Source: Polyangium fumosum (GTDB lineage Bacteria > Myxococcota_A > Polyangia > Polyangiales > Polyangiaceae). Taken from it: a stretch of 64,000 bases of DNA. The DNA is taken from NCBI RefSeq assembly GCF_005144585.1, contig NZ_SSMQ01000016.1, positions 62,001 to 126,000 on the forward strand, in the 5' to 3' direction. Every line of letters begins with the position of its first letter. Position 1 is the first letter of the stretch. Made by a program: the position numbers and the translations under genes. Positions 1 to 64,000 of the stretch are shown in pieces. Under the pieces are notes generated by a model. That model was given only the letters and a program-made list of their open reading frames with translations. It did not search any database and was not told the origin of the DNA.

Positions 1-414
1 CGAGCAGAGATGGTCGATCATGCAGATCGAGACGAGGCCGTCGAATGTCTCCTCCGTCTCCCATTGCATGAAATCGGACGCGATACACTCCACGCCCGGG
101 ATGTTCCGCTGATTGACCTCCGCGGCCATCGCGCGGGAGAGCGTGATGCCCACGGCCCGGTCGACCTTGCGCGTGGTCGCGAGGTATTCGACACACGCGC
201 CCCAGCCACAGCCGATGTCGAGCACGGATTTGCCTGGGCCGGCTTTCGCGTATTCGCTGAGGATCCGCAGCTTGTTGAGCTGCGCGGCCTCCAGCGATTG
301 ATCGGGCGACTCGAAGACCGCGCACGTGTAGTTCATGCGCTCGTCGAGCCAAAGGCGGAAGAACTCGTTGGAGACGTCGTAGCTGACCTCGACGTCCGCT
401 TGGCTGGATCCCAT
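1..414 (-). CDS. Cyclopropane-fatty-acyl-phospholipid synthase-like methyltransferase (partial)
   Basis: The reverse strand stays open from an ATG at 414 to the window edge, giving the N-terminal 138 residues; the C-terminus lies outside. It reads as an SAM-dependent methyltransferase of the CFA/mycolic-acid cyclopropane synthase family: an N-terminal YDVSNEFFRLWLDE segment, then MNYTCAVFE, then the glycine-rich SAM loop VLDIGCGWGACVEYLA near residue 70. Known members add a methylene or methyl group to unsaturated acyl chains. Its ATG overlaps the stop of the upstream fatty-acyl-AMP ligase by one base (TGATG), so the two are probably translated together and act on the same acyl chain. The exact substrate cannot be read from the fragment. 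Confidence 0.8.
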   Translation of the reverse strand, partial: MGSSQADVEVSYDVSNEFFRLWLDERMNYTCAVFESPDQSLEAAQLNKLRILSEYAKAGPGKSVLDIGCGWGACVEYLATTRKVDRAVGITLSRAMAAEVNQRNIPGVECIASDFMQWETEETFDGLVSICMIDHLCS

Positions 415-2180
415 CAGAGAGCTCCTCGGGTTTCGGTCTCCCGGGCCGGCGCGCGGGGTGAAGGAACGGCGGAAGAATCGAAGGGGGCGCTCGCGTCGTC
501 GCTCGGCTCCCCCACGAGATCGAGCTGCCCATTTTCGAGGCGCATCTTCGTCTCGCGGCGGCGCACCTTGCCGCTCGACGTCTTCGGCAGCGTGCCGCGC
601 TTGATCAGCACGACCTCGGCGAGCTGCACGCCGAGCTCGGCCCGCACCGCGTGCGTGACCGCCTCGACGAGCGCGCGTTTCGCCTCGCCCAGGCGCCGCG
701 ACTCCGCCACGAGCACCGCCTCCTCCGCGCCGCTCGTGCTGCGCCGCGCAAAGGCCACGCATTGCCCGTCGCGGATGCCGTCGACCGTGGAGGCCACGCG
801 CTCGATGTCCTGCGGATAGTGGTTTTTCCCGTTCAGGATGATGAGATCCTTCGAACGGCCGCAGATGTAGACATTTCCGTCGGCGCGATACCCGAGGTCA
901 CCCGTGTGCAGATAACCGTCGCCGAACGACTCGGCCGTCGCCTCGGCATCCCCGAAATACCCCGCGGTCACGCTCGGCCCGCGCAGCCAGATCTCGCCCA
1001 CCTGGCGCTCGCCGAGCGGCGCGCCGTCGGGGCCCACGATCCGGATCTCGTGCCCGGGGAAGGCGCGTCCGCACGAGACGAGCTCCATCGACGGCGCGTC
1101 GTCCTGCGCTGGCGCGGCCTTTCCGTTCTTCATCGTGGCGAGGTCGATCCGATCCGTCGTGAGGGGCTTGCCGAGGTCGTGGAACGTCACGGCGAGCGTC
1201 GCCTCGGCCATGCCGTAGCAGGGCAGGATGCTCTCGGGCGAGAGCCCGTTTTTCGCGAACCGATCGAGGAAGGCGCGCAGCACGTCGGCCTGGATCGGCT
1301 CGGCGCCGCAGCCGAGCGCGCGCATGCACGAGAGATCCCAGCCGCCGGCCTGGGTCTCCGTCACGGCGCGTGTCGCCAGCGCGAACGCGAAGTTCGGCGC
1401 GAACGTGATCGTGCCGCGGAAGCGGTGAATCGAGTCGAGCCAGAGCGAGGGCCTGCGGATGAACGACATCGTCGGCAGGAACATCACCTGCACGAGCGCG
1501 TAGACGGGCGCGATCACGAAGCCGATGAGGCCCATGTCGTGGTAGAGCGGCAGCCACGAGACGCCGCGATCTTCGGGCGTCGAGCGCAGCCCGTCGAACA
1601 TGATCGCGTGGCTGTTCACGCTCAGGTTCTCGTGCGTGACCATCACGCCCTTCGGCCGCGAGGTCGAACCCGAGGTGAACTGGAGGAACGCGAGATCCTC
1701 GCCGCGCACGTCGGGCAGCGTGGTGTGCGCGGAGCCTGGATCGATCGCCCCGAGCTCGCGTTCGAGCACGAGGCGCGTGTCCGCGCTCTGCGAGCCGAGC
1801 AGGTGCTCCTGGATGAGCGGGCGCAGCGCGTCGTTCGTGACGACCACACGCGCGCCGGACGCCGCGAGGACGTGACGCACGGTGTCGCCGTAGGCTTCGA
1901 GCTTGGCGAGCGTCGCGGGCGGATACATCGGCACGGCGACGAGGCCTGCCGTGAGCGCTCCGACGAAAGACAGGACGAACTCGTCGGGCTCCGGGAGGAT
2001 CAGCGCGACGCGATCGCCTTTCGACAGGCCGAGGGCCTGCAGCGCGCGGGCGCGGCGGCTCGCTTCGGCCCAGAGCTCCGGATACACGACGCGGCGCTCC
2101 TGGCCGTTCGTGCGCACGAAAGTGACCGCACGGTCACCATGAATCGTGTTGTCGCGAAGGACATCGATGAACGTGCGCAT
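414..2180 (-). CDS. Fatty-acyl-AMP ligase (FAAL)
   Basis: 588-residue adenylate-forming enzyme that would activate a fatty acid as acyl-AMP and pass it to an acyl carrier protein or PKS/NRPS partner. The ATP loop TSGSTSRPKG sits at about 169-178. MYPPA near 85 and SWLPLYHDMGLIG are typical of FAALs rather than acyl-CoA ligases. CYGMAEATL, the hinge segment GRSKDLIILNGKNHYPQDIE and the C-terminal catalytic lysine context LPKTSSGKVRRR are all present. The length matches the family. It is coupled by TGATG to the CFA-synthase-like gene downstream. A stand-alone FAAL with a cyclopropane synthase suggests modified lipid or lipopeptide synthesis. The pathway partner is outside the window or unlinked. 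Confidence 0.9.
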   Translation of the reverse strand: MRTFIDVLRDNTIHGDRAVTFVRTNGQERRVVYPELWAEASRRARALQALGLSKGDRVALILPEPDEFVLSFVGALTAGLVAVPMYPPATLAKLEAYGDTVRHVLAASGARVVVTNDALRPLIQEHLLGSQSADTRLVLERELGAIDPGSAHTTLPDVRGEDLAFLQFTSGSTSRPKGVMVTHENLSVNSHAIMFDGLRSTPEDRGVSWLPLYHDMGLIGFVIAPVYALVQVMFLPTMSFIRRPSLWLDSIHRFRGTITFAPNFAFALATRAVTETQAGGWDLSCMRALGCGAEPIQADVLRAFLDRFAKNGLSPESILPCYGMAEATLAVTFHDLGKPLTTDRIDLATMKNGKAAPAQDDAPSMELVSCGRAFPGHEIRIVGPDGAPLGERQVGEIWLRGPSVTAGYFGDAEATAESFGDGYLHTGDLGYRADGNVYICGRSKDLIILNGKNHYPQDIERVASTVDGIRDGQCVAFARRSTSGAEEAVLVAESRRLGEAKRALVEAVTHAVRAELGVQLAEVVLIKRGTLPKTSSGKVRRRETKMRLENGQLDLVGEPSDDASAPFDSSAVPSPRAPARETETRGAL

Positions 2181-2387
2181 GGCCCGGGAGGTACGTCCTG
2201 GCTGCCTGGTCTGGAAGCGACGGAAAGCCGAGACGCAGGCATAAGCGAATCCCGGACCAAATCAACCAGAAACGATAAATGCTGGATATTGCAACTGAAT
2301 CCAGCGGACTTTCGGGGTGGGTGTGTCTGATTTTCGACAGGTGCGTTGCGTCAGAGAAAAGCTGTTCGCGTATGCCTTCGCACCGAC
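2181..2387. other. Intergenic leader upstream of the FAAL operon
   Basis: This 207-bp gap is clearly more AT-rich than its surroundings, especially around 2255-2300, and lies directly upstream of the minus-strand ligase gene, so it is the likely promoter region. I could not fix a convincing -35/-10 pair and see no coding frame. Confidence 0.35.
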
Positions 2388-5300
2388 TCAGGGCGCCCAG
2401 ACGTAGGTGCCGGGCTGGCTGTCGATGCTCTCGGGCACCGTGGCGCCGGGATCGAAGCGGCAGGTCATGGGGCGGTGCTCGATCGCGAGCGGCGTCGACG
2501 GCGCGTGTTTGCCCGTCGGCGGCTTCGGGGGCGCAGGGCGGAAGACCCAGCTCTGCGCGAGGTTGCCCCCGAGCGCGGCGACCACCGGGACGCGGCCGAG
2601 GCCCACCGCCTCCCACGCCGCGACACAAGGCGCTTCTTTCGTCCCGTGGAGGACGACGCCGGCCGTGAGCAGGGTCATGGGCTCGGTGAGCGGGACGGGC
2701 TTCGCCGCGGACCTGCGTTCGAGGGACTCGCGGACGAGGACGGCGTGGCGGCGACCGGGGTACATGGGCTCGCGGCCGAGGAAGGCGTGCGCGGCGAAGC
2801 GGGGCGTCGCGCGGCGCTCGTCGGGTCGGCAGGCGCGCGGCGCGTCAGGGAGGTCGAACGGCGTCGGGACGGCGATGGCCGGGCCGAAGGTGCCGTCGCC
2901 GCGGAAGGGATGGAACGAGGCCGCGGCGAAGCCCGCGCGCGGCTCGCTGTAGACCACGAGGTCGCCGAGCGTCGTCCCGCCGATGTAGCTCCAGTCGCTC
3001 CGCGCGAGCCGCTCGCCGTCGGCGGTCGTGCCGGGCGCGAGCGACATCGCGTGCGCGGACCACGCGCCCGCCTCGCCCTGCCGCGCGAGGAGGACGGTGA
3101 TCGGGCCGGTGTCATCGTCCGAGAAGGTGGCGACGGCGAGCGGCTTGCCGTCGGCGAGCACGGCATCCATGCGGAAATCCACGACGCCCTTCGGCAAGAA
3201 CGTGGACCAGGCGGGGTAGGGGAGTGTTCTCGGTTTGCTCTTCGGATCGAGCAGGTACATGAGGTCCTGCCGCGACTCGGGGGCGTGGGGCCGGAAAAAG
3301 ATCGCGCCCGGTGAGACGGAGATGAGCGCCGTATCGAGCAGCCAGCGCGTGCCGTCGGCCTTGACGTCGCCGCTCGTGAACGTGCCTGCGTCGGGGAGGC
3401 GCACCTTCGCCGTCGTGCCATCCATGTAGTTCTCCCAGACGAGCTCGACGTCCCGCATGGGCCCCGCCGCGCGCGGGCCCTCCGCTGATTTTTGCGGCGG
3501 CAGCCGCACGCGAGCGACGGCGTACCCCTCCATCTGGTGCGAGACCTCCATCGCGACCTCCGCGCCCTGGGGCGCGGGTCCGAGGAGCGAACGCGTGGTC
3601 ACGCGTGCCTCGCCCTCGCCTCGCTCGGGGCCGAGCGCGGTCGTCACGCGCACGGCGCCCGTGAGAGCATCGAACGAGAGCACAGACCAGGACGAGCGAC
3701 CCCGCGCGAGCTGATCGACGCCGGGGAGCCCGAGCAGGTGGATCGGATCCACGTCCTCGATGCGGGCCCAGTCCACGCGTGGATCGAGCTCGCAGACGAT
3801 CGGCGTGCGCGGCGAAGGGACGCGGCGCGGCTCGGGCGGGCCCGGGGGCGGCGCGGTGAAGGGCTCGGCTTGCCCGTTCCAGCCGACGCGGCTCATCGTG
3901 TCGCCGACGAGGCAACCGGCGCCGCTGCACACGAGCGTCAACGGCCCCGCGGAGATCTCGCGCGCGAGGCTCCGCGTCACGGGGATCTCGGTCCACGTCG
4001 CGCCCCCGTCGAGCGACTCCCAAGCGCCTGCGGGCTGCTCGCCGAGCGGCCTCTCGGGGAAGACCGAGAACGCGACCGCATGCCGGCCGGCGCCGCCGAC
4101 GAGCCCCGGATCCACGGGCGGACGCGCCACGCCGAGCAAGCGTCCATCCTCGTCCGTCGTGACGTACACGAGTCCGCGCGGCGTGAGCAGCGTGATCCCC
4201 ACGGTGCCATCGTCGCCCGGCCGGAGCGCGGACGGATCACGTGGATCGAGGTCCGTGTCGGACTCCTCCGCGGGGCCCTCGTCGCCCTCCTCCAACGCAG
4301 GTCCGTCGTCGCGATGCGCGCGGGACACGTCGAGCGCGCGCTCGCTGAACGTCTCGCCGCCGTCGTGCGACACGTAGAGCGCGAGCCTCTCGTCCTTGCC
4401 GCGGCGCGCGAGGAAATACGCCGAGCGGCCGTCGACGGAGAACGCGGGCGAGACCGGCGCGCCCGAGAGCGAAGGTGTCTCCGCGACCGTGGCCACGAGC
4501 CTTTCGCCCTCGCGACGCACGAGGAGCGGGGAAGCCCCCGTGCATCCGCCCGATCCGGCCAAGGCCGCGCCGTGGGCCTTGCAGGCGCCCGTGACGAGCG
4601 CGTTCCCCCCGCTCGACACCGTGACGGTGGTGAACGTTTCGCCCGTGAGGAGCACGAGCGGCTCGCTGAAGCGCGCGCCGTCATCGCTGCTCATCCGCAC
4701 CTCGACGATCCCGCTGTCGTCGTCGTTTTGCTTCATGCAACCGAGCGCGACGTGTCGCCCGCGTGCGCCGAGCTTCAAGCTCGTGCATTTGCCCGTGCCG
4801 GGCAGGCGCTTCGCGGCGAGGGGCCCGTCGAGGGGGCCCGTCAGCAGCGCGTGGTCCTCGCCCTCCTCGGGCAGCACGACCTCGAAGTAACGATCTCCGT
4901 CGAGCACCGCGCGCCCTTCGAGCATCGAGCTCGCCGAGGGCGCGTACGAGGTCTCGAGCGCGATCGAACCCGGCCCCGTGTCGACGTCCACGTCACGCCG
5001 CGCGAACGGCGCGCTTCCCTGCGGATCCCACACGAGCGTGCCGGTCATCCCCTGCGCGGCGAGGTGTCCCTCCGCGGTGCGCCCGACGCGACGCGCGCCG
5101 ATCTGCGCTGCGCCCTTCGCCCGCGTCCACGTCTTCCCATCGTCGCTCGTGAGCAGCGCCTCGGGCAGCGCGAGCGCGAGCGCGCGGCCCTCGTCCGACA
5201 CGGCGACGTCGAACACGCGCTCTGCGATCGCCACGCGCTTCCACGTCGGCCCCTCGTCGAGATGGTAAAGCTCTCCGCTCGCCGTCGTTCCGAGCACCAC

Positions 5301-5773
5301 GCGGCCGCCGCTCGCGACGTGCACGAGCTGCGCGGGCGCGGGGATCGTGCGTCGCAGCGGCGCGAGCGGCCCTTCGGCTTCGTAGATGCGCCCGCTCTGC
5401 CCCACGAAGAGCCACGAGCTCTTTCCTTGCGGCGTGATCCCCACGATCGCCTCCGGGGCCACGTCCGGCGCTGCGACGGCGCGCCCGCGGCACGTCGTCG
5501 CCGCTCCGTCTTTCGCGGCGCGTGCGGCGCGGAAGCGGTGTCCCTCGGCTGTCGCGAGCAGGCAGCCTCCGTCCTCGAGCGCGAGCGTCGCCGAGGCCGA
5601 CGACGGCATCGGCGGATGGAACGACCAGCGCGCGGGGGAGACGAACGGCGGCGGCGGCGCTTCGGCCGCGGGCGGTGGGGGTTTGGGGCGTGCGGCGGGC
5701 GGGGGCTCGCCGGCTCCGCATCCCGCGGCGAGGAGGCTTCCGCCGAGGAACGTGAAGGCGCGCGAGCGGACGG

Positions 5774-5777
<4 letters not shown>
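2388..5777 (-). CDS. Large lipoprotein with Asp-box (BNR/sialidase-like) beta-propeller repeats
   Basis: 1129 residues from an ATG at 5777. The start is set by a four-base ATGA overlap with the stop of the upstream gene; a longer open frame beyond it runs through that gene in another frame and is spurious. The N-terminus is a lipoprotein signal (LLAAGC), followed by a Pro/Ala-rich linker. The body carries several Asp-box-like motifs: SDDGKTW near 170, SSDDGARF, SHDGGETF and SLDGGATW. Such repeats close the blades of sialidase/photosynthesis-stability-factor type propellers, but I see no sialidase catalytic set. It is probably an exported, membrane-anchored binding protein, translated with the TolB-like lipoprotein before it. 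Specific ligand unknown. Confidence 0.8.
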
Positions 5778-6964
<1,187 letters not shown>

Positions 6965-7016
6965 TCTAGCGCGCTTTCGTGACGAGGGTGGGTGAGGATC
7001 GTACGGTCGCGCCTCG

Positions 7017-7502
7017 TCACGACGCGCGCACCTGCACCTTCTGCCGCGCCGTGTCCACGGCGCTCCGGATCGGATGGGCGCCGATGTCGGGCGCGAGCCA
7101 CGCGGCGGCCACGTCGACCGAATGGAACACCCGATGCGGGAACGGCAGCTTCGCCATCAGTTGCAACCCCGTCGCCACGCCGCGCACGAGCGCGCTGCGG
7201 AACCCCCCGCCTTCGAAGCACACGGCCGAGCGCCGGAGCCGTTTGCCCGCGGCGCCCGTGGCGAGGGCGGCGAGCGCGTCTCGCGCTTCCTGCGACGGCA
7301 GCGGCGCGTTCTCCGCCACGACCGTCAGGACGGCGATCCCGTCCGGATATTTTCGCTCCAGCAAATCGAACGCCCGCCGGCAGGCCGCGATGGCCGAGAG
7401 CGTCGTCTCGCGTTCGAACACGACGATGAGGACCCGGTTGAACACGGCGACCACGTGGTCCCTCGTCGCCTCGACGGTGATGATGGCGTGCCCGTCCCGC
7501 AT
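7017..7502 (-). CDS. Hypothetical protein, possible SpoIIAA/STAS-like fold
   Basis: 161 residues from the ATG at 7502; the frame stays open further upstream, but that stretch has no protein-like character. The pattern is alternating: a buried beta-strand VLIVVFERETTLSAI, a helix AFDLLERKYPDGIAVLTVV, and a later SALVRGVATGLQLM segment. This is reminiscent of small STAS/SpoIIAA-like proteins seen repeatedly in Polyangiales genomes, but I cannot assign a function. There are no metal-binding or catalytic motifs. It stands alone, divergent from the Uma2 gene at 7667, with about 165 bp between them for promoters. Confidence 0.65.
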   Translation of the reverse strand: MRDGHAIITVEATRDHVVAVFNRVLIVVFERETTLSAIAACRRAFDLLERKYPDGIAVLTVVAENAPLPSQEARDALAALATGAAGKRLRRSAVCFEGGGFRSALVRGVATGLQLMAKLPFPHRVFHSVDVAAAWLAPDIGAHPIRSAVDTARQKVQVRAS

Positions 7503-7666
7503 GGGAAGTTTGTCTAAGGGTGTGCTCCGCGCGCGGCAATACCAACCTCGACGGCTTCGGGCGCCACCGCTCGGGACGTGCGTCGTGGGAACGGTACCGG
7601 AAGCCGGCTCCGCCCGACGCCCGAGCCCGCTGGCGCTCTTCCCGTCCTTCACGCAAGATCCGCTTC

Positions 7667-8242
7667 ATGAGCAGCGCCGCCCGCGAGAGGACGCCCGCCA
7701 CGTACGCCGACCTCGAGGCGCTCCCGCCCGGCGTCAAGGGCGAGGTCATCGAGGGCGTCCTGTACACCCAGCCTCGCCCGCGCGGCGGTCACTCCCGAGC
7801 CTCTTCGATCCTCGGCCGTCGCATCGGAAACCCCTTCGACGACGGCATCGGCGGTCCCGGCGGCTGGTGGATCCTCGACGAGCCAGGAATCGAACTGCCG
7901 GGCAGCCCCGAGGTCGCGCCGGACATCGCCGGCTGGCGCCGCGAGCGTATGCCGGAGGTCCCGGACGACGGGCCCATCACGGTCGTGCCCGACTGGGTTT
8001 GCGAGGTCCTCTCGCCATCCAATCGAACGTACGACCGTCGCATCAAGTTCCCCTTCTACGCGAAGGTCGGCGTCGCCTATCTATGGGTGGTCGATCCGCC
8101 CGCGCGCACGGTCGAGATCAAGAAGCTCATCAACGGCCATTTCACCGACATCGCCGTGTTCGCCGATGACGAGCTCCTCCGCGCCGAACCTTTCGACGCC
8201 GTGGAGATCCCCCTTTCGCCTCTCTGGTTCCGCGGACCCTAA
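7667..8242 (+). CDS. Uma2-family PD-(D/E)XK nuclease-like protein (DUF820)
   Basis: 191 residues from the ATG at 7667. Features of the Uma2 family are present: an N-terminal TYADLEALPPGVKGEVIEGVLY segment in shortened form, then VAPDIAGWRRERMP holding the first acidic residue, EVLSPSNRTYDRRIKFPFYAK with a further acidic residue and lysine, and the strand VAYLWVVDP. This is a restriction-endonuclease-like fold widely copied in cyanobacteria and myxobacteria. The cellular target is unknown. The gene is followed after 19 bp by the metallo-hydrolase gene on the same strand. Confidence 0.85.
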   Translation: MSSAARERTPATYADLEALPPGVKGEVIEGVLYTQPRPRGGHSRASSILGRRIGNPFDDGIGGPGGWWILDEPGIELPGSPEVAPDIAGWRRERMPEVPDDGPITVVPDWVCEVLSPSNRTYDRRIKFPFYAKVGVAYLWVVDPPARTVEIKKLINGHFTDIAVFADDELLRAEPFDAVEIPLSPLWFRGP

Positions 8243-8261
8243 CCCAACGAGGACCCCTTTC

Positions 8262-9356
8262 ATGTCCCGAGCTTCCTTGGAGCGCGAAACGACCGCCGCC
8301 CTCTCCCACGAGCGCGCCTACGCCCGCCGGGCGCGTATGGAGCGAGCCCCCCATTTCATCGAAGGCCGCTTCGTCAATCCGGCCGTCCTGAGCTCGCCGC
8401 GCGTCGAGTTCGGCGTCCTGCGTGAATTCTTCGCCCCGCGCGTCTCCCGCAGGCCGCCCGCGGCTTTGCCCATGATCTCGCCGCTCGACGGCTGGCGCGA
8501 CCCGCCGCGGACCGGCCTCCGCACGGCTTGGCTCGGCCATTCGACGGTCCTCCTCGAAATCGACGGCGCGCGCATCCTCACCGATCCTGTCTGGGCCGAC
8601 CGCGCCTCTCCCACGCGCCTCGCTGGCCCCAAGCGCTTCCACGAGCCGCCTGTCGCCATTGCGTCCCTCCCGCCGCTCGACGCCATCCTGGTCAGCCACG
8701 ACCATTACGATCACCTCGACGCCGCCGCTGTCCGCCTCCTCGCGACCACCAGCCAGGCCCGTTTCTTCACGGCGCTCGGCGTCGGCGCTCGCCTCGAAGG
8801 GTTTGGCGTTCCACACGACCGCATCACTGAGCTCGACTGGTGGGAAGAGGCCCCGATTCCCGGCACCGACGTCGCCATCGCCGCCACCCCCGCGCAACAC
8901 TTCTCCGGCCGCGGCCCCTTCGATCGCAATACCACCCTCTGGGCCAGCTACGTCTTCCGCGGCCCTCGCCACCGCGTCTTTTTCTCCGGCGACACCGGCC
9001 CCGAGCCCACGCTCCCGCTCATTCGCAAGCGGTTCGGCCCCTTCGACCTCATCCTCCTCGAAGTCGGCGCTTTCCATCCTGCCTGGGGCGACATCCACCT
9101 CGGGCCCTGGCAGGCCATGGAGGCGCACCGCGCGCTCGGCGGCGGCCCCTTCTTGCCCGTCCACTGGAGCACGTTCGATCTCGCGCTGCATACGTGGGAC
9201 GAGCCCATTGTCGTCCTCGAAGAGGGCGCGCGGGACGGCCAATTCGACCTCCCCCTCGTCGCGCCGCGTATCGGCGAAGTCCGGGACGTCCTCGATCCGG
9301 ACGACATCCGCCGCTCGCTCGCGCGCCTCGACGCGTGGTGGCGCGAGGTGCGTTAG
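8262..9356 (+). CDS. MBL-fold metallo-hydrolase, NAPE-PLD/UlaG-like
   Basis: 364 residues from the ATG at 8262, which has an upstream AACGAGGA ribosome-binding site. The metal site HDHYDHLD lies at 146-153, preceded by the strand LGHSTVLLEIDGARILTDP. Later metal ligands sit in FFSGDTGPEP and in the segment FLPVHWSTFDLALHTWDEP. Spacing and these last motifs fit the branch that contains N-acyl-phosphatidylethanolamine phospholipase D and related lipid or lactone hydrolases. The N-terminal 90 residues are less conserved. It lies between Uma2 and a benzoate-CoA-ligase-like gene, with no overlap. Confidence 0.85.
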   Translation: MSRASLERETTAALSHERAYARRARMERAPHFIEGRFVNPAVLSSPRVEFGVLREFFAPRVSRRPPAALPMISPLDGWRDPPRTGLRTAWLGHSTVLLEIDGARILTDPVWADRASPTRLAGPKRFHEPPVAIASLPPLDAILVSHDHYDHLDAAAVRLLATTSQARFFTALGVGARLEGFGVPHDRITELDWWEEAPIPGTDVAIAATPAQHFSGRGPFDRNTTLWASYVFRGPRHRVFFSGDTGPEPTLPLIRKRFGPFDLILLEVGAFHPAWGDIHLGPWQAMEAHRALGGGPFLPVHWSTFDLALHTWDEPIVVLEEGARDGQFDLPLVAPRIGEVRDVLDPDDIRRSLARLDAWWREVR

Positions 9357-9408
9357 ACCTCGCGAAACCGCTTGCTTGCCCGCGCCCCCTCGTCGCACCA
9401 TCCCGCCC

Positions 9409-10953
9409 ATGGAGCGACCCTTCGAGATCCCCGAAGACCTCAACATGGCCGACTGGTTCCTCCGCGCCCGCCTGCGTGAGGGCCACGGCGATCGGGTCGC
9501 CCTCCTCGCGGGGGATCGGCGCCTCACGTACGCCGACGTCGATCGCCTCGCGGCGCGCTTCGGCCACGTCCTCCGGGGTCTCGGCGTGCGTCCCGAGGAG
9601 CGCGTCATCGTCGCCCTCCCCGACATTCCCGAGTTTGCCGGCGCCTTCTTCGGCACGCTCGCCCTCGGCGGCGTCGTCGTCATGGTGAATTGCCACCTCA
9701 AGCCCGACGAGATCGCTTATTTTTACGAATACACCCGCGCCCCCGTCGCGGTCGTCCATGCCGAGCACCTCGCCGCGTTCGTCGAGGCCTCGAAGGGCGC
9801 GCGGCACCTCCGCCGCATCCTCGTCGTCGGCGCGGAAGACGCGGCCCCGCATGCCTCCTTCGAGGCCCTCGCCGCGGGCGTGCCGGAGACGATCGACCTC
9901 TTCCCGAGCCACCGCGACGACGCCGCGATATGGATCTTCTCCGGCGGCACCACCGGCAGGCCCAAGGCCGCCGTCCAGACGCACGCCTCCTTCGTCAACA
10001 CGACCGAGCTCTTCGGCAAGCGCGTCCTCGGCTACGGCCCCGACGACCGCACCCTCTCCGTCCCCAAGCTTTATTTCGGTTATGCCACCGGCTGCAACCT
10101 CCTCTTCCCGTTCTCCGTCGGCGGGAGCTGCATCCTCTTCCCCGAGCGCTGCACGGCCGAGGCCCTCTTCCAGCAGATCAAAAAGCACCGCCCGACCATC
10201 CTCATCAACGTCCCCACCATGGTGAACCACATGGTCTCGCACCCCGACGCTGCCGCGCAGGACCTCTCCTGCCTGCGCGTCGCGACCTCCGCGGGCGAGG
10301 CCCTGCCCGTCGAGCTCTACGACCGCTGGAAAAAGGTCTTTGGCGTCGAGCTCTGCGATGGCCTCGGCACCGCCGAGATGTGGCACATCTTCCTGACGAA
10401 CCGCCCCGGCGACGTTCGTCCGGGCACCCTCGGCAAGGTCGTCCCCGGCTTCGAGGTCAAGGTCGCCGACGACGACGGCCGCGAAGTGCCGGACGGCGAG
10501 GTCGGCTGGCTCTGGGTGCGCGGAAATTCCCGCGCGATTGGGTACTGGCACGAGATGGAAAAGACGAAACGTGCCTTCCGCGGCGAGTGGTACGTCTCCG
10601 GCGACATGCTCCGCAAGGACGCGGACGGATACTTCACGTACTGCGGACGCGGCGACGACATGCTCAAGGTCGGCGGCAAATGGCTCGCCCCCGCTGAGGT
10701 GGAGAACTGCCTCCTCCGCCATCCGGCCGTCGCGGAGTGCGCCGTCGTCGGCGTCCCCGACGACCATGGGCTCACGAAGCCCCACGCCTATGTCCTCCCA
10801 CGGGAAAACCGGCCCGGCCTCGACGAGGAGCTCAAAACGTTCGTCAGGGAAAAACTCGAGCCCTACAAGGCCCCGCGCGAGGTCTTCCTCGTCGACGCCT
10901 TGCCTCGCACCCACCTCGGCAAGATCGACCGCGGCAAGCTCCGCCGCGCCTGA
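9409..10953 (+). CDS. Benzoate-CoA ligase family acyl-CoA synthetase
   Basis: 514 residues, from the ATG at 9409. ATP-binding loop IFSGGTTGRPKAAV near 176-189; the aryl-acid-ligase-like segment PKLYFGYATGCNLLFPF; CDGLGTAEMWHIFLTN around the adenylate pocket; GDMLRKDADGYFTYCGRGDD; and the C-terminal lysine in HLGKIDRGKL. The overall pattern is that of benzoate/4-hydroxybenzoate-CoA ligases, which make an aromatic acyl-CoA for degradation or as a starter unit. No aromatic catabolism genes flank it, so a biosynthetic starter role is possible but unproven. Confidence 0.85.
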   Translation: MERPFEIPEDLNMADWFLRARLREGHGDRVALLAGDRRLTYADVDRLAARFGHVLRGLGVRPEERVIVALPDIPEFAGAFFGTLALGGVVVMVNCHLKPDEIAYFYEYTRAPVAVVHAEHLAAFVEASKGARHLRRILVVGAEDAAPHASFEALAAGVPETIDLFPSHRDDAAIWIFSGGTTGRPKAAVQTHASFVNTTELFGKRVLGYGPDDRTLSVPKLYFGYATGCNLLFPFSVGGSCILFPERCTAEALFQQIKKHRPTILINVPTMVNHMVSHPDAAAQDLSCLRVATSAGEALPVELYDRWKKVFGVELCDGLGTAEMWHIFLTNRPGDVRPGTLGKVVPGFEVKVADDDGREVPDGEVGWLWVRGNSRAIGYWHEMEKTKRAFRGEWYVSGDMLRKDADGYFTYCGRGDDMLKVGGKWLAPAEVENCLLRHPAVAECAVVGVPDDHGLTKPHAYVLPRENRPGLDEELKTFVREKLEPYKAPREVFLVDALPRTHLGKIDRGKLRRA

Positions 10954-11003
10954 CCGCGCCGTTTCCTTCGCTACCTGGGTGTGTTACACGCACCCGTGCT
11001 CCG

Positions 11004-11897
11004 ATGACGCTCGCCTCCTCCGCCTACGGCCGTCCCCTCGGTCCCCTCTTCGCGCCGCTCGCCACGCAGGGTGCGCTCGCCGCGCTTGCGCCCAGCGCGC
11101 GCCTCGCGCTCGCCGCCGCGATGGCCGAGGGCCTCGGCCGGGCCTTTGCGCCCGGCGATACGCTCGTGGGCGCCGCCGGCTTGCCCACGGTCCTGCACCG
11201 ACCCACGGAATTGCGATTCGTCGCCATTCCCGGCGGCACGTTCGTGATGGGATTGTCCGACACCGAGATGGGCGAGATCACCGCCCTGTATACTCCCCTC
11301 GGCCGCGCCGACGAGGCGCGCGACCTCGTGTGCTGGTCGACGCAGCCGCCGCGCCGCGTCCACGTCCGTCCCTTCCTTTGCGCGCTCCTGCCCGTCACCG
11401 ATCGCCTCGCCCATGCGCGCCTCGCCGACATGTACCCCGGCGACGACGAGGGATACGTCCCTTCCGACACGCCCGTCCCCTTCACGCCGCGCCTCGCGGC
11501 CGAGCTCCGCGGCGTGCTCGGCTTCCGCCTCCTCTCCGAGGCCGAATGGGAATGGATCGCGCGCGAGGGAGGCGCCCGCGCCTGGCTTCGGGATCCCCCG
11601 GCATCCATCTCGCTCGCGCTCGATCCGACCCGTGACGCCTCGCCCCACCCCAATGCCTTTGGCATCGACCTGCTCCAGACCGGCCTCGAATTCGTCGCCG
11701 ATGCCTGGCACGAAGGTTATCTCGGCGCACCGGAAGACGCGATCGCCTGGCATCCGCGCGCCATTCCCGACAACACACGCGGCTGCCATGGTGGTTTCCA
11801 GGACGAAATCGAGGCCGTCCGCCTCCACGCCGGCGTCCGCGAGGGTCGCCACGGCGACGAACCGGCCGCCGTGCGCTTCGCGATCGACCTGCCCTGA
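11004..11897 (+). CDS. SUMF1/formylglycine-generating-enzyme-like protein
   Basis: 297 residues, ATG at 11004, 50 bp after the ligase gene. It contains the FGE-sulfatase fold landmarks: FVAIPGGTFVMGLSD near 72-86, LPVTDRLAHARLADMYPGD, and GFRLLSEAEWEWIARE. The usual C-terminal RGGSW...C region is altered to TRGCHGGFQDE with one Cys only, so the paired active-site cysteines of true formylglycine-generating enzymes are not evident. It is probably a non-FGE member of the superfamily (the group also holds EgtB-like oxygenases and non-catalytic proteins). Role unknown. Confidence 0.75.
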   Translation: MTLASSAYGRPLGPLFAPLATQGALAALAPSARLALAAAMAEGLGRAFAPGDTLVGAAGLPTVLHRPTELRFVAIPGGTFVMGLSDTEMGEITALYTPLGRADEARDLVCWSTQPPRRVHVRPFLCALLPVTDRLAHARLADMYPGDDEGYVPSDTPVPFTPRLAAELRGVLGFRLLSEAEWEWIAREGGARAWLRDPPASISLALDPTRDASPHPNAFGIDLLQTGLEFVADAWHEGYLGAPEDAIAWHPRAIPDNTRGCHGGFQDEIEAVRLHAGVREGRHGDEPAAVRFAIDLP

Positions 11898-11900
11898 CGC

Positions 11901-12680
11901 TCAGGGCTTCCCTTCGAGCGCCTGCACCATCCCGTCGAAGAACTTCTCCGACGTGCACTCCATCCCCGTGTAGAGCTCGACGAACGTCGTCTTCACGTGG
12001 TGGATCTTCCAGTCCCCCACCTGCGCCGTCCCGCCGCTCGGGATCTGCTCCTCGTCCATCCCGGCCAAGGCATTCACCGAATACAACGTCCGGACCTCCG
12101 CCTCCGGACAATCTTTCTTCTGCTGATTCACGCATTCGACCGCGAGCGAGAGCTGCGGCCCGCCGCCCGGGATCGCCGGCAACATCGCCGGGATCTCCGC
12201 GTTCGCATACCGCATCGCCACGGCTTGCCCTTTCGCGCCGCTCACCAGATACGATTGATTGTCCTGCTTCGCCGTCACCACGTCCCCCGCGGCGAACACC
12301 TCCCCGAGATTCGCGCCCTCCCAGGCGAACCGCGCGGGCATCCCTCCCGCATCGAAGGCGAGCTCCATTCCGAGCGCATCCACCGCCGTCACCGTCGCCT
12401 GCGCCCCACTCGTCAGATCCGGCGTCGGATCCTCGAACCCGAGCCACGGCCACGATCCGAGCACGACCTTGTCCTGCTCCGCCGTGCACGCGGGCCCCGG
12501 CCCTCCGCCTGCGCCGCCGGCCCCGCCCGCGCCGCCGCTCCCGCCCGCGCCGCCGTTTCCGTCGCCGCCCGCGCCGCCGCTTCCGCCCGCGCCGCCGCTC
12601 CCGCCGCCGTCTCCGCATCCCGCGAGGCACGCTCCCACGGCAATCACGAGCCCTGCCATCCAAGAGAATCGTCGTCCCAT
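11901..12680 (-). CDS. Lipoprotein with Gly-Ser-Ala linker, unknown function
   Basis: 259 residues from the ATG at 12680. Signal peptide and lipobox (ACLAGC), then an approximately 35-residue low-complexity GGSGGAGG linker, then a folded domain beginning ACTAEQDKVVLGSWPWLGFE. The linker type is common on myxobacterial surface lipoproteins and holds the domain away from the membrane. I do not recognise the domain; it contains three or four Cys residues that could form disulfides. The gene is convergent with the SUMF1-like gene, with 3 bp between the stops. Confidence 0.75.
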   Translation of the reverse strand: MGRRFSWMAGLVIAVGACLAGCGDGGGSGGAGGSGGAGGDGNGGAGGSGGAGGAGGAGGGPGPACTAEQDKVVLGSWPWLGFEDPTPDLTSGAQATVTAVDALGMELAFDAGGMPARFAWEGANLGEVFAAGDVVTAKQDNQSYLVSGAKGQAVAMRYANAEIPAMLPAIPGGGPQLSLAVECVNQQKKDCPEAEVRTLYSVNALAGMDEEQIPSGGTAQVGDWKIHHVKTTFVELYTGMECTSEKFFDGMVQALEGKP

Positions 12681-12727
12681 GCACCATGAAGCACATGCGA
12701 CTGGGGCGGCGTCAATCCCGCACTCTT

Positions 12728-13468
12728 TTACCAGCCCCCGCGCGCCCCGCCGCCCCCCGAACGACCTCCGCCGCCGGAGAACCCGCCGCCATCCCCGCCG
12801 CCGCCTCCTCCTCCGCGACCTCCGCGCATGAGGAACCACAAAATGGTGAGCGCGAGCGACGGATTCACCGCGAACAACACCAAAAACGCCACCACGGCCA
12901 CGCCAATCCAGACGAGCTCGTGCCCCCGCTTCGCCTCCGGCTGCGTCGTGTGCCCCGGCCCGGGCTCGGGCGCGAACGCGCGGCCCTCGATCGCTTGCAG
13001 CAACGCCGACACGCCCGCGTCGACGGCGCCGTTCGGATCTCCTGCCTGAAGCCGCGGCGCCATCACCTCCCGGATGATCCGCGAGGCGATCGCGTCCGGC
13101 ACGCGATCCTCCAGCCCATATCCCACTTCGATGTCGATCTTCCGGTCCTTGGCCAGGACGAACATCACGAGCCCGTCATCGAGCCCCTTCCGCCCGACCC
13201 CCCACGCCTCGAACGTCCGCACCGCCCAATCGTCGAGCGCCGCGCCCCCGATCGAATCGCCGATCCACACCACGACCTGGTGCCCCGTCTGCCGCTCGTA
13301 TTGCGCGAGGCGCTCGTCGAGCCGATGCCTCGTCTCGGGCGACAGCAGCCCCACGGTATCCGTGACGTGCTCGGTCGGCGCCGGAGGAATCGGCGCGGCT
13401 TGTCCCCGCGCGAGCCCGACGAACGAAAGCCACGCGGCGAGGACGAGGAACGTGACGGCGCGAATCAT
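12728..13468 (-). CDS. TPM-domain membrane protein (YgcG/TPM_phosphatase family)
   Basis: 246 residues. Signal peptide to about residue 23, TPM domain from about 30 to 150 (VTDTVGLLSPETRHRLDERL, GHQVVVWIGDS, KGLDDGLVMFVLAKDRKIDIEVGYGLEDR), a hydrophobic segment near 190-215, and a Gly-rich tail ending in FSGGGGRSGGGGARGGW. This is the standard YgcG layout. The family is regularly encoded beside LemA, as here, and has been linked to membrane protein quality control or photosystem repair in other organisms. It starts 10 bp after the LemA stop, so they form an operon. Confidence 0.9.
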   Translation of the reverse strand: MIRAVTFLVLAAWLSFVGLARGQAAPIPPAPTEHVTDTVGLLSPETRHRLDERLAQYERQTGHQVVVWIGDSIGGAALDDWAVRTFEAWGVGRKGLDDGLVMFVLAKDRKIDIEVGYGLEDRVPDAIASRIIREVMAPRLQAGDPNGAVDAGVSALLQAIEGRAFAPEPGPGHTTQPEAKRGHELVWIGVAVVAFLVLFAVNPSLALTILWFLMRGGRGGGGGGGDGGGFSGGGGRSGGGGARGGW

Positions 13469-13478
13469 GGCCGTCCGG

Positions 13479-14102
13479 TCAGAACTGCACGGCCGGCGGC
13501 CGCTCGGCGCCGCCCGTGGCCCGGAAATACGTCTTCGTGTCGAAGCGATCCCCGAACATGTCGGCGATGAGCGTCGTCGGGAAGCGGCTGCGCGTCGTGT
13601 TGAACTCCCGCGCCACCTCGTTGTACCGCATGCGCTCGACGGCGATTCGATTCTCGGTCCCCTCGAGCTGCGCCTGGAGATCCCGGAAGTTCTGCGTCGC
13701 CGACAGCTCGGGATATCGCTCGACGACCACGAACAGGCGACCCAGCGCCGACGAGAGTTGATCCTGCGCGGCCTGGAATTGCTCCATCGCGGCGGGATTC
13801 TCGGTCGCGTTCGCAGCCCCGCCGCCCGCTTGCATGCCGCCGCCCGTCACGGCCGCGGCGCGGGTCCGCGCGTCTGCCACCTGGACGAACGTATCCCGCT
13901 CGAAATTCGCCGCGCCGCGGACGGTCTCGACGAGGTTCGGTACGAGATCGAGGCGCCGCTGGTAGACGTTCTCGACCTGCGCCCATTGCTGCTCGACCGC
14001 CTGATCGAGCGAGACGAGCCGATTGTACGTGCTGATTCCTGCGCCCGCGACCACGAGCACCAGGATGAGGACGCCTGCGAGGACGAGGAGCGCCTGCTTC
14101 AT
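13479..14102 (-). CDS. lemA: LemA family protein
   Basis: 207 residues from the ATG at 14102; an in-frame codon six residues upstream is less likely. A single N-terminal membrane segment (ALLVLAGVLILVLVVAGA) is followed by the LemA alpha-helical domain: STYNRLVSLDQAVEQQWAQV, YQRRLDLVPNLVETVRG, ERYPELSATQNFRDLQAQLE and ENRIAVERMRYNEVAREFNT. LemA proteins are membrane-anchored helical bundles with the bulk outside the cytoplasm; biochemical function is poorly defined. The downstream TPM protein is the usual genetic partner. Confidence 0.93.
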   Translation of the reverse strand: MKQALLVLAGVLILVLVVAGAGISTYNRLVSLDQAVEQQWAQVENVYQRRLDLVPNLVETVRGAANFERDTFVQVADARTRAAAVTGGGMQAGGGAANATENPAAMEQFQAAQDQLSSALGRLFVVVERYPELSATQNFRDLQAQLEGTENRIAVERMRYNEVAREFNTTRSRFPTTLIADMFGDRFDTKTYFRATGGAERPPAVQF

Positions 14103-14189
14103 CGATACCCCCGTGCACACGGCGAATGCCGCGCCGCACGGGGGGATGCACGGAGCGTGCTGGCCGCCCTCGTCGAACGAAGGGCCCGG

Positions 14190-16898
14190 TCAGCCCCTCC
14201 GCCTGCGGCGCCGCATCGCCATCAACGCCATTCCAGCGAGGACCCCGAGCCCGCCCGCCGCGCCCGCCTCGCGCCCGGCGGCCCGGCAATCGCAGCCGCT
14301 CTCGTCCGGCGGATACGTCAGCACGCCTCCGCTGCCACCCGCGCCTCCACTCCCGCCCGCGCCGCCGCCTCCGCCCGCACCCCCGCTGCCACCCGCGCCG
14401 CCTGCGCCGCCGCTTCCACCGGCGCCACCACTCCCGCCCGCCCCGCCGCTCCCGCAATCGGGGATCGGCACGTACTGGCAGCCCGCTTGCGGATCACACG
14501 AATCGGCCGTGCACGGATCGCCGTCCACGCAGACCCTCAGCCGGCCCGTGCAGACCCCGAACGCGCAGCCGTCGTCGAGCGTGCACGCATTGTTGTCGTT
14601 GCACCCGACCGTATTCGCCGTGTGCTTGCAGCCGAGCTGCGGATCACAGGCGTCGTCCGTGCAAAGGTTCCCGTCGTCGCAGCTCGTGGCCCTTCCCCCC
14701 GCGCACGCGCCCCCCGCGCACGCCTCGCCCGTCGTGCAGGCGTCTCCGTCGGCGCAGGCCATTCCGTCGCTCGCGCCGGCGTCCTGACAGACGTCCTTCA
14801 CCACGATCTCGGCCCGCGTCATCTCGATCGGCGCCGCGCCCGGCACGTCCTTGTTGTGCTCCCAGAGCTGCCAGATCGTATCGCCCCAGGCCCGGAGCTG
14901 CCCGAAGAACGGGTCCGTCTGCGCGATGTACGCCGCGGGCTCCCCCGAGGGCGTCGGGCTCGCGAGCGACGTCCCCGTCCCGAGGATCTCGTCCCGCAAG
15001 AACTCCACGTATTCGCGGCTCGTCGTCTGGTAATAGAGCCGCACCTCCACGCGGCTCCCGCCCGCCGGCAACGTCAAGCTCACGTCGTCATAACCGCCCG
15101 TGTACTCCTCCGCCGAGAACAGGCCGGGCGCGACCGACCCCTCCCAGACCGGCTCGGACAGGCGCTTTTCGGCCTCGGCGATCCGGAATCCCTTCGGCGG
15201 GATGCGGTTGTCCTTCGACCGCTCCGTCCCGAGGAGGAAATGGAACGATTTCGTCTGTCCCGTCAACGAGCTCGCCATCTTCACCTCGTAGACGAGCCCC
15301 TCGTCGTGGGTCTCGTTCGCTCCGAGCGGCGGGCTCGACGGCGCGTGCGCGGGATCGAGCCCGCGGAGCGTGCCCACGCCGTCGTCGTACGGGTTCACCT
15401 CGTGGAGCATCGTATCCCCGTCGAACACCCGCACGTTGAGGAACATCCGCCGGCCCTCGGGATACCCCGTGATGAGCTTGTGCCCCGTGTTGTTCCGGAC
15501 CCGGAACGACGTCGCGCCGCTCAGCGGGTCGTAGGCCAGCGAGAGAATCGTCGCCGCGCGGCCGAGCGTCCATTTCGCGCGGTTCGACCCTGCGAGCAGC
15601 GCCCCTGCGTCGAGCCTCGTCCCCTCGTCGAGCGAGAGCGTCAGCGCCGCCGCGCCTTGCCCGAGCAACGCCGCGTTCGTCGCGTCGTAGTTCGTCGACG
15701 ACGGCACCGTGCTCGCGAGCAGCCACGGCACGAGCGCATTGCCGCCCGTGAGATCGTGCAAAGGCTGCCCGCTCGAAGGATGCTCCACGCTGTCCGTCGG
15801 TCGGATCACGGACCCGACGATCGACGCCCCCGCGCCCACGCCGTCCGGCATGTGGCAATCCTGGCACGACGCGATCGTATTGCCCGGCTGCCCCGTCTCG
15901 AACACGCCCGGCGCATACGGCCCCACGCCCGGCGCGCCGCCGGGCAGCCCGTAATCGCTCAGCATGAACTCCGACCACGTCCGCTCGACATGCGAATACT
16001 CGGCCGGCGGCTGGGTCTCCGTCGGCAGCACCGTCGTCCCGTCGTTTGGCATCGTGCCCTTCGCTCCCATGTTGGCGAGCACCGGGTTCGACACGTCGTG
16101 GCACGTCCCGCAATAATACTTGCTCTTGTGATAGCGGCTGTACTGCATCGGGTGGAACGCCTGCGCGTCCGCGAACGAGCCCCGCCGCTCCGGCTTGTCG
16201 CTCACGTAATATTGCCCCGCCCCGTTCTCCAGGTACGTCGCGCGCACGGGACGATGATCCGCGCCGAACATCGGGGTCCCATTGAAGAGCGTGTGCGACT
16301 GGGATTGCACGATGTCCGCCTCGCGCGCCTTCTCCGCCCCGACCGACGACATCGACCCGCTCATGTTCGTCTCGTCCCAGTACCCCGCCCAGTCGCTCCC
16401 CTCGCGCGTCCCCTGGAACGTGTCCTCGAAGAACGGGTCCACCATGCGGTGGCAGAAATCGCATTGCACCCCGTCGAAATCGGCGTCGCCCATCGCCTGG
16501 CCGTTCGTCGGATCACTCCGTAGCTCCAGCCACCCCTTCGGCATGTGGCAACGCAGGCAGATATCGGTCCCGTTCGGGTTGCCGAGCGCCCATATCGAGT
16601 CCTGCGCGGCGACCGTCAGCGCGGCCCAGAAAAACGGGTCCCGCGCGGCCTGCCCCATCATCGACCCTTTCCACCCGAACCCCGGCTCGATCGCCGGCGC
16701 ATACCCCGCGTGACAGCCGAGGCACTGCGAGGGCGGCTCGATCGCCATCTCCGCCCGCGGCTGCGTCCCCGGCATGCGGATCAGCGGATCGTATTGCACG
16801 ATCATCGGCTCCCACGCCCACGCGAGGGCGGGCGCGGCGGCGAGCGCGAAAGCGAGGAGGGCAGGGGTCTTGATCCGGGGGAAAGCGCGTTTCGTCAT
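14190..16898 (-). CDS. Pentaheme cytochrome c with Cys-rich repeats and MYXO-CTERM tail
   Basis: 902 residues from the ATG at 16898, chosen over a TTG two codons upstream because GGAG lies seven bases before it. Signal peptide to about residue 29. Five CXXCH heme sites: CLGCH 59-63, CLRCH 114-118, CDFCH 146-150, CGTCH 263-267, CQDCH 345-349. A beta-rich region follows, then Cys-rich DGNLCTDDACD-type repeats at about 690-800, a GGSGGAGG linker, and a C-terminal SGCDCRAAG motif, hydrophobic helix and Arg run, the MYXO-CTERM sorting tag. It is probably a surface-anchored electron carrier or multiheme oxidoreductase. No partner redox genes are adjacent. Confidence 0.85.
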   Translation of the reverse strand: MTKRAFPRIKTPALLAFALAAAPALAWAWEPMIVQYDPLIRMPGTQPRAEMAIEPPSQCLGCHAGYAPAIEPGFGWKGSMMGQAARDPFFWAALTVAAQDSIWALGNPNGTDICLRCHMPKGWLELRSDPTNGQAMGDADFDGVQCDFCHRMVDPFFEDTFQGTREGSDWAGYWDETNMSGSMSSVGAEKAREADIVQSQSHTLFNGTPMFGADHRPVRATYLENGAGQYYVSDKPERRGSFADAQAFHPMQYSRYHKSKYYCGTCHDVSNPVLANMGAKGTMPNDGTTVLPTETQPPAEYSHVERTWSEFMLSDYGLPGGAPGVGPYAPGVFETGQPGNTIASCQDCHMPDGVGAGASIVGSVIRPTDSVEHPSSGQPLHDLTGGNALVPWLLASTVPSSTNYDATNAALLGQGAAALTLSLDEGTRLDAGALLAGSNRAKWTLGRAATILSLAYDPLSGATSFRVRNNTGHKLITGYPEGRRMFLNVRVFDGDTMLHEVNPYDDGVGTLRGLDPAHAPSSPPLGANETHDEGLVYEVKMASSLTGQTKSFHFLLGTERSKDNRIPPKGFRIAEAEKRLSEPVWEGSVAPGLFSAEEYTGGYDDVSLTLPAGGSRVEVRLYYQTTSREYVEFLRDEILGTGTSLASPTPSGEPAAYIAQTDPFFGQLRAWGDTIWQLWEHNKDVPGAAPIEMTRAEIVVKDVCQDAGASDGMACADGDACTTGEACAGGACAGGRATSCDDGNLCTDDACDPQLGCKHTANTVGCNDNNACTLDDGCAFGVCTGRLRVCVDGDPCTADSCDPQAGCQYVPIPDCGSGGAGGSGGAGGSGGAGGAGGSGGAGGGGGAGGSGGAGGSGGVLTYPPDESGCDCRAAGREAGAAGGLGVLAGMALMAMRRRRRRG

Positions 16899-16946
16899 GG
16901 CCAAGCTCCGAGGCCGGTCATGCTCGCACGACGCCGCCCCCGTCCG

Positions 16947-18071
16947 CTACCGCGAAGGCTTGCGCCGCCGATCCACGTAGAACGCGAGGTTCTGCTGGAG
17001 CCGTGCGTCGTTCGGCCGCGCCTTCGTGGCCTTCCTCGCGGCCGCCTCGCCCACGTCGAACGCCCCGAGGAAGTAGGCGGACGAGGCCACGAGATCGGCC
17101 ATCTTCCACGTGTACACCTCCTCGTCCACGAAGAGCCTGTCCTCGACCGGCAACGGCAGCTCGTCGCCGCGCCGCGCGTAGAGGTACGTGAGCGCGTGCT
17201 CCTTGCGTGTATCGTGGTGCAGCGCGATCGCGTAGAGCGGCTCGGCCCGATGCGGCGCCGCGAGGTGCGCGTCGAGCCAGCGCGAGAGCACCCGCGGCCA
17301 GGGCAGGTTTTGCCCCACCCCGCACCGCGCGATTCCCATCTTCGACTCGAAGATCTCCTCCGCCCATCCCCCCATCGCGATCCGACGCGAGAATGCGGCC
17401 TCGGCCTCCTGGAATCGGCCGAGCCAGAGCAGCGTCTCGGCGAGGTAAAACGCCGCGCGCGCGTTCGTCGGATCCTCGGCGAGCGCCCGTTCGAGCAGCC
17501 CCACGTCGCGCTCCCAGCGCTTCTTGCTCCGCTCCGCCGACACCTCGCCGCGGTCGTGCCGGATCCGCACGTCGGGCACCCGCACGCTCGGCGGCGGCCG
17601 ATCGTCGTGCATCAGCACCTCGTGCACCACGCCGCGGAACCGCCAGCCTGCGGCGCTGCGCACGATCCGCGGCGAATCGAACTGGATCCCGAGCGCCACC
17701 CGCACGTAGTACGCCTCGCGCTCGGGCCCCTCGGCCGCCCGCTCCCGTTCGAGGAATGCGCGCAGCGCCTTGCCATTCTCGATCTCGTCGTCCGCGTCGA
17801 GCCAGAGCACGAACGTCGTCGCCTCGCCCGCCAGATCGAGCGCGCGATTCCGTGTCGTCGCGAAATCGACGAACGGCTCCTCGAAGAGCTCCCCGGGCAC
17901 CCCTTCCATTGCGCGGCGAACCACCTCCTGGGTGCCGTCCGTCGAGCCCGTGTCGAGGACGACCCAGCGATCCACGAAGGGTTTTGCGCTCGCCAGCGTC
18001 CGCGCGATCGTCGCCGCCTCGTCCTTCACGATCATCGACAGCGTGAGCAGGCTCCCGGGCTTCTTCGGCAT
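16947..18071 (-). CDS. Family 2 glycosyltransferase with TPR-like C-terminal region
   Basis: 374 residues from the ATG at 18071; an ATG at 18083 would add four residues and neither has a clear ribosome-binding site. The GT2 core is obvious: LTLSMIVKDEAATIARTL at about 9-26, VVLDTGSTDGTQE at 37-49 and the DXD-type metal motif WLDADDE at 90-96. After about residue 200 the chain becomes helical with TPR-like repeats (ARAAFYLAETLLWLGRFQEA). This combination occurs in GT2 enzymes that glycosylate proteins or cell-surface polymers. Acceptor unknown. It is divergent from the Gly/Asn-repeat gene at 18181, with about 110 bp between. Confidence 0.85.
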   Translation of the reverse strand: MPKKPGSLLTLSMIVKDEAATIARTLASAKPFVDRWVVLDTGSTDGTQEVVRRAMEGVPGELFEEPFVDFATTRNRALDLAGEATTFVLWLDADDEIENGKALRAFLERERAAEGPEREAYYVRVALGIQFDSPRIVRSAAGWRFRGVVHEVLMHDDRPPPSVRVPDVRIRHDRGEVSAERSKKRWERDVGLLERALAEDPTNARAAFYLAETLLWLGRFQEAEAAFSRRIAMGGWAEEIFESKMGIARCGVGQNLPWPRVLSRWLDAHLAAPHRAEPLYAIALHHDTRKEHALTYLYARRGDELPLPVEDRLFVDEEVYTWKMADLVASSAYFLGAFDVGEAAARKATKARPNDARLQQNLAFYVDRRRKPSR

Positions 18072-18180
18072 GGCGGGGGCCATGAAAGCCCGTGGGGCGG
18101 GGGGCTTGTCAAGCGCGGAGGGAGGGGAGCCCAGCATGCGGGATCTTGTCGTCCGCGTTCGTTTCTGCTCTCCTCGTCGC

Positions 18181-18528
18181 ATGCGTAAATTCTTGGTTGT
18201 CCTGGGTATCCTCGCGCCTCTTGCCCTCTCCCTGCCGGCCCGCGCGGACATCCCGCCCGCGACCTCGTCCGGCACCGGCGGCGCCGGCGGCACGGGTGGC
18301 AACGGCGGCAACGGCGGCAACGGTGGCAACGGCGGCAACGGCGGCAACGGTGGCAACGGCGGCAACGGTGGCGCTGCGAGCTCGACGGGCGGCTCCACGG
18401 AGCAACCGAACACGGACGAGGGGAGCTGCTCCGTCGTGGCCCCCGGCGCCGTGACCTACGGCGCCACGGGCGCGTGGATCCTCGGCCTCGGCGTGCTGGT
18501 CTACAGCCGCAGGTCCCGCCGTCGGTGA
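18181..18528 (+). CDS. Small exported Gly/Asn-repeat protein with MYXO-CTERM-like tail
   Basis: 115 residues from the ATG at 18181. Signal peptide MRKFLVVLGILAPLALSLPARA, a low-complexity core of nine or so consecutive NGG triplets in the middle third, then a Ser/Thr/Gly stretch, a Cys in EGSCSVVAPG, a hydrophobic helix and a terminal RRSRRR. The end has the Cys-helix-Arg layout of MYXO-CTERM sorting signals. With almost no folded domain it is probably a processed surface or structural peptide. The repetitive core is a 9-bp tandem repeat in DNA and may vary in length among strains. Confidence 0.7.
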   Translation: MRKFLVVLGILAPLALSLPARADIPPATSSGTGGAGGTGGNGGNGGNGGNGGNGGNGGNGGNGGAASSTGGSTEQPNTDEGSCSVVAPGAVTYGATGAWILGLGVLVYSRRSRRR

Positions 18529-18544
18529 GGGCGGCTTCGCCGTG

Positions 18545-18558
18545 CGCAGCATGCTGCG
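18545..18558 (+). terminator. Perfect 14-bp palindrome after the Gly/Asn-repeat gene
   Basis: CGCAGCATGCTGCG is a perfect palindrome 16 bp after the stop codon at 18528 and could fold as a short stem in the transcript. No T-run follows, so it is only a possible terminator or protein-binding site. Confidence 0.3.
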
Positions 18559-18604
18559 GCACGCGCGAAAGCGTTTCCGCCGATGAAGACGATCCGGGAG
18601 GAAG

Positions 18605-19125
18605 GGGGGCGTCACCCTCTGCCGACCGGGGTCATCGCCTCGACGAGGACGTCGCACCCCTCCCCTGACAGGGGGCCGAGCCCTCGGCCAGCCTGTCGCA
18701 ATCCTCTCCCAGCAGGGTCCGAGCCTTCGGCAAGGGGGACGCACCCCTCCCCGGACCGGGTCCGAGCTCTCTCCAGGCATGTTGCAGCCCACCCCCGACA
18801 GGGTCCGAGCTCTCGGCAAGGGGGCCGTGACCCTCTGCGGACAGGGGTCCGAGCCTCTGCGAGGAGGGTTGCGACCCTCTGCGGACAGGGTCCGAGCCTC
18901 TGCGAGGAGGGTTGCGACCCTCTGCGGACAGGGGTCCGAGCCTCTGCGAGAGTGTTACAGCCCACGCCCCCCAGGGTCCGAGCTCTCTCCAGACGTGTCG
19001 CGACCCTCCCCCGGCAGGGTCCGAGCCCTCTCCAGACGTGTCGCGACCCTCCCCCGGCAGGGTCCGCACCCTCGGCGAGGGGATCGTGACCCTCTGCGGA
19101 CAGGCGTCGTCGCCTCTGCACAGCG
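18605..19125. repeat. Tandem array of about twelve 43-bp units
   Basis: A GTCCGAG-type core recurs near 18632, 18675, 18718, 18761, 18804, 18848, 18891, 18935, 18977, 19020, 19063 and 19106, a spacing of 42-44 bp. Each unit contains up to three short inverted repeats: GGACaggGTCC, CCTCtgcGAGG and GGGTtgcgACCC. Units differ by point changes and fall into subtypes (CTCTGCGAGG, CTCTCCAGACG, CTCGGCAAGG). Units abut with no unique spacers, so this is a minisatellite and not CRISPR. It fills the whole gap between the small surface-protein gene and the serine hydrolase. Open frames across it on both strands reflect composition and are not called genes. Confidence 0.9.
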
Positions 19126-19142
19126 GGTCGGGAAAGCTCGCG

Positions 19143-21203
19143 TCAGTCGCTCTCTGTGAACACGTACTCGTGCTGCGCATCGCGAATCTTCAGGGTTCTA
19201 CGCCCCGCCTGCGCGGAGGCGACGAACTCGGGCGACCAGCTCGGCGCCATCGCGATGAACGTGATCGTCCCGTCGGGGTTCTTGCGCGATGCAATCGGCG
19301 CCTTCCACGTGCCGAAATCGAATGTCGCGCCGTCGCCCGTCTTGGTCACCCGGATCTCGCCGAGCACATCGCTGCGGTAACGCGACGCGAGCTTCTCGAC
19401 CTCGCCCTGATCCGGCGGGATGGTCAGGAGCTTGCGCGAGGCTGCGATCCATTCCTGCGACGCCTTCGCGGAGACCACGACCGCGTCGTCTGCCTCGGGC
19501 CTGCCATCAAACAGCACCTCGAGCAGCTTGCGCGGGAATGCGTCCATCAGCACATTGCCGGAATCTGCGTTGGTGAGGATCACCGCCCCGACTCCGTGCT
19601 CCGGCAGCCATACCATGTTGCTGCGGTAGCCGCGCATCCGGCCGCCATGGAACACCATCGGCGTTCCCGAGGAGGTATCGACGTCGAGCCCCATTCCGTA
19701 CCACGAGTCCTTGCCGGTCTTGACCTGCGGAGCTTGCCGCGCGGCCAGGACCGCCTCGGAGACGTAGCGCTTGCCGCCGGGCAGCGCGCCCTTGGCGAGC
19801 TCCATTTGCACGTATTTGAGGAGGTCTCGGACGGTGCTCCACGCACCACCGGCCGGACGCACCGCGCGGATCGGGTCGTTCAGCGCCATTGCAACCCGCG
19901 CGATCTTGCCGTCGACGTCGAACGCGTACGGCCGCGCGTAGTTGTCGCGCATCGCGACCTTGAAGTCGAGCGTCGTCCGCGTCATTCCGAGCGGCCCGAA
20001 GACGCGCGTCGCCATCACCTGATCGTAGGCGGCGCCGAGCTCGAGCTTGGGAAAGGCCACGTGGCCACCGACCAGCCCCGCCGCCGCGGCAATGGGGTTC
20101 GAATACTGGTACATCTCGCCAAACTTGCTCGTCGGCTGCATCCTGCTGAGAATCGTGAGCGCGAGCGCCGGCGTCGCGCCCGCGGGCCCGAGCAACCACT
20201 CGAGATCGTGGCGCGGCAGCCCCGTACATGCGCACAAGAGGTGCTTGACCTGGACCTTGCTCGTGGCGTCGGGGTCGCCGAGCTTGAACTCCGGCAAGAG
20301 CGTGGTGACCGGGGTCTCCCAGCTCAGCTTGCCCTCGTCGACCAGCTTCCCGAGCATCAGCGTGGTGAGCGACTTGGTGTTCGACGCGATGAGGTACGTC
20401 GTGTCCGCGTCGACCCTGGCCGGCTTGCCGAGCTCGCGGACGCCAAACCCGCCGGCGAACACGACCTCCCCGTCTTGCACCACGCCGATCGAAATGCCGG
20501 GGACGGAGAGCGTCTGCTGGGCCCGGGTGATGAACGCCTCGAGCTCGGCGACGCGCGCTGCATCGAGCTTATGCGCTTTGCGCCCCGCGAAGGTTTCGCG
20601 CACGTAGCCTTTCGGCAAGAACTGGTCGAGCAAAAGCGCGAGCTCAGCCTCGCGTTTCCCGGCCACCGCATTCGCCACGTCGTAGATCCGCACGGTCCAC
20701 TGATCGCCATGCCGCATCGTCCGCGCGGTGACCGAACGAAGCTCGTTCGGCGAGGTCTGGTACGTGTACGTCCGCTGGTCCTGCCAGCCATTCTTGTTCT
20801 GCGTGGGCGTGGTCGACCTGAGCGGCCATTTCGCGTCCGGCCGATACGCGGCCCACGCCTCGGCGAGCGCGGCCTCCGCGTCCTTCGCCTGGGTGTCGAC
20901 CAGCGCAATCCACGAGCCGCCCTCGGGGGCTTCGAGGATCACCGCATTGCCATTCTCGCGCAGCGACCAGCCCGCTGGCGCGATGAAGGTATGGCCGGCG
21001 GCCGTCTTGCTCGGCGTATCCGCGGAGAGCCTTTGCGCTGCGGCCGGTTGCACCGCGGCCGGTTGTACCGCGGCCGGTTGCGCCGCGACCGGCGCGGGTT
21101 GCTTCGTCACGGGAGCTTTCGGCGAAAGGTCCGGCGAAGTACAGCCGATGGCAGCGAGGAGGACGGTGACAAGGAGGGATCGCACGGGCGCCGAGCGTAG
21201 CAC
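19143..21203 (-). CDS. Serine beta-lactamase/DD-peptidase-like lipoprotein
   Basis: 686 residues. Lipoprotein signal ending AAIGC (Cys 21), then an AAVQPAAVQPAAAQ-type repeat linker. An N-terminal domain spans about 60-200. The class C beta-lactamase/PBP4-type domain begins near 215 and has SNTK at 274-277 (nucleophile Ser and Lys), YSN at 367-369 and an HGG motif in MVFHGGRMRGYRSNM, the expected S-x-x-K / Y-x-N / (K/H)-x-G set. The C-terminus holds a small beta-domain. Such proteins are peptidases, esterases or amidases acting in the envelope; true beta-lactamase activity cannot be inferred. Start may be GTG at 21203 or GTG at 21185. Confidence 0.85.
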   Translation of the reverse strand: MLRSAPVRSLLVTVLLAAIGCTSPDLSPKAPVTKQPAPVAAQPAAVQPAAVQPAAAQRLSADTPSKTAAGHTFIAPAGWSLRENGNAVILEAPEGGSWIALVDTQAKDAEAALAEAWAAYRPDAKWPLRSTTPTQNKNGWQDQRTYTYQTSPNELRSVTARTMRHGDQWTVRIYDVANAVAGKREAELALLLDQFLPKGYVRETFAGRKAHKLDAARVAELEAFITRAQQTLSVPGISIGVVQDGEVVFAGGFGVRELGKPARVDADTTYLIASNTKSLTTLMLGKLVDEGKLSWETPVTTLLPEFKLGDPDATSKVQVKHLLCACTGLPRHDLEWLLGPAGATPALALTILSRMQPTSKFGEMYQYSNPIAAAAGLVGGHVAFPKLELGAAYDQVMATRVFGPLGMTRTTLDFKVAMRDNYARPYAFDVDGKIARVAMALNDPIRAVRPAGGAWSTVRDLLKYVQMELAKGALPGGKRYVSEAVLAARQAPQVKTGKDSWYGMGLDVDTSSGTPMVFHGGRMRGYRSNMVWLPEHGVGAVILTNADSGNVLMDAFPRKLLEVLFDGRPEADDAVVVSAKASQEWIAASRKLLTIPPDQGEVEKLASRYRSDVLGEIRVTKTGDGATFDFGTWKAPIASRKNPDGTITFIAMAPSWSPEFVASAQAGRRTLKIRDAQHEYVFTESD

Positions 21204-21287
21204 CGACGTTCCGAGATTGCAGAGGGCGGAATGCTGCTGCTCGGGGCGATCGTGGTGTGGCGGGGCGGCGCGCCGGGACGCGGCCGC

Positions 21288-23195
21288 TCAGATATTGATG
21301 CTCTGCGGGATCAGCGGGGGGTCCAGGTACGGATAGGGCCCCAGCCGGCTCGCATTGCGGTCCTCGATCACCGCGCTGATCTTCTTCAGCTCCTCCTGGA
21401 ACGCGAGAAGGTGTGGCAAGACGCGCAGGTCGTGGAAGTGCAGCGGCCTGTAATCCCCGAGCTTCGTGTAATGGACCGAGCCCAGGAGCGTGAGGAAATC
21501 GAGCTGCGTGGCACCCATGTCCAGCGGCGGGAACTGATCCAGCAAGGGGTTTAGCGCCGCGTCCTCGCGTGACACCAGGGCGGCCCGGTAGCCAGCGCCC
21601 GGGGCGAGCGGGGTGAAGGTCATCAGCCCTCCCTGCGCGAAGTTCACGGCCGCGTGTTGCGCGCTGGCCGTGAACACCAGCATCGTCAGCGCCTCGACCA
21701 GGTACGAGACCGTGGTCAGCTTGCCGGCGACCCCACCCTCGCCAAACCCTTTCACCCGACCCCCGTCCTGGGCCACCAGCTCCGCGCTCCACGCCTGCAG
21801 GGCCGCGTCCGCCTGCACCTCCGCGTCTGATTTATAATGCACGCCCACGTAGCTGCGTACCCACTTCTCGATGGCGCCCCACACCAGCAGCGCGTCGTCC
21901 CGGTAGGGATACTCCAGCGCGGGATCGTTCACGTCGCGGCGGGCGAGGTCCTGCGGGAGCATGCCTTTGTTGAAATCGAAGTCCGGGTCCGCGATCAGCG
22001 AGGCCACGGCCACCGCGCGGCTCGCCTGGATGGTGCCGCCCAGCAGCTTGTCCACCTGATAACCCGGCGCGATGAGCGTGGACTGCGCCGCGTTGTTGAT
22101 GAACAACGTGCCCTCGAAATGCGGGCGCAAGAGCAGGCTCACCGGGTGGTCGTTGGAGAGGTTCCGGTGGGTGGCGACGACGAAGGGCTCCACCAGGAGG
22201 TGCGTGTGCCCCAGGTGGGCGACCATCTCGTGATCATTAAAAGCCGCCACCTCCACGGCCGTCTTGGCCTGCAGCCAGGCCTCGCCGTCGGCGGGCGTGA
22301 AGAGGGGGAAGAGCGCGTCGTCCTGGCCCCAGCGGATACCGAGCGGCACGAGCCTGCGCCGCCCCTTGCCCCGGGGCAGACCGAAGAGCGCCCGGGGCGC
22401 GAAGCAGTACTTGGGCCCATCGGGGAAATTGCCGTTGACCACGCGCGTGAGCCGCGCATAGTCCGCGATGTAAAGCCGCCCCTCCGCGAGCGCCGCCTCC
22501 ACCCCATCCCCATCGCCCAGCGAGGCCGCGAGCTCGGCGTCGGAAATGCCGAGCGTGCGCCGGGGATCCGTGACCTTCTGGAGGACCAGGGGATTGAACC
22601 CTGCCACCTGCATCCACGCGAACGTCGCGTCTTCTTGGAAGCTCTGGGCAGCCCACGGCAAGGGCAGCGTGACGAAGAGGTCCTGATAATCTTGCAGCGA
22701 TTGGGGCCTGCCTTCGGGGTTGGCCCGCAGCGAATCCAGCACGAGCCTCAAGAGCTCCAGCGGATCCTTGATCTCCTGCTCGACGGCCTTGCTGGCGAGG
22801 CGCATGCAGAACGCGATGGCCTCGGCCGCGTCTTGCGCGGCGGCTTCCAGCCCCCCCTCGTTCGGGCTGATCTTGTCGATGATGGAGTGATCACTCGGGA
22901 TGCGCGAGAGATCCACCTGCCCCAGGCCGAGGTGACCGAGATCGAGGATCTGCGCGCGCTCTGCCTCCGTCGTGGGGGGCTGCGCGCCGTTCGGCTGCTC
23001 GCTCAGGCCCTGCTTGACCTTCCAGGCGAGGCGGTTCTTCGCGATGAGCAGCACCTCCCAGGCGACTTTGATCCACCAAAGGACGGCAGGCTCTTGGCTC
23101 TTCGGCACGCTGTCGGCCATCGCCAGCGGCGGCACGTAGGTATAGTTGTACTGGTACGAAGCGCTGGACGCCGGAGAGCTCGGTTCCGTGGACAT
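21288..23195 (-). CDS. Iron lipoxygenase
   Basis: 635 residues from an ATG with a GAGGAG ribosome-binding site seven bases away. The lipoxygenase iron ligands can be placed: His327 and His332 in an HX4H motif (HLGHTH followed by LLVEPFVVATHRNL), His514 and Asn518 in TASAQHAAVNF, and a C-terminal isoleucine as the final residue (SINI), as in plant and animal enzymes. The family inserts O2 into polyunsaturated fatty acids to make hydroperoxides. No PLAT domain is evident at the N-terminus and there is no signal peptide, so it is likely cytoplasmic. It is monocistronic, divergent from locus A. Regiospecificity cannot be read. Confidence 0.9.
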   Translation of the reverse strand: MSTEPSSPASSASYQYNYTYVPPLAMADSVPKSQEPAVLWWIKVAWEVLLIAKNRLAWKVKQGLSEQPNGAQPPTTEAERAQILDLGHLGLGQVDLSRIPSDHSIIDKISPNEGGLEAAAQDAAEAIAFCMRLASKAVEQEIKDPLELLRLVLDSLRANPEGRPQSLQDYQDLFVTLPLPWAAQSFQEDATFAWMQVAGFNPLVLQKVTDPRRTLGISDAELAASLGDGDGVEAALAEGRLYIADYARLTRVVNGNFPDGPKYCFAPRALFGLPRGKGRRRLVPLGIRWGQDDALFPLFTPADGEAWLQAKTAVEVAAFNDHEMVAHLGHTHLLVEPFVVATHRNLSNDHPVSLLLRPHFEGTLFINNAAQSTLIAPGYQVDKLLGGTIQASRAVAVASLIADPDFDFNKGMLPQDLARRDVNDPALEYPYRDDALLVWGAIEKWVRSYVGVHYKSDAEVQADAALQAWSAELVAQDGGRVKGFGEGGVAGKLTTVSYLVEALTMLVFTASAQHAAVNFAQGGLMTFTPLAPGAGYRAALVSREDAALNPLLDQFPPLDMGATQLDFLTLLGSVHYTKLGDYRPLHFHDLRVLPHLLAFQEELKKISAVIEDRNASRLGPYPYLDPPLIPQSINI

Positions 23196-23737
23196 GACGG
23201 CTCCTCGGGGTGTGCGCGCGAAATGCGCGGCGGTCCCCCCACGCCATCATCGCCGAAGCGCGCGCCCGAAGCTATAGGCTCGTCAAGGGCAGGGCATGTA
23301 CATCGACGCGCTCGCGCTCGTCGTCACGTACACCCGTACGCCCCCTCGTGTCGGTTCAGCGGGACACGGTTGTCCGCCGCGCGGGAAGCGTGTTACGCCC
23401 CCGAGGAGGAACCGGCGCCCGAGGGAAGCATTATCACGACATTCTCCAGCGGATATCCGGAGCCATTGGGCCTGGCGTCCTATTTGATGAGGCGAAACTC
23501 CGGACCTGCGCGCGAGCCTTCGTCCCGTCGGTGAACGTGCGGGAGTGCCGCGCTGCCACCGTCCTCCCGCCTCGCATGCTCTCCGCCCTGGACCTCGTGC
23601 TGGACCACTTCCAGGAGCTTTCTGCGGCCCCCTCTCGGATGCTCCACGGTCGGCTGTGCTGGAGACGGAAGCACAACGAGCCCCCACCGTGGCGGAATCT
23701 TCCCAAGGTTCCGCCCCGGCGCAGTAAAGTCACTCCC
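23196..23737. other. Divergent intergenic region between lipoxygenase and locus A
   Basis: 542 bp with no convincing gene. Open frames exist on both strands but show no family resemblance or start signal. It presumably holds the promoters for the lipoxygenase and for the five-gene locus A operon. The only clear structure is the inverted repeat at 23691-23715. Confidence 0.5.
23691..23715. promoter_or_regulatory. Inverted repeat upstream of locus A, possible operator
   Basis: Arms GGCGGAATCTT and AAGGTTCCGCC surround CCC and pair over 11 bases with one mismatch. The repeat ends 22 bp before the GTG start at 23738, a position suited to a repressor site or an attenuator stem. Function is inference. 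Confidence 0.35.
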
Positions 23738-24835
23738 GTGAAGGCCGGATGGATCGGGGGGCGCCGCTTCGACCTCGTGTTTTTCTTCGGCAGCGCGCTC
23801 CTCGCCGCGCTCGTTGGGGCCTTCGCGCTCGCCGTCCCGGGGGCGGTGGTGCCGCTCTTCGTGGCCTTCCTCGTCCTCGTCGACGGCCCGCACCTCGTGG
23901 CGACCTGGGCCCGCACCTACCTCGACCCGGACTTCCGCGCGCGCCGCGGCCGCCTGCTCGCCCTGAGCCTCGCGTGGCTCCTGCCCGGCCTCGCCGCGTG
24001 GTCGATCTCCCGCGCCACGGGCCTGCGCGCCCCGATCGATCTTTTCCTCCTCGTCGCCGCCCTCTGGAGCTTTCACCATAACGTCCGGCAATCGTATGGT
24101 GTCCTCGCCATCTACCAGCACCACGCGCGCACCGCGCTCCCCGCGCGCAAGACCGATCGTCTCTTCTTGCACGGCGCCCTATGGCTCGCCTTTGGCCTTT
24201 TTTCCTTCGGTCACCCGCAAAATCGTGTCTTCCTCGGATTGCCCGCGGAGCCGCCGCGCCTCCTCGCCACGCTCGGCCTCGTCCTCCTCGGCCTGCTCCT
24301 CGTCGCGACGATCGTGTATGGCGTCTACCGTCGAACCCGCTTTCGCGGCGAGGACGAACGTCCGCTCCTGTATCTGCTCGGCCCCACCCTTGGCCTCCAG
24401 CTCTTCGCGCTTTTCGTCGTCGGCTCGTTCGAGCCGCTCGTCCCGCGCCCCGCGGATCCGGAGCAGGCGTTCATGGCGTCCACGGTCGTCGGGGGAATCG
24501 TGCACGGCGTGAATTACCTCGGCATCATCGCGGCCGTCTCCAGGCGCCGTTTCGAGGGCAGCGATGCGCGCACGCTCGTGGCGTCTTTCGGGCGTCGCCC
24601 GCTCGTGGCGTATGCCGCGTTCGTCCTCGTCTCGCTCGGTTACCTCGCGCTCAATGCGGCGCGCGGCGTCCTGCCGAGCCTCGCGCCCGTCTCAGGCGGG
24701 GCCGCGCTCCCCGAGCTTTTCCTCGTGCTTTACTGGGGCCTCTTCTTCCACCATTACTACATCGATCAAAAGATCTGGCACGTGCGCGAGGATCAAACGC
24801 TCCGGTTCGAGCTGGGGCTTGGGGGCGCCTCGTGA
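23738..24835 (+). CDS. Polytopic membrane protein with His-rich motifs, locus A
   Basis: 365 residues from the GTG at 23738; the frame is open upstream but without protein character. About nine or ten hydrophobic segments cover most of the chain. Two His-rich motifs face similar positions: SFHHNVRQSYG near 109-119 and FFHHYYIDQKIWHVRED close to the C-terminus. Paired HH...Q/D motifs in a membrane protein suggest a di-iron or heme site as in membrane desaturases and hydroxylases, but the exact desaturase spacing is absent, so this is only suggestive. It is the first gene of a five-gene operon and its TGA overlaps the next GTG start (GTGA). Confidence 0.75.
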   Translation: MKAGWIGGRRFDLVFFFGSALLAALVGAFALAVPGAVVPLFVAFLVLVDGPHLVATWARTYLDPDFRARRGRLLALSLAWLLPGLAAWSISRATGLRAPIDLFLLVAALWSFHHNVRQSYGVLAIYQHHARTALPARKTDRLFLHGALWLAFGLFSFGHPQNRVFLGLPAEPPRLLATLGLVLLGLLLVATIVYGVYRRTRFRGEDERPLLYLLGPTLGLQLFALFVVGSFEPLVPRPADPEQAFMASTVVGGIVHGVNYLGIIAAVSRRRFEGSDARTLVASFGRRPLVAYAAFVLVSLGYLALNAARGVLPSLAPVSGGAALPELFLVLYWGLFFHHYYIDQKIWHVREDQTLRFELGLGGAS

Positions 24836-25545
24836 CCGACGCCCGCCTTGCGCTCGTGCTCGGGGGCAGCGGCTACGTGGGCCGCGAGGTCGTGCGTGCG
24901 CTCGCAGCCGCGGGCGCCCGGGTCGCATTCACGTACCAGCGCGGCGCCGCCCTTTCGGAGACCCTCGCCGCCGAGACGGGCGCGCGCGCTTTCCAGACGA
25001 ACCTCGCCGAACCCGCGTCAATCCGCGCGCTCTTCGACACGCTCCATGCGGAGGACGCCGCGCCCGATCTGCTCGTGCATGCCGCTGTCGTCTCCGGCAC
25101 GGGCGCGCTCGCGGATGTCACGGACGCGCTCTGGGACGAGATGCACGCGGTCAACGTCCGCTCCGTGTACGTCGCGATGCAATCGTTCGCCGCGCGGCTC
25201 GGGGGCCGGCCCGGGGACGTGGTCCTGACGGCGGCGCTCGACGGCATCGCAAAAATCCCGACGGCGGTGCATTTCGCCGCCACGCAGTCCGCGCGGCTCG
25301 GCATGACACAGGCGCTCGCCAAGGAGCTTGGCCCGAAGGACGTCCGGGTGAACCTCGTCCTGCTCGGCGCGCTCGGCGGCGGCATCTCCGAGGGCCTCGA
25401 TCCGGCGCGGCTCGCCGATTACAAACGGTACAGCGCGCTCCAGCGTGTCGGCACGCCCGGGGAGGCCGCGCGCGCCATCACGCGCCTCGCGCTCCACAAT
25501 CGATGGATGACAGGCTCCGTCCTGCCCATCACGGGGGGCTTGTGA
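24832..25545 (+). CDS. Short-chain dehydrogenase/reductase fold with lost catalytic residues
   Basis: 237 residues, start GTG at 24832 set by a GTGA overlap with the preceding stop. The Rossmann signature VLGGSGYVGREV (9-20) and the structural Asn in HAVNVRSVY (108) are present. The catalytic YxxxK is replaced by FAATQ at 148-152 (Phe for Tyr, Gln for Lys) and the catalytic Ser position reads LTAALDG. The rest of the fold, including the terminal MTGSVLPITGGL, follows FabG-like SDRs. It is therefore probably inactive as an oxidoreductase and may be a binding or dimer partner for the intact SDR encoded three genes downstream. Confidence 0.85.
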   Translation: MTDARLALVLGGSGYVGREVVRALAAAGARVAFTYQRGAALSETLAAETGARAFQTNLAEPASIRALFDTLHAEDAAPDLLVHAAVVSGTGALADVTDALWDEMHAVNVRSVYVAMQSFAARLGGRPGDVVLTAALDGIAKIPTAVHFAATQSARLGMTQALAKELGPKDVRVNLVLLGALGGGISEGLDPARLADYKRYSALQRVGTPGEAARAITRLALHNRWMTGSVLPITGGL

Positions 25546-26102
25546 CGCCGCGCTGGGTCGGGCTCCTGCTCCTCGTCGTCCTCGTCCTGCACGCGGTCGT
25601 CGCGAAAATGCCCTACGGGCTCCTGCCCGAGATGCTCTATGCCTGCCACGTGGCGACCGCCGTCCTCGCCGTCGGCGTGCTCCTCCGCAAGCCCGCGCTC
25701 GTGGTCTTCGGGTTTTCCTTCCATATCGGCGCCGGCCTCTGGGGATATCTCATCGACCTCTGCGAGACCCGCACGACGTCCTGGACCTCGGTCCTCGTGC
25801 ACGTCGCGCCGCTCGTCGTCGGCGCGCGCGAGGTCCGCCGCTCGGGCCTGCCGCGCTGGGCGCCGTGGGCCTCGTTTGCCTTCCTCGCGTCGATGGTCGT
25901 GTTCGCGTATAACACGACGCCGCCTACGCTCAACGTGAACCTCGCGCACCGGCCCTTCCCGCCCGTCGCGCGGATCACCCCGGCCCTCTGGGCCACGTGG
26001 GTGACGAACCTCATCTTCGGGTTTTTCCTCATCTTCACGACCGATTTCGTGGTCCGGAAATGGCTGAAGCGGCAATGGCAGACGCAGCAAACGAAGGCGT
26101 GA
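25542..26102 (+). CDS. Small polytopic membrane protein, locus A
   Basis: 186 residues, GTG start at 25542 overlapping the upstream TGA as GTGA. Five or so hydrophobic helices: GLLLLVVLVLHAVVA, the region MLYACHVATAVLAVGVLL, VVFGFSFHIGAGLWGYL, WAPWASFAFLASMVVF and a last one ending IFGFFLIFTTDFVV. Conserved-looking His residues occur in YACHVAT and SFHIGAG. I do not recognise the family. It is embedded between an SDR-fold protein and a radical SAM enzyme with translational coupling on both sides, so it likely works with them at the membrane. Confidence 0.75.
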   Translation: MTPRWVGLLLLVVLVLHAVVAKMPYGLLPEMLYACHVATAVLAVGVLLRKPALVVFGFSFHIGAGLWGYLIDLCETRTTSWTSVLVHVAPLVVGAREVRRSGLPRWAPWASFAFLASMVVFAYNTTPPTLNVNLAHRPFPPVARITPALWATWVTNLIFGFFLIFTTDFVVRKWLKRQWQTQQTKA

Positions 26103-27535
26103 TCCTCGGCGCCACGACGGGCCTCTGCGGGGCGTGCAAGCGCGCCGTTCCGGCCGAGACCGTGCGCGTCTCCGGCAAGATCGTCCTGCGCAAGCGCTGC
26201 GAGCTGCACGGGCCGGAAGAGGTGCTCGTGTCGAGCTCCGCGGACTGGTACGAGGACACCGTCCGCCACACCTCCGTCCTCGCGCCCCCCGCCGCGCCGC
26301 GCCCTGTTTCCGCGGGTTGCCCCTACGATTGCGGCCCTTGCGAGCAGCACGAGCAACGCAATCACCTCCCGGTCATCCCGATCACCTCGAAGTGCGACCT
26401 CGATTGCCCGATCTGCTACACGCACAACAAAAACGAGGGCGCCTACCACATGTCCGAGGGCGAGCTCGCGGCCATTCTGCGCCACCTCGACCATGTCGCC
26501 CCGGATCGGCGTATCATCAACATTACCGGTGGTGAGCCCACGCAGCACCCCGATTTCGAGCGCCTCGTCGAGATGTGCGTCTCGGCCGGCGTCCGGCGCG
26601 TCACTGTCTCCACGCACGGCCTGCGTTTCCTCCGTGACGAGGCGTTGCTCGAGCGCCTCGCCCGTATCGACGCCCGCGTCATTCTCTCGTTCGACTCCTT
26701 CGAGGCCGAGGCCAACAAGAAGATGCTCGGCGGCCATCACCTGAACGCCAAGCTCAAGATCCTCGATCTGCTGGAGAAACACGGCGTGGCCACGACGCTC
26801 CTGCCCGTGCTCGCGCGCGGCGTGAACGACCACGAGGTCGCGGCGTTCATCGACCTCGCGCTCGCGAAGGATTTCATCCGCTCCGTCGAGTTCCACCCGA
26901 TGACGTTCACGGGCCAGAGCGGCGCGAGCTTCGAGCGCAGCGCCCGCTACACGGCGTTCGACGCGCTCTCCGACATCGAGCGCCAATCGGGCGGCCGGCT
27001 CGCGGTCCGTGATTTCGTCCCTTCGCCGCTCGCGCACCCGCTCTGCTACCAGATCGCGTATCTGCTCCGCCTGAAGGACGGCCGCTGGCTGCCGTTCACC
27101 CGCTTCATGGGCCGCGAGGATCTCCGGAGCCTGCTCTCGCAGGAGCTTTACATCATGCCGGGCCCCGAGATGGAGCATATCCTCGTGGACGTGCTCAATC
27201 GCCTGTGGGCGGGGGACATCGACTGCGAGGAGACCGACGCGGTCCTCTCCGCCTTGAAGGACCTCGTCGAGCGCATGTTCGCGCCCGGCACCGACGAGGC
27301 CATCCGCATGCGTATCGCCGAGATGCACACGAAGGCCATTTACGTGCACACCCACATGGACGAGGAGAGCTTCGACACGGACCGCATTCGCCGCTGCTGC
27401 GTCGGCATGCCCGGCCCCGACGGCTCGAACGTCCCCTCCTGCGCCTACAACGTCCTCTACCGCGAGCGCGACGCGCGATTCTCCCCGCGTCCCGCGGCGC
27501 CGCTCGTGCAGCTCGGCCGGGGGAGGACACGATGA
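26099..27535 (+). CDS. Tes/MJ0619-like radical SAM protein (locus A)
   Basis: 478 residues from the GTG at 26099, chosen because it repeats the GTGA overlap used by the two genes before it, with AAGG upstream; ATGs at 26060 and 26075 are alternatives. Layout: an N-terminal knuckle C10xxC13...C34ELHG; CPYDCGPCEQHEQ with C74, C78, C81; radical SAM cluster CDLDCPIC with C99, C103, C106; GGEP 144-147; LAHPLC with C316; C-terminal CC 433-434 and C448 in PSCAYN. The CPxDCGxCxxHEQ motif just before the radical SAM cysteines and the C-terminal Cys set are those of archaeal tetraether synthase (Tes) relatives, enzymes that join unactivated lipid carbons. The second Cys of PCSHPxC is missing here. Coupled to the SDR at 27532. 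Confidence 0.85.
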   Translation: MILGATTGLCGACKRAVPAETVRVSGKIVLRKRCELHGPEEVLVSSSADWYEDTVRHTSVLAPPAAPRPVSAGCPYDCGPCEQHEQRNHLPVIPITSKCDLDCPICYTHNKNEGAYHMSEGELAAILRHLDHVAPDRRIINITGGEPTQHPDFERLVEMCVSAGVRRVTVSTHGLRFLRDEALLERLARIDARVILSFDSFEAEANKKMLGGHHLNAKLKILDLLEKHGVATTLLPVLARGVNDHEVAAFIDLALAKDFIRSVEFHPMTFTGQSGASFERSARYTAFDALSDIERQSGGRLAVRDFVPSPLAHPLCYQIAYLLRLKDGRWLPFTRFMGREDLRSLLSQELYIMPGPEMEHILVDVLNRLWAGDIDCEETDAVLSALKDLVERMFAPGTDEAIRMRIAEMHTKAIYVHTHMDEESFDTDRIRRCCVGMPGPDGSNVPSCAYNVLYRERDARFSPRPAAPLVQLGRGRTR

Positions 27536-28275
27536 GCGGGCGGCTCGCGGGGAAACGTTGCCTGGTGACGGGCGGCTCGCGGAACCTCGGCCGCGCGATT
27601 GCATTGGCCTTCGCGCGGGAAGGGGCGCGCGTGGCGTTCACGTACCACACGCGGGAGGATGCGGCCGAGGAGACACGGGCGCTGCTCGAAGCCGCGGGCG
27701 CTTCGCCGCTCGTGCTCAAGGGCTCGGTCTCGGACGCGGCGCACGTGGCGGCGGCGGTGAAGGCGGTGGAGACGGCGTACGGCGGCATCGACGTGCTCGT
27801 GAACAATGCGGCGCTGACGCAGGTCCTTCCGATCGCGCTCCTCGAAGAGGCGGAGTGGGACGCGGCGATGGACACGAACGTGAAGGGGCCGTACCTGTTC
27901 TCGCGCGCGGCGCTGAAATCGATGATCCGCGCGAAGAAAGGCCACATCCTGAACGTGGGCTCGTTCGGCGCGGACCGCGTGCTCGACGCGCCGGTCCATT
28001 ACGCGGCCTCGAAGGCGGCGCTCGTCGGGTTCTCCCTGGCGCTCGCGAAGGAGATCGGCCGGTATGGAATCGCGGTGAATTGCCTCGTCCCGGGCCTGCT
28101 CGAAACGGGATTGTCCGCGCGGCTGCCGAAGCACCGCGTCGAGAGTTACGTGGCGCAGGCGGCGCTGGGGAGGCTCGGGACGGTGGAGGAGGTCGCGGAT
28201 CTCGCGGCGTGGCTGGTGTCGGACGAGAACTCGTTCATGACGGGCGGGCAGGTCGTGATCGACGGGGGGCTCTGA
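27532..28275 (+). CDS. FabG-like SDR coupled to radical SAM gene (locus A)
   Basis: 247 residues; ATG at 27532 overlaps the previous TGA (ATGA) and has a GGGAGG ribosome-binding site. Full SDR set: cofactor loop VTGGSRNLGRAI, NNA in VLVNNAALTQ, catalytic Ser in LNVGSFGADR, YxxxK in HYAASKAALVGF, and the terminal GGQVVIDGGL. It should reduce a 3-oxoacyl thioester or a related carbonyl with NAD(P)H. It is the same length and close in sequence to the SDR at 49025, which is likewise coupled behind a radical SAM gene. Last gene of the locus A operon; the ACP gene lies convergent 13 bp beyond. Confidence 0.92.
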   Translation: MSGRLAGKRCLVTGGSRNLGRAIALAFAREGARVAFTYHTREDAAEETRALLEAAGASPLVLKGSVSDAAHVAAAVKAVETAYGGIDVLVNNAALTQVLPIALLEEAEWDAAMDTNVKGPYLFSRAALKSMIRAKKGHILNVGSFGADRVLDAPVHYAASKAALVGFSLALAKEIGRYGIAVNCLVPGLLETGLSARLPKHRVESYVAQAALGRLGTVEEVADLAAWLVSDENSFMTGGQVVIDGGL

Positions 28276-28288
28276 GTCGCCCCGTTCG

Positions 28289-28693
28289 TCACACCACCAC
28301 GCCCCGTTTCTTCGCTTCCACCATGTTCACGAACGTCTGCACCGAGAAGAGCCCCAGGATCTGCACGGCCCGAAGCCCCGGCTCGATGCGGTCCTTCGCC
28401 TCCGGCATCAGCTCGCGCAGCCGTTCGAGGCCCTTGTCGCTGACGACGCCGCCCGGCGCGAACTCCTCGTCGCTCATGTCGCCGCGCGCGGCCTTTTGCA
28501 TCTCGCCCCGCGTGATCTGGATGCCGAACGTCCGCTCGATCTTGAACACGATATCGAGGTAATCGAGCGACTCCGCGCCGAGGTCGGCCATGAGGAGCGA
28601 CTCGTTCTTCACCGCGGCCGGATCGAGGGCGAGCGCTTCGGCGACGATGAGGCGGACTTGCGCGGCGATCTCGGGGTCGTTGGCTTCGGACAT
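28289..28693 (-). CDS. Acyl carrier protein with C-terminal extension
   Basis: 134 residues. The phosphopantetheine motif is DLGAESLDYLDIVFKIERTF, with Ser42 as the attachment site. The first 85 residues match a type II ACP, and the rest (LRELMPEAKDRIEPGL, then LGLFSVQTFVNMVE) is an extension of about 45 residues ending in a helix. Extended ACPs of this form occur in secondary fatty-acid or polyketide lines rather than primary FAS. Convergent to the locus A SDR, and the only ACP found in the window, so it may serve both loci A and B. There are 19 bp between it and the aldo/keto reductase gene upstream. Confidence 0.87.
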   Translation of the reverse strand: MSEANDPEIAAQVRLIVAEALALDPAAVKNESLLMADLGAESLDYLDIVFKIERTFGIQITRGEMQKAARGDMSDEEFAPGGVVSDKGLERLRELMPEAKDRIEPGLRAVQILGLFSVQTFVNMVEAKKRGVVV

Positions 28694-28712
28694 CGCGCGT
28701 GATCCTACAAGA

Positions 28713-29669
28713 TCACCAGTCCCACATCAATCCGGGCGGCAGGGAATCCGAGACCCCCCGCCCGATCCGGTCGATCTCCGCGAGGTCCGAAGAGACGAGC
28801 GAGACGTCGCCGGCGCGCGCATTCTCCTTCGCCTGCGCCTCGTTCCTCGCGCCCACGATCGCGCACACGCCTTTTTGTGCGACGAGCCAGCCGAGCGCGA
28901 GATGGGCCAGCGTGACGCCGTTCCTCGCGGCGATCGGCCGGAGCGCATCGAGGGCCGCGAGCGCCTTCGTGAACGTCTCGCCCTTGAAGAGTCGGTTGTC
29001 CACGCGGTTGTCGCCCTCGGCGAAGACGTGCCCGCGCCCGAACTTGCCCGTGAGCAGCCCTTGGGCGAGCGGCGAATACGCGAGCACCGTGATCCCGTTC
29101 GCTTCGCAATACGAGAGCGTATCCTCCACCGCTTTCCGGAAGAACAGCGAATAACAAGGTTGCAAGCTGTCCACCGGGCCCACGCGGCGCGCGGCTTCGA
29201 GCTGCGATCGATCGAAGTTCGAGACGCCGATCGCCCGGATCTTCCCCTGCGCCTTCAAGTCCAGGAGCGCGCCCATCGTCTCCTCGATCGGCACCACCGC
29301 GCTGCCGAAGCTCCCGGCCGGCCAGTGGATCTGGTAGAGGTCGATCCGGTCCGTCCCGAGGTTTCGGAGCGATCGCTCGCACGCCTCGATCACCTTGGCG
29401 CGGCGCAGGTGGTTCCAGGACACCTTCGTCAAAATCACGATCCGCTCGCGCTCGCCTGCGAGTGCCTTCCCGAGGATACGCTCGCTGTGCCCGGCCCCGT
29501 ATTCCTCGGCCGTGTCGAACGTCGTCACGCCCGCGTCGAGGGCCGCCCGGTGCGCGGCGATCTGCGCGGCGTCGTCGATGCCGACCCACGACGCCTTGCC
29601 CGCCTGCCAGCCGCCGAAGACGACGGCGCTCACGTCAATCGATGTCGTCCCGAGCTTTTTGTGCTTCAT
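28713..29669 (-). CDS. Aldo/keto reductase
   Basis: 318 residues from the ATG at 29669. Catalytic tetrad visible: Asp in FDTAEEYG, Tyr in the same motif, Lys in VILTKVSW, and His in YQIHWPAG. NADPH-binding segments are IRAIGVSNF and a C-terminal VGARNEAQAKENA. TIM-barrel length and pattern fit the AKR family close to YhdN/Gfo-type bacterial reductases. The start overlaps the end of cutA by 35 bp. Substrate unknown; next to an ACP gene, but aldo/keto reductases are common general reductases. Confidence 0.9.
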   Translation of the reverse strand: MKHKKLGTTSIDVSAVVFGGWQAGKASWVGIDDAAQIAAHRAALDAGVTTFDTAEEYGAGHSERILGKALAGERERIVILTKVSWNHLRRAKVIEACERSLRNLGTDRIDLYQIHWPAGSFGSAVVPIEETMGALLDLKAQGKIRAIGVSNFDRSQLEAARRVGPVDSLQPCYSLFFRKAVEDTLSYCEANGITVLAYSPLAQGLLTGKFGRGHVFAEGDNRVDNRLFKGETFTKALAALDALRPIAARNGVTLAHLALGWLVAQKGVCAIVGARNEAQAKENARAGDVSLVSSDLAEIDRIGRGVSDSLPPGLMWDW

Positions 29670-30006
29670 CGCCTTCGTGCTCCCGCGTGCTCGTGTGTTC
29701 GTCGATCCAGGCGAGGAACTCCGGCAGGCCCAGGGCGATCGGCGTCGCCACGATCTGCGGGAGTTCGTAGGAATGGTTCGCCCGGACGAAGGCAACGATC
29801 GCGTCCCAGAGCGCTGCGCGCGAGAAGAGCGTCACGCGGTGCTCGGGGTGCGCGTGGATCGCGCCTCTCCAGCGGTAATGGCTGGTCGTGATCGGCTCGA
29901 CCTGGGCCGAGGCGGCGAGCCTCCGCGCGACGGCGGCCGCGCCGAGCGCCTCGGCCTCCTCGGCCGAGCGTGTCGTGATGTGGACGAGGATGTGGCCGGA
30001 TCGCAT
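29635..30006 (-). CDS. cutA: Divalent-cation tolerance protein CutA
   Basis: 123 residues. The CutA1 fold is clear: an N-terminal strand ILVHITTRSAEEAEALG, VEPITTSHYRWRGAIHAHPE with the conserved Trp-Arg-Gly, and HSYELPQIVATPI followed by FLAWIDEHT. CutA forms trimers and is linked to copper tolerance in E. coli, though its direct role is unsettled. The last 14 residues are charged and extend the usual 105-110 residue length; they overlap the start of the aldo/keto reductase gene in another frame. Confidence 0.92.
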   Translation of the reverse strand: MRSGHILVHITTRSAEEAEALGAAAVARRLAASAQVEPITTSHYRWRGAIHAHPEHRVTLFSRAALWDAIVAFVRANHSYELPQIVATPIALGLPEFLAWIDEHTSTREHEGDEAQKARDDID

Positions 30007-30009
30007 GGC

Positions 30010-30882
30010 TCAGCCCCCGGAATTCGGATCCCAGCAAATGCCTTCGATGCAGTAGTTCGTGGCGCAGTCGGTCGGGACCACGCAAGGCGAGCCGACCCCG
30101 CAGCCGGCGCAGCCGCCGCCGCAATCCAGGTTCGTCTCGCCGTGGTTCTGCTGCCCGTCCGTGCAATGGTTGACGCAGGTCGTGCCCACGCAGACCATCG
30201 TCCCGCCGCCGCAATGGGCGGTCTCCAGGCAACCCACGCAAGTGCCATTCCCGTCGCAGACGCCGGCGGGACAGGCGGTCCCGGCATTCCGAGGCGCGCT
30301 CTGCGGGACGCCCTCCATGCACGCGGTCGCGAAGCACGGGGACGGGGGCGCGGGCGGGTCGGCCGCGAACACCGTGACGGCCACGCCATTCGCGCCGCAG
30401 GCGGGCGCCATGCAATCGCCCGGGGTCGGATCGGGCAAGGGGGTGCCGGGGGGCGAGGCGTTCGTCACGCAGATCCCTTGCTGGCACGTGATCGGCGCGC
30501 ACGGGTGGGCCGGGCCGCTCTGGCACGCCATGTCGTCCATGCAGCCCAGGCATTTGCCCGCGCCGTCGCACCGGAGGAGCCCATCGAGCCCGCACGGTGA
30601 ATCCGCGGGGCGCGGCGTATTTCGGGGCGTCGTGCCCTCGCAGGCGTCCTCCGTGCATTCGTTCACGTCGGAGAGGACGTCGTCCGGATCCAGCTCGGCC
30701 ACGAGCTCGCCGTCCTTGCAGACCTCACGCTGGCAATCGGCGGGCGTCGTATCGTAGACCTCGCCCTCCTCGCAGGTCGCGAGGCGCAAATCCGACGCGA
30801 TGCCGAGCACGACCTGGCAACCCCCGAGCACGCCGAGGGCGACGAGGGGCGCGAGGCGGAAGAAGCGGGGCCTCATGCTCAT
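30010..30882 (-). CDS. Cys-rich lipoprotein
   Basis: 290 residues from the ATG at 30882, set by an ATGA overlap with the stop of the upstream gene. Signal with lipobox VLGGC, then more than 30 Cys in irregular short repeats such as CTEDACEG, CLGCMDDMACQSG, CVGCLETAHC and LDCGGGCAGCGVGSPC. These resemble the disulfide-rich repeat regions that decorate myxobacterial surface proteins, with no enzyme domain. It ends in NYCIEGICWDPNSGG. Encoded with a Tat-exported aldo/keto reductase lipoprotein, so both likely reach the envelope. Confidence 0.8.
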   Translation of the reverse strand: MSMRPRFFRLAPLVALGVLGGCQVVLGIASDLRLATCEEGEVYDTTPADCQREVCKDGELVAELDPDDVLSDVNECTEDACEGTTPRNTPRPADSPCGLDGLLRCDGAGKCLGCMDDMACQSGPAHPCAPITCQQGICVTNASPPGTPLPDPTPGDCMAPACGANGVAVTVFAADPPAPPSPCFATACMEGVPQSAPRNAGTACPAGVCDGNGTCVGCLETAHCGGGTMVCVGTTCVNHCTDGQQNHGETNLDCGGGCAGCGVGSPCVVPTDCATNYCIEGICWDPNSGG

Positions 30883-31877
30883 GCCTTGAAATAGGAATAT
30901 TCGTCGGCCCGCGGCGCGAGCCTCCGCTCGAGCGACGCGAGCGTCTCTTTCGTCTGCGGCGTGAGCGCCCGGCCAATGCCGAGGTTCTGGCGCACCTCGG
31001 CCGGGCTCTTCATGCCCACGATGACCGTGTCCGCGAAATGGGCGCCATACCCGATGAGCTCCTCGGGCGTCGCCGCGCCGTCCGCGAGGATCCGCCCCGC
31101 AGCCATGACCTTCATGCCGATCACGCCCATGCCGCGCCGCCGCGCCTCGGGCACGACGGTCGTCAAAAACGGGAGCCGCGCCGGATCGGCCGGGTTCACC
31201 GCGCAAAGCACGGTGTCGAAATCGTACCGCTGCATGGCCTCGACGAGGATGGCCGGATCGTGGTGCCCGGTGATCCCGACGAACCGGATCCGGCCGTCCT
31301 TGCGAGCCGCCTCGACGGCCTGGATCGCGCCGCCCTTGCTGAAGATCTCGTCGAGATCCTCCCGCGTGCGCAGGTCGTGGAGCTGCCAGAGGTCGAGGCG
31401 GCTGGTCCCGAGCCGCTTGAGGCTCTCGTCGAGCAGGCGCAAGCTCGCGTCGCGGCCCCGCTCGTGGGTCTTCGAGGCGAGAAAGACCTGATCCCGCGCG
31501 CCGGACGGCGCCTGCCGGAACGCCTCGCCATAATAATCGAGCGAGCCCGCGTAGGCCGGCGCGGTGTCGCAATACCGGACCCCGAGGCGCAGGGCTTCGA
31601 GGATCATCGGCACAGCCTCATGCTCGCGGTTCCACGTCCGCAAGATCCCCTCGCCGCCGAGCGACACGGGCTCGACGGGCGCGCCCGTGCGTCCGAGCGT
31701 CCGCGTGGCCGAAGGCGCCGACGCCCCAGGCGCCGGCAGCGCCGCAGAGGCCGGCGGTGTCGCGCTCGTCTCGCCCGCGCCCGCCGTGGTCCCGCTGCTC
31801 GTGGTTTTGCAGCCCGCCGCTGCCGCCGCCGCGGCCACGAATTTGAGCACGCCCCGCCTCGAAAGCTCGTCCGCCAT
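30879..31877 (-). CDS. Tat-exported aldo/keto reductase lipoprotein
   Basis: 332 residues. The N-terminus SRRGVLKFVAAAAAAAGC combines a twin-arginine motif with a lipobox Cys near 22, so the protein is probably exported folded and lipid-anchored. A Ser/Thr/Ala/Pro linker follows, then an AKR barrel: Asp and Tyr in CDTAPAYAGS, Lys in FLASKTHERG, His in WQLHDL, and IRFVGITGHHDP. Extracytoplasmic AKRs are uncommon because NADPH is cytosolic; the fold may hold another cofactor or act on sugars. Coupled by ATGA to the Cys-rich lipoprotein. Confidence 0.82.
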   Translation of the reverse strand: MADELSRRGVLKFVAAAAAAAGCKTTSSGTTAGAGETSATPPASAALPAPGASAPSATRTLGRTGAPVEPVSLGGEGILRTWNREHEAVPMILEALRLGVRYCDTAPAYAGSLDYYGEAFRQAPSGARDQVFLASKTHERGRDASLRLLDESLKRLGTSRLDLWQLHDLRTREDLDEIFSKGGAIQAVEAARKDGRIRFVGITGHHDPAILVEAMQRYDFDTVLCAVNPADPARLPFLTTVVPEARRRGMGVIGMKVMAAGRILADGAATPEELIGYGAHFADTVIVGMKSPAEVRQNLGIGRALTPQTKETLASLERRLAPRADEYSYFKA

Positions 31878-31954
31878 GGTTGCCCTCGCTCCACGAAAAG
31901 GATGGACCGGAACGACCGCCGCGGGAAGGCCTTCTCGACGGTCGAGGCCCCTCG

Positions 31955-32056
31955 CCGGGGTTTCACCCCGGGCCCGACCAGGGGCTCTTCGCCCCTGGAC
32001 CCGAACCAGGGCACAGCCCTGGACCGAGGGTGCATCGACCGCGATGCGGTCGATGC
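31955..32056. repeat. Cluster of four hairpins (REP-like mosaic)
   Basis: Four short inverted repeats in a row: CCGGGGT/ACCCCGG at 31955-31971, CCAGGGGC/GCCCCTGG at 31978-31998, CCAGGGC/GCCCTGG at 32006-32022, and GCATCGACCGC/GCGGTCGATGC at 32032-32056 (11 perfect pairs, 3-nt loop). They sit between the M20 peptidase stop and the start of the aldo/keto reductase gene, both on the minus strand. Myxobacterial genomes carry dispersed elements of this look. The last hairpin lies 20 bp downstream of the peptidase in... its upstream-gene sense it precedes the peptidase end, so a terminator role applies only to neighbouring transcripts and is uncertain. Confidence 0.7.
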
Positions 32057-32076
32057 AAAGGGGATGGGAGAGCGTT

Positions 32077-33441
32077 TTACTGGGAAAACCTGCGCACGAC
32101 GTCGAAGAGGACCTCGGTCCCCCATTTCAACCCGTCGACCGGGATGCGCTCGTCGTGGCCGTGGAAGAGGTCGGCGAAACGCAGGCCCTTCGGCATCTTC
32201 ACGGGGGAAAATCCGTACCATTTCGCGCCGAGCTGCGTGAAATACTTCGCGTCCGTGAAGCCCGGGATCATGTAGGGCACGACGGTGGCCCCAGGCTCGC
32301 GGTCGAGGATCGCCGCGCGGATCGTGCCAAAGAGCGGGGAATCGACGGGGTCGGTCGTGGTGGGCGGCGCGCTCTTCACGATCTCCAGGGAGACCTCGGG
32401 CCCGAGCACCGCGCCGAGCTCACGCAGGAAATCGGCCTCGGTTTGGCCGGGCAGCGTGCGCCCGTCGATCTCGGCCTCGGCGAAGCCGGGGATGACATTC
32501 ACCTTCGTGCCCGCGCGCAAGATCGTCGGCGACGCCGTGTTCGAGAGCATCGCGCCGAAGCTCCGCGCGATCATACGATCGGGCAAGGCGCGCAGGACGT
32601 GCGGCGCGATCGCAGGGTGGAGGAGCCGGCGCAGGAGGGCGCGCAGCGGCGCGGGTTGCTTGGCCGCGAGGCCGTCCACGAAATCACGGACGTAGGGCGT
32701 GACGTGCACGGGCAGCGGCGTTTCGCCGAGCCGCGCGATGGCGTCCGCGAGCTTGATGACGGCCGAATCCTCGCGCGGCATCGAGCCGTGCCCGGGTTCG
32801 CCGCGGACACGCGCGCGCACCCAGCAGAGGCCCTTCTCCGCGACCTGGATCGGGTAAAACGTGGCCTTGCCGAGGTGCAGCGTGTAGCCGCCGCTCTCGC
32901 CGATCGCGTATTCGGCGCGCACGAGGTCGGGGTGGTTCTCGACGAGGAAGCGCGAGCCGTAGTCGCATCCCGCTTCCTCGTCCGCGACGGCCGCGAAGAT
33001 GACGTCGCGGCGCAAGCGCGTCTTCTCGCGGGCGAGGCGCGTGAGGATCGCGACCGACATCGCGGCCATGTTCTTCATGTCGATCGCGCCGCGCCCCCAG
33101 AGGCAGCCGTCCGCGACGGCGCCCGAGAACGGCGGGTGTTTCCACGCCGAGGCCTCGGCCTCGACGACGTCGAGGTGCGCCGTGAGCAGGATCGGAGGCA
33201 GCTCGCCCGTGCCGCGCAGGCGCGCGACGACGTTCGCGCGCTCGGGCGCGCTCTCGAGGGTGATCGGTTCGAGCCCCGCGGCGGCGAGCTCGCCGGCGAC
33301 GACCTCCGCCGCGGCGCGCTCGCGGCCCGGCGGGTTCGTGGTGTCGATGCGGAGGAGCGTCTGGCAGAGTCGGAACGCGTGCTCGCCAAGCTCACGATCG
33401 GGCGTTTGCGGGGAGGGATCCTGCGCGGAAGCGGACGTCAT
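32077..33441 (-). CDS. M20-family metallopeptidase
   Basis: 454 residues from the ATG at 33441; an ATG at 33453 would add four. Metal ligands follow the M20 pattern: His89 and Asp91 in LTAHLDVVE, Asp121 in GRGAIDMKN, the catalytic Glu155/Glu156 pair in VADEEAG, and a C-terminal His in FHGHDERIPVDGL. The family includes carboxypeptidases and aminoacylases such as Pm20d1-type enzymes. No signal peptide, so cytoplasmic. Substrate (a peptide or an N-acyl amino acid) cannot be told. It faces away from the plus-strand sensory operon. Confidence 0.9.
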   Translation of the reverse strand: MTSASAQDPSPQTPDRELGEHAFRLCQTLLRIDTTNPPGRERAAAEVVAGELAAAGLEPITLESAPERANVVARLRGTGELPPILLTAHLDVVEAEASAWKHPPFSGAVADGCLWGRGAIDMKNMAAMSVAILTRLAREKTRLRRDVIFAAVADEEAGCDYGSRFLVENHPDLVRAEYAIGESGGYTLHLGKATFYPIQVAEKGLCWVRARVRGEPGHGSMPREDSAVIKLADAIARLGETPLPVHVTPYVRDFVDGLAAKQPAPLRALLRRLLHPAIAPHVLRALPDRMIARSFGAMLSNTASPTILRAGTKVNVIPGFAEAEIDGRTLPGQTEADFLRELGAVLGPEVSLEIVKSAPPTTTDPVDSPLFGTIRAAILDREPGATVVPYMIPGFTDAKYFTQLGAKWYGFSPVKMPKGLRFADLFHGHDERIPVDGLKWGTEVLFDVVRRFSQ

Positions 33442-33551
33442 GGCGGTGCGCATCCTATCAACCACGCGGCGCGAGGGTAGGGCTTTCCGACGGCCGTCTT
33501 GCCGAGCGCCTGCAAGAGCGCGTATCCTCGAACGGTACGAGGCGCGAGATC

Positions 33552-34121
33552 ATGCACGGCAAGAAATGGCGCATCAGCACGCTCTCGGACGTCGTATGGA
33601 TCGTGCCGCGCCTCGGCGGCGGCGCCGTGCCCGAGGGCGCGTCGTCCGTCGCCCGGGGGCTCGCCGCCTGGTTCGTCGATGGCTGGTTCCCGGACGAACC
33701 CCGCGCGCACGCCCTCGTCGCCGACATCACGGCCTTCCTCGCGGGGCCGCTCGGCGCGCGGGAAGGAGCCTCGTTCGCCGCGCAGCGCGCGCGCGTCCGG
33801 CGGGCGTTCGAGGCGGGCGAGCTCCGCGCGTTCAAGATGGAGATGCAGTTCGTCCTCGCGGCGGGCGGCCGCAAGGAGGAGCCGAAGGGCGAGAAGGTCG
33901 CAGCACGGGAGGAAAAGACCTGGTTCGGCATCGAGCTCGTGGACGACGACGATCCGCCGAAGCCCGTGCCGTTCAAGCGATACCGCGTCGAGCTGCCGGA
34001 CGGCGCGACGCGCGAGGGGATGCTCGACGCGGAGGGCCGGGCGCGCATCACGGGGATCGACCCGGGCCAATGCTCGGTCACGTTCCCCGATTTCCACGGC
34101 GAGGATTGGCGCCGGCTCTAG
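33552..34121 (+). CDS. Hypothetical protein with C-terminal carboxypeptidase-regulatory-like domain
   Basis: 189 residues from the ATG at 33552. The N-terminal 110 residues are helical and unrecognised. After a charged linker (EEPKGEKVAAREEK) a small beta-domain follows: WFGIELVDDDDPPKP, FKRYRVELPDGATREGML, DAEGRARITGIDPGQCSVTFPD. This beta-domain pattern is common on myxobacterial proteins associated with secretion or type VI effectors, where it acts as a structural module. It may head the sensory operon but is separated from the next ORF by only 14 bp. Confidence 0.7.
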   Translation: MHGKKWRISTLSDVVWIVPRLGGGAVPEGASSVARGLAAWFVDGWFPDEPRAHALVADITAFLAGPLGAREGASFAAQRARVRRAFEAGELRAFKMEMQFVLAAGGRKEEPKGEKVAAREEKTWFGIELVDDDDPPKPVPFKRYRVELPDGATREGMLDAEGRARITGIDPGQCSVTFPDFHGEDWRRL

Positions 34122-34135
34122 CCGGCAACGGAGAC

Positions 34136-34348
34136 ATGGGCGTGGGCAAGGAGCTCGTGCAGGTCGTGGAATTCGTTCGCGGGCGTGCCCGCGGGAGCGC
34201 CGTGGTGGAGCTGGCGCGGCTCAACTTGCTCGTCGGGCGCGCATTGTCGCGCAACGCCGAGTCGATCCCGGACGACCCGGAGCTCGTCGCGCGCGCGTGG
34301 GTCTGCGCGCGGGAGATCCTGGAACACGAAAGGAAGGCAAAACGATGA
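34136..34348 (+). CDS. Small hypothetical protein of the V4R/STAS operon
   Basis: 70 residues from the ATG at 34136, with GGAG six bases upstream. It reads as a short helical protein (ELVQVVEFVRGRARGSAVVELARLN in three helices). No known motif. Its TGA overlaps the next ATG (ATGA), which supports it as a real gene of the operon. Confidence 0.6.
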   Translation: MGVGKELVQVVEFVRGRARGSAVVELARLNLLVGRALSRNAESIPDDPELVARAWVCAREILEHERKAKR

Positions 34349-34863
34349 GCTTTCACCTCGCTCCGCAGGCGGACCTCGAGCGCGGCATCACCACGCTCGG
34401 CGGACGCCGTCTTGTGTTCCATTGTCACCATTACAACGTCTTCCTCCAGCGCACGATCGAGGACGCCCTGCAGGAGCGGGCGCCGAGGTTGCTCGTGGCG
34501 GCGGGGATGGAGGCCTCGCGCTCGATGCTGCAAGGGCGCGAAGGCGAGGCGCAGAGCGGCTCGGCCGCGCGCGTCTTGCAGCGCGCGGCGGACACGTTCG
34601 CGGCGCAAGGGTTTGGCCGGGTCGACGTCCGTCAGCTCGGCGAGGGCGGCGGGCAGGCGACGCTCGACCATTCACATTATGCGGTCGGCTGGGTCTCGCG
34701 CTGGGGCAAGCGGCCCGCGCCGGGGTGCTTCTTCGCCGCGGGGTTCCTCGCCGGCGCGGTCGCGGTCGCCTACCGCCTCGCGCCCGAGCGGGTCACGAGC
34801 CGGGAGGTCGAGTGCGTCGCCGCGGGGGATGAGCGGTGCTCCTTTCGCGTGGAGGTGTGGTGA
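34345..34863 (+). CDS. V4R-like (4-vinyl reductase domain) sensor protein 1
   Basis: 172 residues. The chain begins with a small region containing FHCHHYNVFLQRTIEDAL and ends with AVAVAYRLAPERVTSREVE followed by CVAAGDERCSFRVEVW. The C-terminal C-x6-C-x-F motif with preceding helix is typical of V4R domains, which bind small hydrophobic ligands or metals. The HCHH cluster near the N-terminus could supply more ligands. Coupled by ATGA to the gene before and by TGATG to a second V4R-like gene after. Likely a sensing subunit for the STAS protein at the end of the operon. Confidence 0.72.
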   Translation: MSFHLAPQADLERGITTLGGRRLVFHCHHYNVFLQRTIEDALQERAPRLLVAAGMEASRSMLQGREGEAQSGSAARVLQRAADTFAAQGFGRVDVRQLGEGGGQATLDHSHYAVGWVSRWGKRPAPGCFFAAGFLAGAVAVAYRLAPERVTSREVECVAAGDERCSFRVEVW

Positions 34864-35516
34864 TGGCCATTGACGAGCGCGTCATCGTCGAGACCGTCAC
34901 CGGAATGGGCCTCGCCGGCAACGAGGAGGGCCTCATCCCGGCGTTTGGTCTTTACCTGACGAACCATTACGCGGATTTCTACAACCGGATCTCGTTCGGC
35001 GTCCTCGGCGCGCTCGTCCGGGAAAACCCCGAGCTCACGGAGGACGCGGTCGCGCTTCTCACGGAAGCCGCGCATGTCTGCGCGTTCCACACGTTCGGCG
35101 GGATCATGTCGTCGGTCGAGTGGGACGCGCTCGTCCAGCCGATGATCGAGAGCCGCGAGGATTGGGTCCGCGGCATGATGGCGGTGGTGAACGCGTTCGG
35201 CTGGGGCCGTTTTCGCGTGGCCGAGCTCCTGCCCGACGAGCGGCTCGTCGTCGAGCTGCGCGATAGTTATGAGTCGTCCGGGTACCTCGAATCGTATCCG
35301 CGGACCGACGGGCCACGTTGCTTCCTGGCGAACGGCGGGATGGCGGGGCTCATGAACCTCGTCTACCAGGGCGACATCACGCGCAGGCCCGCGCTCACCG
35401 AGGAGCTTTATCGCGAGGTGTTCAGCGACCCGCGATCCTTCCGTTCCCGCGAGCGTCTTTGCGCCGCGAAGGGTGATTCGCACTGCGAGTTCGTCGTGGA
35501 GCGAATGCAGGGATGA
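34863..35516 (+). CDS. V4R-like sensor protein 2
   Basis: 217 residues. The N-terminal half is helical (GLIPAFGLYLTNHYADFYNRI). The C-terminal half holds a V4R-like end: FRVAELLPDERLVVELRDSYES, then FLANGGMAGLMNLVYQGDI and CAAKGDSHCEFVVERMQG, again C-x6-C-x-F. Paralogue-like to the preceding gene at its C-terminus, but with a longer N-terminus. Start and stop overlap both neighbours (TGATG before, ATGA after), so stoichiometric translation is expected. Confidence 0.75.
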   Translation: MAIDERVIVETVTGMGLAGNEEGLIPAFGLYLTNHYADFYNRISFGVLGALVRENPELTEDAVALLTEAAHVCAFHTFGGIMSSVEWDALVQPMIESREDWVRGMMAVVNAFGWGRFRVAELLPDERLVVELRDSYESSGYLESYPRTDGPRCFLANGGMAGLMNLVYQGDITRRPALTEELYREVFSDPRSFRSRERLCAAKGDSHCEFVVERMQG

Positions 35517-35905
35517 CAGCGGACGCCGGGCAAGACCGGCGGAGCGTCGCTTCGTACGGAGAGGTCCTCGACGTGGTCGACGTCGGCCGCGTGCGGCTCA
35601 CGCGGCGTTACGGCTGCATCCGGCGGGATCAGTTCGAGATCGTGACGAAGGAGCCATTTCCTTCGGCGTTTCGCGATTGGATCGCGTCGCGCGGGGAGCT
35701 CCGCGAGCGGCCCACGTTTTACGTGATCGAGGCGCCGGGCGCATTTCAGCTCACGGTCGCGCCGCGCGCGGGCCGCGCGATTCTGATGCCTCGCCTTGCA
35801 ACGGACCTCACGTGGCAAGCGCAAACCGCGCGCGAGATCGCCGAGGTCCTCGACGGCATGCTGAATCACGGCTCCTGCCTGGCAAACACGCGACAAGCGG
35901 GGTAG
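35513..35905 (+). CDS. Hypothetical protein of the V4R/STAS operon
   Basis: 130 residues, ATG at 35513 overlapping the prior TGA. Mixed alpha/beta with VLDVVDVGRVRLTRRYGCI at the start, FYVIEAPGAFQLTVAPRAGR in the middle and a C-terminal helix AQTAREIAEVLDGML. No recognised family. Position between V4R-like and RsbR-like genes implies a role in the same signalling unit. Confidence 0.65.
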   Translation: MTADAGQDRRSVASYGEVLDVVDVGRVRLTRRYGCIRRDQFEIVTKEPFPSAFRDWIASRGELRERPTFYVIEAPGAFQLTVAPRAGRAILMPRLATDLTWQAQTAREIAEVLDGMLNHGSCLANTRQAG

Positions 35906-35915
35906 AAGGGCCAAC

Positions 35916-36833
35916 GTGGACGTCGTGGACATGCAGTCGCGAATCGCGGCGCTCGAGGCGCGGCTCGCCGAGGAGATGCAGGCCCGGCAGCTCCTCGCCG
36001 AGGAGCTCGACCTGCTCCGGGCCGTGATCGACGAGATGCCCGTGGGCGTGATCGTCGAGGATACGTCGGGCCGGCGCCGCATGTACAACGCGCATATGCG
36101 GGCCATCGCGGGCGAGCCCGGGGCGCGGCGTGTATTCGTCTCGGATGGCGTGTCGCCGGCGCCCCCGGAGCGGGATCCGACGCGGCGGGCGCTCGGCGGC
36201 GAGGTGGTCGAGAACCTGGAGAGCCTGCTCGGCGCGACCGGCGAAGAGGGCCCCGGCACGTGGATCTCGCAGTCGTCGCGCCCGCTCTTCGGCGCGGACG
36301 GCGTGGTGCGCGCGGCGGTGACCGTGACCCGCGACGTGACCGAGCACAAGGACATCCTGCGCGAGCTCGACGAGGCGATCGTGGCGAGCGACGACGAGAA
36401 ACGCGCGCTCATCGATCGGCTGGAGGCCGGGATTGACGCGCTCTCGACGCCCATCATCGAGGTATGGGAGGACGTGCTCGCGCTCCCTGTGATCGGCGCG
36501 GTGGACGATCGGCGCGGCGCGGAGATCACGTCGCGGCTGCTCGACGCGGTCGTCGCGAGGGGCTCGCGTTTCGTGATCATCGACTGGACCGGCGTCGATA
36601 CGATGGACACGAACAGCGCGCGTCATTTGCTGGATCTCGTGCGCGCCGTGGAGCTCGTGGGCGCCGAGTGCATCCTGACCGGCATTCGCCCGGCCGTCGC
36701 CGTTTCTTTGCTCCACCTCGACGTGCGGTTCGAGCACCTCCGCCTGCTGCGGAGCGTGAAATACGGCCTGCGCCATTGCTTCGCGCGGCTCGGCCGCGGC
36801 GCCGGAATGCGCCGCCAGCGCAGCGCGGGATAA
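35916..36833 (+). CDS. RsbR-like PAS-STAS protein (stressosome-type co-antagonist)
   Basis: 305 residues from a GTG at 35916 with AAGGG upstream. An N-terminal coiled-coil (about 5-30) is followed by a PAS domain (VIDEMPVGVIVEDTSGRRRMYNAH to TVTRDVTEHKDI) and a STAS domain (about 175-280). The STAS core FVIIDWTGVDTMDTNSARHLL and AECILTGIRPAVAVSLL match RsbR proteins, including the DT that is phosphorylated in B. subtilis RsbR; the second phospho-site position carries Ser. Such proteins build stressosome shells and pass signals to RsbT-like kinases. No RsbS or RsbT gene follows, so partners must lie elsewhere. Confidence 0.87.
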   Translation: MDVVDMQSRIAALEARLAEEMQARQLLAEELDLLRAVIDEMPVGVIVEDTSGRRRMYNAHMRAIAGEPGARRVFVSDGVSPAPPERDPTRRALGGEVVENLESLLGATGEEGPGTWISQSSRPLFGADGVVRAAVTVTRDVTEHKDILRELDEAIVASDDEKRALIDRLEAGIDALSTPIIEVWEDVLALPVIGAVDDRRGAEITSRLLDAVVARGSRFVIIDWTGVDTMDTNSARHLLDLVRAVELVGAECILTGIRPAVAVSLLHLDVRFEHLRLLRSVKYGLRHCFARLGRGAGMRRQRSAG

Positions 36834-36848
36834 ACCCCGCCGCCGGGC

Positions 36849-38987
36849 TCAGCGCAGCCGCGACGACGTGGGCGACGACGGGAGGGGCACACGCATGACG
36901 AAGACGGCGCCCTTGCCGGTCCCCTCGCTGTGCGCGGTGATGGTCCCGTGGTGCAGCTCGACCAGGTGCTTGACGATCGCGAGGCCGAGGCCGAGGCCGC
37001 CGTGCGCGCGGGTCATTCCGCTGTCGGCCTGCTTGAACTTGTCGAACACGTGCGGAAGGAATGCCGGCGGGATGCCTTGACCGTCATCCGTGACGGAGAG
37101 TTCGATCGACCCGTCCACGCGGCGCAGATGCACGCGCACCCAGCCGCCCTTCGGCGTGAACTTGATCGCGTTGCCGAGCAGGTTCGTCACGATCTGGAGC
37201 AGCCGGACCGGGTCCCCCTGGACGCGCTCCTGGGTCTCGATCTGGCCCTCGACGCGGATCGTCTTGGCCTCCGCCGCCGGGCGGACGGCTTCGATCGCCG
37301 CTTCGACGACGCCCGCGAGCTCGAGCGTCTGGATGCTGTTCAGGTGGAGTTTGCCCGCGACGATACGCGAGACGTCGAGCAAGTCCTCGATGAGCGCGAC
37401 CTGCGCGCGGATGTTTCGCTCGACCGTGGCGAGCGCGCGCTCCCGCTTCTCGGCGGGGAGGATGTTGTCGCGGAGCATCGTCGTCCAGCCGAGCGAGGCA
37501 TTGAGGGGGCTGCGCAGCTCGTGGCTCAGGAGGGCGAGAAACTCGTCTTTTGCGCGGTTCGCGGTCTCCGCCTCGGCGCGCGCGCTGGCCTCGGCGTCGT
37601 AGAGGCGCGCGCGCTCCATGGCCTGCGCGCAGAGGCGCGCGAGCGTCGTGAGCAACGCCCGGTCCGCCTCGCTGAACCCGCGGCGTTCGTCGAAGGCGAG
37701 GACCAGGGAGCCGAGCCCGCGCTCCTCGAAGAGCAGGGGGACGGCCGCCAGGGCCTCGTCGCCGGGAGAACGCAAAGGCGCGATCTCGGGATATCGCTCG
37801 GCCACCGCGGCGGCGGACTCGAAGTAGAGCGGGCGTCGCTCCCGGATCGCGTCCGTCATCGGGATCGGGTGGGAGAGCGGGACGCTCGCCCAGCGCGCGA
37901 TCTGCGCCTCGTCGTAGCCGACCGTTTGCAAAAGCGTGGCCGTCTCTCCCTCCGAGAGCACGCCCAGGGCGGCCCGTTCGGCGCCGAGGAGCGCGCGACC
38001 CTGGCTCACCGCCACCTCGGCCACCTGCAGGCTCGTGTGCGCCTCCGAGAGGGCCGCGGCCACGCTCATCAGCCGGTGCAGGTTCTGGCGCTTGGCGGCG
38101 GCGCGCGCCTCGGCGGCGCGGAGGGCCGTCACGTCGACGACCGTCATGGCCACGCGCGCGACGCGTCCCTCCACGCGCACGGGAAAGTAACTCGTGAGCG
38201 AGTATTGATGGCTCGACCGTCCGGGGAGGGGCCGGGCGACCTCGAGGTTGAGCAGGGGCTCGCCCGTGTCGAAGACCCGCTCCAGGCGCTCGATGGTGGT
38301 GGCCGTCTCGGGGCCTTCGGGGAGCGTCTCGGCCAGCGTGCGCCCGACGTGCGCGTCGGCGGGCACGCCGTGCATCGCTGCGAGCGCCGCGTTGATGCGC
38401 TCGCAGCGCAGGTGCGCGTCGAAGATGGCGATGCCGATGGGCGCGCCCGCGACGACGGCGTCGAGCACGGCGGCGCTGCTCGCGGCCTCGGCCTGGGCGC
38501 GCTTTTCGCGGGCGACGAGGTCGGCCCGCTCCCGTTCGAAGAGCTCGGCCTCGCGGACGCGGAGGTTCTCGGCGCGGCGCCAGAGCTCGGCGAACGCGGC
38601 GACCTTGGCCCGCAGCACGTCCGGGTTGAAGGGTTTGGGCAGGTAGTCGACCGCGCCGTGCGCATACCCCTTGGCCTGGTAGGCGTCGTCGCGGTGGATC
38701 GCCGAGACGAAGATGATCGGGATGTCCCGCGTGCGTTCGAGCCTGCGGACCAGGTCGGCGGTCTCGAACCCGTCCATGTCCGGCATCTGGACGTCGAGCA
38801 CGATGACCGCGAACTCGTTGCTCAAGAGCTGCCGGAGCGCGTCTCGGCCCGAGCTCGCGCGCATCAAATGCAGCCCGAGGGGCTCCAGCACGACTTCCAG
38901 GGCGAGCAGGTTCGCCGGGTGGTCGTCGACGAGGAGCACGCAGGGGACGGGGGGTGGTGTGGACGGCGGGCAGATGTCCTGGCTCAT
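36849..38987 (-). CDS. Hybrid sensor histidine kinase (REC-PAS-GAF-HisKA-HATPase)
   Basis: 712 residues. N-terminal receiver with phospho-acceptor Asp65 (IVLDVQMPDMDGFE) and Lys in YLPKPFNPD; a helical linker; PAS domain about 170-290; GAF domain about 310-460 (LLGAERAALGVLSEGE, GLGSLVLAFDERRGFSEADRA); then His489 in LLSHELRSPLN, N-box NLLGNAIKFTP, G1 DDGQGIP and G2 GGLGLGLAIVK. No membrane segments, so a cytoplasmic sensor. The receiver at the front suggests input from another kinase. It lies head-to-head with a truncated paralogue at 39710. Convergent with the RsbR-like gene with 15 bp between. Confidence 0.95.
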   Translation of the reverse strand: MSQDICPPSTPPPVPCVLLVDDHPANLLALEVVLEPLGLHLMRASSGRDALRQLLSNEFAVIVLDVQMPDMDGFETADLVRRLERTRDIPIIFVSAIHRDDAYQAKGYAHGAVDYLPKPFNPDVLRAKVAAFAELWRRAENLRVREAELFERERADLVAREKRAQAEAASSAAVLDAVVAGAPIGIAIFDAHLRCERINAALAAMHGVPADAHVGRTLAETLPEGPETATTIERLERVFDTGEPLLNLEVARPLPGRSSHQYSLTSYFPVRVEGRVARVAMTVVDVTALRAAEARAAAKRQNLHRLMSVAAALSEAHTSLQVAEVAVSQGRALLGAERAALGVLSEGETATLLQTVGYDEAQIARWASVPLSHPIPMTDAIRERRPLYFESAAAVAERYPEIAPLRSPGDEALAAVPLLFEERGLGSLVLAFDERRGFSEADRALLTTLARLCAQAMERARLYDAEASARAEAETANRAKDEFLALLSHELRSPLNASLGWTTMLRDNILPAEKRERALATVERNIRAQVALIEDLLDVSRIVAGKLHLNSIQTLELAGVVEAAIEAVRPAAEAKTIRVEGQIETQERVQGDPVRLLQIVTNLLGNAIKFTPKGGWVRVHLRRVDGSIELSVTDDGQGIPPAFLPHVFDKFKQADSGMTRAHGGLGLGLAIVKHLVELHHGTITAHSEGTGKGAVFVMRVPLPSSPTSSRLR

Positions 38988-39267
38988 GAGGTCAGGGACG
39001 GCACACAGGGTGGGACGTCGTCGCAGCCCCGAGTGTAAAACATTTGTGAATTGGAACCGTTACGGATTCGAAAGAATCTTCATCGACCTCGGCTGTTGTT
39101 GGGCATGGTATGCCAATCCGCAGATGTTGGGTTTCGTCCGAGACGATGTGGCGTCGATGGAGGTGGGATCCTCCAAAATCCGAAGCGCCACGGGAGAATC
39201 CCGACCCATCACTGGGGCTGGGTCCGCATGGCTGGCCGTGCGTCCGTGGCTTATCGTCACTCCTGGA
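38988..39267. other. Promoter region between hybrid kinase and small ORF
   Basis: 280 bp of lower GC than average, serving the minus-strand kinase and probably the plus-strand genes at 39268 and 39710. It holds two small inverted repeats, GATTCgaaaGAATC at 39065-39078 and TTGGGCATggtATGCCAA (one bulge) at 39099-39115, which could be regulator sites. No sure promoter motif. Confidence 0.4.
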
Positions 39268-39651
39268 ATGAAGGTGCTTCCCGTAGGTGACGGGTCTCTC
39301 ACGAGTTTCCTCATGCGCGTTCTCGAGACGTCGCTGACAGGTCCGCTCGCGCACGCCTTTCGCTCCACACGTGTCCCCGATCCCGTGGTGCTGGTGTTGT
39401 GCAGGGAGGAGGGGCTGGACGCGGGGGACATCGAATGCGCCGTCGAGTCGACGGAGCGCGCCGCCAAGGTGCTCGTCGATATGGCCGCCGCGCGCGGGGA
39501 CGACCGGCCCGCGCGGGTCGCTCGGGCACTCCGCACCATGGAAAGGCCCATCGGCTTCGTTCCGTGCGTCGCGGGGGCCGACGACAAGATCGTGCTCGTG
39601 CTCCTCGAGCAAGCCGCCCTCGAAAGCTTCCGTGGCAACAATGCTCCATGA
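39268..39651 (+). CDS. Hypothetical protein upstream of REC-PAS gene
   Basis: 127 residues from the ATG at 39268; an upstream ATG at 39124 would add a stretch of low quality. Composition is protein-like: strand DPVVLVLCREEGLDAGD, helices AAKVLVDMAAARGDD and RVARALRTMERPIG, then KIVLVLLEQAALESF. No known motif. 58 bp before the REC-PAS gene on the same strand, so possibly co-transcribed with it. Confidence 0.55.
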   Translation: MKVLPVGDGSLTSFLMRVLETSLTGPLAHAFRSTRVPDPVVLVLCREEGLDAGDIECAVESTERAAKVLVDMAAARGDDRPARVARALRTMERPIGFVPCVAGADDKIVLVLLEQAALESFRGNNAP

Positions 39652-39709
39652 CAGGCCTGCTCGAACGCACGTGCCGAAAGGTTGTTCATGAGCAAGGAAC
39701 CGAGACCCC

Positions 39710-40558
39710 ATGACACCGCGCTCCCTCGTCCCCAGCATCCTGCTCGTCGATGACCATCCCTCGAACCTGCTCGCCCTGGAGGCCGTGCTCGAACCGCTCG
39801 GGATGCACCTCGTGCGGGCGAGCTCGGGCAAGGAGGCGCTGACGCACCTGCTCCGCGAGGAGTTCGCGGCCATCGTGCTCGACGTCCAGATGCCGGACAT
39901 GGACGGATTCGAGGTCGCCGCGCTGATCCGCAGGCGCGAGCGCACGAAAGAAGTGCCGATCATCTTCATCTCGGCGATCCACCGCGACGACAGCTATCAA
40001 GCCAAAGGATATGCGCACGGCGCGTTGGATTACTTGCCCAAGCCGTTCAGCCCCGACGTGCTTCGCGCGAAGGTCTCGGCGCTGGCCGACCTCTGGCGCC
40101 GCGGCGAGGTCAATCGCATGCGCGAGGCCATGCAATTCGAGCGGGAGCGTGTCGAGCTCGTCGCCCGCGAGCGGCGCGCGCAGACCGAGGCCACGAGGAG
40201 CGCGTCGGTGCTCGACGTGGTGGTCGGGCGATCGCCGATCGGCATCGCCGTCGTCGACGCGGACCTGCGTTGCGAGCGCATCAATGTCCCCTTCGCCGCG
40301 GCGAGGAGCGGCGCGCCCGCGGAGGCCCCCCTCGGCCTCCCGCTGGCCGAGATCCTCCCCGAGGGAGCGGACACGGTCCTGCTCGCCGAGCGCGTTCGGC
40401 AGGTCTTCGCCACGGGCGAGCCGCTCTTGAACGTGGAGGTCGGCTGGCAGGCGGACCGCCGCGCGCTCGCGAGTTGTTATCCGGTGTGCGTGGAGGGCCG
40501 CGTCGAGCGGGTCGCGCTGATGGTGGTCGAGGCGACGCGCGAACGCGCCGAGGATTGA
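39710..40558 (+). CDS. REC-PAS protein, truncated paralogue of the hybrid kinase
   Basis: 282 residues. The receiver (phospho-acceptor Asp58 in IVLDVQMPDMDGFE, Lys in YLPKPFSPD) and the following linker and PAS domain match the N-terminal part of the kinase at 36849-38987 almost motif by motif. The chain stops after VVEATRERAED, where the kinase continues into GAF and histidine kinase domains. It therefore has no kinase output and may act as a phosphate sink, a partner or a decoy for the kinase. The gene is inverted relative to its paralogue. Its stop is 6 bp from the nitroreductase stop. Confidence 0.9.
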   Translation: MTPRSLVPSILLVDDHPSNLLALEAVLEPLGMHLVRASSGKEALTHLLREEFAAIVLDVQMPDMDGFEVAALIRRRERTKEVPIIFISAIHRDDSYQAKGYAHGALDYLPKPFSPDVLRAKVSALADLWRRGEVNRMREAMQFERERVELVARERRAQTEATRSASVLDVVVGRSPIGIAVVDADLRCERINVPFAAARSGAPAEAPLGLPLAEILPEGADTVLLAERVRQVFATGEPLLNVEVGWQADRRALASCYPVCVEGRVERVALMVVEATRERAED

Positions 40559-40564
40559 AGCGCG

Positions 40565-41230
40565 TCAGTCCTCCACCCATTGCACGACACGATCGATGGG
40601 CTTTCGCCCGGGCGGCGGCGCGTCGCCGAGGGGGTAGCCGATCGCCACGGCGCCGACCATCCGGAACGGCTCCTTGATGCCGAGCAGCGCTTCGATCTCG
40701 GGCTTCGCGATCATAGGGCCGGCCATCCAGCAAGCGCCGAGGCCCTCGGCGTGCGCCTGGAGCAGCATCGCCATCACGGCCGCGCTCGTCGAGCAGAGCT
40801 CGGCCTGCATGCTGCGGGCCGTGTGGTACTGCGCAGGATCCCCGCCGCCCGAGGTGATGAGGTCGGCGATGAGGTCGGGATAGTCACGCCATTGAGGCAC
40901 CACGATCGCCGCGGCGCTCTCCAGCGGCTCGTGGAAAAAATCGCCGTAATTGGCGAAATCCTCGGCGTGGTGCCCGCGGTGGATGATGGCCTTGATCTCG
41001 TCGGCCCGCGCCCGCACGGCCGCGGCGATTTGCTTGCGTTTGTCTGCGGCCGTGACGACCGTGAAGCGCCAGGGCTGCCGGTTCGTGTTCGAGGGCGCCG
41101 TGATCGCAGCTTGCACGAGCCGGGCGAGCACCTCCTTCGGGACAGGTTCGTCCGCGAATTCGCGGCGCGACCGCCGCGTTTCGAGCCACGCCAGCATCCC
41201 CGGGCCCTGCACCCCGCCCGGGCCGCTCAT
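40565..41230 (-). CDS. Nitroreductase-family FMN enzyme (locus B)
   Basis: 221 residues from the ATG at 41230, which overlaps the FabG stop as ATGA. Nitroreductase signatures: [15 protein letters not shown] and [16 protein letters not shown] at the FMN site, [10 protein letters not shown] and [16 protein letters not shown] near the C-terminus. Family members reduce nitro, quinone or enoate groups with NAD(P)H, and some oxidise or dehydrogenate biosynthetic intermediates. As the last gene of a ketosynthase operon it may set the redox state of the acyl chain, for example as an enoyl reductase substitute, but this is inference. Confidence 0.9.
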
Positions 41231-41982
41231 TCCAGCTTGAATCCGCCGTCCACGTTCCATATCTGTCCCGTCACGTAGCTCGCCTCGTCCGAGACGAGGA
41301 AGGCGACCACCGCCGCGATCTCCTCGGGCCGGCCAACACGCTTGAGCAGGATGCGTTTCGCGAGCTCGTCGGGCGCGAGGGCCCGGAGCTCGGCCGTCAT
41401 GTCGGTCTCGACGAGGCCCGGCGCCACCGCGTTCACGCGCACGCCGCGCGGCGCGAGCTCGACCGCGAGCGCGCGGGTGAACGACTCGACGGCGCCCTTC
41501 GACGCAGCATAAAGCGACTGCCCGCGGCCCGGGCGTTGCGCCGCCACGCTGGAGACGTTGACGATCACGCCGCGCCGCCGCGAGATGAAGCGCCGCGCGG
41601 CCTCGCGGCAGCAGGCGACGACACCCGCGGCGTTCGTGTCGAAGACGTGATCGTAATCGTCGTCCGTGCTCGCGCCGAGGAGGCCGTCGCGCGTCACGCC
41701 GGCATTGCAGACGAGTGCGTCGAGCGGCCCGAGCGTAGTTTCCGCTTGCTCGAAGAGGGCCGCGACCTCCGCGGGGCGCGAGACATCGGCGCGAAGAGCG
41801 ACGGCCCGCGCCCCGTGCGCCTCCACGGCGGCCACGGTCTGCCGGGCCGCGTCCTCGTCGTGGCGATAATCGACGGCGACGGCATATCCGCGCCGCCCGA
41901 GCGCCTCCGCGACGGCGCGCCCGATCCCGCGCGAGGCGCCCGTGACGAGCGCGACGCGGGAGCGCTCCTTGGGCTCGCTCAT
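41227..41982 (-). CDS. 3-oxoacyl-ACP reductase, FabG-like (locus B)
   Basis: 251 residues, ATG at 41982 overlapping the upstream TGA. SDR set complete: [19 protein letters not shown] in [12 protein letters not shown], catalytic Ser in VNVSSVAAQ, Tyr and Lys in LYAASKGA, and the C-terminal [16 protein letters not shown]. This is closer to classical FabG than the two radical-SAM-linked SDRs. It should reduce the 3-oxo group made by the ketosynthases of the same operon. Confidence 0.94.
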
Positions 41983-43169
41983 GGAACCTCCACGCGCAGG
42001 GCGCCGGCGAGCCCCGGCATGCCGGCCGAGAGGGCCAGGGCCGAGCGGGCGCGTGTCTCCTCGGCGCGGGCGAGCGGGCGGAGCGGGCCCGCCGAAGGAC
42101 GATCGAGGCCCGCGATGGGCGGCAGCGCGCCCGCGCGGAGCGCCTCGGCGAGCAGGATCGCCTGCACGACCGCCGTCGCGCCGCCGAGCTGGCCCGTGGA
42201 AGCCGTCAAGGCGAGCAGCGTCGCGGACGGGCCGAGCACGTCGGCGAGCGCCGCCCGTTCGGCCGTATCGCGCTCGGGCGAGGCGAGCGCAGCGCCATCG
42301 ACGATCATGTCGCCCACGGAGAGACCGGCCGCGAGGGAGGCGAGCGCGCGCGGGCTGGGAAAGCCTTCGGCGCCGTCGGCCGTCGCCGCAGCCGAGACGA
42401 ACGAGAGCGCTCGATCCCCCGCGTCGTCGGGCCGCTCCAGCACGACGGCCGCGGCCGCTTCGCCGGGCACGAACCCCGCCGCGCCCTCGTCGTACGGGGC
42501 GACGACCGCCTCCGTGGTCGCGGCGCTCGTCGCGGCGCCGGACATGCCGAGCGAGAGGAGCGTCTCCGGCTCGACGAGCGTGTCGTACGCGAAGACGAGC
42601 GCCGCATCGACGCTGCCGACGGCGAGGGCGATGCTGGCCGCCCGGAGCGCCTGCGCCCCCGCGTTCGAGCCCGCCGTGGTCGTGCCGTCGCCCTTGCCGC
42701 CGACGTCGATCGACAGGAGCGCGTGCGCGTTGTTCGACAGGTGAAAGAGCATCCAGAACGGGTGCAGCAAGGAAAACCCCTGCGCCCATGCGCCCGTCGC
42801 GCGCGCGTCGCCCGTTTGTCGTTCGAGCACGGGCATCAGATCGTCCCAGTGCGCGCGCAAGCCACCATAGCCGCAAAAAAGCCCGAGCCGCGCGCCTTTC
42901 GCCGGCGTGCCCGCGCGGGCGAGGGCCTCGGCCCCGACCTCCATGCCGAAGAGCCCCATCCGTTTGACGAATTTGCGGTGCTTCGTCGGCCGCGGCGCGC
43001 CGGGGATCGTGGCGGCGAGGCGGCAGGTGTAGGTGCTCGCGTCGAAATGGGCGTTCGGGGCCGCCGCGCGCTCGCCCGCGAGCAGCCTCCGGAGCACGGC
43101 CCGGGCGTCGTCGCCGAGCGGGGTGCGCAGGGAACACCCCGTCACGGCCATCCGGCCCGCGTGCGTCAT
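41979..43169 (-). CDS. Ketosynthase-fold protein without active site, chain-length-factor-like (locus B, KS1)
   Basis: 396 residues from an ATG overlapping the prior stop (ATGA). The thiolase-like fold is recognisable by [13 protein letters not shown] near 233-245, but the nucleophile region reads [10 protein letters not shown] (166-175) with no Cys, the HGTGT motif is absent, and the usual KxxxGH region is TASTGQLGG (322-330) with Gln for His. All three catalytic residues are therefore lost. Chain length factors of type II polyketide synthases show similar losses and pair with an active KS. The intact partner is probably KS2, encoded immediately upstream. Confidence 0.87.
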
Positions 43170-44443
43170 CGAGGTCTCCCGAGGACCACGCTGACGTTTT
43201 GCCCGCCAAACCCGAAGGAATTCGAGAGCACGTACTCGACGCGTCGCTGGAGGGGCCGGGGGCCGATCACGTGGATCGGGCACTCCGGATCCGGCTCCTC
43301 GAAATGCGCCGTCCCGGGGAGCAGGTCCCGCGTGAAGGGGAGCAAGCACGCGGCGAGCTCGATCGCTCCGGCGGCGGCCATCAGGTGGCCGACGGCGCCC
43401 TTGATGCTCGACGTGGGCACGTCGCCGAAGAGCGCGCGGATCGCCTTCGCCTCGGCCATGTCGTTGAGCGGTGTCCCCGTGCCGTGGGCATTGACGTACC
43501 CGATGTCCGAAGGCGCGAGGTTGGCACGACGAACAGCTCGTTCCATGGCCGCGAGCGCGCGCGATCCGTCGGGGCGGGGCGCCGTCGCGCGGTAGGCGTC
43601 CTGCGTGGTCGCGGAGCCGGCGAGGACCGCGAGGAGATCCGCGCCGCGCGTCCGCGCCCGCCCCTCCTCCTCGACCACGAACATCGCCGCGCCCTCGCCC
43701 ACGACAAGCCCGTCGCGCCGCCGATCGAAGGGCCTGCACGCCGAGGGCTCGGCGCGCGGCGAGGGGGCGCCGAGGCGCGACATGCCACCGATGCCGAGCG
43801 GGTTGACCATCGAGTCGGCCGCGCCGCAAAGGACGACGTCGGCCGCGCCCCGCTCGATCAGCGAGGCCGCGTGTGCGACGGCCGTGCCGCCCGCCGCGCA
43901 AGCCGAGACGTGCACGGCGACGCGGCCCGACAGGCCGAGCACGCCGCGGATCTTCTCGGCCGTGAGGTCGACACGCGAGCGGAATCGAACGCCCTCCGGG
44001 CCCGCGAGATCCCCCGCGCCGATGCGGATCTCGTCGCCGTCGAGCTGATCCGCGAAGTCCTCCAGGAACGCCTGTTCGAGCCCGAGCCCGATGGAGAGCG
44101 CGGCCCTGCGCTCGGCCGTCCCGCACCGCGCATGGCGCCACGCCTCGGCCGCGGCGATGAGGCCAAAACACACTTTGCGATCCCGCAGGAGGCCCGAGTG
44201 CTCCCACGCCGCGGCCTCGCCGATGTGGAGCAGGACGCCGCGGTGTTTTTCGAGGAGCGAGGCGCTTGTTTTTTCGATCGGCACCTCGCCCGCGACACGC
44301 GTGGGGAAGGTGCGCGCATCGAAATTTCGGATCGGGCCGATCGCGCTCCGGCCCGCGGCGAGGCCGTTCGCGAGCGCGTCGTAGCCGACGCCGAACGCGC
44401 TGACGGCGCCGACGCCCGTGATCACCGCGCGCCGCCGGCCCAT
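43166..44443 (-). CDS. Beta-ketoacyl-ACP synthase, FabF-like (locus B, KS2)
   Basis: 425 residues, ATG at 44443 overlapping the previous stop by one base. Catalytic set complete: Cys182 in [12 protein letters not shown], His320 in [11 protein letters not shown], Lys348 and His353 in [15 protein letters not shown], and the C-terminal [15 protein letters not shown]. It should elongate acyl-ACP with malonyl-ACP. Coupled to the active-site-less KS1 downstream, suggesting a KS-CLF heterodimer. Confidence 0.95.
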
Positions 44444-45507
44444 CACGCGCCCCCTTTCGCGAGCACGACCACCCCGAGATCCCCGTCCGGGCCCGCGGAG
44501 AGCACGAGCGCGCGCGGTTTGTCGAGGTGCGCGAGCAGGTCGAGCGTGACCGCCCAGGCGAGCGCGGGCGTCGCGGCCAGGGATTCGCCGAGGGTGAGCG
44601 AGGTGTCCACCGAGAGCTCCGCTTCGAGCACCTGGGGCAGATCCAGGAGCGCCTCGCGCGCAGGCGCGCCCCAGGGCGCGAGCACGACCACGTCGCACGG
44701 CTGATCTTCGAGCGCGTCGAGCGCGGCCGGCACGGCCGCGTCGCGCAAGACGCCTGTGCGGGGCACGAGCGTGCCGCGCGGGCGCTCGACGGGAAACACG
44801 CGCACCGCTTCCACGTAGCCGAGCGGCGCTTCGGCCGTGCTCGTGATCGCGAGCGCCGCGGCGCCTTCGGCCGGCGTGAGCCCTTGCCGCAAGAACCCTT
44901 CTCGTTCGAGCTCGGCCATCGTGACCGGGTGCAGGGCCGTGTCCGCGCCGCCGACGAGCGCGCGCTCGCACGCGCCCGACATGATCGCGGCGCACGCCTC
45001 TTCGAGCGCCGTCACCGTGCCCGTGCCGCGCGAGAAAAACGCGGCGTTCGGGCCGGCGAGGCCTTCGAGGATCGCCCCGTGGCAGAGCGTGAAGTTGTTC
45101 ATGATCTGGAACGCGAAGAGGGGGTTGCACGCGTCGAGCCCCTCGCGGCCGCACCGCGCGAGCGAGAACTGGCCGTCCTCCATGCTCGCCGCGACGAGCC
45201 GCGCGACCTCGTCCATCTCCGCGCCCGAGGCGCCGACGCCGAAGAACGCGCCGATCTCCGCGCGCGCCTCGTCCCACCGCGCCTCTTCGAGCGCGCCGCG
45301 CATCACGAGCGCCGAGAACCACGCGGCCCGCGACATCAGCTTCTTTTGCCGGATGTCCTCGGGCCGCGACGGCGCGGGCGGGGCGAGCTCGGACGGGCGC
45401 GGGAGGCTCTTTTCGAGCACGCGCTGGGCGAGCCCGCGGCCCGCGAGGCCCGCTGCGGTCAGCGTCGAGACCGCGATCACGGGGAGGCCCTTTCCGTCTA
45501 GGCGCAT
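44443..45507 (-). CDS. Divergent ketosynthase-like protein without catalytic Cys (locus B, KS3)
   Basis: 354 residues from the ATG at 45507. A ketosynthase N-terminal-like domain is suggested by FQIMNNFTLCHGAILEGLAG and NAAFFSRGTGTVTALEEACA at about 133-175, followed by ALVGGADTAL. At the place where active enzymes have a Cys before the glycine, the sequence reads RGTGTVTAL. The C-terminal half lacks HGTGT and the GH motif. At 354 residues it is shorter than active KSs. Its start overlaps KS4 by 10 bp and it precedes KS2, so it may be the second chain-length-factor-like subunit, pairing with KS4. Confidence 0.78.
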   Translation of the reverse strand: MRLDGKGLPVIAVSTLTAAGLAGRGLAQRVLEKSLPRPSELAPPAPSRPEDIRQKKLMSRAAWFSALVMRGALEEARWDEARAEIGAFFGVGASGAEMDEVARLVAASMEDGQFSLARCGREGLDACNPLFAFQIMNNFTLCHGAILEGLAGPNAAFFSRGTGTVTALEEACAAIMSGACERALVGGADTALHPVTMAELEREGFLRQGLTPAEGAAALAITSTAEAPLGYVEAVRVFPVERPRGTLVPRTGVLRDAAVPAALDALEDQPCDVVVLAPWGAPAREALLDLPQVLEAELSVDTSLTLGESLAATPALAWAVTLDLLAHLDKPRALVLSAGPDGDLGVVVLAKGGA

Positions 45508-46754
45508 CGGCTCACCACGAGGCTCGTGTTGGCGCCGCCGAACGCGAAGGCGTTGACGAGCGCTGCTTCCACGGGTTTTCGCTTCGCCGCGCCCACGACA
45601 TGGGGCAAGACGCACGCCGGATCGGGCTCCGTGAGGCCCGCCGTCGGCAAGCAGATCCCTCCCTCGACGGCTTCGAGCGCGCACAAGAAGCCGATCGCCC
45701 CCGCGCCCGCCACCCAGTGCCCGACCGCGCCTTTCACCGCGCCGACGTGCACGTTCGGGAGCGCGTCGCCGAGCGTCCGCCGGATCGCCGCGGCCTCCAC
45801 GGCGTCGTTGAGCTGCGTGCTCGTCCCGTGCGCCTGGACGTACCCGATCGCCACGCGGCCCGCGTCGTCGAGCGCGCCGCGCATCGCCCGCTCGGCCCCG
45901 TCTCCCGCTTGATCGGGCGCCGTCAGGTGAAACGCGTCGAGCGTCCGCGCGGCCCCCGCGACCTCGGCGCGCGCGTCGCCCCGCTCCGCCGCGAGCACCA
46001 CGAACGCCGCGCCTTCGCCCACGACGAACCCGTCCCGCCGCAGATCGAACGGGCACGACACGCCGCGCGCGCTGAGCGCGCCGAGCAGGCCGAATCCTAC
46101 GAGCATGAACGGATCGACGTCCGCGCCCACGCCGCCCGCGAGCGCGACGTCGCAGAGCCCGAGCCGGATGGCTTGCGTGGCCGAGACGATCGCGGCTGCG
46201 CCCGACGCGCAGGCGAGCGAGATCGTCTCGACGGGGCCCTCGGCGCCGATGCGCGCCGCGAGCGCCGAGGCGACCGCGGCGGGCGAGACTGCGGCTGCGT
46301 GCACGGCCGTCGCGAGGGCCCGCGCGTCCTCGCCGAAGCGCGCGTGATCGAAGCGCGCGCCGCCGCCCGCCGCGCGCGAGAGCGCGAAGATCGTCCTGTA
46401 CGTGGCCCGTCCGCTCTCGGCGCCGACGAACACGCCGATCCGCGAGGGCGCGGCGCTTACCCGCGCCTCGGCCCACGCCTCGTCTGCGGCGCGCCGGGCG
46501 AGCGCGAGGCGGCGATCCTCGGCTTCGTCGAGCGGGGGTTTGGGGGCGTAGCTCGGCTTGTCCGAGCGTAGCCCCCAAGCGCCGAGTGGAAAGGGGACCG
46601 TCGCCGCGACCTGCGACGGATATCCTTCGACGTCGAAATGCTGGACGGGCGCGACGGCCGATCGGCCCTCGGCGAGCGCGTCCCTCGACGCGGGCCACGT
46701 CTCGCCGAGCGGCGTGATCGCGCCTCGACCCCGCACGAAGACACGCCGCTTCAA
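45498..46754 (-). CDS. Beta-ketoacyl-ACP synthase with an embedded palindromic element (locus B, KS4)
   Basis: 418 residues from a TTG at 46754. That start overlaps the FabZ stop as TTGA, has GGAGG four bases upstream, and yields MKRRVFVRGRGAITPLG, which aligns with KS starts; an ATG at 46781 lies inside the FabZ gene. Catalytic residues: Cys182 in ISLACASGAA, His309 in QAHGTSTQLND, Lys341 and His346 in GAVKGAVGHWVAG. Residues 58-75 (GAWGLRSDKPSYAPKP region) are encoded by a REP-like palindrome also found between genes at 50372. Active elongation enzyme expected. Confidence 0.93.
   Translation of the reverse strand: MKRRVFVRGRGAITPLGETWPASRDALAEGRSAVAPVQHFDVEGYPSQVAATVPFPLGAWGLRSDKPSYAPKPPLDEAEDRRLALARRAADEAWAEARVSAAPSRIGVFVGAESGRATYRTIFALSRAAGGGARFDHARFGEDARALATAVHAAAVSPAAVASALAARIGAEGPVETISLACASGAAAIVSATQAIRLGLCDVALAGGVGADVDPFMLVGFGLLGALSARGVSCPFDLRRDGFVVGEGAAFVVLAAERGDARAEVAGAARTLDAFHLTAPDQAGDGAERAMRGALDDAGRVAIGYVQAHGTSTQLNDAVEAAAIRRTLGDALPNVHVGAVKGAVGHWVAGAGAIGFLCALEAVEGGICLPTAGLTEPDPACVLPHVVGAAKRKPVEAALVNAFAFGGANTSLVVSRCA
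46531..46581. repeat. REP-like palindrome inside the KS4 coding sequence
   Basis: About 51 bp, almost identical to 50372-50420. Outer arms TTTGGGGGC and GCCCCCAAG pair, and inner CTCGG/CCGAG pair around TTGT, with an asymmetric GTAG/CGTA bulge. The element is read in frame through KS4 (residues 58-75). Confidence 0.85.
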
Positions 46755-47218
46755 GGCTCCTCCGCGGCTCCGGTCAGCCATATGTCGAGCACCTCGCGCC
46801 GCCGCGCGAGGACCTTCGGGTTCGTCACGCGCGTGAACGCGAAGCCGAGCTCGGCCGTCGCCACGACCTCGCCGTCGACCCGCGCTTTGCCTTTCACCTG
46901 CCCGCCTTCTTCACGGGCGAGGATCGTCTCCGCTTCGAGCTCGAGTTTGTCCCCGGGCCGGACGACGCGCCGGAAGCGGGCGTGATCGATCATCGTGAGC
47001 AGCGCGTGTACGTCCTCATGCCCCTCGGCGCGCCGGGTCGCTTCGAGCAGCACGCCGCCGAGCTGCGCGAGCGCCTCGATCACGAGCGCGCCGGGCATCA
47101 TGGGGTGCCCTGGGAAATGGTCCGCGAAGGTGTCGTCGGAGAGCGACACACACTTGACACCCGTCGCGAGGCGCGGCGGTTCGAGCCGCGTGATCCGATC
47201 GAGGAGCAGGTAACGCAC
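46751..47218 (-). CDS. FabZ-like 3-hydroxyacyl-ACP dehydratase (locus B)
   Basis: 155 residues from a GTG at 47218 (VRYLLLDRITRLEP), the position expected for FabZ; the open frame continues upstream without similarity. Catalytic His34 and Glu48 lie in DHFPGHPMMPGALVIEALAQ, 14 residues apart as in FabZ. FKRVVRPGD-type segment appears as FRRVVRPGDKLELEAE, and VDGEVVATAELGFAF closes the hot-dog fold. It should dehydrate 3-hydroxyacyl-ACP to the trans-2-enoyl form. First gene of the locus B minus operon, divergent from the radical SAM gene with 64 bp between. Confidence 0.9.
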   Translation of the reverse strand: MRYLLLDRITRLEPPRLATGVKCVSLSDDTFADHFPGHPMMPGALVIEALAQLGGVLLEATRRAEGHEDVHALLTMIDHARFRRVVRPGDKLELEAETILAREEGGQVKGKARVDGEVVATAELGFAFTRVTNPKVLARRREVLDIWLTGAAEEP

Positions 47219-47270
47219 GTGCCGCGAGACTAGCAGAGCTCCTCCGGCTCGAATTGACGGCCGAGGTCCC

Positions 47271-47279
47271 AAAGGAGGT
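47271..47279 (+). promoter_or_regulatory. Very strong Shine-Dalgarno sequence for the locus B radical SAM gene
   Basis: AAAGGAGGT is fully complementary to the 3' end of 16S rRNA, four bases before the ATG at 47283. It favours this start over the ATG at 47307, which has its own GGGGAG. Confidence 0.7.
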
Positions 47280-47282
47280 AAG

Positions 47283-49028
47283 ATGCGTGCTCACGAGGGG
47301 AGCGCCATGGATTGCGTTAGCTGTATCACTCCGACCCGACAGGACCGTCCGCATACGTTTTTCCACCACGAGCGGGCGGCGTGTCCGACGTGCCGCGAGA
47401 CGCACGAGGGGCGCGTGGTGCTCCGCGGCGACAGCCCCGTGCGGCTCTTGCTTTGCCCCACGTGTGGGCCTTCGGAAGAAATTCTTCCTGGCACTGCAAA
47501 TGCCTATGTCGACGGCTTCCTCGCCCGGGGCGAGGTGCCTGAGGGGTTCGAGGGCGAGATCGAGTTCAAGGAGACGACGTCCACCTGCCCGAGTTGCCTG
47601 ACGCTGCTGCCCGCGAAGGTCGTGATCCGCGAAGGTCGCGTGTATTTCAAGAAAAACTGCGCGGCGTGTGGCCCTTCGGAGGCGCTCGTCTCGGAGGACG
47701 CGAAATATTACGTGCGAGCGTATGCGTTCGCCCGCGCGGGCACCGAGCCGCTCAAGTTCGCCACGAAGGTCGAGCACGGCTGTCCCACGGATTGTGGGAC
47801 CTGCAATGATCACGAGCAGCACACCTGCTTGCCGATCATCGAGGTCACCGATCACTGCAACCTCGAGTGCCCGATCTGCATCGTCGACAACCAGTACTCG
47901 AACCACATCGATCTCGACACGTTTGCGCGCATGATCGACACCCTCGTGGTGAACGAGGGGCAGTGCGAGTCGGTGGCGCTCTCCGGCGGCGAACCCACGA
48001 GCCACCCGCAGATCCTCGAGCTCGTGCGCATCGCGTGCCGCCCCGAGATCGGCCGCGTCGTGGTCATCACGAACGGCATCCGGCTCGGCAAGGACCGGGC
48101 CTTCGCGAAGGCGCTCAAGGAGAGCGGCGCTTACGTGGGCCTGCAGCTCGACGGTTTTACCGCCGATACCCACGAGAAGATCCGCGGGCGTGACCTCGTG
48201 AAGGAGAAGGAGGCGGCGCTCGCGGTGCTGCGCGAGCTCCAGATCCCGACGCAGATCATCTTCGTGGCGACGCGCGGGGTGAACGACGATCAGATCGGAA
48301 AGGTCGTCGAGCTCTTTCTTTCGGAGGACCATTTCCTGTCGCTGAACTTCCAACCCGCCGCGTACACGGGCCACGGCGGGGGCCTCTTCGGCCACGATGC
48401 GATGGATCGGCTCACGATCCCGGGCGTTGTGCGGCGCGTGGACGAGCAGACGGGCGGCAAGCTCAAGGTGGAGGATTTTTTTCCGCTGCCCTGCTCGCAT
48501 CCGCAATGCGTGTCGCTCACGTACCTGCTCCGCCTCGAAGACGGGACGTTCCTGCCGTTCTCGCGGTTCGTCGATTTCACGAAGCACGGCTCGCTCCTCC
48601 GTTCGAGCGCGACGCTCCCCGCGACGCCGGAGATGGAGCAGACGCTCCAGGACGTGCTCTACGACGTCTACGCGCGGCAGGATGAGATCGAGCGCGGGCC
48701 GGAGATCCTCGCGGCGCTCAAGCGCACGCTGAAGGTGATGTTCCCGGATCGGCCGATGACGCAAAAGGAGAGCTTGCTCATCGGTGAGCAGCAGGCGAAA
48801 TCGATCTTCCTGCACCATTACATGGATCGGCACGATTTCGATCTCGAACGGCTGCGCAAATGCTGCCACCATTACCCGCAGACGGACGGGCGGATCATGC
48901 CGGCGTGTGGCTTCAACATGTTCCACCGCGGCGCGGCGAAGGGGCCGGGGACGCAGACGCCGTCCTGGGGCAAGAAGCCCTGGGTCAAGGAAAACGGGAC
49001 GACGCGTCTTTCGATCGTGAGTTCATGA
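47283..49028 (+). CDS. Tes/MJ0619-like radical SAM protein (locus B)
   Basis: 581 residues. Two N-terminal Cys knuckles (C11xxC14/C34xxC37/C58xxC61 and C102xxC105/C126xxC129), then CPTDCGTCNDHEQHTC with C167, C171, C174 and C182, radical SAM cluster CNLECPIC with C192, C196, C199, GGEP 235-238, FFPLPCSHPQC with C404 and C409, and C-terminal KCCHHYP and MPACGFN Cys. All hallmark cysteines of archaeal tetraether synthase relatives are present, including PCSHPxC, which the locus A paralogue has lost in part. Tes carries several iron-sulfur clusters and a rubredoxin-like iron and makes C-C bonds between lipid tails. Coupled by ATGA to an SDR. Confidence 0.88.
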   Translation: MRAHEGSAMDCVSCITPTRQDRPHTFFHHERAACPTCRETHEGRVVLRGDSPVRLLLCPTCGPSEEILPGTANAYVDGFLARGEVPEGFEGEIEFKETTSTCPSCLTLLPAKVVIREGRVYFKKNCAACGPSEALVSEDAKYYVRAYAFARAGTEPLKFATKVEHGCPTDCGTCNDHEQHTCLPIIEVTDHCNLECPICIVDNQYSNHIDLDTFARMIDTLVVNEGQCESVALSGGEPTSHPQILELVRIACRPEIGRVVVITNGIRLGKDRAFAKALKESGAYVGLQLDGFTADTHEKIRGRDLVKEKEAALAVLRELQIPTQIIFVATRGVNDDQIGKVVELFLSEDHFLSLNFQPAAYTGHGGGLFGHDAMDRLTIPGVVRRVDEQTGGKLKVEDFFPLPCSHPQCVSLTYLLRLEDGTFLPFSRFVDFTKHGSLLRSSATLPATPEMEQTLQDVLYDVYARQDEIERGPEILAALKRTLKVMFPDRPMTQKESLLIGEQQAKSIFLHHYMDRHDFDLERLRKCCHHYPQTDGRIMPACGFNMFHRGAAKGPGTQTPSWGKKPWVKENGTTRLSIVSS

Positions 49029-49768
49029 CGAAGCTTTGTGAAGGGCACATCGCCCTGGTGACGGGCGGCGCCAAGGGCCTCGGGCGGGCGATCGCCGTGA
49101 CGCTCGCCCGCGAAGGGGCGCACGTCGGGTTCAACTGGACGAAATCGGAGGTCGAGGCGAAGGAGACGCTCGCCGAGATCGAGGCGCACGGGGTGCGGGG
49201 GTTTTCGTTTCGAACGAGCGTCCTTGACAAACAGGGGCTCGCCGCGGCCGTGAAGGAGATGGAGGGCGCGGTGGGGACCGTGGACATCCTCGTGAACAAC
49301 GCGGGCGTCTCCGACGTGGTGCCGCTCGCCTTGATGGATGAGGACGACTGGGACCGCGTGATGGATACGAACGTGAAAGGCACGTTCCTCGCTACGCAGG
49401 CCGTCCTGCGGGGCATGGTCAAGCTCCGGCGCGGGCGGATCCTCAACATCGGCTCGCTCGCCGGGGTGAAGATGATGCAGGCGCCGGTGCATTACAGCAC
49501 GGCGAAGGCGGCCATCAAGGGGTTCACCGAGTCGCTCGCCAAGGAGATCGGGCGGTACGGGATTACCGTGAACAACCTCGCGCCCGGCGTCCTGGAGGGC
49601 GGGGTCAGCGTGAATTTGCCCAAAGGTCGGCTCGACGAGTACCTCCGGCATACCGCGCTCGGGCGGCTCGGCACGTTCCAGGAGGTCGCCGAGATGGCGG
49701 CGTTTCTGGTGTCGGACCGGTCGTCGTACGTGAATGGTGCGACCATTCTGGTGGACGGAGCGGTGTAA
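49025..49768 (+). CDS. FabG-like SDR coupled to radical SAM gene (locus B)
   Basis: 247 residues, ATG at 49025 overlapping the upstream TGA. Cofactor loop VTGGAKGLGRAIAVTL, NNAG in ILVNNAGVSDVV, catalytic Ser in LNIGSLAGVK, Tyr and Lys in HYSTAKAAIKGF, C-terminal YVNGATILVDGAV. Same length and same gene order as the locus A SDR at 27532, so the radical SAM-SDR pair appears to be a duplicated module. It likely reduces a carbonyl next to the site the radical enzyme modifies, or prepares the 3-hydroxyacyl chain. Confidence 0.93.
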   Translation: MTKLCEGHIALVTGGAKGLGRAIAVTLAREGAHVGFNWTKSEVEAKETLAEIEAHGVRGFSFRTSVLDKQGLAAAVKEMEGAVGTVDILVNNAGVSDVVPLALMDEDDWDRVMDTNVKGTFLATQAVLRGMVKLRRGRILNIGSLAGVKMMQAPVHYSTAKAAIKGFTESLAKEIGRYGITVNNLAPGVLEGGVSVNLPKGRLDEYLRHTALGRLGTFQEVAEMAAFLVSDRSSYVNGATILVDGAV

Positions 49769-49792
49769 GGGTACGCAAAGGGAGAACGTCGC

Positions 49793-50350
49793 GTGGAAGA
49801 ACCCGAGAAAACGAAGCGGAAGAAGCGAAGCGAGCCGAAGATCCAGATCCCCCTCCGCAAGCCCTACCGGCAGCTCGTCCCGAGCTTCCTCCTGTTCGCC
49901 CTCTGCGCTGCGTTTTTCTTTCATCGTTCGAGCGTCAACGACCGGGGCCTCATCCTGAACGGCATTCTGCACTTCGAGGCGGACGGGGCGGACGTGTTTT
50001 ACGCGGTGCTCGGCGTGCTCTCCGCGGGCCTGAGCGTGATGGGCCTGCTCGGCATCGTGCGCTTCTCGCAGATCGAACCCTTCGAGCTCGTCCTCGGCGG
50101 CAAATCCTTGTCGCTCCCCTACGGACGCCCGATGTCGATGCGGGTGATCACGGTGCCGATCCGCGACATCGTTTCGGTCGGGCTGCAGCCGCCGGAGTGG
50201 CCCAAATCGATCGCCGTGCAAACGCACGACAAGGTGTACTGGATCCCGAGTTCCTGGCTGCCGAAGGAGTGGACCGCGCAGGACCTCAATGCCGCGATCG
50301 TCGAGCGGCTCCGGCGGCCCGAGGACGAGAGCGCCGCGGAAGGCGGATAG
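49793..50350 (+). CDS. Membrane protein of unknown function, PH-like C-terminal domain possible
   Basis: 185 residues from a GTG at 49793 with GGGAGAA upstream. A basic N-terminus (EKTKRKKRSEPK) precedes two membrane helices (VPSFLLFALCAAFFF and VFYAVLGVLSAGLSVMGLLGIV). The C-terminal 90 residues are beta-rich: FELVLGGKSLSLPYG, RVITVPIRDIVSVGLQ, SIAVQTHDKVYWIPSSWL, then a helix LNAAIVERL, reminiscent of bacterial PH (bPH2-like) domains. 24 bp after the SDR, so likely the last gene of the plus-strand locus B operon. Confidence 0.72.
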   Translation: MEEPEKTKRKKRSEPKIQIPLRKPYRQLVPSFLLFALCAAFFFHRSSVNDRGLILNGILHFEADGADVFYAVLGVLSAGLSVMGLLGIVRFSQIEPFELVLGGKSLSLPYGRPMSMRVITVPIRDIVSVGLQPPEWPKSIAVQTHDKVYWIPSSWLPKEWTAQDLNAAIVERLRRPEDESAAEGG

Positions 50351-50371
50351 AGCATCGGGGCGCCTCCCCGA

Positions 50372-50420
50372 GCGGGGGTTTGGGGCGTAGCTCGGCTCGT
50401 CCGAGCGTAGCCCCAAGCGT
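50372..50420. repeat. REP-like palindrome, intergenic copy
   Basis: Nearly identical to the copy inside KS4 at 46531-46581, differing by two single-base deletions in the G/C runs and a few substitutions. It lies between the membrane protein stop and the ureohydrolase start and could act as a stem-loop terminator. Confidence 0.85.
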
Positions 50421-50451
50421 CAAACGGTCGATCGTGCTAGAGGCTGCCGTC

Positions 50452-51498
50452 ATGACCGTTTCGTTTGATCCCAACGCGCCCGCGGCCGCGGACTCCGGCA
50501 TTTATGGATTGCCTTTCGCGGAGGACGAGGCGGCCGTCGTGCTCGTGCCCGTCCCCTGGGAAGTGACGACCTCGTACGGCGGCGGCACGTCCGGCGGTCC
50601 CGCGGCGATCCTCGCGGCGAGCCGGCAGGTGGACCTCTACGACCTCGACGTGGAAAAGCCTTATGCGCCCGGCATTTTCATGCAGGACGAGGCCGAAGAG
50701 ATCGTCCGCTGGAACGAGGAAGGGCGGGCGCTCGCGCAGAAGATCATCGAGGTGGGCGGCGTCATCGAGACGGACGAGCTCCGCGCGGCGCTTGCGCGGG
50801 TGAACGAGCTCGGCGCGAAGCTCAACGCGCGGGTCGAGGCGGAGACGGAGCGGCTCGTGGCGAAGGGGAAGATCGTGGGCGTCGTGGGCGGGGACCACGC
50901 GGTGCCGCTCGGCGCGATCGAGGTGCTCGCGCGGCGGCGCCCGGGGCTCGGCGTCCTGCATTTCGACGCGCATTCGGACACGCGCGGTGCCTACGAAGGT
51001 TTTACCTTCTCGCACGCTTCGATCATGCACAACGTGCTCACGCGCGCGCCGGGCGTCGCGAAGCTCGTTCAGGTCGGGATCCGCGACGTGTGCGAGGAGG
51101 AAATGGCGTTCGTCGCGTCGCAAGGCGAGCGCGCGCGGGTGTTTTTTGATCGTGACCTCGCGCGGCGCAAGATGGGGGGCGAGACGTTCGCCACGGTCAC
51201 GCGGGAGATCGTGGAGGCCCTGCCCCGCGAGGTGTGGGTCTCGTTCGACGTCGACGGGCTCGATCCGCGGTATTGCCCGCACACGGGCACGCCCGTGCCC
51301 GGCGGGCTCGATTTTCACGAGGCGGTGTACGTGATCGGCGAGGTGGTGCGGTCCGGACGCACGATCGTGGGATTCGACCTCAACGAGGTCGCCCCGGGGC
51401 CGGACGGCGACGAGTGGGATGCGAACGTGGGGGCGCGGTTGCTCTACAAGCTGATCGGGCTCACGCTCGCGAGCCAGGGCAAGGCGAAGCTGCGCTGA
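50452..51498 (+). CDS. Agmatinase/arginase-family ureohydrolase
   Basis: 348 residues from the ATG at 50452. Binuclear Mn site: VVGGDHAVPLG with His149, HFDAHSDTR with Asp172, His174 and Asp176, and VSFDVDGLDPR near 262-272. EVAPGPDGDEWD supplies the C-terminal Glu. The length and the 40-residue helical insert before GGDH fit the agmatinase/formimidoglutamase side of the family. It would release urea or a related product from a guanidino compound such as agmatine. Apparently monocistronic, with a REP-like palindrome just upstream. Confidence 0.92.
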   Translation: MTVSFDPNAPAAADSGIYGLPFAEDEAAVVLVPVPWEVTTSYGGGTSGGPAAILAASRQVDLYDLDVEKPYAPGIFMQDEAEEIVRWNEEGRALAQKIIEVGGVIETDELRAALARVNELGAKLNARVEAETERLVAKGKIVGVVGGDHAVPLGAIEVLARRRPGLGVLHFDAHSDTRGAYEGFTFSHASIMHNVLTRAPGVAKLVQVGIRDVCEEEMAFVASQGERARVFFDRDLARRKMGGETFATVTREIVEALPREVWVSFDVDGLDPRYCPHTGTPVPGGLDFHEAVYVIGEVVRSGRTIVGFDLNEVAPGPDGDEWDANVGARLLYKLIGLTLASQGKAKLR

Positions 51499-51504
51499 AT
51501 CGAA

Positions 51505-52251
51505 TCAAGGGACCTTGGCGGGCTTGGGCACGGTCGTCCCGGTCCGCACGGCGTCCACGACGAGATCGTTCAGCGCTTTATCGGCTTTCTCGCATTTCGC
51601 GGAGACCGCGCCCATCGTCGCGCCCTTGCATTCCTTTTTGCGCTCGATGGCCACCTTCCCGAGCGCCTCGTTTTGCTTCAGCGCCTCCTGGGTCGCGTCC
51701 TCGAGGATGCGCCAAGGAATGACGGCGTGCTTGGGCTTCGACGGGGCCTGGAAGCGGACCTCCTCGGTGGACAAGGTCGCGCACGTGCCGTCCCAGCGGA
51801 GCACGTCGACGCTGCCCGTCGCGCCGCTCACCTGCATGCCGCCCGTGTTCGCCTTCATCTGGCTGAGCACGAGCAGCTCCTCGTCGAGCGTGAGCTTCTC
51901 CTCGGCGCTCGGGCCGCCGAGCCCGTTGAACGGCGCGACCTCCTTCGCGGAGACATAGGCGCGGCGCCAGGGCGAGCCCTTCTGGAAGAGAAAGAGCGCG
52001 AGCTCCGGGTAGACGCCGTTGCAAAGGCGCTTGACGAAGCCCTTCGGCATGACACACGCGGCCTTGTCGTCGCCCACGCAGGCCTCGGGGATCCCCTTGG
52101 GCTCTTCCTCGGCCTTGGGCGCGTCGGCAGCTTCGGTCTTCGTGTCCGTGGCAGCTTCCGCCTGGGTCTCGGTCTTCGGCTCCTCGGCCGGAGGAGTGCT
52201 CGACCCACAACCGACGAGGACGAGCAGAATCAGGGCCATCGAATGTCGCAT
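51505..52251 (-). CDS. Lipoprotein of unknown function
   Basis: 248 residues. Signal ending LVLVGC, then a Glu/Ala/Thr-rich linker (TETQAEAATDTKTEAADAPK), then a domain with Cys-containing IPEACVGDDKAACVMPKGFVK and VKRLCNGVYPELALFLF. The rest is alpha/beta with IPWRILEDATQEALKQNEA near the C-terminus. No family recognised, though this layout is common among Polyangiales lipoproteins. Convergent with the ureohydrolase, 6 bp apart. Confidence 0.78.
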   Translation of the reverse strand: MRHSMALILLVLVGCGSSTPPAEEPKTETQAEAATDTKTEAADAPKAEEEPKGIPEACVGDDKAACVMPKGFVKRLCNGVYPELALFLFQKGSPWRRAYVSAKEVAPFNGLGGPSAEEKLTLDEELLVLSQMKANTGGMQVSGATGSVDVLRWDGTCATLSTEEVRFQAPSKPKHAVIPWRILEDATQEALKQNEALGKVAIERKKECKGATMGAVSAKCEKADKALNDLVVDAVRTGTTVPKPAKVP

Positions 52252-52305
52252 GGGCGAACCCTAGCAAAGACCCGGGGCCGCCGTGAAGCGGGATGAGCGA
52301 AGCGC

Positions 52306-53490
52306 TCAGGCCGCCGCCGGGCCGAGCGAGCGAGCGAGGATTTCTTCGAGCTCAGCGTCCGTGAGCTCGATCGGATTCGAACGCATGCTGCCCGCCCGCG
52401 AGCCCGCGAGGATGGAGGCGAGGTCGGCCTCGCCGACCCCATACGATCGGAGCGGCGGGACGCCGAGTTTGTCGCGTAAACCTTGAAACGCGTCGGCGGC
52501 GCGCTCGGGGCTGCGATCGGGCGCGTCCGGGGGCAAAAGGAGGTCGGCGACCTCGTGCGCGCGGGCGAGCGCCGGGTGCCCGGGCGCGCGGGCGCGCAAG
52601 GCCGCGACGTTCGTGGCGAAGGTGGCGGGCAAGAGGCAACCGCAGCCGGCGCCGTGCGGGACGCCGCAGAGGCCGCCGAGCGGCGCGACGAGGCCATGCA
52701 CGGCGCCGAGGCCTGCATTGGCGAGCGCAATGCCGCCCCATAACGCTGCGAGCGCCATGGCCTCGTGCGACTCGTCCGTGGCGCGATCCTCGGCGAGCGC
52801 GACGAGCGCGCGGTAGGCGAGCGTGATGCCAGGGACGACGAGGACGTCGGTCATCGGCTGCGCGCCCCTCGAGAGATAGGCCTCGACGAGGTGCGTGAGC
52901 GCGTCGAGCCCGGAGGAGGCCGCGACGCTCTTCGGCGCGGTGGCGAGGAGGGAAGGGTCCACGAGGGCGACACGCGGGACCATGAGATCGCTGCGAATGC
53001 TGCGCTTGACGCGGAGGTCGGGGACGCGAAGGACGCTGTTTTTCGTGACCTCGGAGCCGCTGCCCGCCGTCGTGGGGACGGCGACGAGCGGCAATGGCGC
53101 CTTCTCGATCGTGCGGCCGGCGCCCACGGCCTCGACGTAATCGAGCGCCGAGCCCTCGTTCGTCGCGAGCGCCGCCGCCGCCTTCGCGGCGTCGATCACG
53201 CTTCCGCCGCCGATCGCGAGGACGACGTCGTGTCCCCCCTCGCGGGCGACGCGGGCGCCCTCGTCCGCGACCGCGAGGTCCGGCTCGCCGTCGACGCAAA
53301 ACCGCGCCATCGCGACGCCCCGCGCGCGGAGCCCCTCCTCGATCGCCGCGAGCTTGCCGGAGCGTTCGAGCGAGTGTTTGCCGGAGACGAGGAGGCAACG
53401 CTTGCCGAGGCGGGCGACGGCCGCCGGCGCTTCGCCGAGGGTGCCCGCGCCGAAGTGGATTTCGGGCGCCGTGCGGAACGCGAACTTCAC
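52306..53490 (-). CDS. Iron-containing alcohol dehydrogenase, maleylacetate-reductase-like
   Basis: 394 residues. Group III dehydrogenase features: FHFGAGTLGE-like IHFGAGTLGE at 11-20, NAD-binding GGGSVIDAAK at 94-103, VPTTAGSGSEVT, metal-binding Asp and His in SSGLDALTHLVEAYLS and His in GAVHGLVAPLGGL and GVPHGAGCG. Family members reduce aldehydes or maleylacetate with NAD(P)H and Fe2+ or Zn2+. 18 bp upstream of the ABM monooxygenase start... the two genes read in the same direction, dehydrogenase second, so they likely share a transcript. Confidence 0.92.
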   Translation of the reverse strand: MKFAFRTAPEIHFGAGTLGEAPAAVARLGKRCLLVSGKHSLERSGKLAAIEEGLRARGVAMARFCVDGEPDLAVADEGARVAREGGHDVVLAIGGGSVIDAAKAAAALATNEGSALDYVEAVGAGRTIEKAPLPLVAVPTTAGSGSEVTKNSVLRVPDLRVKRSIRSDLMVPRVALVDPSLLATAPKSVAASSGLDALTHLVEAYLSRGAQPMTDVLVVPGITLAYRALVALAEDRATDESHEAMALAALWGGIALANAGLGAVHGLVAPLGGLCGVPHGAGCGCLLPATFATNVAALRARAPGHPALARAHEVADLLLPPDAPDRSPERAADAFQGLRDKLGVPPLRSYGVGEADLASILAGSRAGSMRSNPIELTDAELEEILARSLGPAAA

Positions 53491-53508
53491 GGGATCACGC
53501 GGCGGGCG

Positions 53509-53811
53509 TCAGGCCCAGGGCTCGGGGAACAGGGACGCGTATTTCTCGCCGACGCGGGGGGCGGCCATCATCGGCGCGACGCGCTCTTTCCAGCGGAGGT
53601 AATGCGCCGTTTGCTGGTGCGCCTTGAAATCGGCCTCGGTCTGGTAGACCTCGTACAGGAAAAACCGCGTGGGATCGTCCGCGCCCCGGAGGACGTCGAA
53701 GCGGACGTTGCCAGGTTCGGCGCGCGTGCCACGGGCGTTGTCGAGCGTCGCCTCGGCGAAGGCGTCGACGTGATCGGCGAGCACGGAGACCTTGACGCAA
53801 ACGACGTACAC
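53509..53811 (-). CDS. ABM-domain (antibiotic biosynthesis monooxygenase/quinol monooxygenase) protein
   Basis: 100 residues from a GTG at 53811, with AAGGGAG upstream. Ferredoxin-like ABM fold: VYVVCVKVSVLADHVDAFAE, NARGTRAEPGNVRFDVLR, FFLYEVYQTEADFKAHQQT, HYLRWKERVAPMM. The pattern matches YgiN-type quinol monooxygenases and LsrG-like isomerases. Neighbouring iron-dependent dehydrogenase (maleylacetate reductase-like) suggests handling of a hydroxyquinol or aromatic intermediate, but no ring-cleavage gene is present. Confidence 0.9.
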   Translation of the reverse strand: MYVVCVKVSVLADHVDAFAEATLDNARGTRAEPGNVRFDVLRGADDPTRFFLYEVYQTEADFKAHQQTAHYLRWKERVAPMMAAPRVGEKYASLFPEPWA

Positions 53812-53824
53812 GGGCGTGCTCCCT

Positions 53825-54331
53825 TCAGCGTTGCGGCGCGACGAGCAGGGGCATGAGGCCGTCGAGCTCGGCGGGAGAGAGCAAGGGGCGGAGGGCCTTG
53901 ATGAGCTTCTCGGCGACGACGGGCTCGTCCACGCTCGAAGAGTCGAAGCTGCGGAGGTTGACGCCGGTGACGAGGATGAGCCGCGAGATGAAGAACGAGC
54001 CGTGCTTCTGGTCGAGGAGCCGCACGGCCTGGTAGATGCCGCCCTTCGTGCGCCGGACGCCCGAGCTCGGTTGGCCCGACGCCGGGGTGCTCGAAGGCCC
54101 GCTGGTGGTGGGCATGGTGCCCGACGAAGGCGGGAGGCGGCTCGACGGGACGCTCGGCGGCGAGACCCTGTCCCCCCGCACCGAGATGGGCACCGCATCG
54201 AAGCCCCGCGCGATCACACCCGAGAACGACGTCGACGTAGGCGGCTGGCTGTCCGGGCCCGTGCGCGGATCATCGACGCCCGGATCGCTCCGGCGAGGGC
54301 CACGATCCGGGGGTCTTTGTGGATTGCTCAC
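53825..54331 (-). CDS. Hypothetical protein with disordered N-terminus
   Basis: 168 residues from a GTG at 54331; the frame remains open upstream. The first 90 residues are Pro/Ser/Thr/Arg-rich and probably disordered. A small domain follows from about 95: GGIYQAVRLLDQKHGSFFISR, LILVTGVNLRSFD, then the helical VVAEKLIKALRPLLSPAELDGL. No family recognised. Its stop is 13 bp before the ABM start, so likely the first gene of that transcript. The start is uncertain. Confidence 0.55.
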   Translation of the reverse strand: MSNPQRPPDRGPRRSDPGVDDPRTGPDSQPPTSTSFSGVIARGFDAVPISVRGDRVSPPSVPSSRLPPSSGTMPTTSGPSSTPASGQPSSGVRRTKGGIYQAVRLLDQKHGSFFISRLILVTGVNLRSFDSSSVDEPVVAEKLIKALRPLLSPAELDGLMPLLVAPQR

Positions 54332-54644
54332 GGCTGCGATTTTCGGACAACACGGGAGCAAAGTCCATGAGGAAGCGAAGGGGCGTGTGTGTGAGGGGGG
54401 GCACGCAAGATGCATGGTGACGTCCAGGCCGCAGAGGGGAGGGTGGGGGGTCCGGGGACAAACCGGGCGGGACAAACAGTCTTTCGGGGCGGGTCCGGTC
54501 GGGCTGGAACGTCGCTCGGATGTCAACGGAAATGGCAATACGCGCGCGAACGAGCGTGGGGGAATCGAGCGTCGAAGGCGGAGCCTCGAATGGCGGCGCT
54601 GTCGTGTCTTGACTTGTCGCTCCGGTCGGTTGAGATGGCGCTCC
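54332..54644. other. Divergent intergenic region before the Ser/Thr kinase
   Basis: 313 bp without a convincing gene. G-rich on the plus strand in the middle (around 54390-54500) with short G runs. It presumably carries the promoters for the kinase and for the divergent hypothetical. No clear operator or promoter motif found. Confidence 0.4.
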
Positions 54645-56057
54645 ATGAGCCAGATGCCCGTCAAGCCCGGCGATCTCCTGGCGCGGAAGTATCGCGTGGA
54701 GCGTGTGCTCGGCTCGGGCGCGATGGGCGTCGTCGTGGCCGCGCGGCACGTGGATCTCGGGCAGCTCGTCGCGGTGAAGTCGCTCCTCACGGGGCGCGTC
54801 GTGAGCCCGGAGCAACGCGAGCGCTTCCTCCGCGAGGCGCGCGCGGCCGTACTCCTGAAGAGCAACCACGTCGCGCGTGTGCTCGACGTCGGGGCCGACG
54901 ACAACGACGCGCCGTACATCGTGATGGAGTACCTCGACGGGCAAGACCTCGCCGCGACGCTGAAGGCGCGCAGGCAACTGCCGTTCGAGGAGGCCGTCGA
55001 GTACGTCCTGCAAGCGTGCGAGGCCGTCGGCGAGGCGCACGCGGCGGGGATCGTGCACCGGGATCTCAAGCCGGCGAACCTGTTCCTGACGCAAGACGTG
55101 AGCGGCGCGCCGTGCGTGAAGGTGCTGGATTTCGGGATCTCGAAGCTCGCTTCGTCGGACGTGGCGCTGACGCACGAGTCGCAGATGCTCGGCTCGCCGC
55201 TCTACATGTCGCCGGAGCAGATGAACACGCCGAAGAGCGTGGACGCACGGAGCGACGTGTGGGCGCTCGGGATCATCCTGTACCAGCTCGTCTGCGGGAA
55301 GACGCCGTTCCATGCGGAGACGATCCAGGCCGTCTGCGGGCTCGTGCTGGCGGGGCAACCGACGCCGCTTGGGCAGTACAGGCCCGATGCGCCGCCGGGG
55401 TTCGAGGCGGTGATCCTGCGGTGTCTCGCGCGGAATCGGGAGGAGAGGTTTCGCGACGTGGCGGAGCTGGCAGCGGCGCTCGCGCCGTACGCGCCGGCGC
55501 ATGCGCGGGTGTACGTGGAGCGGGTCGGGCGGGTGGTCGCTTCGCGGGGATCACGAGGGGGTTTGTCGGGGGAGATCCTGTTGCCCGCGGCGACGGCGGT
55601 GGCGGCTACGCCGCCACTGCCGAGGACGGCTGCGGCGGTGTCAGGGCCGGCGCCCGCGCGGCGCTCGGGGCCCGTGCCGGTTGTCGTGTTGATCGTGACG
55701 GGCGTGCTTGCCGCCGTGGTGGCGGGGCTGCTCATGGTCTTCGTGCTCATGAAGAGCTCCGCGAAACCGGAATCGGCGGCGGATGCGGGCGCGGAAGCGC
55801 GAGCGGCGACGGTCACGGAAGCGCGAGCGGCGACGGTCGCGGAAGCGCGAGCGGCGACGGTCGCGGAAGCGGTGGCCGTGGATGCGGGGGCGGATGCGGC
55901 AGCAGCCGCGGCAGCGGATGCGCCTCCTGTCGTGCCCACGGTGTTGCCCGTGGGGGGCGTGAGCCCGACGAAAGCCGTCCCGATCTCGAAGCCGCCCGCG
56001 CCGGCCAAGACGCCCCCGCGGCCCGCGAAGCGGAACGAGGATCTTTACGCCCCCTGA
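54645..56057 (+). CDS. Membrane-anchored Ser/Thr protein kinase (PknB/Pkn-type)
   Basis: 470 residues from an ATG at 54645; a second ATG at 54654 is possible. Kinase core: glycine loop GSGAMG 23-28, Lys45 in VAVKSL, HRDLKPANLF with Asp140, Lys142 and Asn145, DFG 162-164, and MSPEQM. The family Hanks-type kinase domain ends near 275. A juxtamembrane segment follows, one membrane helix at about 355-380 (VVVLIVTGVLAAVVAGLLMVF), and an external Ala-rich tail with three copies of an 8-residue EARAATVx repeat and a Pro-rich end. No PASTA or other sensor domain is visible outside. Such kinases are numerous in myxobacteria; the substrate is unknown. Confidence 0.95.
   Translation: MSQMPVKPGDLLARKYRVERVLGSGAMGVVVAARHVDLGQLVAVKSLLTGRVVSPEQRERFLREARAAVLLKSNHVARVLDVGADDNDAPYIVMEYLDGQDLAATLKARRQLPFEEAVEYVLQACEAVGEAHAAGIVHRDLKPANLFLTQDVSGAPCVKVLDFGISKLASSDVALTHESQMLGSPLYMSPEQMNTPKSVDARSDVWALGIILYQLVCGKTPFHAETIQAVCGLVLAGQPTPLGQYRPDAPPGFEAVILRCLARNREERFRDVAELAAALAPYAPAHARVYVERVGRVVASRGSRGGLSGEILLPAATAVAATPPLPRTAAAVSGPAPARRSGPVPVVVLIVTGVLAAVVAGLLMVFVLMKSSAKPESAADAGAEARAATVTEARAATVAEARAATVAEAVAVDAGADAAAAAAADAPPVVPTVLPVGGVSPTKAVPISKPPAPAKTPPRPAKRNEDLYAP
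55791..55871 (+). repeat. 24-bp tandem repeat in the kinase extracellular tail
   Basis: Three near-identical 24-bp units (GCGCGAGCGGCGACGGTCRC core) followed by a partial copy, encoding EARAATV(T/A). The in-frame unit length allows copy-number change without a frameshift. Confidence 0.85.
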
Positions 56058-56375
56058 GCGCTCGTAGCGCCTTCTCCGCTGCCGCAATCGCTTGGAACGT
56101 CACCCGCGATGGCGCGGCGACGCCCGCAAGCGGCTTCTGCGCCCGGTGTGAGGGGTGCGGCAGCTTCGACGAGCGACGGGGACCTGTGTCGCGGCACCGC
56201 GGCGCGTGTCGCAAGCCGTTTGTGAGGCGTCCTGCGTTGGTGCGGAGACCGTCGCAAGCGCTCGCGACGCCTGCCGCGCCCTCGCGGAGACGTGGCTCAG
56301 CCGTTTGCGGACGCCTCCGCACCATCGCAGGTGCGTCTTCCGACGCTTGTGATGCCGCCTGCGCCGCCTCTGGGC
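56058..56375. other. Convergent intergenic region after the kinase
   Basis: 318 bp between the kinase stop and the stop of the minus-strand hypothetical. I see no convincing coding frame, repeat or terminator. Short GCGGC/GCCGC motifs around 56090-56230 could form stems. Apparently empty. Confidence 0.4.
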
Positions 56376-57065
56376 TCAGGGCGTGGCTTCGGCCTCGGCC
56401 GGCTCCGTCGCGGCGCTCGTCTTGCGCGTCCTGCGCCAGGGCAGCGTGAAGAGGACCGTCTTTTCCTGGTCCTTGAGGAGGTTCTGGATCGCGCCGAGCT
56501 CGGCTTCGCGCGTCTCCGAGAGCTCGGACTTGTAGAGCGTCAGCGCCACCTTCCCGCTTTGGATCGCGAGGCGCGCCACGTCTTCCTTCTTGTCGGCGTC
56601 GTTGAACTCGGAGAGCTCCAGCTCGAGTTTCCCGAGGAACGCGAGGCGCAAGGGGTGCTCTTCGGGGAGCGCCTTCAGGTTCGAGAGGGCGGCGCCCGCC
56701 CGTTCGGCGAAGGTCGCGGCGGTGGCGCGGCGGAGGATGGAGGGCGCGTCGGGCAGGAGGGTGAGCACCTCCTTGGGATTCTTCACCGCCATGGTGCGTC
56801 GAAGTTCGGTATACACGTCGAGCACGTCGAGCTTCTCGGCGTCCTCGATGGCGCGCGCGCGAATCTGCTCGTCTTCGGTTTTTTGCAATTCGATTCGACG
56901 AGAATCGATCTGCGCGACGATGGCTTCTGCCTCCGCGCCAATGGCGGCGAGGCCCGGATACCGCTTGTCGAGCGCGCCGCAGATGGCGCCGCGGTGGATG
57001 AAGTCCGCGCGAAAGGCCTCGAGTTGCACCTCTTCGTTGTACGTCTGGTAGGTATGGTTCGCCAT
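56376..57065 (-). CDS. Hypothetical helical protein
   Basis: 229 residues. Almost entirely predicted helix: NEEVQLEAFRADFIHRG, AIGAEAEAIVAQIDSRRIEL, QIRARAIEDAEKLDVLDVYTE, LPDAPSILRRATAATFAERAG, VALTLYKSELSETREAELGAI. Ends with an Ala/Glu-rich tail. No signal, no known motif. The pattern suggests a scaffold or bundle protein. It is divergent from the TPR/PEGA gene at 57205 with about 140 bp between. Confidence 0.7.
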   Translation of the reverse strand: MANHTYQTYNEEVQLEAFRADFIHRGAICGALDKRYPGLAAIGAEAEAIVAQIDSRRIELQKTEDEQIRARAIEDAEKLDVLDVYTELRRTMAVKNPKEVLTLLPDAPSILRRATAATFAERAGAALSNLKALPEEHPLRLAFLGKLELELSEFNDADKKEDVARLAIQSGKVALTLYKSELSETREAELGAIQNLLKDQEKTVLFTLPWRRTRKTSAATEPAEAEATP

Positions 57066-57204
57066 GATGGGGGGCGCCTTCGTTCGTGGGTGCGGTGAGC
57101 GGGGGCAGGGGAGGGTATTGCGGTGCGGGCTTGGCCGTCAAGCGGACGCGGCCGCGGAGGTGTTTGCTGACGAAGTGGGCGCGCCTTGGTAACGTGCGGC
57201 GGCG

Positions 57205-58215
57205 ATGGGCTCGACGTTGCGATGGGTCGGGGTTGCGTTCGTTTCGGCGTTGTGCAGCGGGCGCGCGTACGCGGGGCCGGCGGCGGACCGGGCGGCGGCG
57301 GACGCGTTGTTCCAGGAGGCACGGGCGCTGGCGAAGGAGGGGCGGCTCGCGGAAGCGTGCCCGAAGTTCGCAGCGAGCCAGAAGCTGGATCCGCGGCCGG
57401 GGAGATTGCTGGCGCTGGGAGATTGTTACGAGAGGGCGGCGCAGACGGCGAGCGCATGGGCGACGTTCCGGGAGGCGGAGTCGGCGGCGCGGGTGGTGAA
57501 CGACGAGGCGCGGAGGGAGGAAGCGTCCAGGCGGGCGGGGGAGCTTCAGCCGAGGTTGTCGAAGCTGGTGATTGAGGTGGAGGCGGGGGCGCGGGTGGCA
57601 GGGCTGGAGGTGCGGCGGAACGGGCAGGTGGTCGAGGAGGCCGTGTGGGGAGAGGCGGTGCCGGTGGATCCAGGGGAGCAGGTGATCGAGGCGGGCGCGC
57701 CGGGGAAGAAGGGGTGGGCGGGGAAGGTGGTGGCGGAAGGGGAGGGGGCGGTGGTGCGGGTGAAGGTGCCGGTGCTTCGGGAGGAGGGGAAGGAGGAGAA
57801 GGCGGGGGCGGCGAAGGAGGAGGGCGCGGGGAAGAACTGGGTGGCAGTCGGGGTGGGAGGGGGGCTTGCGGTGGTGGGGGTGGGGGTGGGGGTGGGGTTG
57901 TTCGTGGCGGCAAGTGGTGTGAAGTCGGATGTCCTCGCTGTGCGTGACGTCGTACCGGAGGCGGTCTGCAATCCTGTGCATCCGCAGCGCAACGACTATA
58001 CGACCGAGTGTGCGCTCGTGATGGGCAAGCTTGAGCAAAGGGATACGTTCATGAACGTGGGGACGGGGTTGCTCGTCGCAGGCGGCGTGTTTGCTGTCGG
58101 TACGGTGGTGTACGCGCTTGTTCCGTCGAAGACGAAGCGCACCACGACGGGCTTCTCGGTGTTGCCGGCGGTGGCGCCCACGTTCGCGGGATTCGCGGCG
58201 ACCGGTCAGTTCTGA
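57205..58215 (+). CDS. TPR/PEGA-type exported protein, copy 1 of mirror pair
   Basis: 336 residues. Signal peptide ending ALCSGRAYAG, two TPR-like helices pairs (LFQEARALAKEGRLAEACPK, ALGDCYERAAQTASAWATFR), a PEGA-like beta-domain (LSKLVIEVEAGARVAG, GLEVRRNGQVVEEAVWG, VPVDPGEQVIEAGAPG), one membrane helix (VGVGGGLAVVGVGVGVGLFVAA) and a C-terminal domain ending FAGFAATGQF. Paralogous to 61495-62454, which is on the other strand. Codon usage is unusual: GGG, GTG and GCG dominate, giving long G runs in the sense strand. Probably an envelope scaffold. Confidence 0.82.
   Translation: MGSTLRWVGVAFVSALCSGRAYAGPAADRAAADALFQEARALAKEGRLAEACPKFAASQKLDPRPGRLLALGDCYERAAQTASAWATFREAESAARVVNDEARREEASRRAGELQPRLSKLVIEVEAGARVAGLEVRRNGQVVEEAVWGEAVPVDPGEQVIEAGAPGKKGWAGKVVAEGEGAVVRVKVPVLREEGKEEKAGAAKEEGAGKNWVAVGVGGGLAVVGVGVGVGLFVAASGVKSDVLAVRDVVPEAVCNPVHPQRNDYTTECALVMGKLEQRDTFMNVGTGLLVAGGVFAVGTVVYALVPSKTKRTTTGFSVLPAVAPTFAGFAATGQF
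57849..57898 (+). other. G-run tract with G-quadruplex potential inside the TPR/PEGA gene
   Basis: Within the membrane-helix codons there are repeated runs of four to six G separated by one to three bases (GTGGGGGTGGGGGTGGGGGT type). The inverted paralogue encodes the same helix without this run pattern. Confidence 0.6.
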
Positions 58216-58278
58216 GCGGGCGCTTCGGCGCATGTGCGGCGGACCGCCTGTCATGGCTTATCGGAACGGAGGAGACAG

Positions 58279-59814
58279 ATGCGCACCATGCACAAATGGC
58301 TGGGGTCCCTTGGGTTTTGGACGATCTCGAGCTTGGGTCAGCTCGTGGGCTGCTCGGACAATGCCGCTGACTGCAAGCTCAACCTTACGTGCACTTCTGA
58401 CGGCACGCCTTACCAAGGCGGTGGGCACACTCCGGAGGAGTGCAAGGCACCTCCAAGCAACGATTCGTCCGTCGTCAGTAATAAATGCGGAATCTTCGTG
58501 AGTTCGTCGGCCAGCGACGACGGCAACGGGAGCATGGCGAAGCCGTTCAAGAGCTTGCAAGCTGCTCTCGACAAGGCCAGGAGCACGATGCTCCGTGTCT
58601 ACGCGTGTGCCGACGACGGCCTCTATGCAGAGCGCGTCGACGTGCCGGCCGGTGTGTCCGTGTTCGGGGGCTTTTCTTGCGCGAATGGCGAGTGGAAGTA
58701 CGACGCGGCCAAGAAGGCGAGAATCAACCCGCCGGCGCCTGCGTCCCCGGATGAGGTGCAAGCATCGCTGAGGGTCGCCGGGAGCAAGGCCACCCAGCTC
58801 GAGGATCTTCGTATCGAGGCGGCGAATGCGACGTTGCCAGGGGGGTCGTCGATCGCCGTGATCGTCGACGGCGCGACCGTGAATTTCGTCCGGGCCGAGA
58901 TCATCGCCGGGAACGGGGCAACGGGCGCGCAGGGGGCGACGCCGACGGACGATATCGGTCCCGCAGATTCCGATGATCCCGCTGTTCGTGGAAACGACGG
59001 GCAAATGGCTTGCATGGGTGGAGGCAACGGCAACCCGGGCGGAGTCGCCAAAGGGAACGAAGCGTGTGCTGCGTCCGTTGGGGGCGCTGGGGGGTTCGGG
59101 AAGGAGACGGGCGGGGACAACGGCGCCGAGGGGCTGCCCCAGGATCCATTCGGCAGTTTCGGCTTCGGAGGTGCTGGTGAGGGCGTGACATCCTGCAAAT
59201 CGGGGCTCGACGGCGCGACGGGCGTGCCTGGGATGGCCAATATCGGCGCGCAAGACGACGGCATGCTGGACGCCATTCGAGGCCACGTGGGCGCCTCCGG
59301 GAAGAACGGCGGCAGAGGTACGGTCGGGCAGGGTGGAGGAGGGGGCGGCGGCGCGAAAGGCTCAGCGGTGTGCTGGGGCGCGAGCGGCGGCAGCGGTGGC
59401 GCCGGCGGCTGCGGTGGTTACGGAGGGCTCGGCGGCGCGTCTGGGGGTTCCAGCATCGGAATCGTGAGCATCGGCGCGACGATCGGGTTCGATGCGGTGA
59501 CAATCACCAGCGGAAATGGTGGTACGGGTGGCGAAGGCGGTACCGGGCAGCTCGGCGCGGTTGGAGGGAATGGCGGGATAGGCGGTTTCGGCACAATGGC
59601 GATGCCATCCGCCTGTCATGGGGGGAATGGCGGGAAGGGGGGCGACGGGGGCAAAGGCGGCGGCGGCCGCGGTGGTCACTCGATCGGGATCGCGTACAGG
59701 GGCGGGAATGTCTCGGAGATGGGAGTCACGATTGCTCCTGGCATGCCTGGCGCGGGCGGCGCTGGAGGTGGGGCCATGGGTGGCGTCGGGGCCTCGACGT
59801 ACGCGTTCCCCTGA
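58279..59814 (+). CDS. Gly-rich parallel-repeat lipoprotein, copy 1 of mirror pair
   Basis: 511 residues, ATG at 58279 with a GGAGGAGACAG ribosome-binding site. Lipobox-like signal (LGQLVGC), a Cys-rich start (CKLNLTCTSDG), then a DUF1565-like/right-handed beta-helix beginning KPFKSLQAALDKA and FGGFSC, with VAGSKATQLEDLRIEAANAT and GSSIAVIVDGATVNFV. From about 210 on it is Gly-rich (about 35% Gly) with GGxGGxGG runs and embedded IGIVSIGATIGFDAV strands. Looks like a surface-exposed collagen-like or beta-helical protein. Paralogous to 59857-61407 and convergent with it, stops 42 bp apart. Confidence 0.85.
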   Translation: MRTMHKWLGSLGFWTISSLGQLVGCSDNAADCKLNLTCTSDGTPYQGGGHTPEECKAPPSNDSSVVSNKCGIFVSSSASDDGNGSMAKPFKSLQAALDKARSTMLRVYACADDGLYAERVDVPAGVSVFGGFSCANGEWKYDAAKKARINPPAPASPDEVQASLRVAGSKATQLEDLRIEAANATLPGGSSIAVIVDGATVNFVRAEIIAGNGATGAQGATPTDDIGPADSDDPAVRGNDGQMACMGGGNGNPGGVAKGNEACAASVGGAGGFGKETGGDNGAEGLPQDPFGSFGFGGAGEGVTSCKSGLDGATGVPGMANIGAQDDGMLDAIRGHVGASGKNGGRGTVGQGGGGGGGAKGSAVCWGASGGSGGAGGCGGYGGLGGASGGSSIGIVSIGATIGFDAVTITSGNGGTGGEGGTGQLGAVGGNGGIGGFGTMAMPSACHGGNGGKGGDGGKGGGGRGGHSIGIAYRGGNVSEMGVTIAPGMPGAGGAGGGAMGGVGASTYAFP

Positions 59815-59856
59815 ATCAGGCCCGTAGGAGATGGGGGGACGATTCCGTTTGCCGGA

Positions 59857-61407
59857 TCAGGGGAAGGCCTGCGTCATGGGGTTGAGGCCGGCCGCGGCGT
59901 TGCCGCCGCTGCCGCCCGCGCCGGGAGATCCGTTCATGATGGTGACGCCCATGTCCGAGACCATGCCGCCCTTGTGGGCGATGCCGATCGAGTGACCACC
60001 ACGGCCGCCGCCGCCGCTCCCGCCATTCCCGCCATTGCCGCCCTTGCCGCCATTGCAGCCTGGGGGCGTCGGGGCGCCCGTCGGCGCGCCACCGCCGCCG
60101 TTGCCGCCGTTGCCGCCAACACCTCCGAGCTGGCCGAACCCGCCGTCCCCACCGCGGCCCCCGCTGCCCGTGGTGATATCGACGCTGTCGAAGGACAGTG
60201 TGGCTCCGATGCTCACGATGGCGATGCTCGAACCGCCCGCCATCCCTCCGAGCCCGCCATTTCCGCCGCAGCCACCAGCCCCACCGCCGCCGCCGCTCGC
60301 GCCAAAGCAGCCCGGTTTGCCCTTGGATCCGCCGCCTCCGCCGCCGCCCTGGCCGACCGTGCCCTTGTTGCCGGGTAGGCCACTCGCGCCGATGTATCCC
60401 TTGCTGGCATCGAGCGCTCCGTCCTCCATGGCTCCTGCGCCGTCGCTGCCGACCGTTCCATTGGCGCCGGGCTGACCGAGCTCGCAATCCCCCGCGCCGG
60501 TATCCCCGAGGCCGCCTGCGCCCTTGTTCGTTGGATTGGGGTTGGGAGCGGGAATGCCATCCCCTCCAGCATCCCCCACTGCCGTCCTCCCATTGCCTCC
60601 TTTGCCACCGCTGGATTCGCTACAGATGGAGTTGTCCTTGACGTCGCCCCCGGGATTTCCTTCGTCTCCGCCCATGCAAGCGACCTGCCCGTTGTTCCCG
60701 CGGATCAAATCGTTATCTGCATCGGCTGGGGTCGTGGGGCCAATGTGGACCGTCGGCGTCTCGCCCTGCGCGCCTGCGGCTCCGTTGCCCGCGATGAGGT
60801 CGGTCCGTATGAAGTCCACGGTCACCCCGTCCACGATCACGGCGATCGCCGAACCCCCTGGCAACGTCGCATTCGCCGCCTCGATACGAAGATCCTCGAG
60901 CTGGGTGGCTTTACTCCCGGCGACCCTCAGCGATGCTTGCACCTCCTCCGGGGTCGCAGGCGCTGGCGGGTTGATTCTCGCCTTCTTGCTCGCGTCGTAT
61001 CTCCACTCGGCGTCCTGGCAATCGAACCCGCCGAAGATGGAGACGCCGGCCGGCACGTCGACGCGCTCGGCGTAATCACCGCACGCATAGACCCGAGCCT
61101 TGTTCTTCCTCGCCGCCTCGACCGCGACCGCGAGCGTCTTGAAAGGCGCAGCCTCCGTGCCAGCGCCCTTGTCGTCGCCCTTCGATCCACTCACGAAAAA
61201 GGCGCATTCGGTCTTGATGACATCCGGATTGCTGCTCGGCGAATCGGTGCACCCCGGAGGCGGCCCCACGACGAACGGGTTCCCCTCCTCCGAGCAGACG
61301 TTGATAACGCTACAGTCGTCTGCATCTGCCGAGCAACCCGCCATCTGCAAGAAGCCCGCTGCAATGACGATACCCAGGGAAGCGATGGTGGTGTGACGCG
61401 TGCGCAT
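59857..61407 (-). CDS. Gly-rich parallel-repeat lipoprotein, copy 2 of mirror pair
   Basis: 516 residues, start chosen at the ATG at 61407 (MRTRHT) because the paralogue also begins MRT and because GGGGAG lies eight bases upstream; ATG at 61413 is possible. Lipobox LQMAGC, then a Cys-rich start, APFKTLAVAVEAARKNKARVYAC, FGGFDC, the shared VAGSKATQLEDLRIEAANAT block, and a Gly-rich C-terminal half. Shares long identical blocks with the gene at 58279 but differs in the middle linker (PAPNPNPTNKGAGG). Both end in FP. Confidence 0.85.
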   Translation of the reverse strand: MRTRHTTIASLGIVIAAGFLQMAGCSADADDCSVINVCSEEGNPFVVGPPPGCTDSPSSNPDVIKTECAFFVSGSKGDDKGAGTEAAPFKTLAVAVEAARKNKARVYACGDYAERVDVPAGVSIFGGFDCQDAEWRYDASKKARINPPAPATPEEVQASLRVAGSKATQLEDLRIEAANATLPGGSAIAVIVDGVTVDFIRTDLIAGNGAAGAQGETPTVHIGPTTPADADNDLIRGNNGQVACMGGDEGNPGGDVKDNSICSESSGGKGGNGRTAVGDAGGDGIPAPNPNPTNKGAGGLGDTGAGDCELGQPGANGTVGSDGAGAMEDGALDASKGYIGASGLPGNKGTVGQGGGGGGGSKGKPGCFGASGGGGGAGGCGGNGGLGGMAGGSSIAIVSIGATLSFDSVDITTGSGGRGGDGGFGQLGGVGGNGGNGGGGAPTGAPTPPGCNGGKGGNGGNGGSGGGGRGGHSIGIAHKGGMVSDMGVTIMNGSPGAGGSGGNAAAGLNPMTQAFP

Positions 61408-61494
61408 GGGCATGTCTCCCCTTTCCGTAAATATTGAAAGCAAGACGTAGAGGTAGAGGTGCGCGGCTGCTGATGAGCCATCCGCGAGCGTCGC

Positions 61495-62454
61495 TCAGAA
61501 CTGGCCCGTCGCCGCGAAGCCCGCGAAGGTGGACGTCACCGAGGGCACCAGCGTAAAGCCCATCGTGGCTTGCTTCTTCGTGGGCAATAGCGCGTAGACC
61601 AGCGTGCCCACCGCGAGAACGCCTCCCGCAACGAGGGCGCCCGTGCCGACGTTCGTGAACGTGTCCTTGCGTTGCACGGTGCTGAGCAACGTCGCGCAGT
61701 TGGCCTTGTTCGCGGCGTGGTCCGGGTGCGCGGGGTCGCACGCCATGTCCGGCATCGCGTCGTCGAGCGCGTTTGCGTCGCTGTTCGCGCCACTCGCCGC
61801 CACCAAAAGCCCAATCCCGGCCCCAATCCCCACCAGCGCAAGCCCACCGCCCACACCAATCAGAACCTTGCTCTTCCCCCCCGGCGCCCCCCCAATCTTC
61901 GGCGCCAACACCAGGTTCACCTCCTGGCTCTGCGCCTTCTCCACATCGACCGTCCTCAGCACATCATCGTGCCCCGGCAACTTCGCCTCGATGACCCGCT
62001 TCCCCGGATCCACGAACACCGCCTTCGCCAGCGGCGCCTGCCCGACCAGCCGACCATCCACGAAAATCTTCGCACCGCCGATGTTCGTGCCGATCGTCAC
62101 CGTGCCGACTTGCTTCTTCGCCTCGTCCAGTCGCTTCTGCAGCGCCGCGCGCACCTCGGGCTTCCCACCCGCCGGGAACTCCTCCAGCGCGTACGACAGA
62201 TGCTCCGCCGCATCACGGAACTGGCCCAGCGTCATCTCCACGTCGCCCAGGTTTCCCGCGAGATCGAAGCTCTTTCGCAGATCCCACGCCGCCTGGTACG
62301 ACGCCTCCGCCTCGGCCCACTTCTCCTCGTCGAAGAGCTTGTTGCCCGTCGCGAAGAGCTCCGCTGCCCGCGCCGCATCATCCGCGTACGCAGGCGCGGA
62401 TCCCGCCAGCAGGAGCGCGAAGCTCACCGTCGAAAGCAGTGCCTTGGTTCGCAT
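61495..62454 (-). CDS. TPR/PEGA-type exported protein, copy 2 of mirror pair
   Basis: 319 residues from the ATG at 62454 (MRTKALLS), which has GGAGG seven bases away; the ATG at 62460 is closer to the ribosome-binding site than usual. Signal peptide ending SAPAYA, TPR helices (LFATGNKLFDEEKWAEAEAS, ALEEFPAGGKPEVRAALQK), PEGA-like strands (VGTVTIGTNIGGAKIFVDG, PLAKAVFVDPGKRVIEAKLPG), a membrane helix and the shared end STFAGFAATGQF. The paralogue is at 57205. Encoded downstream of the membrane-anchored Thr-rich protein, 17 bp apart. Confidence 0.87.
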   Translation of the reverse strand: MRTKALLSTVSFALLLAGSAPAYADDAARAAELFATGNKLFDEEKWAEAEASYQAAWDLRKSFDLAGNLGDVEMTLGQFRDAAEHLSYALEEFPAGGKPEVRAALQKRLDEAKKQVGTVTIGTNIGGAKIFVDGRLVGQAPLAKAVFVDPGKRVIEAKLPGHDDVLRTVDVEKAQSQEVNLVLAPKIGGAPGGKSKVLIGVGGGLALVGIGAGIGLLVAASGANSDANALDDAMPDMACDPAHPDHAANKANCATLLSTVQRKDTFTNVGTGALVAGGVLAVGTLVYALLPTKKQATMGFTLVPSVTSTFAGFAATGQF

Positions 62455-62471
62455 GCTCATCCCTCCCGAAG

Positions 62472-63356
62472 CTAGAAAAGTCGCCGCGGCGTCGTCGCCG
62501 TCGTGGTCGGTGCGGCCGTCGTCGTCGGCGCTGTCTTCGTCGTCGTCGTGGTCTTCCGGGGCACCGTCGTCACCGGCTTGACCCCGGTTGGCGCCGTCGT
62601 CGTGGGCGCCGCGTTCGGATCGATCGGATCGTCCGTGGGCGCAGGCTCCGCCGTCGCCGCGGGCTCGGCGGTTTCGGCGGGCGCCGTCTCGACAGGCGCC
62701 GCCGTCATCGGCGGCAGCGGGATCTGCGTCGTCGCCGGCACCGTCACCGCGATCGGCGCGCTCGACGAGACGCCCGCGCCGTTCCCCCCGTTCGTGACCC
62801 GCCCGCGCAGGAGATACGCCGCGCCGCCGCCGAGCAGCGCCGCGATGACCACCACGCCGATCCAGATCCCGATGCCGCGCCCGCCTTCTTCTTCGTCTTG
62901 CGAGGCCTGCGGGGCCGCGGAGCGTGAGCCCGGGGCGGGGATCGCCGGGCCGAGCGACGCGGAGGGCAACATCGAACGATCGATGCCGCCGCTCGTGGTC
63001 CACGGGCTCGACGATGACGTCGGGTCTGCGACCTCGGCTTGTGGGGGCGGCGGCGGCGGACGAAGGCCGCCGGGGGGCAGCTCCATCTTCGTCGTCGGCA
63101 TGTGCCGCGCGTCCATGACCTCGACCTTCATGTCGGCCGAGATCCGCACCTTCGCCATGTCCATGGTCTTCAGGCGCTGGCGCCGCTTCGGCACCTCGAT
63201 CGGCGCGACGTATGCGCGTGCTTCACGCTCGCCGTGCGTGGCGATCACGTTCTCGCCTTCGGCCGCCGGTGCTGCGGACGGCGCAGCGGGCGTACCCGTG
63301 TCTGCTGCCGGTGCTCCGCTCGACGGGCCAGCTCCCTCGCGATTGTCGGCGCTCAC
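62472..63356 (-). CDS. Single-pass membrane protein with Pro/Thr-rich regions
   Basis: 294 residues from a GTG at 63356, which has GGGAGGGAG upstream. A cytoplasmic, Pro/Ala-rich N-terminal region includes a short conserved-looking segment EVPKRRQRLKTMDMAKVRI. One membrane helix follows (IWIGVVVIAALLGGGAAYLL near 180), then an external Thr/Pro/Ala-rich tail (AAPVETAPAETAEPAAT, TTTTTKTAPTTT). No catalytic domain. May be a signalling or anchoring partner of the TPR/PEGA protein encoded 17 bp downstream in the same direction. Function unknown. Confidence 0.68.
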   Translation of the reverse strand: MSADNREGAGPSSGAPAADTGTPAAPSAAPAAEGENVIATHGEREARAYVAPIEVPKRRQRLKTMDMAKVRISADMKVEVMDARHMPTTKMELPPGGLRPPPPPPQAEVADPTSSSSPWTTSGGIDRSMLPSASLGPAIPAPGSRSAAPQASQDEEEGGRGIGIWIGVVVIAALLGGGAAYLLRGRVTNGGNGAGVSSSAPIAVTVPATTQIPLPPMTAAPVETAPAETAEPAATAEPAPTDDPIDPNAAPTTTAPTGVKPVTTVPRKTTTTTKTAPTTTAAPTTTATTPRRLF

Positions 63357-63510
63357 GCGCTCCCTCCCGGGCCTTTCACGATCCAAGTGCTCCGCTCGAC
63401 CATGATGCCCCGGATCGCCGCGTCAGCGCCACCTTCCGATCGTTCGTTCACGTCGCTCGTCTGGCCCTCGCGCACCTTGACGGGGGTAGCGCAATCGACC
63501 CCCCCGCGCC

Positions 63511-63560
63511 AAGGGGGTTTGGGGGCAAAGCACGGCTTGCCCGTGCGGAGGCCCCAACGC
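63511..63560. repeat. REP-like palindrome, divergent third copy
   Basis: Same architecture as 46531-46581 and 50372-50420: TTTGGGGGC at the left, GCACGGC-TTGC-CCGTGC as the inner stem, GCCCCAA at the right. Substitutions lie mainly in paired positions, as expected for conserved folding. A second partial copy (GTTTCGGGGTGAAGCACGGC) follows at 63568-63590. Confidence 0.7.
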
Positions 63561-63650
63561 CGAGAAGAGGTTTCGGGGTGAAGCACGGCTAGGCCCTCGC
63601 CGTTTCGTCGAGGCGATCTCGGACGCAAGCCCCCGGAGCCCTTTTATGGC

Positions 63651-64000
63651 ATGACGCTCGCCGTGCCTACGCCCCTGGCAAGCCGCCTTCCCGCCCCGGA
63701 CGACGCCGATCCTACGCTCGTCTTCGACAGGTTCCTCGAGTACGTCGCCGAGAAGGAGCTCGAACTCTACCCGGCCCAGGAAGAGGCCCTTCTCGAGATC
63801 GTCGGCGGCAAGAATGTGATCCTCAACACGCCGACGGGCTCGGGGAAATCGCTCGTGGCCACGGCGATGCACTTCCTTGCGATGTCGCAGGGCAAGCGCT
63901 CGTTCTACACATGCCCGATCAAGGCGCTCGTCAGCGAGAAGTTCTTCGCGCTCTGCCGGGATTTCGGTCCGGACAACGTCGGCATGATGACGGGGGATGC
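63651..64000 (+). CDS. DEAD/DEAH-box helicase (partial)
   Basis: The first 116 residues of a gene that runs off the window, from the ATG at 63651. Helicase motifs: a Q-like motif [13 protein letters not shown] near 38-50, Walker A TPTGSGKS at 61-68 and motif Ia [12 protein letters not shown]. Spacing fits Ski2/DUF3516-like superfamily 2 RNA helicases. The C-terminal domains are not in the window. An upstream ATG at 63646 is followed immediately by a stop in its own frame. Confidence 0.88.

Follow-up and report, generated by a model that had tools for sequence, protein, structure and literature searches.

The window, a stretch of 64,000 nucleotides from the soil bacterium Polyangium fumosum (contig NZ_SSMQ01000016.1), carries a Tes-like radical SAM gene with an adjoining SDR gene (locus B), a divergent ketosynthase (KS) operon and, further upstream, a paralogous radical SAM/SDR pair with an acyl carrier protein (ACP) gene (locus A). 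The features are listed in Table 1. The radical SAM enzyme of locus B, rSAM_B, has the Pfam domains PF04055 Radical_SAM (E 2.9e-24) and PF23545 Zn_ribbon_HMPTM (E 6.4e-17). The start of SDR_B sits within the rSAM_B stop, an overlap of 4 bp, and in this sense the sequence-only reading of the locus was right to give the radical SAM gene its own coupled SDR; the catalytic Tyr, Lys and Ser of the SDR_B family are all kept in 69 of 69 relatives. The gap to the divergent FabZ start at 47218 is 64 bp, as that reading had stated, or 88 bp if translation begins at the second ATG (47307). Each of the two candidate ATGs is preceded by a purine-rich, Shine-Dalgarno-like stretch. A scan of 47150–47400 found no sigma-70-like promoter, and no RNA family was found in the window at the Rfam gathering thresholds.

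Table 1. Features of locus A, the KS operon and locus B, numbered by position in the window
Feature	Coordinates	Strand	Remarks
mem18, hydrophobic protein	23576..24835	+	no Pfam match; identified by neighbour matches
SDR19, SDR-fold	24832..25545	+	catalytic Lys absent: Gln in 7/7 relatives
mem20, small hydrophobic protein, recurrent in cluster	25542..26102	+	no Pfam match; identified by neighbour matches
rSAM_A, paralogous Tes-like radical SAM enzyme	26075..27535	+	Pfam, tree, phmmer to 7tol E 2.6e-57
SDR_A	27532..28275	+	overlaps rSAM_A by 4 bp; catalytic Tyr and Lys in 7/7 relatives
Acyl carrier protein	28289..28693	-	DLGAESLD motif; Pfam PP-binding E 1.8e-6
Nitroreductase-family flavoprotein, last operon gene	40565..41230	-	Pfam Nitroreductase E 7.4e-35
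FabG-like ketoacyl reductase	41227..41982	-	
KS4, Cys-less KS partner	41979..43169	-	Asp/Glu at Cys site, 14/14 relatives
KS3, complete Cys-His-His	43166..44446	-	40/40 relatives, including compact-cluster KS
KS2, Cys-less chain-length-factor-like partner	44443..45507	-	Arg at Cys site, 15/15 relatives
KS1, complete Cys-His-His	45498..46754	-	17/17 relatives
FabZ-like dehydratase, first operon gene	46751..47218	-	Pfam FabA-like domain
rSAM_B, Tes-fold radical SAM enzyme, duplicated N-terminal metal ribbon	47283..49028	+	581 aa; alternative start 47307
SDR_B, FabG-like SDR	49025..49768	+	Pfam adh_short

The KS operon had been described as FabZ-KS-KS-KS-KS-FabG. This gene order is correct, but a seventh overlapping gene, which encodes the nitroreductase-family protein, had been missed, and only KS1 and KS3 keep the Cys-His-His triad. 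In KS2 and KS4 the Cys is missing, and their sequences resemble those of chain-length-factor (CLF) partners; KS2 matches Pfam ketoacyl-synt with an E value of 9.6e-11 and belongs to the CLF profile (A4) used for the genome survey below. A Cys-His-His KS next to a Cys-less partner, the arrangement that marks type II PKS systems, is thus present. The best matches among solved structures are to FabF (1j3n; 230.2 bits for KS3, 191.2 bits for KS1), with weaker matches to the actinorhodin KS (166.5 and 152.3 bits), so that by our own criterion, which used solved structures only, KS1 and KS3 are not nearer to PKS ketosynthases than to FabF. FabZ, scored as a 173-aa form starting at 47272, exceeds the cut-off of NCBIfam NF000582 fabZ (120.9 against 113 bits).

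Tes catalyses one of the hardest reactions known, the joining of two inert sp3 carbons, and has been characterised with archaeal membrane lipids. The enzyme (GDGT-MAS, MJ0619; PDB 7TOL/7TOM) is the archaeal tetraether lipid synthase, which couples the ends of archaeol-type lipids, and the likeness of rSAM_B to it, claimed by the sequence-only reading, is confirmed in both sequence and fold. A phmmer comparison of rSAM_B with 7tol gives an E value of 1.4e-62, and the identity to Tes in the structural comparisons is 28–31%. The predicted model of rSAM_B (pLDDT 89.4 from 52 sequences; 65 in a 12-sequence version) superimposes on 7TOM with Z 43.6 and 2.8 Å over 438 residues, while the next family reaches Z 20.1; Foldseek matches the same model to Tes with an E value of 2.9e-38. 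The Tes fold was shown in this way for B.

B and Tes have in common the RS motif CX3CX2C, the Cys3His ligands of the N-cluster, three Cys of the C-cluster and a ribbon (rubredoxin) domain. In Tes numbering, the RS motif, Cys73/77/80-His83 of the N-cluster and Cys338/455/470 of the C-cluster are kept in all 52 B rows and all 42 A rows of the alignment, from which the putative ligand roles of the C-cluster Cys are read; these counts leave aside rows of at least 760 aa and two third-type rows (L090_7801 and L101_6625), and the A rows include A2 copies. The string FFPLPCSHPQC is found in rSAM_B as had been noted, and its second Cys (C409) aligns with Tes C338. The extra N-terminal knuckles are also real: CxxC pairs at residues 34–37 and 58–61 (581-aa numbering) form a second ribbon copy, and the predicted strands 17–59 repeat those at 84–129 in the 573-aa model. 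This extra ribbon occurs in 16 of 59 rows (52 B-type, 5 outgroup and 2 third-type), all 16 of them near relatives of B. The statement that every hallmark is kept thus holds for the Cys ligands but fails at two positions: His stands in place of the labile Met439 of Tes, and rSAM_B has Cys where the rubredoxin-type His36 would be. Met439 is reported to be completely conserved across 1000 archaeal homologues (PMC9433317), whereas it is replaced by His in all 94 A and B rows; therefore, the catalytic cluster differs from that of Tes. Tyr459, completely conserved in archaeal homologues, is present in 52 of 52 B rows and in none of the 42 A rows. Gln268 is kept in B, and most A rows differ from Tes at Gln268 and at Arg210.

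B is therefore a Tes-fold enzyme, but not Tes proper: neither B (265.7 bits) nor A (232.9 bits) reaches the cut-off of 450 bits of the NCBIfam Tes model NF045702, and a separate paralogue in the P. fumosum genome, C5, fits that model better (346 bits). B also differs from Tes in adjoining KS/ACP genes and an SDR gene and in having a paralogue partner. The top NCBIfam model for both proteins is the TrsS radical SAM (seleno)protein (NF045646; 274 bits for B, 233.5 for A), but both scores lie under its cut-off of 490 bits, which excludes B as a TrsS. A pterin methylase reading of the MJ0619 type was considered as well, an activity that has reportedly resisted corroboration (PMC9433317).

Locus A and locus B are, judged from sequence comparison, two halves of one system that is split in the P. 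fumosum genome, since many genomes have the two genes side by side in a single cluster. The divergence of A matches that of B (r 0.933 over 29 loci; 0 of 5000 permutations), and two unrelated Tes genes can be ruled out on these grounds. Relatives of the window ACP adjoin KS genes in other genomes. In the tree, from which near-identical rows had been removed (159 to 113), support for the whole B clade is moderate, at 81, rising to 89 when one Bdellovibrionales row is left out.

We surveyed the neighbourhoods of 79 loci (74 in-group and 5 outgroup), which were the best of 292 and not a random sample. Locus classes were assigned by us from identity and the tree, gene calls came from our own script, and the wide neighbour table lists only ORFs with a match. 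Among these best 79 of 292 loci, 43 of the 74 in-group loci have a KS gene, and the share rises to 24 of 27 where each flank extends for 8 kb or more; the 5 outgroup Tes-like loci have none. The three exceptions with such flanks (L084, L088 and L097) speak against the explanation by a shared pathway. B-type genes sit with KS and FabZ in Massilia, Sorangium, Planctomycetota, Acidobacteria, Rokubacteria, Elusimicrobia, Verrucomicrobia and Bdellovibrionales, in several different gene orders. For example, Sorangium harbors compact clusters on one strand (rSAM_A-rSAM_B-SDR-SDR-mem-FabZ-CLF-KS-FabG-NTR-ACP), and FabZ is divergent in 18 of 32 cases. Within the same set of 79, an SDR gene follows B directly in 56 of the 63 loci that make up the two main B groups, which favours the shared pathway. 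Gene A was found within range at 47 of 74 loci and at 15 of the 27 that have both flanks, and relatives of mem18 occur in 8 of 74, for example in Massilia. Two points run against the general pattern: an SDR gene directly 3' of B is absent from all 11 loci of the deeper groups (Bdellovibrionales; Verrucomicrobia/Planctomycetota), and A is not within reach in the two Bdellovibrionales loci.

Across 183 Polyangiales genomes, all 24 that encode a B-type enzyme also have a CLF, as against 1 of the 159 others. The thresholds (at least 425 bits for B, at least 250 bits for CLF) were chosen after gaps in the scores had been seen. At E 1e-30 the B query finds something in 55 of the 183 genomes, the next score under the gap being 321 bits for A-type paralogues; at E 1e-15 the CLF profile finds something in 38, the next score being 160 bits for a divergent version on one contig (G080). 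The Fisher value for co-occurrence is 3.8e-29, which ignores kinship, the 24 genomes belonging to 14 genera. The sequence-only reading had staked itself on the radical SAM gene and the KS operon being conserved together at all, and it has withstood this survey, in Polyangiales and in several phyla. Because they are conserved together, locus A, locus B and the KS operon are very probably parts of one biosynthetic pathway. The Tes-like enzyme probably acts on the acyl chain or on a lipid made from that chain.

Our best reading, to which we give a probability of about one in two, is a type II FAS/PKS pathway that depends on ACP and whose Tes-like enzymes join carbons at unactivated chain positions. 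An acyl or polyketide chain would be assembled on the ACP by two pairs of the KS/CLF type together with FabG and FabZ, perhaps with help from the nitroreductase, and A and B would then work on this chain or on the lipid made from it. By analogy with Tes, which is reported to form a C-S intermediate on its cluster (PMC9433317), B and SAM would take hydrogen from an unactivated sp3 carbon, and the carbon radical would be held as a C-S bond on the C-terminal 4Fe-4S cluster. With a second SAM, B would join the held carbon to another, giving a ring within the chain or a link between chains; this analogy makes it a serious possibility, at slightly under even odds, that B forms a C-C bond. The coupled SDRs could alter a carbonyl or alcohol close to the new bond, class III aminotransferases may put on an amine in many versions, and the product would be an unusual lipid-like molecule, often with an amine.

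The neighbouring genes also bear on a different chemistry, in which A and B oxidise a chain CH or CHOH to C=C or C=O and the SDR and a class III aminotransferase then yield an amine. This would account for the SDR that accompanies B in the two main B groups (56 of 63 loci) and for the aminotransferase matches, which are seen at 30 of 74 loci and at 15 of the 27 that have both flanks, all among the best 79 of 292 loci. About half of these loci have no such match in reach, the two Bdellovibrionales loci included, and a match is defined as an ORF whose best hit in a small set is a class III enzyme at 30–75% identity, so that ordinary class III enzymes may be counted. The two cluster aminotransferases that we scanned are nearest to PigE, the prodigiosin aminotransferase, among NCBIfam models (272.8 and 388.1 bits) but are not PigE, since they fall under its cut-off of 850. 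A ketone could come from the SDR alone, and in both fold and ligands the enzymes match Tes; we therefore regard radical oxidation as rather unlikely.

Biotin synthase and lipoyl synthase insert sulfur from a cluster. A and B could likewise transfer sulfur of their C-terminal cluster to the chain, giving a thiol, a thioether or a sulfur ring and no C-C bond. The C-S intermediate of Tes arises on the same cluster, and the exchange of the labile Met for His means that the cluster chemistry may differ. However, the Tes M439A variant is reported to remain active (PMC9433317), so the ligand swap need not alter the reaction, and in an informal inspection of the recurrent unlabelled neighbours at 20 loci we noticed no sulfur-carrier gene. 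Sulfur insertion seems unlikely to us.

Bacterial Tes homologues have been proposed for brGDGT synthesis (PMC8941075), and B might couple phospholipid tails into ordinary membrane-spanning lipids of the iso-diabolic-acid or brGDGT type, with the KS operon only supplying fatty acids. Such lipid synthesis is not known to require a dedicated ACP, a KS/CLF pair or the second Tes-like enzyme and the aminotransferases that the cluster often has; the sub-threshold Tes scores of A and B and the better fit of C5 also make it improbable. Mss, a bacterial membrane-spanning lipid synthase, is reported to keep the Tes catalytic architecture, a likeness to B by description only; unlike the setting of B, no KS/ACP genes are mentioned in the available part of that account (PMC13274423). 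Finally, a radical SAM gene of another pathway that is merely co-regulated with the KS operon, without a common substrate, is very improbable: CLF and B lie on different contigs in 10 of the 24 B-type Polyangiales genomes, which also counts against a shared pathway, but they co-occur in all 24, in 14 genera, and the association extends to several phyla and several gene orders.

Some described systems resemble parts of the cluster. The ladderane-type clusters of Kuenenia share with the window several KS paralogues, fatty-acid enzymes and radical SAM enzymes, some of the paralogues having altered active sites according to the source (PMC2649909). One of the candidates for ladderane cyclisation, Kuste2803, carries a B12-binding domain; the Pfam domains of A and B include none, which speaks against a ladderane pathway. 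Aryl polyene and cispentacin systems use KS-CLF or type II PKS-like machinery, as here (PMC8358021, PMC10698177). Among the top-ranked literature matches, we found no published account of a cluster with A/B and KS genes, in agreement with the earlier impression that the combination does not belong to a described pathway. The pathway, to what would be an unusual lipid-like product, is apparently undescribed.

A more specific form of the carbon-joining pathway is a two-headed (bola-shaped) amino lipid, widespread in bacteria, with a KS/CLF/ACP chain, an amino-alcohol head made by aminotransferase and SDR, and A and B welding two chain ends at sp3 carbons. We consider it improbable as it stands. 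If true, it would offer a candidate for how two-headed sphingoid-like natural products are coupled, a step that a 2024 review describes as unknown (PMC11767167). The product and the reaction are directly testable, since named strains carry the cluster (Massilia frigida, M. aquatica, M. atriviolacea and M. rubra, Sorangium cellulosum So ce26 and a Polyangium sp.). The A- and B-type enzymes represent a bacterial branch of the Tes fold with a changed labile-ligand residue, and in several phyla this branch is linked with a compact assembly line of the fatty-acid type. Where bacterial Tes homologues are used as markers of brGDGT producers, A- and B-type genes should probably be excluded from the count.

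The genome that carries the locus comprises 12.98 Mb in 201 contigs, and the Tes-like radical SAM enzyme of locus B (rSAM_B) is 97–98% identical to its counterparts in three Polyangium sp. records, which makes a Polyangium source very probable. Divergent from its gene, across the gap of 64 bp that the sequence-only reading had described, lies an operon of overlapping genes. That reading gave the operon as FabZ-KS-KS-KS-KS-FabG; these six genes are there, and a seventh encodes a nitroreductase-family protein. The Cys-His-His triad is intact in KS1 (17/17 relatives) and KS3 (40/40), and the active-site Cys is absent from KS2 (15/15) and KS4 (14/14). About 20 kb upstream, locus A consists of a five-gene run (mem18-SDR19-mem20-rSAM_A-SDR_A) and an ACP gene that faces it. 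SDR19 keeps the SDR fold, with the catalytic Lys replaced by Gln in 7/7 relatives and the Tyr absent in 5/7; judged from these residues, it is possibly a non-catalytic partner. The protein encoded after SDR_B has no Pfam match, and matches to it came from Polyangium-type loci only.

Features of the window, in window coordinates
Feature	Position	Strand	Description
Methyltransferase	1-2180		cyclopropane-synthase-like, cut by the window edge; adjoins an AMP-binding acyl ligase
SDR19	24832-25545		SDR of locus A
rSAM_A	26075-27535	+	Tes-like radical SAM enzyme of locus A
rSAM_B	47283-49028	+	581 aa, radical SAM
SDR_B	49025-49768	+	SDR, 4 bp overlap with rSAM_B
Protein after SDR_B	49793-50350		185 aa

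A sequence search with rSAM_B found the solved structure of the archaeal tetraether lipid synthase Tes (7TOL, E 1.4e-62). The model predicted from 52 homologues (pLDDT 89.4, pTM 0.89) superimposed on 7TOM with Z 43.6 at 2.8 Å over 438 residues (VIA-align); the runner-up family among the matches listed reached Z 20.1. The hallmark cysteines were correctly recognized from the sequence: 52/52 B and 42/42 A rows have the Cys of the RS motif, the Cys3-His set of the N cluster and Cys338/455/470 of the C cluster. The extra N-terminal knuckles correspond to a ribbon present in two copies in the predicted model, a duplication found in 16 of the 59 rows examined, all near relatives of B. Tyr459, Gln268 and Arg210 of Tes are all kept in B; A rows lack Tyr459, and Gln268 is His in 35/42 and Arg210 Leu in 25/42. 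The labile Met439 of Tes, which according to the Tes paper is invariant among 1000 archaeal homologues (PMC9433317), aligns with His in all 94 A and B rows; five outgroup rows (other Tes-like proteins) have Met (3), His (1) or Val (1). Judged from the alignment, His511 would be a cluster ligand. Both enzymes score below the Tes-model cut-off of 450 bits (B 265.7, A 232.9). The A/B enzymes are thus a sister group of Tes and not Tes itself.

Neighbourhoods were compared at 79 loci from named genomes, the best 79 of 292 matches (74 in-group and 5 outgroup), and the locus counts in this paragraph refer to that set. A KS gene was present at 43/74 in-group loci; most of the others lie within 8 kb of a contig end on at least one side. 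Where at least 8 kb was available on both sides, 24 of 27 in-group loci had a KS, the exceptions being L084, L088 and L097, versus 0/5 outgroup loci, only two of which have 8 kb on both sides. B is conserved with KS genes beyond Polyangiales. In the two main B groups an SDR directly follows B at 56/63 loci, and in the two deeper groups at 0/11. The arrangement of the window, with FabZ divergent next to B, recurs in 18/32 close relatives, including the four named Massilia species (14 loci by the general rule and four where an over-long ORF start overlaps).

Among 183 Polyangiales genomes, 24 from 14 genera carry a B-type enzyme (at least 425 bits). The Cys-less, KS2-type partner (CLF; profile A4, at least 250 bits) occurs in 25, namely all 24 of these and G098. 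The survey named beforehand as the refuting test found the radical SAM gene conserved with the KS partner. CLF and B share a contig in 14 of the 24 genomes and lie on different contigs in 10, so that co-occurrence is universal and linkage is not; in genome G007 the CLF is on a contig other than that of B. One B match (L022, G018:C309:44606-46093) came with one in-frame TGA, probably an artefact of the upstream frame, and an ORF starting further in is open. We also observed a divergent version of the cluster on one contig (G080:C17 15614-33119), with two Tes-like genes (34–35%), the SPASM-like radical SAM protein rSAM3 (33%) and a CLF (160 bits).

A and B belong together. They adjoin in one cluster in Sorangium cellulosum So ce26 and So0008-312 and in Planctomycetota, Rokubacteria, Acidobacteria and Elusimicrobia. 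These clusters also hold SDRs, FabZ, CLF and KS, and FabG, a nitroreductase and an ACP are often there as well. A is in reach of B at 47/74 in-group loci (best 79 of 292 matches); two Bdellovibrionales loci have B with KS, CLF, FabZ, FabG, ACP and two SDRs, and no A in reach. In a tree made by a quick method, to which a long-branch warning applies, the A clade (44 rows, support 99) stands beside the B clade (60 rows, support 81) with support 87, two third-type rows falling on the A side and Tes and a Brevibacillus group outside. At 29 loci that supplied both enzymes, the pairwise distances of A correlate with those of B at 0.933, a value never reached in 5000 label permutations (maximum 0.432); shared organismal descent contributes to this correlation. 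A third tandem Tes-like subfamily on a long branch lies beside A/B in two clusters (L090 7801, L101 6625).

Accessory genes vary. Among the in-group loci of the best 79 of 292 matches, a class III aminotransferase match was near A/B at 30/74, rSAM3 at 25/74 and fatty-acid-hydroxylase-like proteins at 7/74. PigE was the best match of the two cluster aminotransferases scanned, yet they score far under its cut-off; the hydroxylase-like protein of L047 is nearest OlsE, also under cut-off, as is the SPASM domain of rSAM3 (E 0.002). Only 17 of the 24 B-type genomes have rSAM3, so the core does not depend on it. Elsewhere in the window's genome, contig C150 (66813-68222, L044) encodes a third A/B-type enzyme, of A type, with an SDR, a class III aminotransferase and SDR19; C167 carries an aminotransferase, rSAM3 and a hydroxylase-like gene, and C135 one more aminotransferase. 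A fourth Tes-family protein (C5:14033-15544, L043, protein 11854-13722) has the genome's best Tes-model score (346 bits, cut-off 450) and in the alignment has no counterpart of the N-cluster Cys that Tes, A and B possess. None of its neighbours matched a window gene.

Fold, ligand positions, gene coupling and co-occurrence are supported, and the A/B enzymes probably work in a way related to Tes. The KS/CLF, FabG, FabZ and ACP proteins would make a chain, and the substrate of A and B would be either this chain or the completed lipid. As in the Tes mechanism, a radical at an sp3 carbon could lead to a C–S bond to the C cluster, and a second SAM to a C–C bond that closes a ring or joins chains; SDRs and, where present, aminotransferases may finish the product. 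Because the cluster residue is changed and SDRs are coupled, sulfur insertion and radical oxidation by A/B are real rivals to this Tes-like route.

Zeng et al. found 456 Tes homologues in bacteria and proposed that they make brGDGTs (PMC8941075), an activity that according to a Black Sea study still awaits confirmation (PMC11868695). Among the literature matches listed, all from open-licence papers, none was seen to describe a coupling of Tes-like enzymes with a KS/ACP cluster. Ladderane-type clusters have their KS-rich layout in common with it; genome mining has reported them in Myxococcota, Verrucomicrobiota and other phyla with no assigned function (PMC9902471), and some may be the A/B cluster. 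The original observation at locus B is sound and larger than reported: the pathway extends over several phyla, and the window holds two separated pieces of it.
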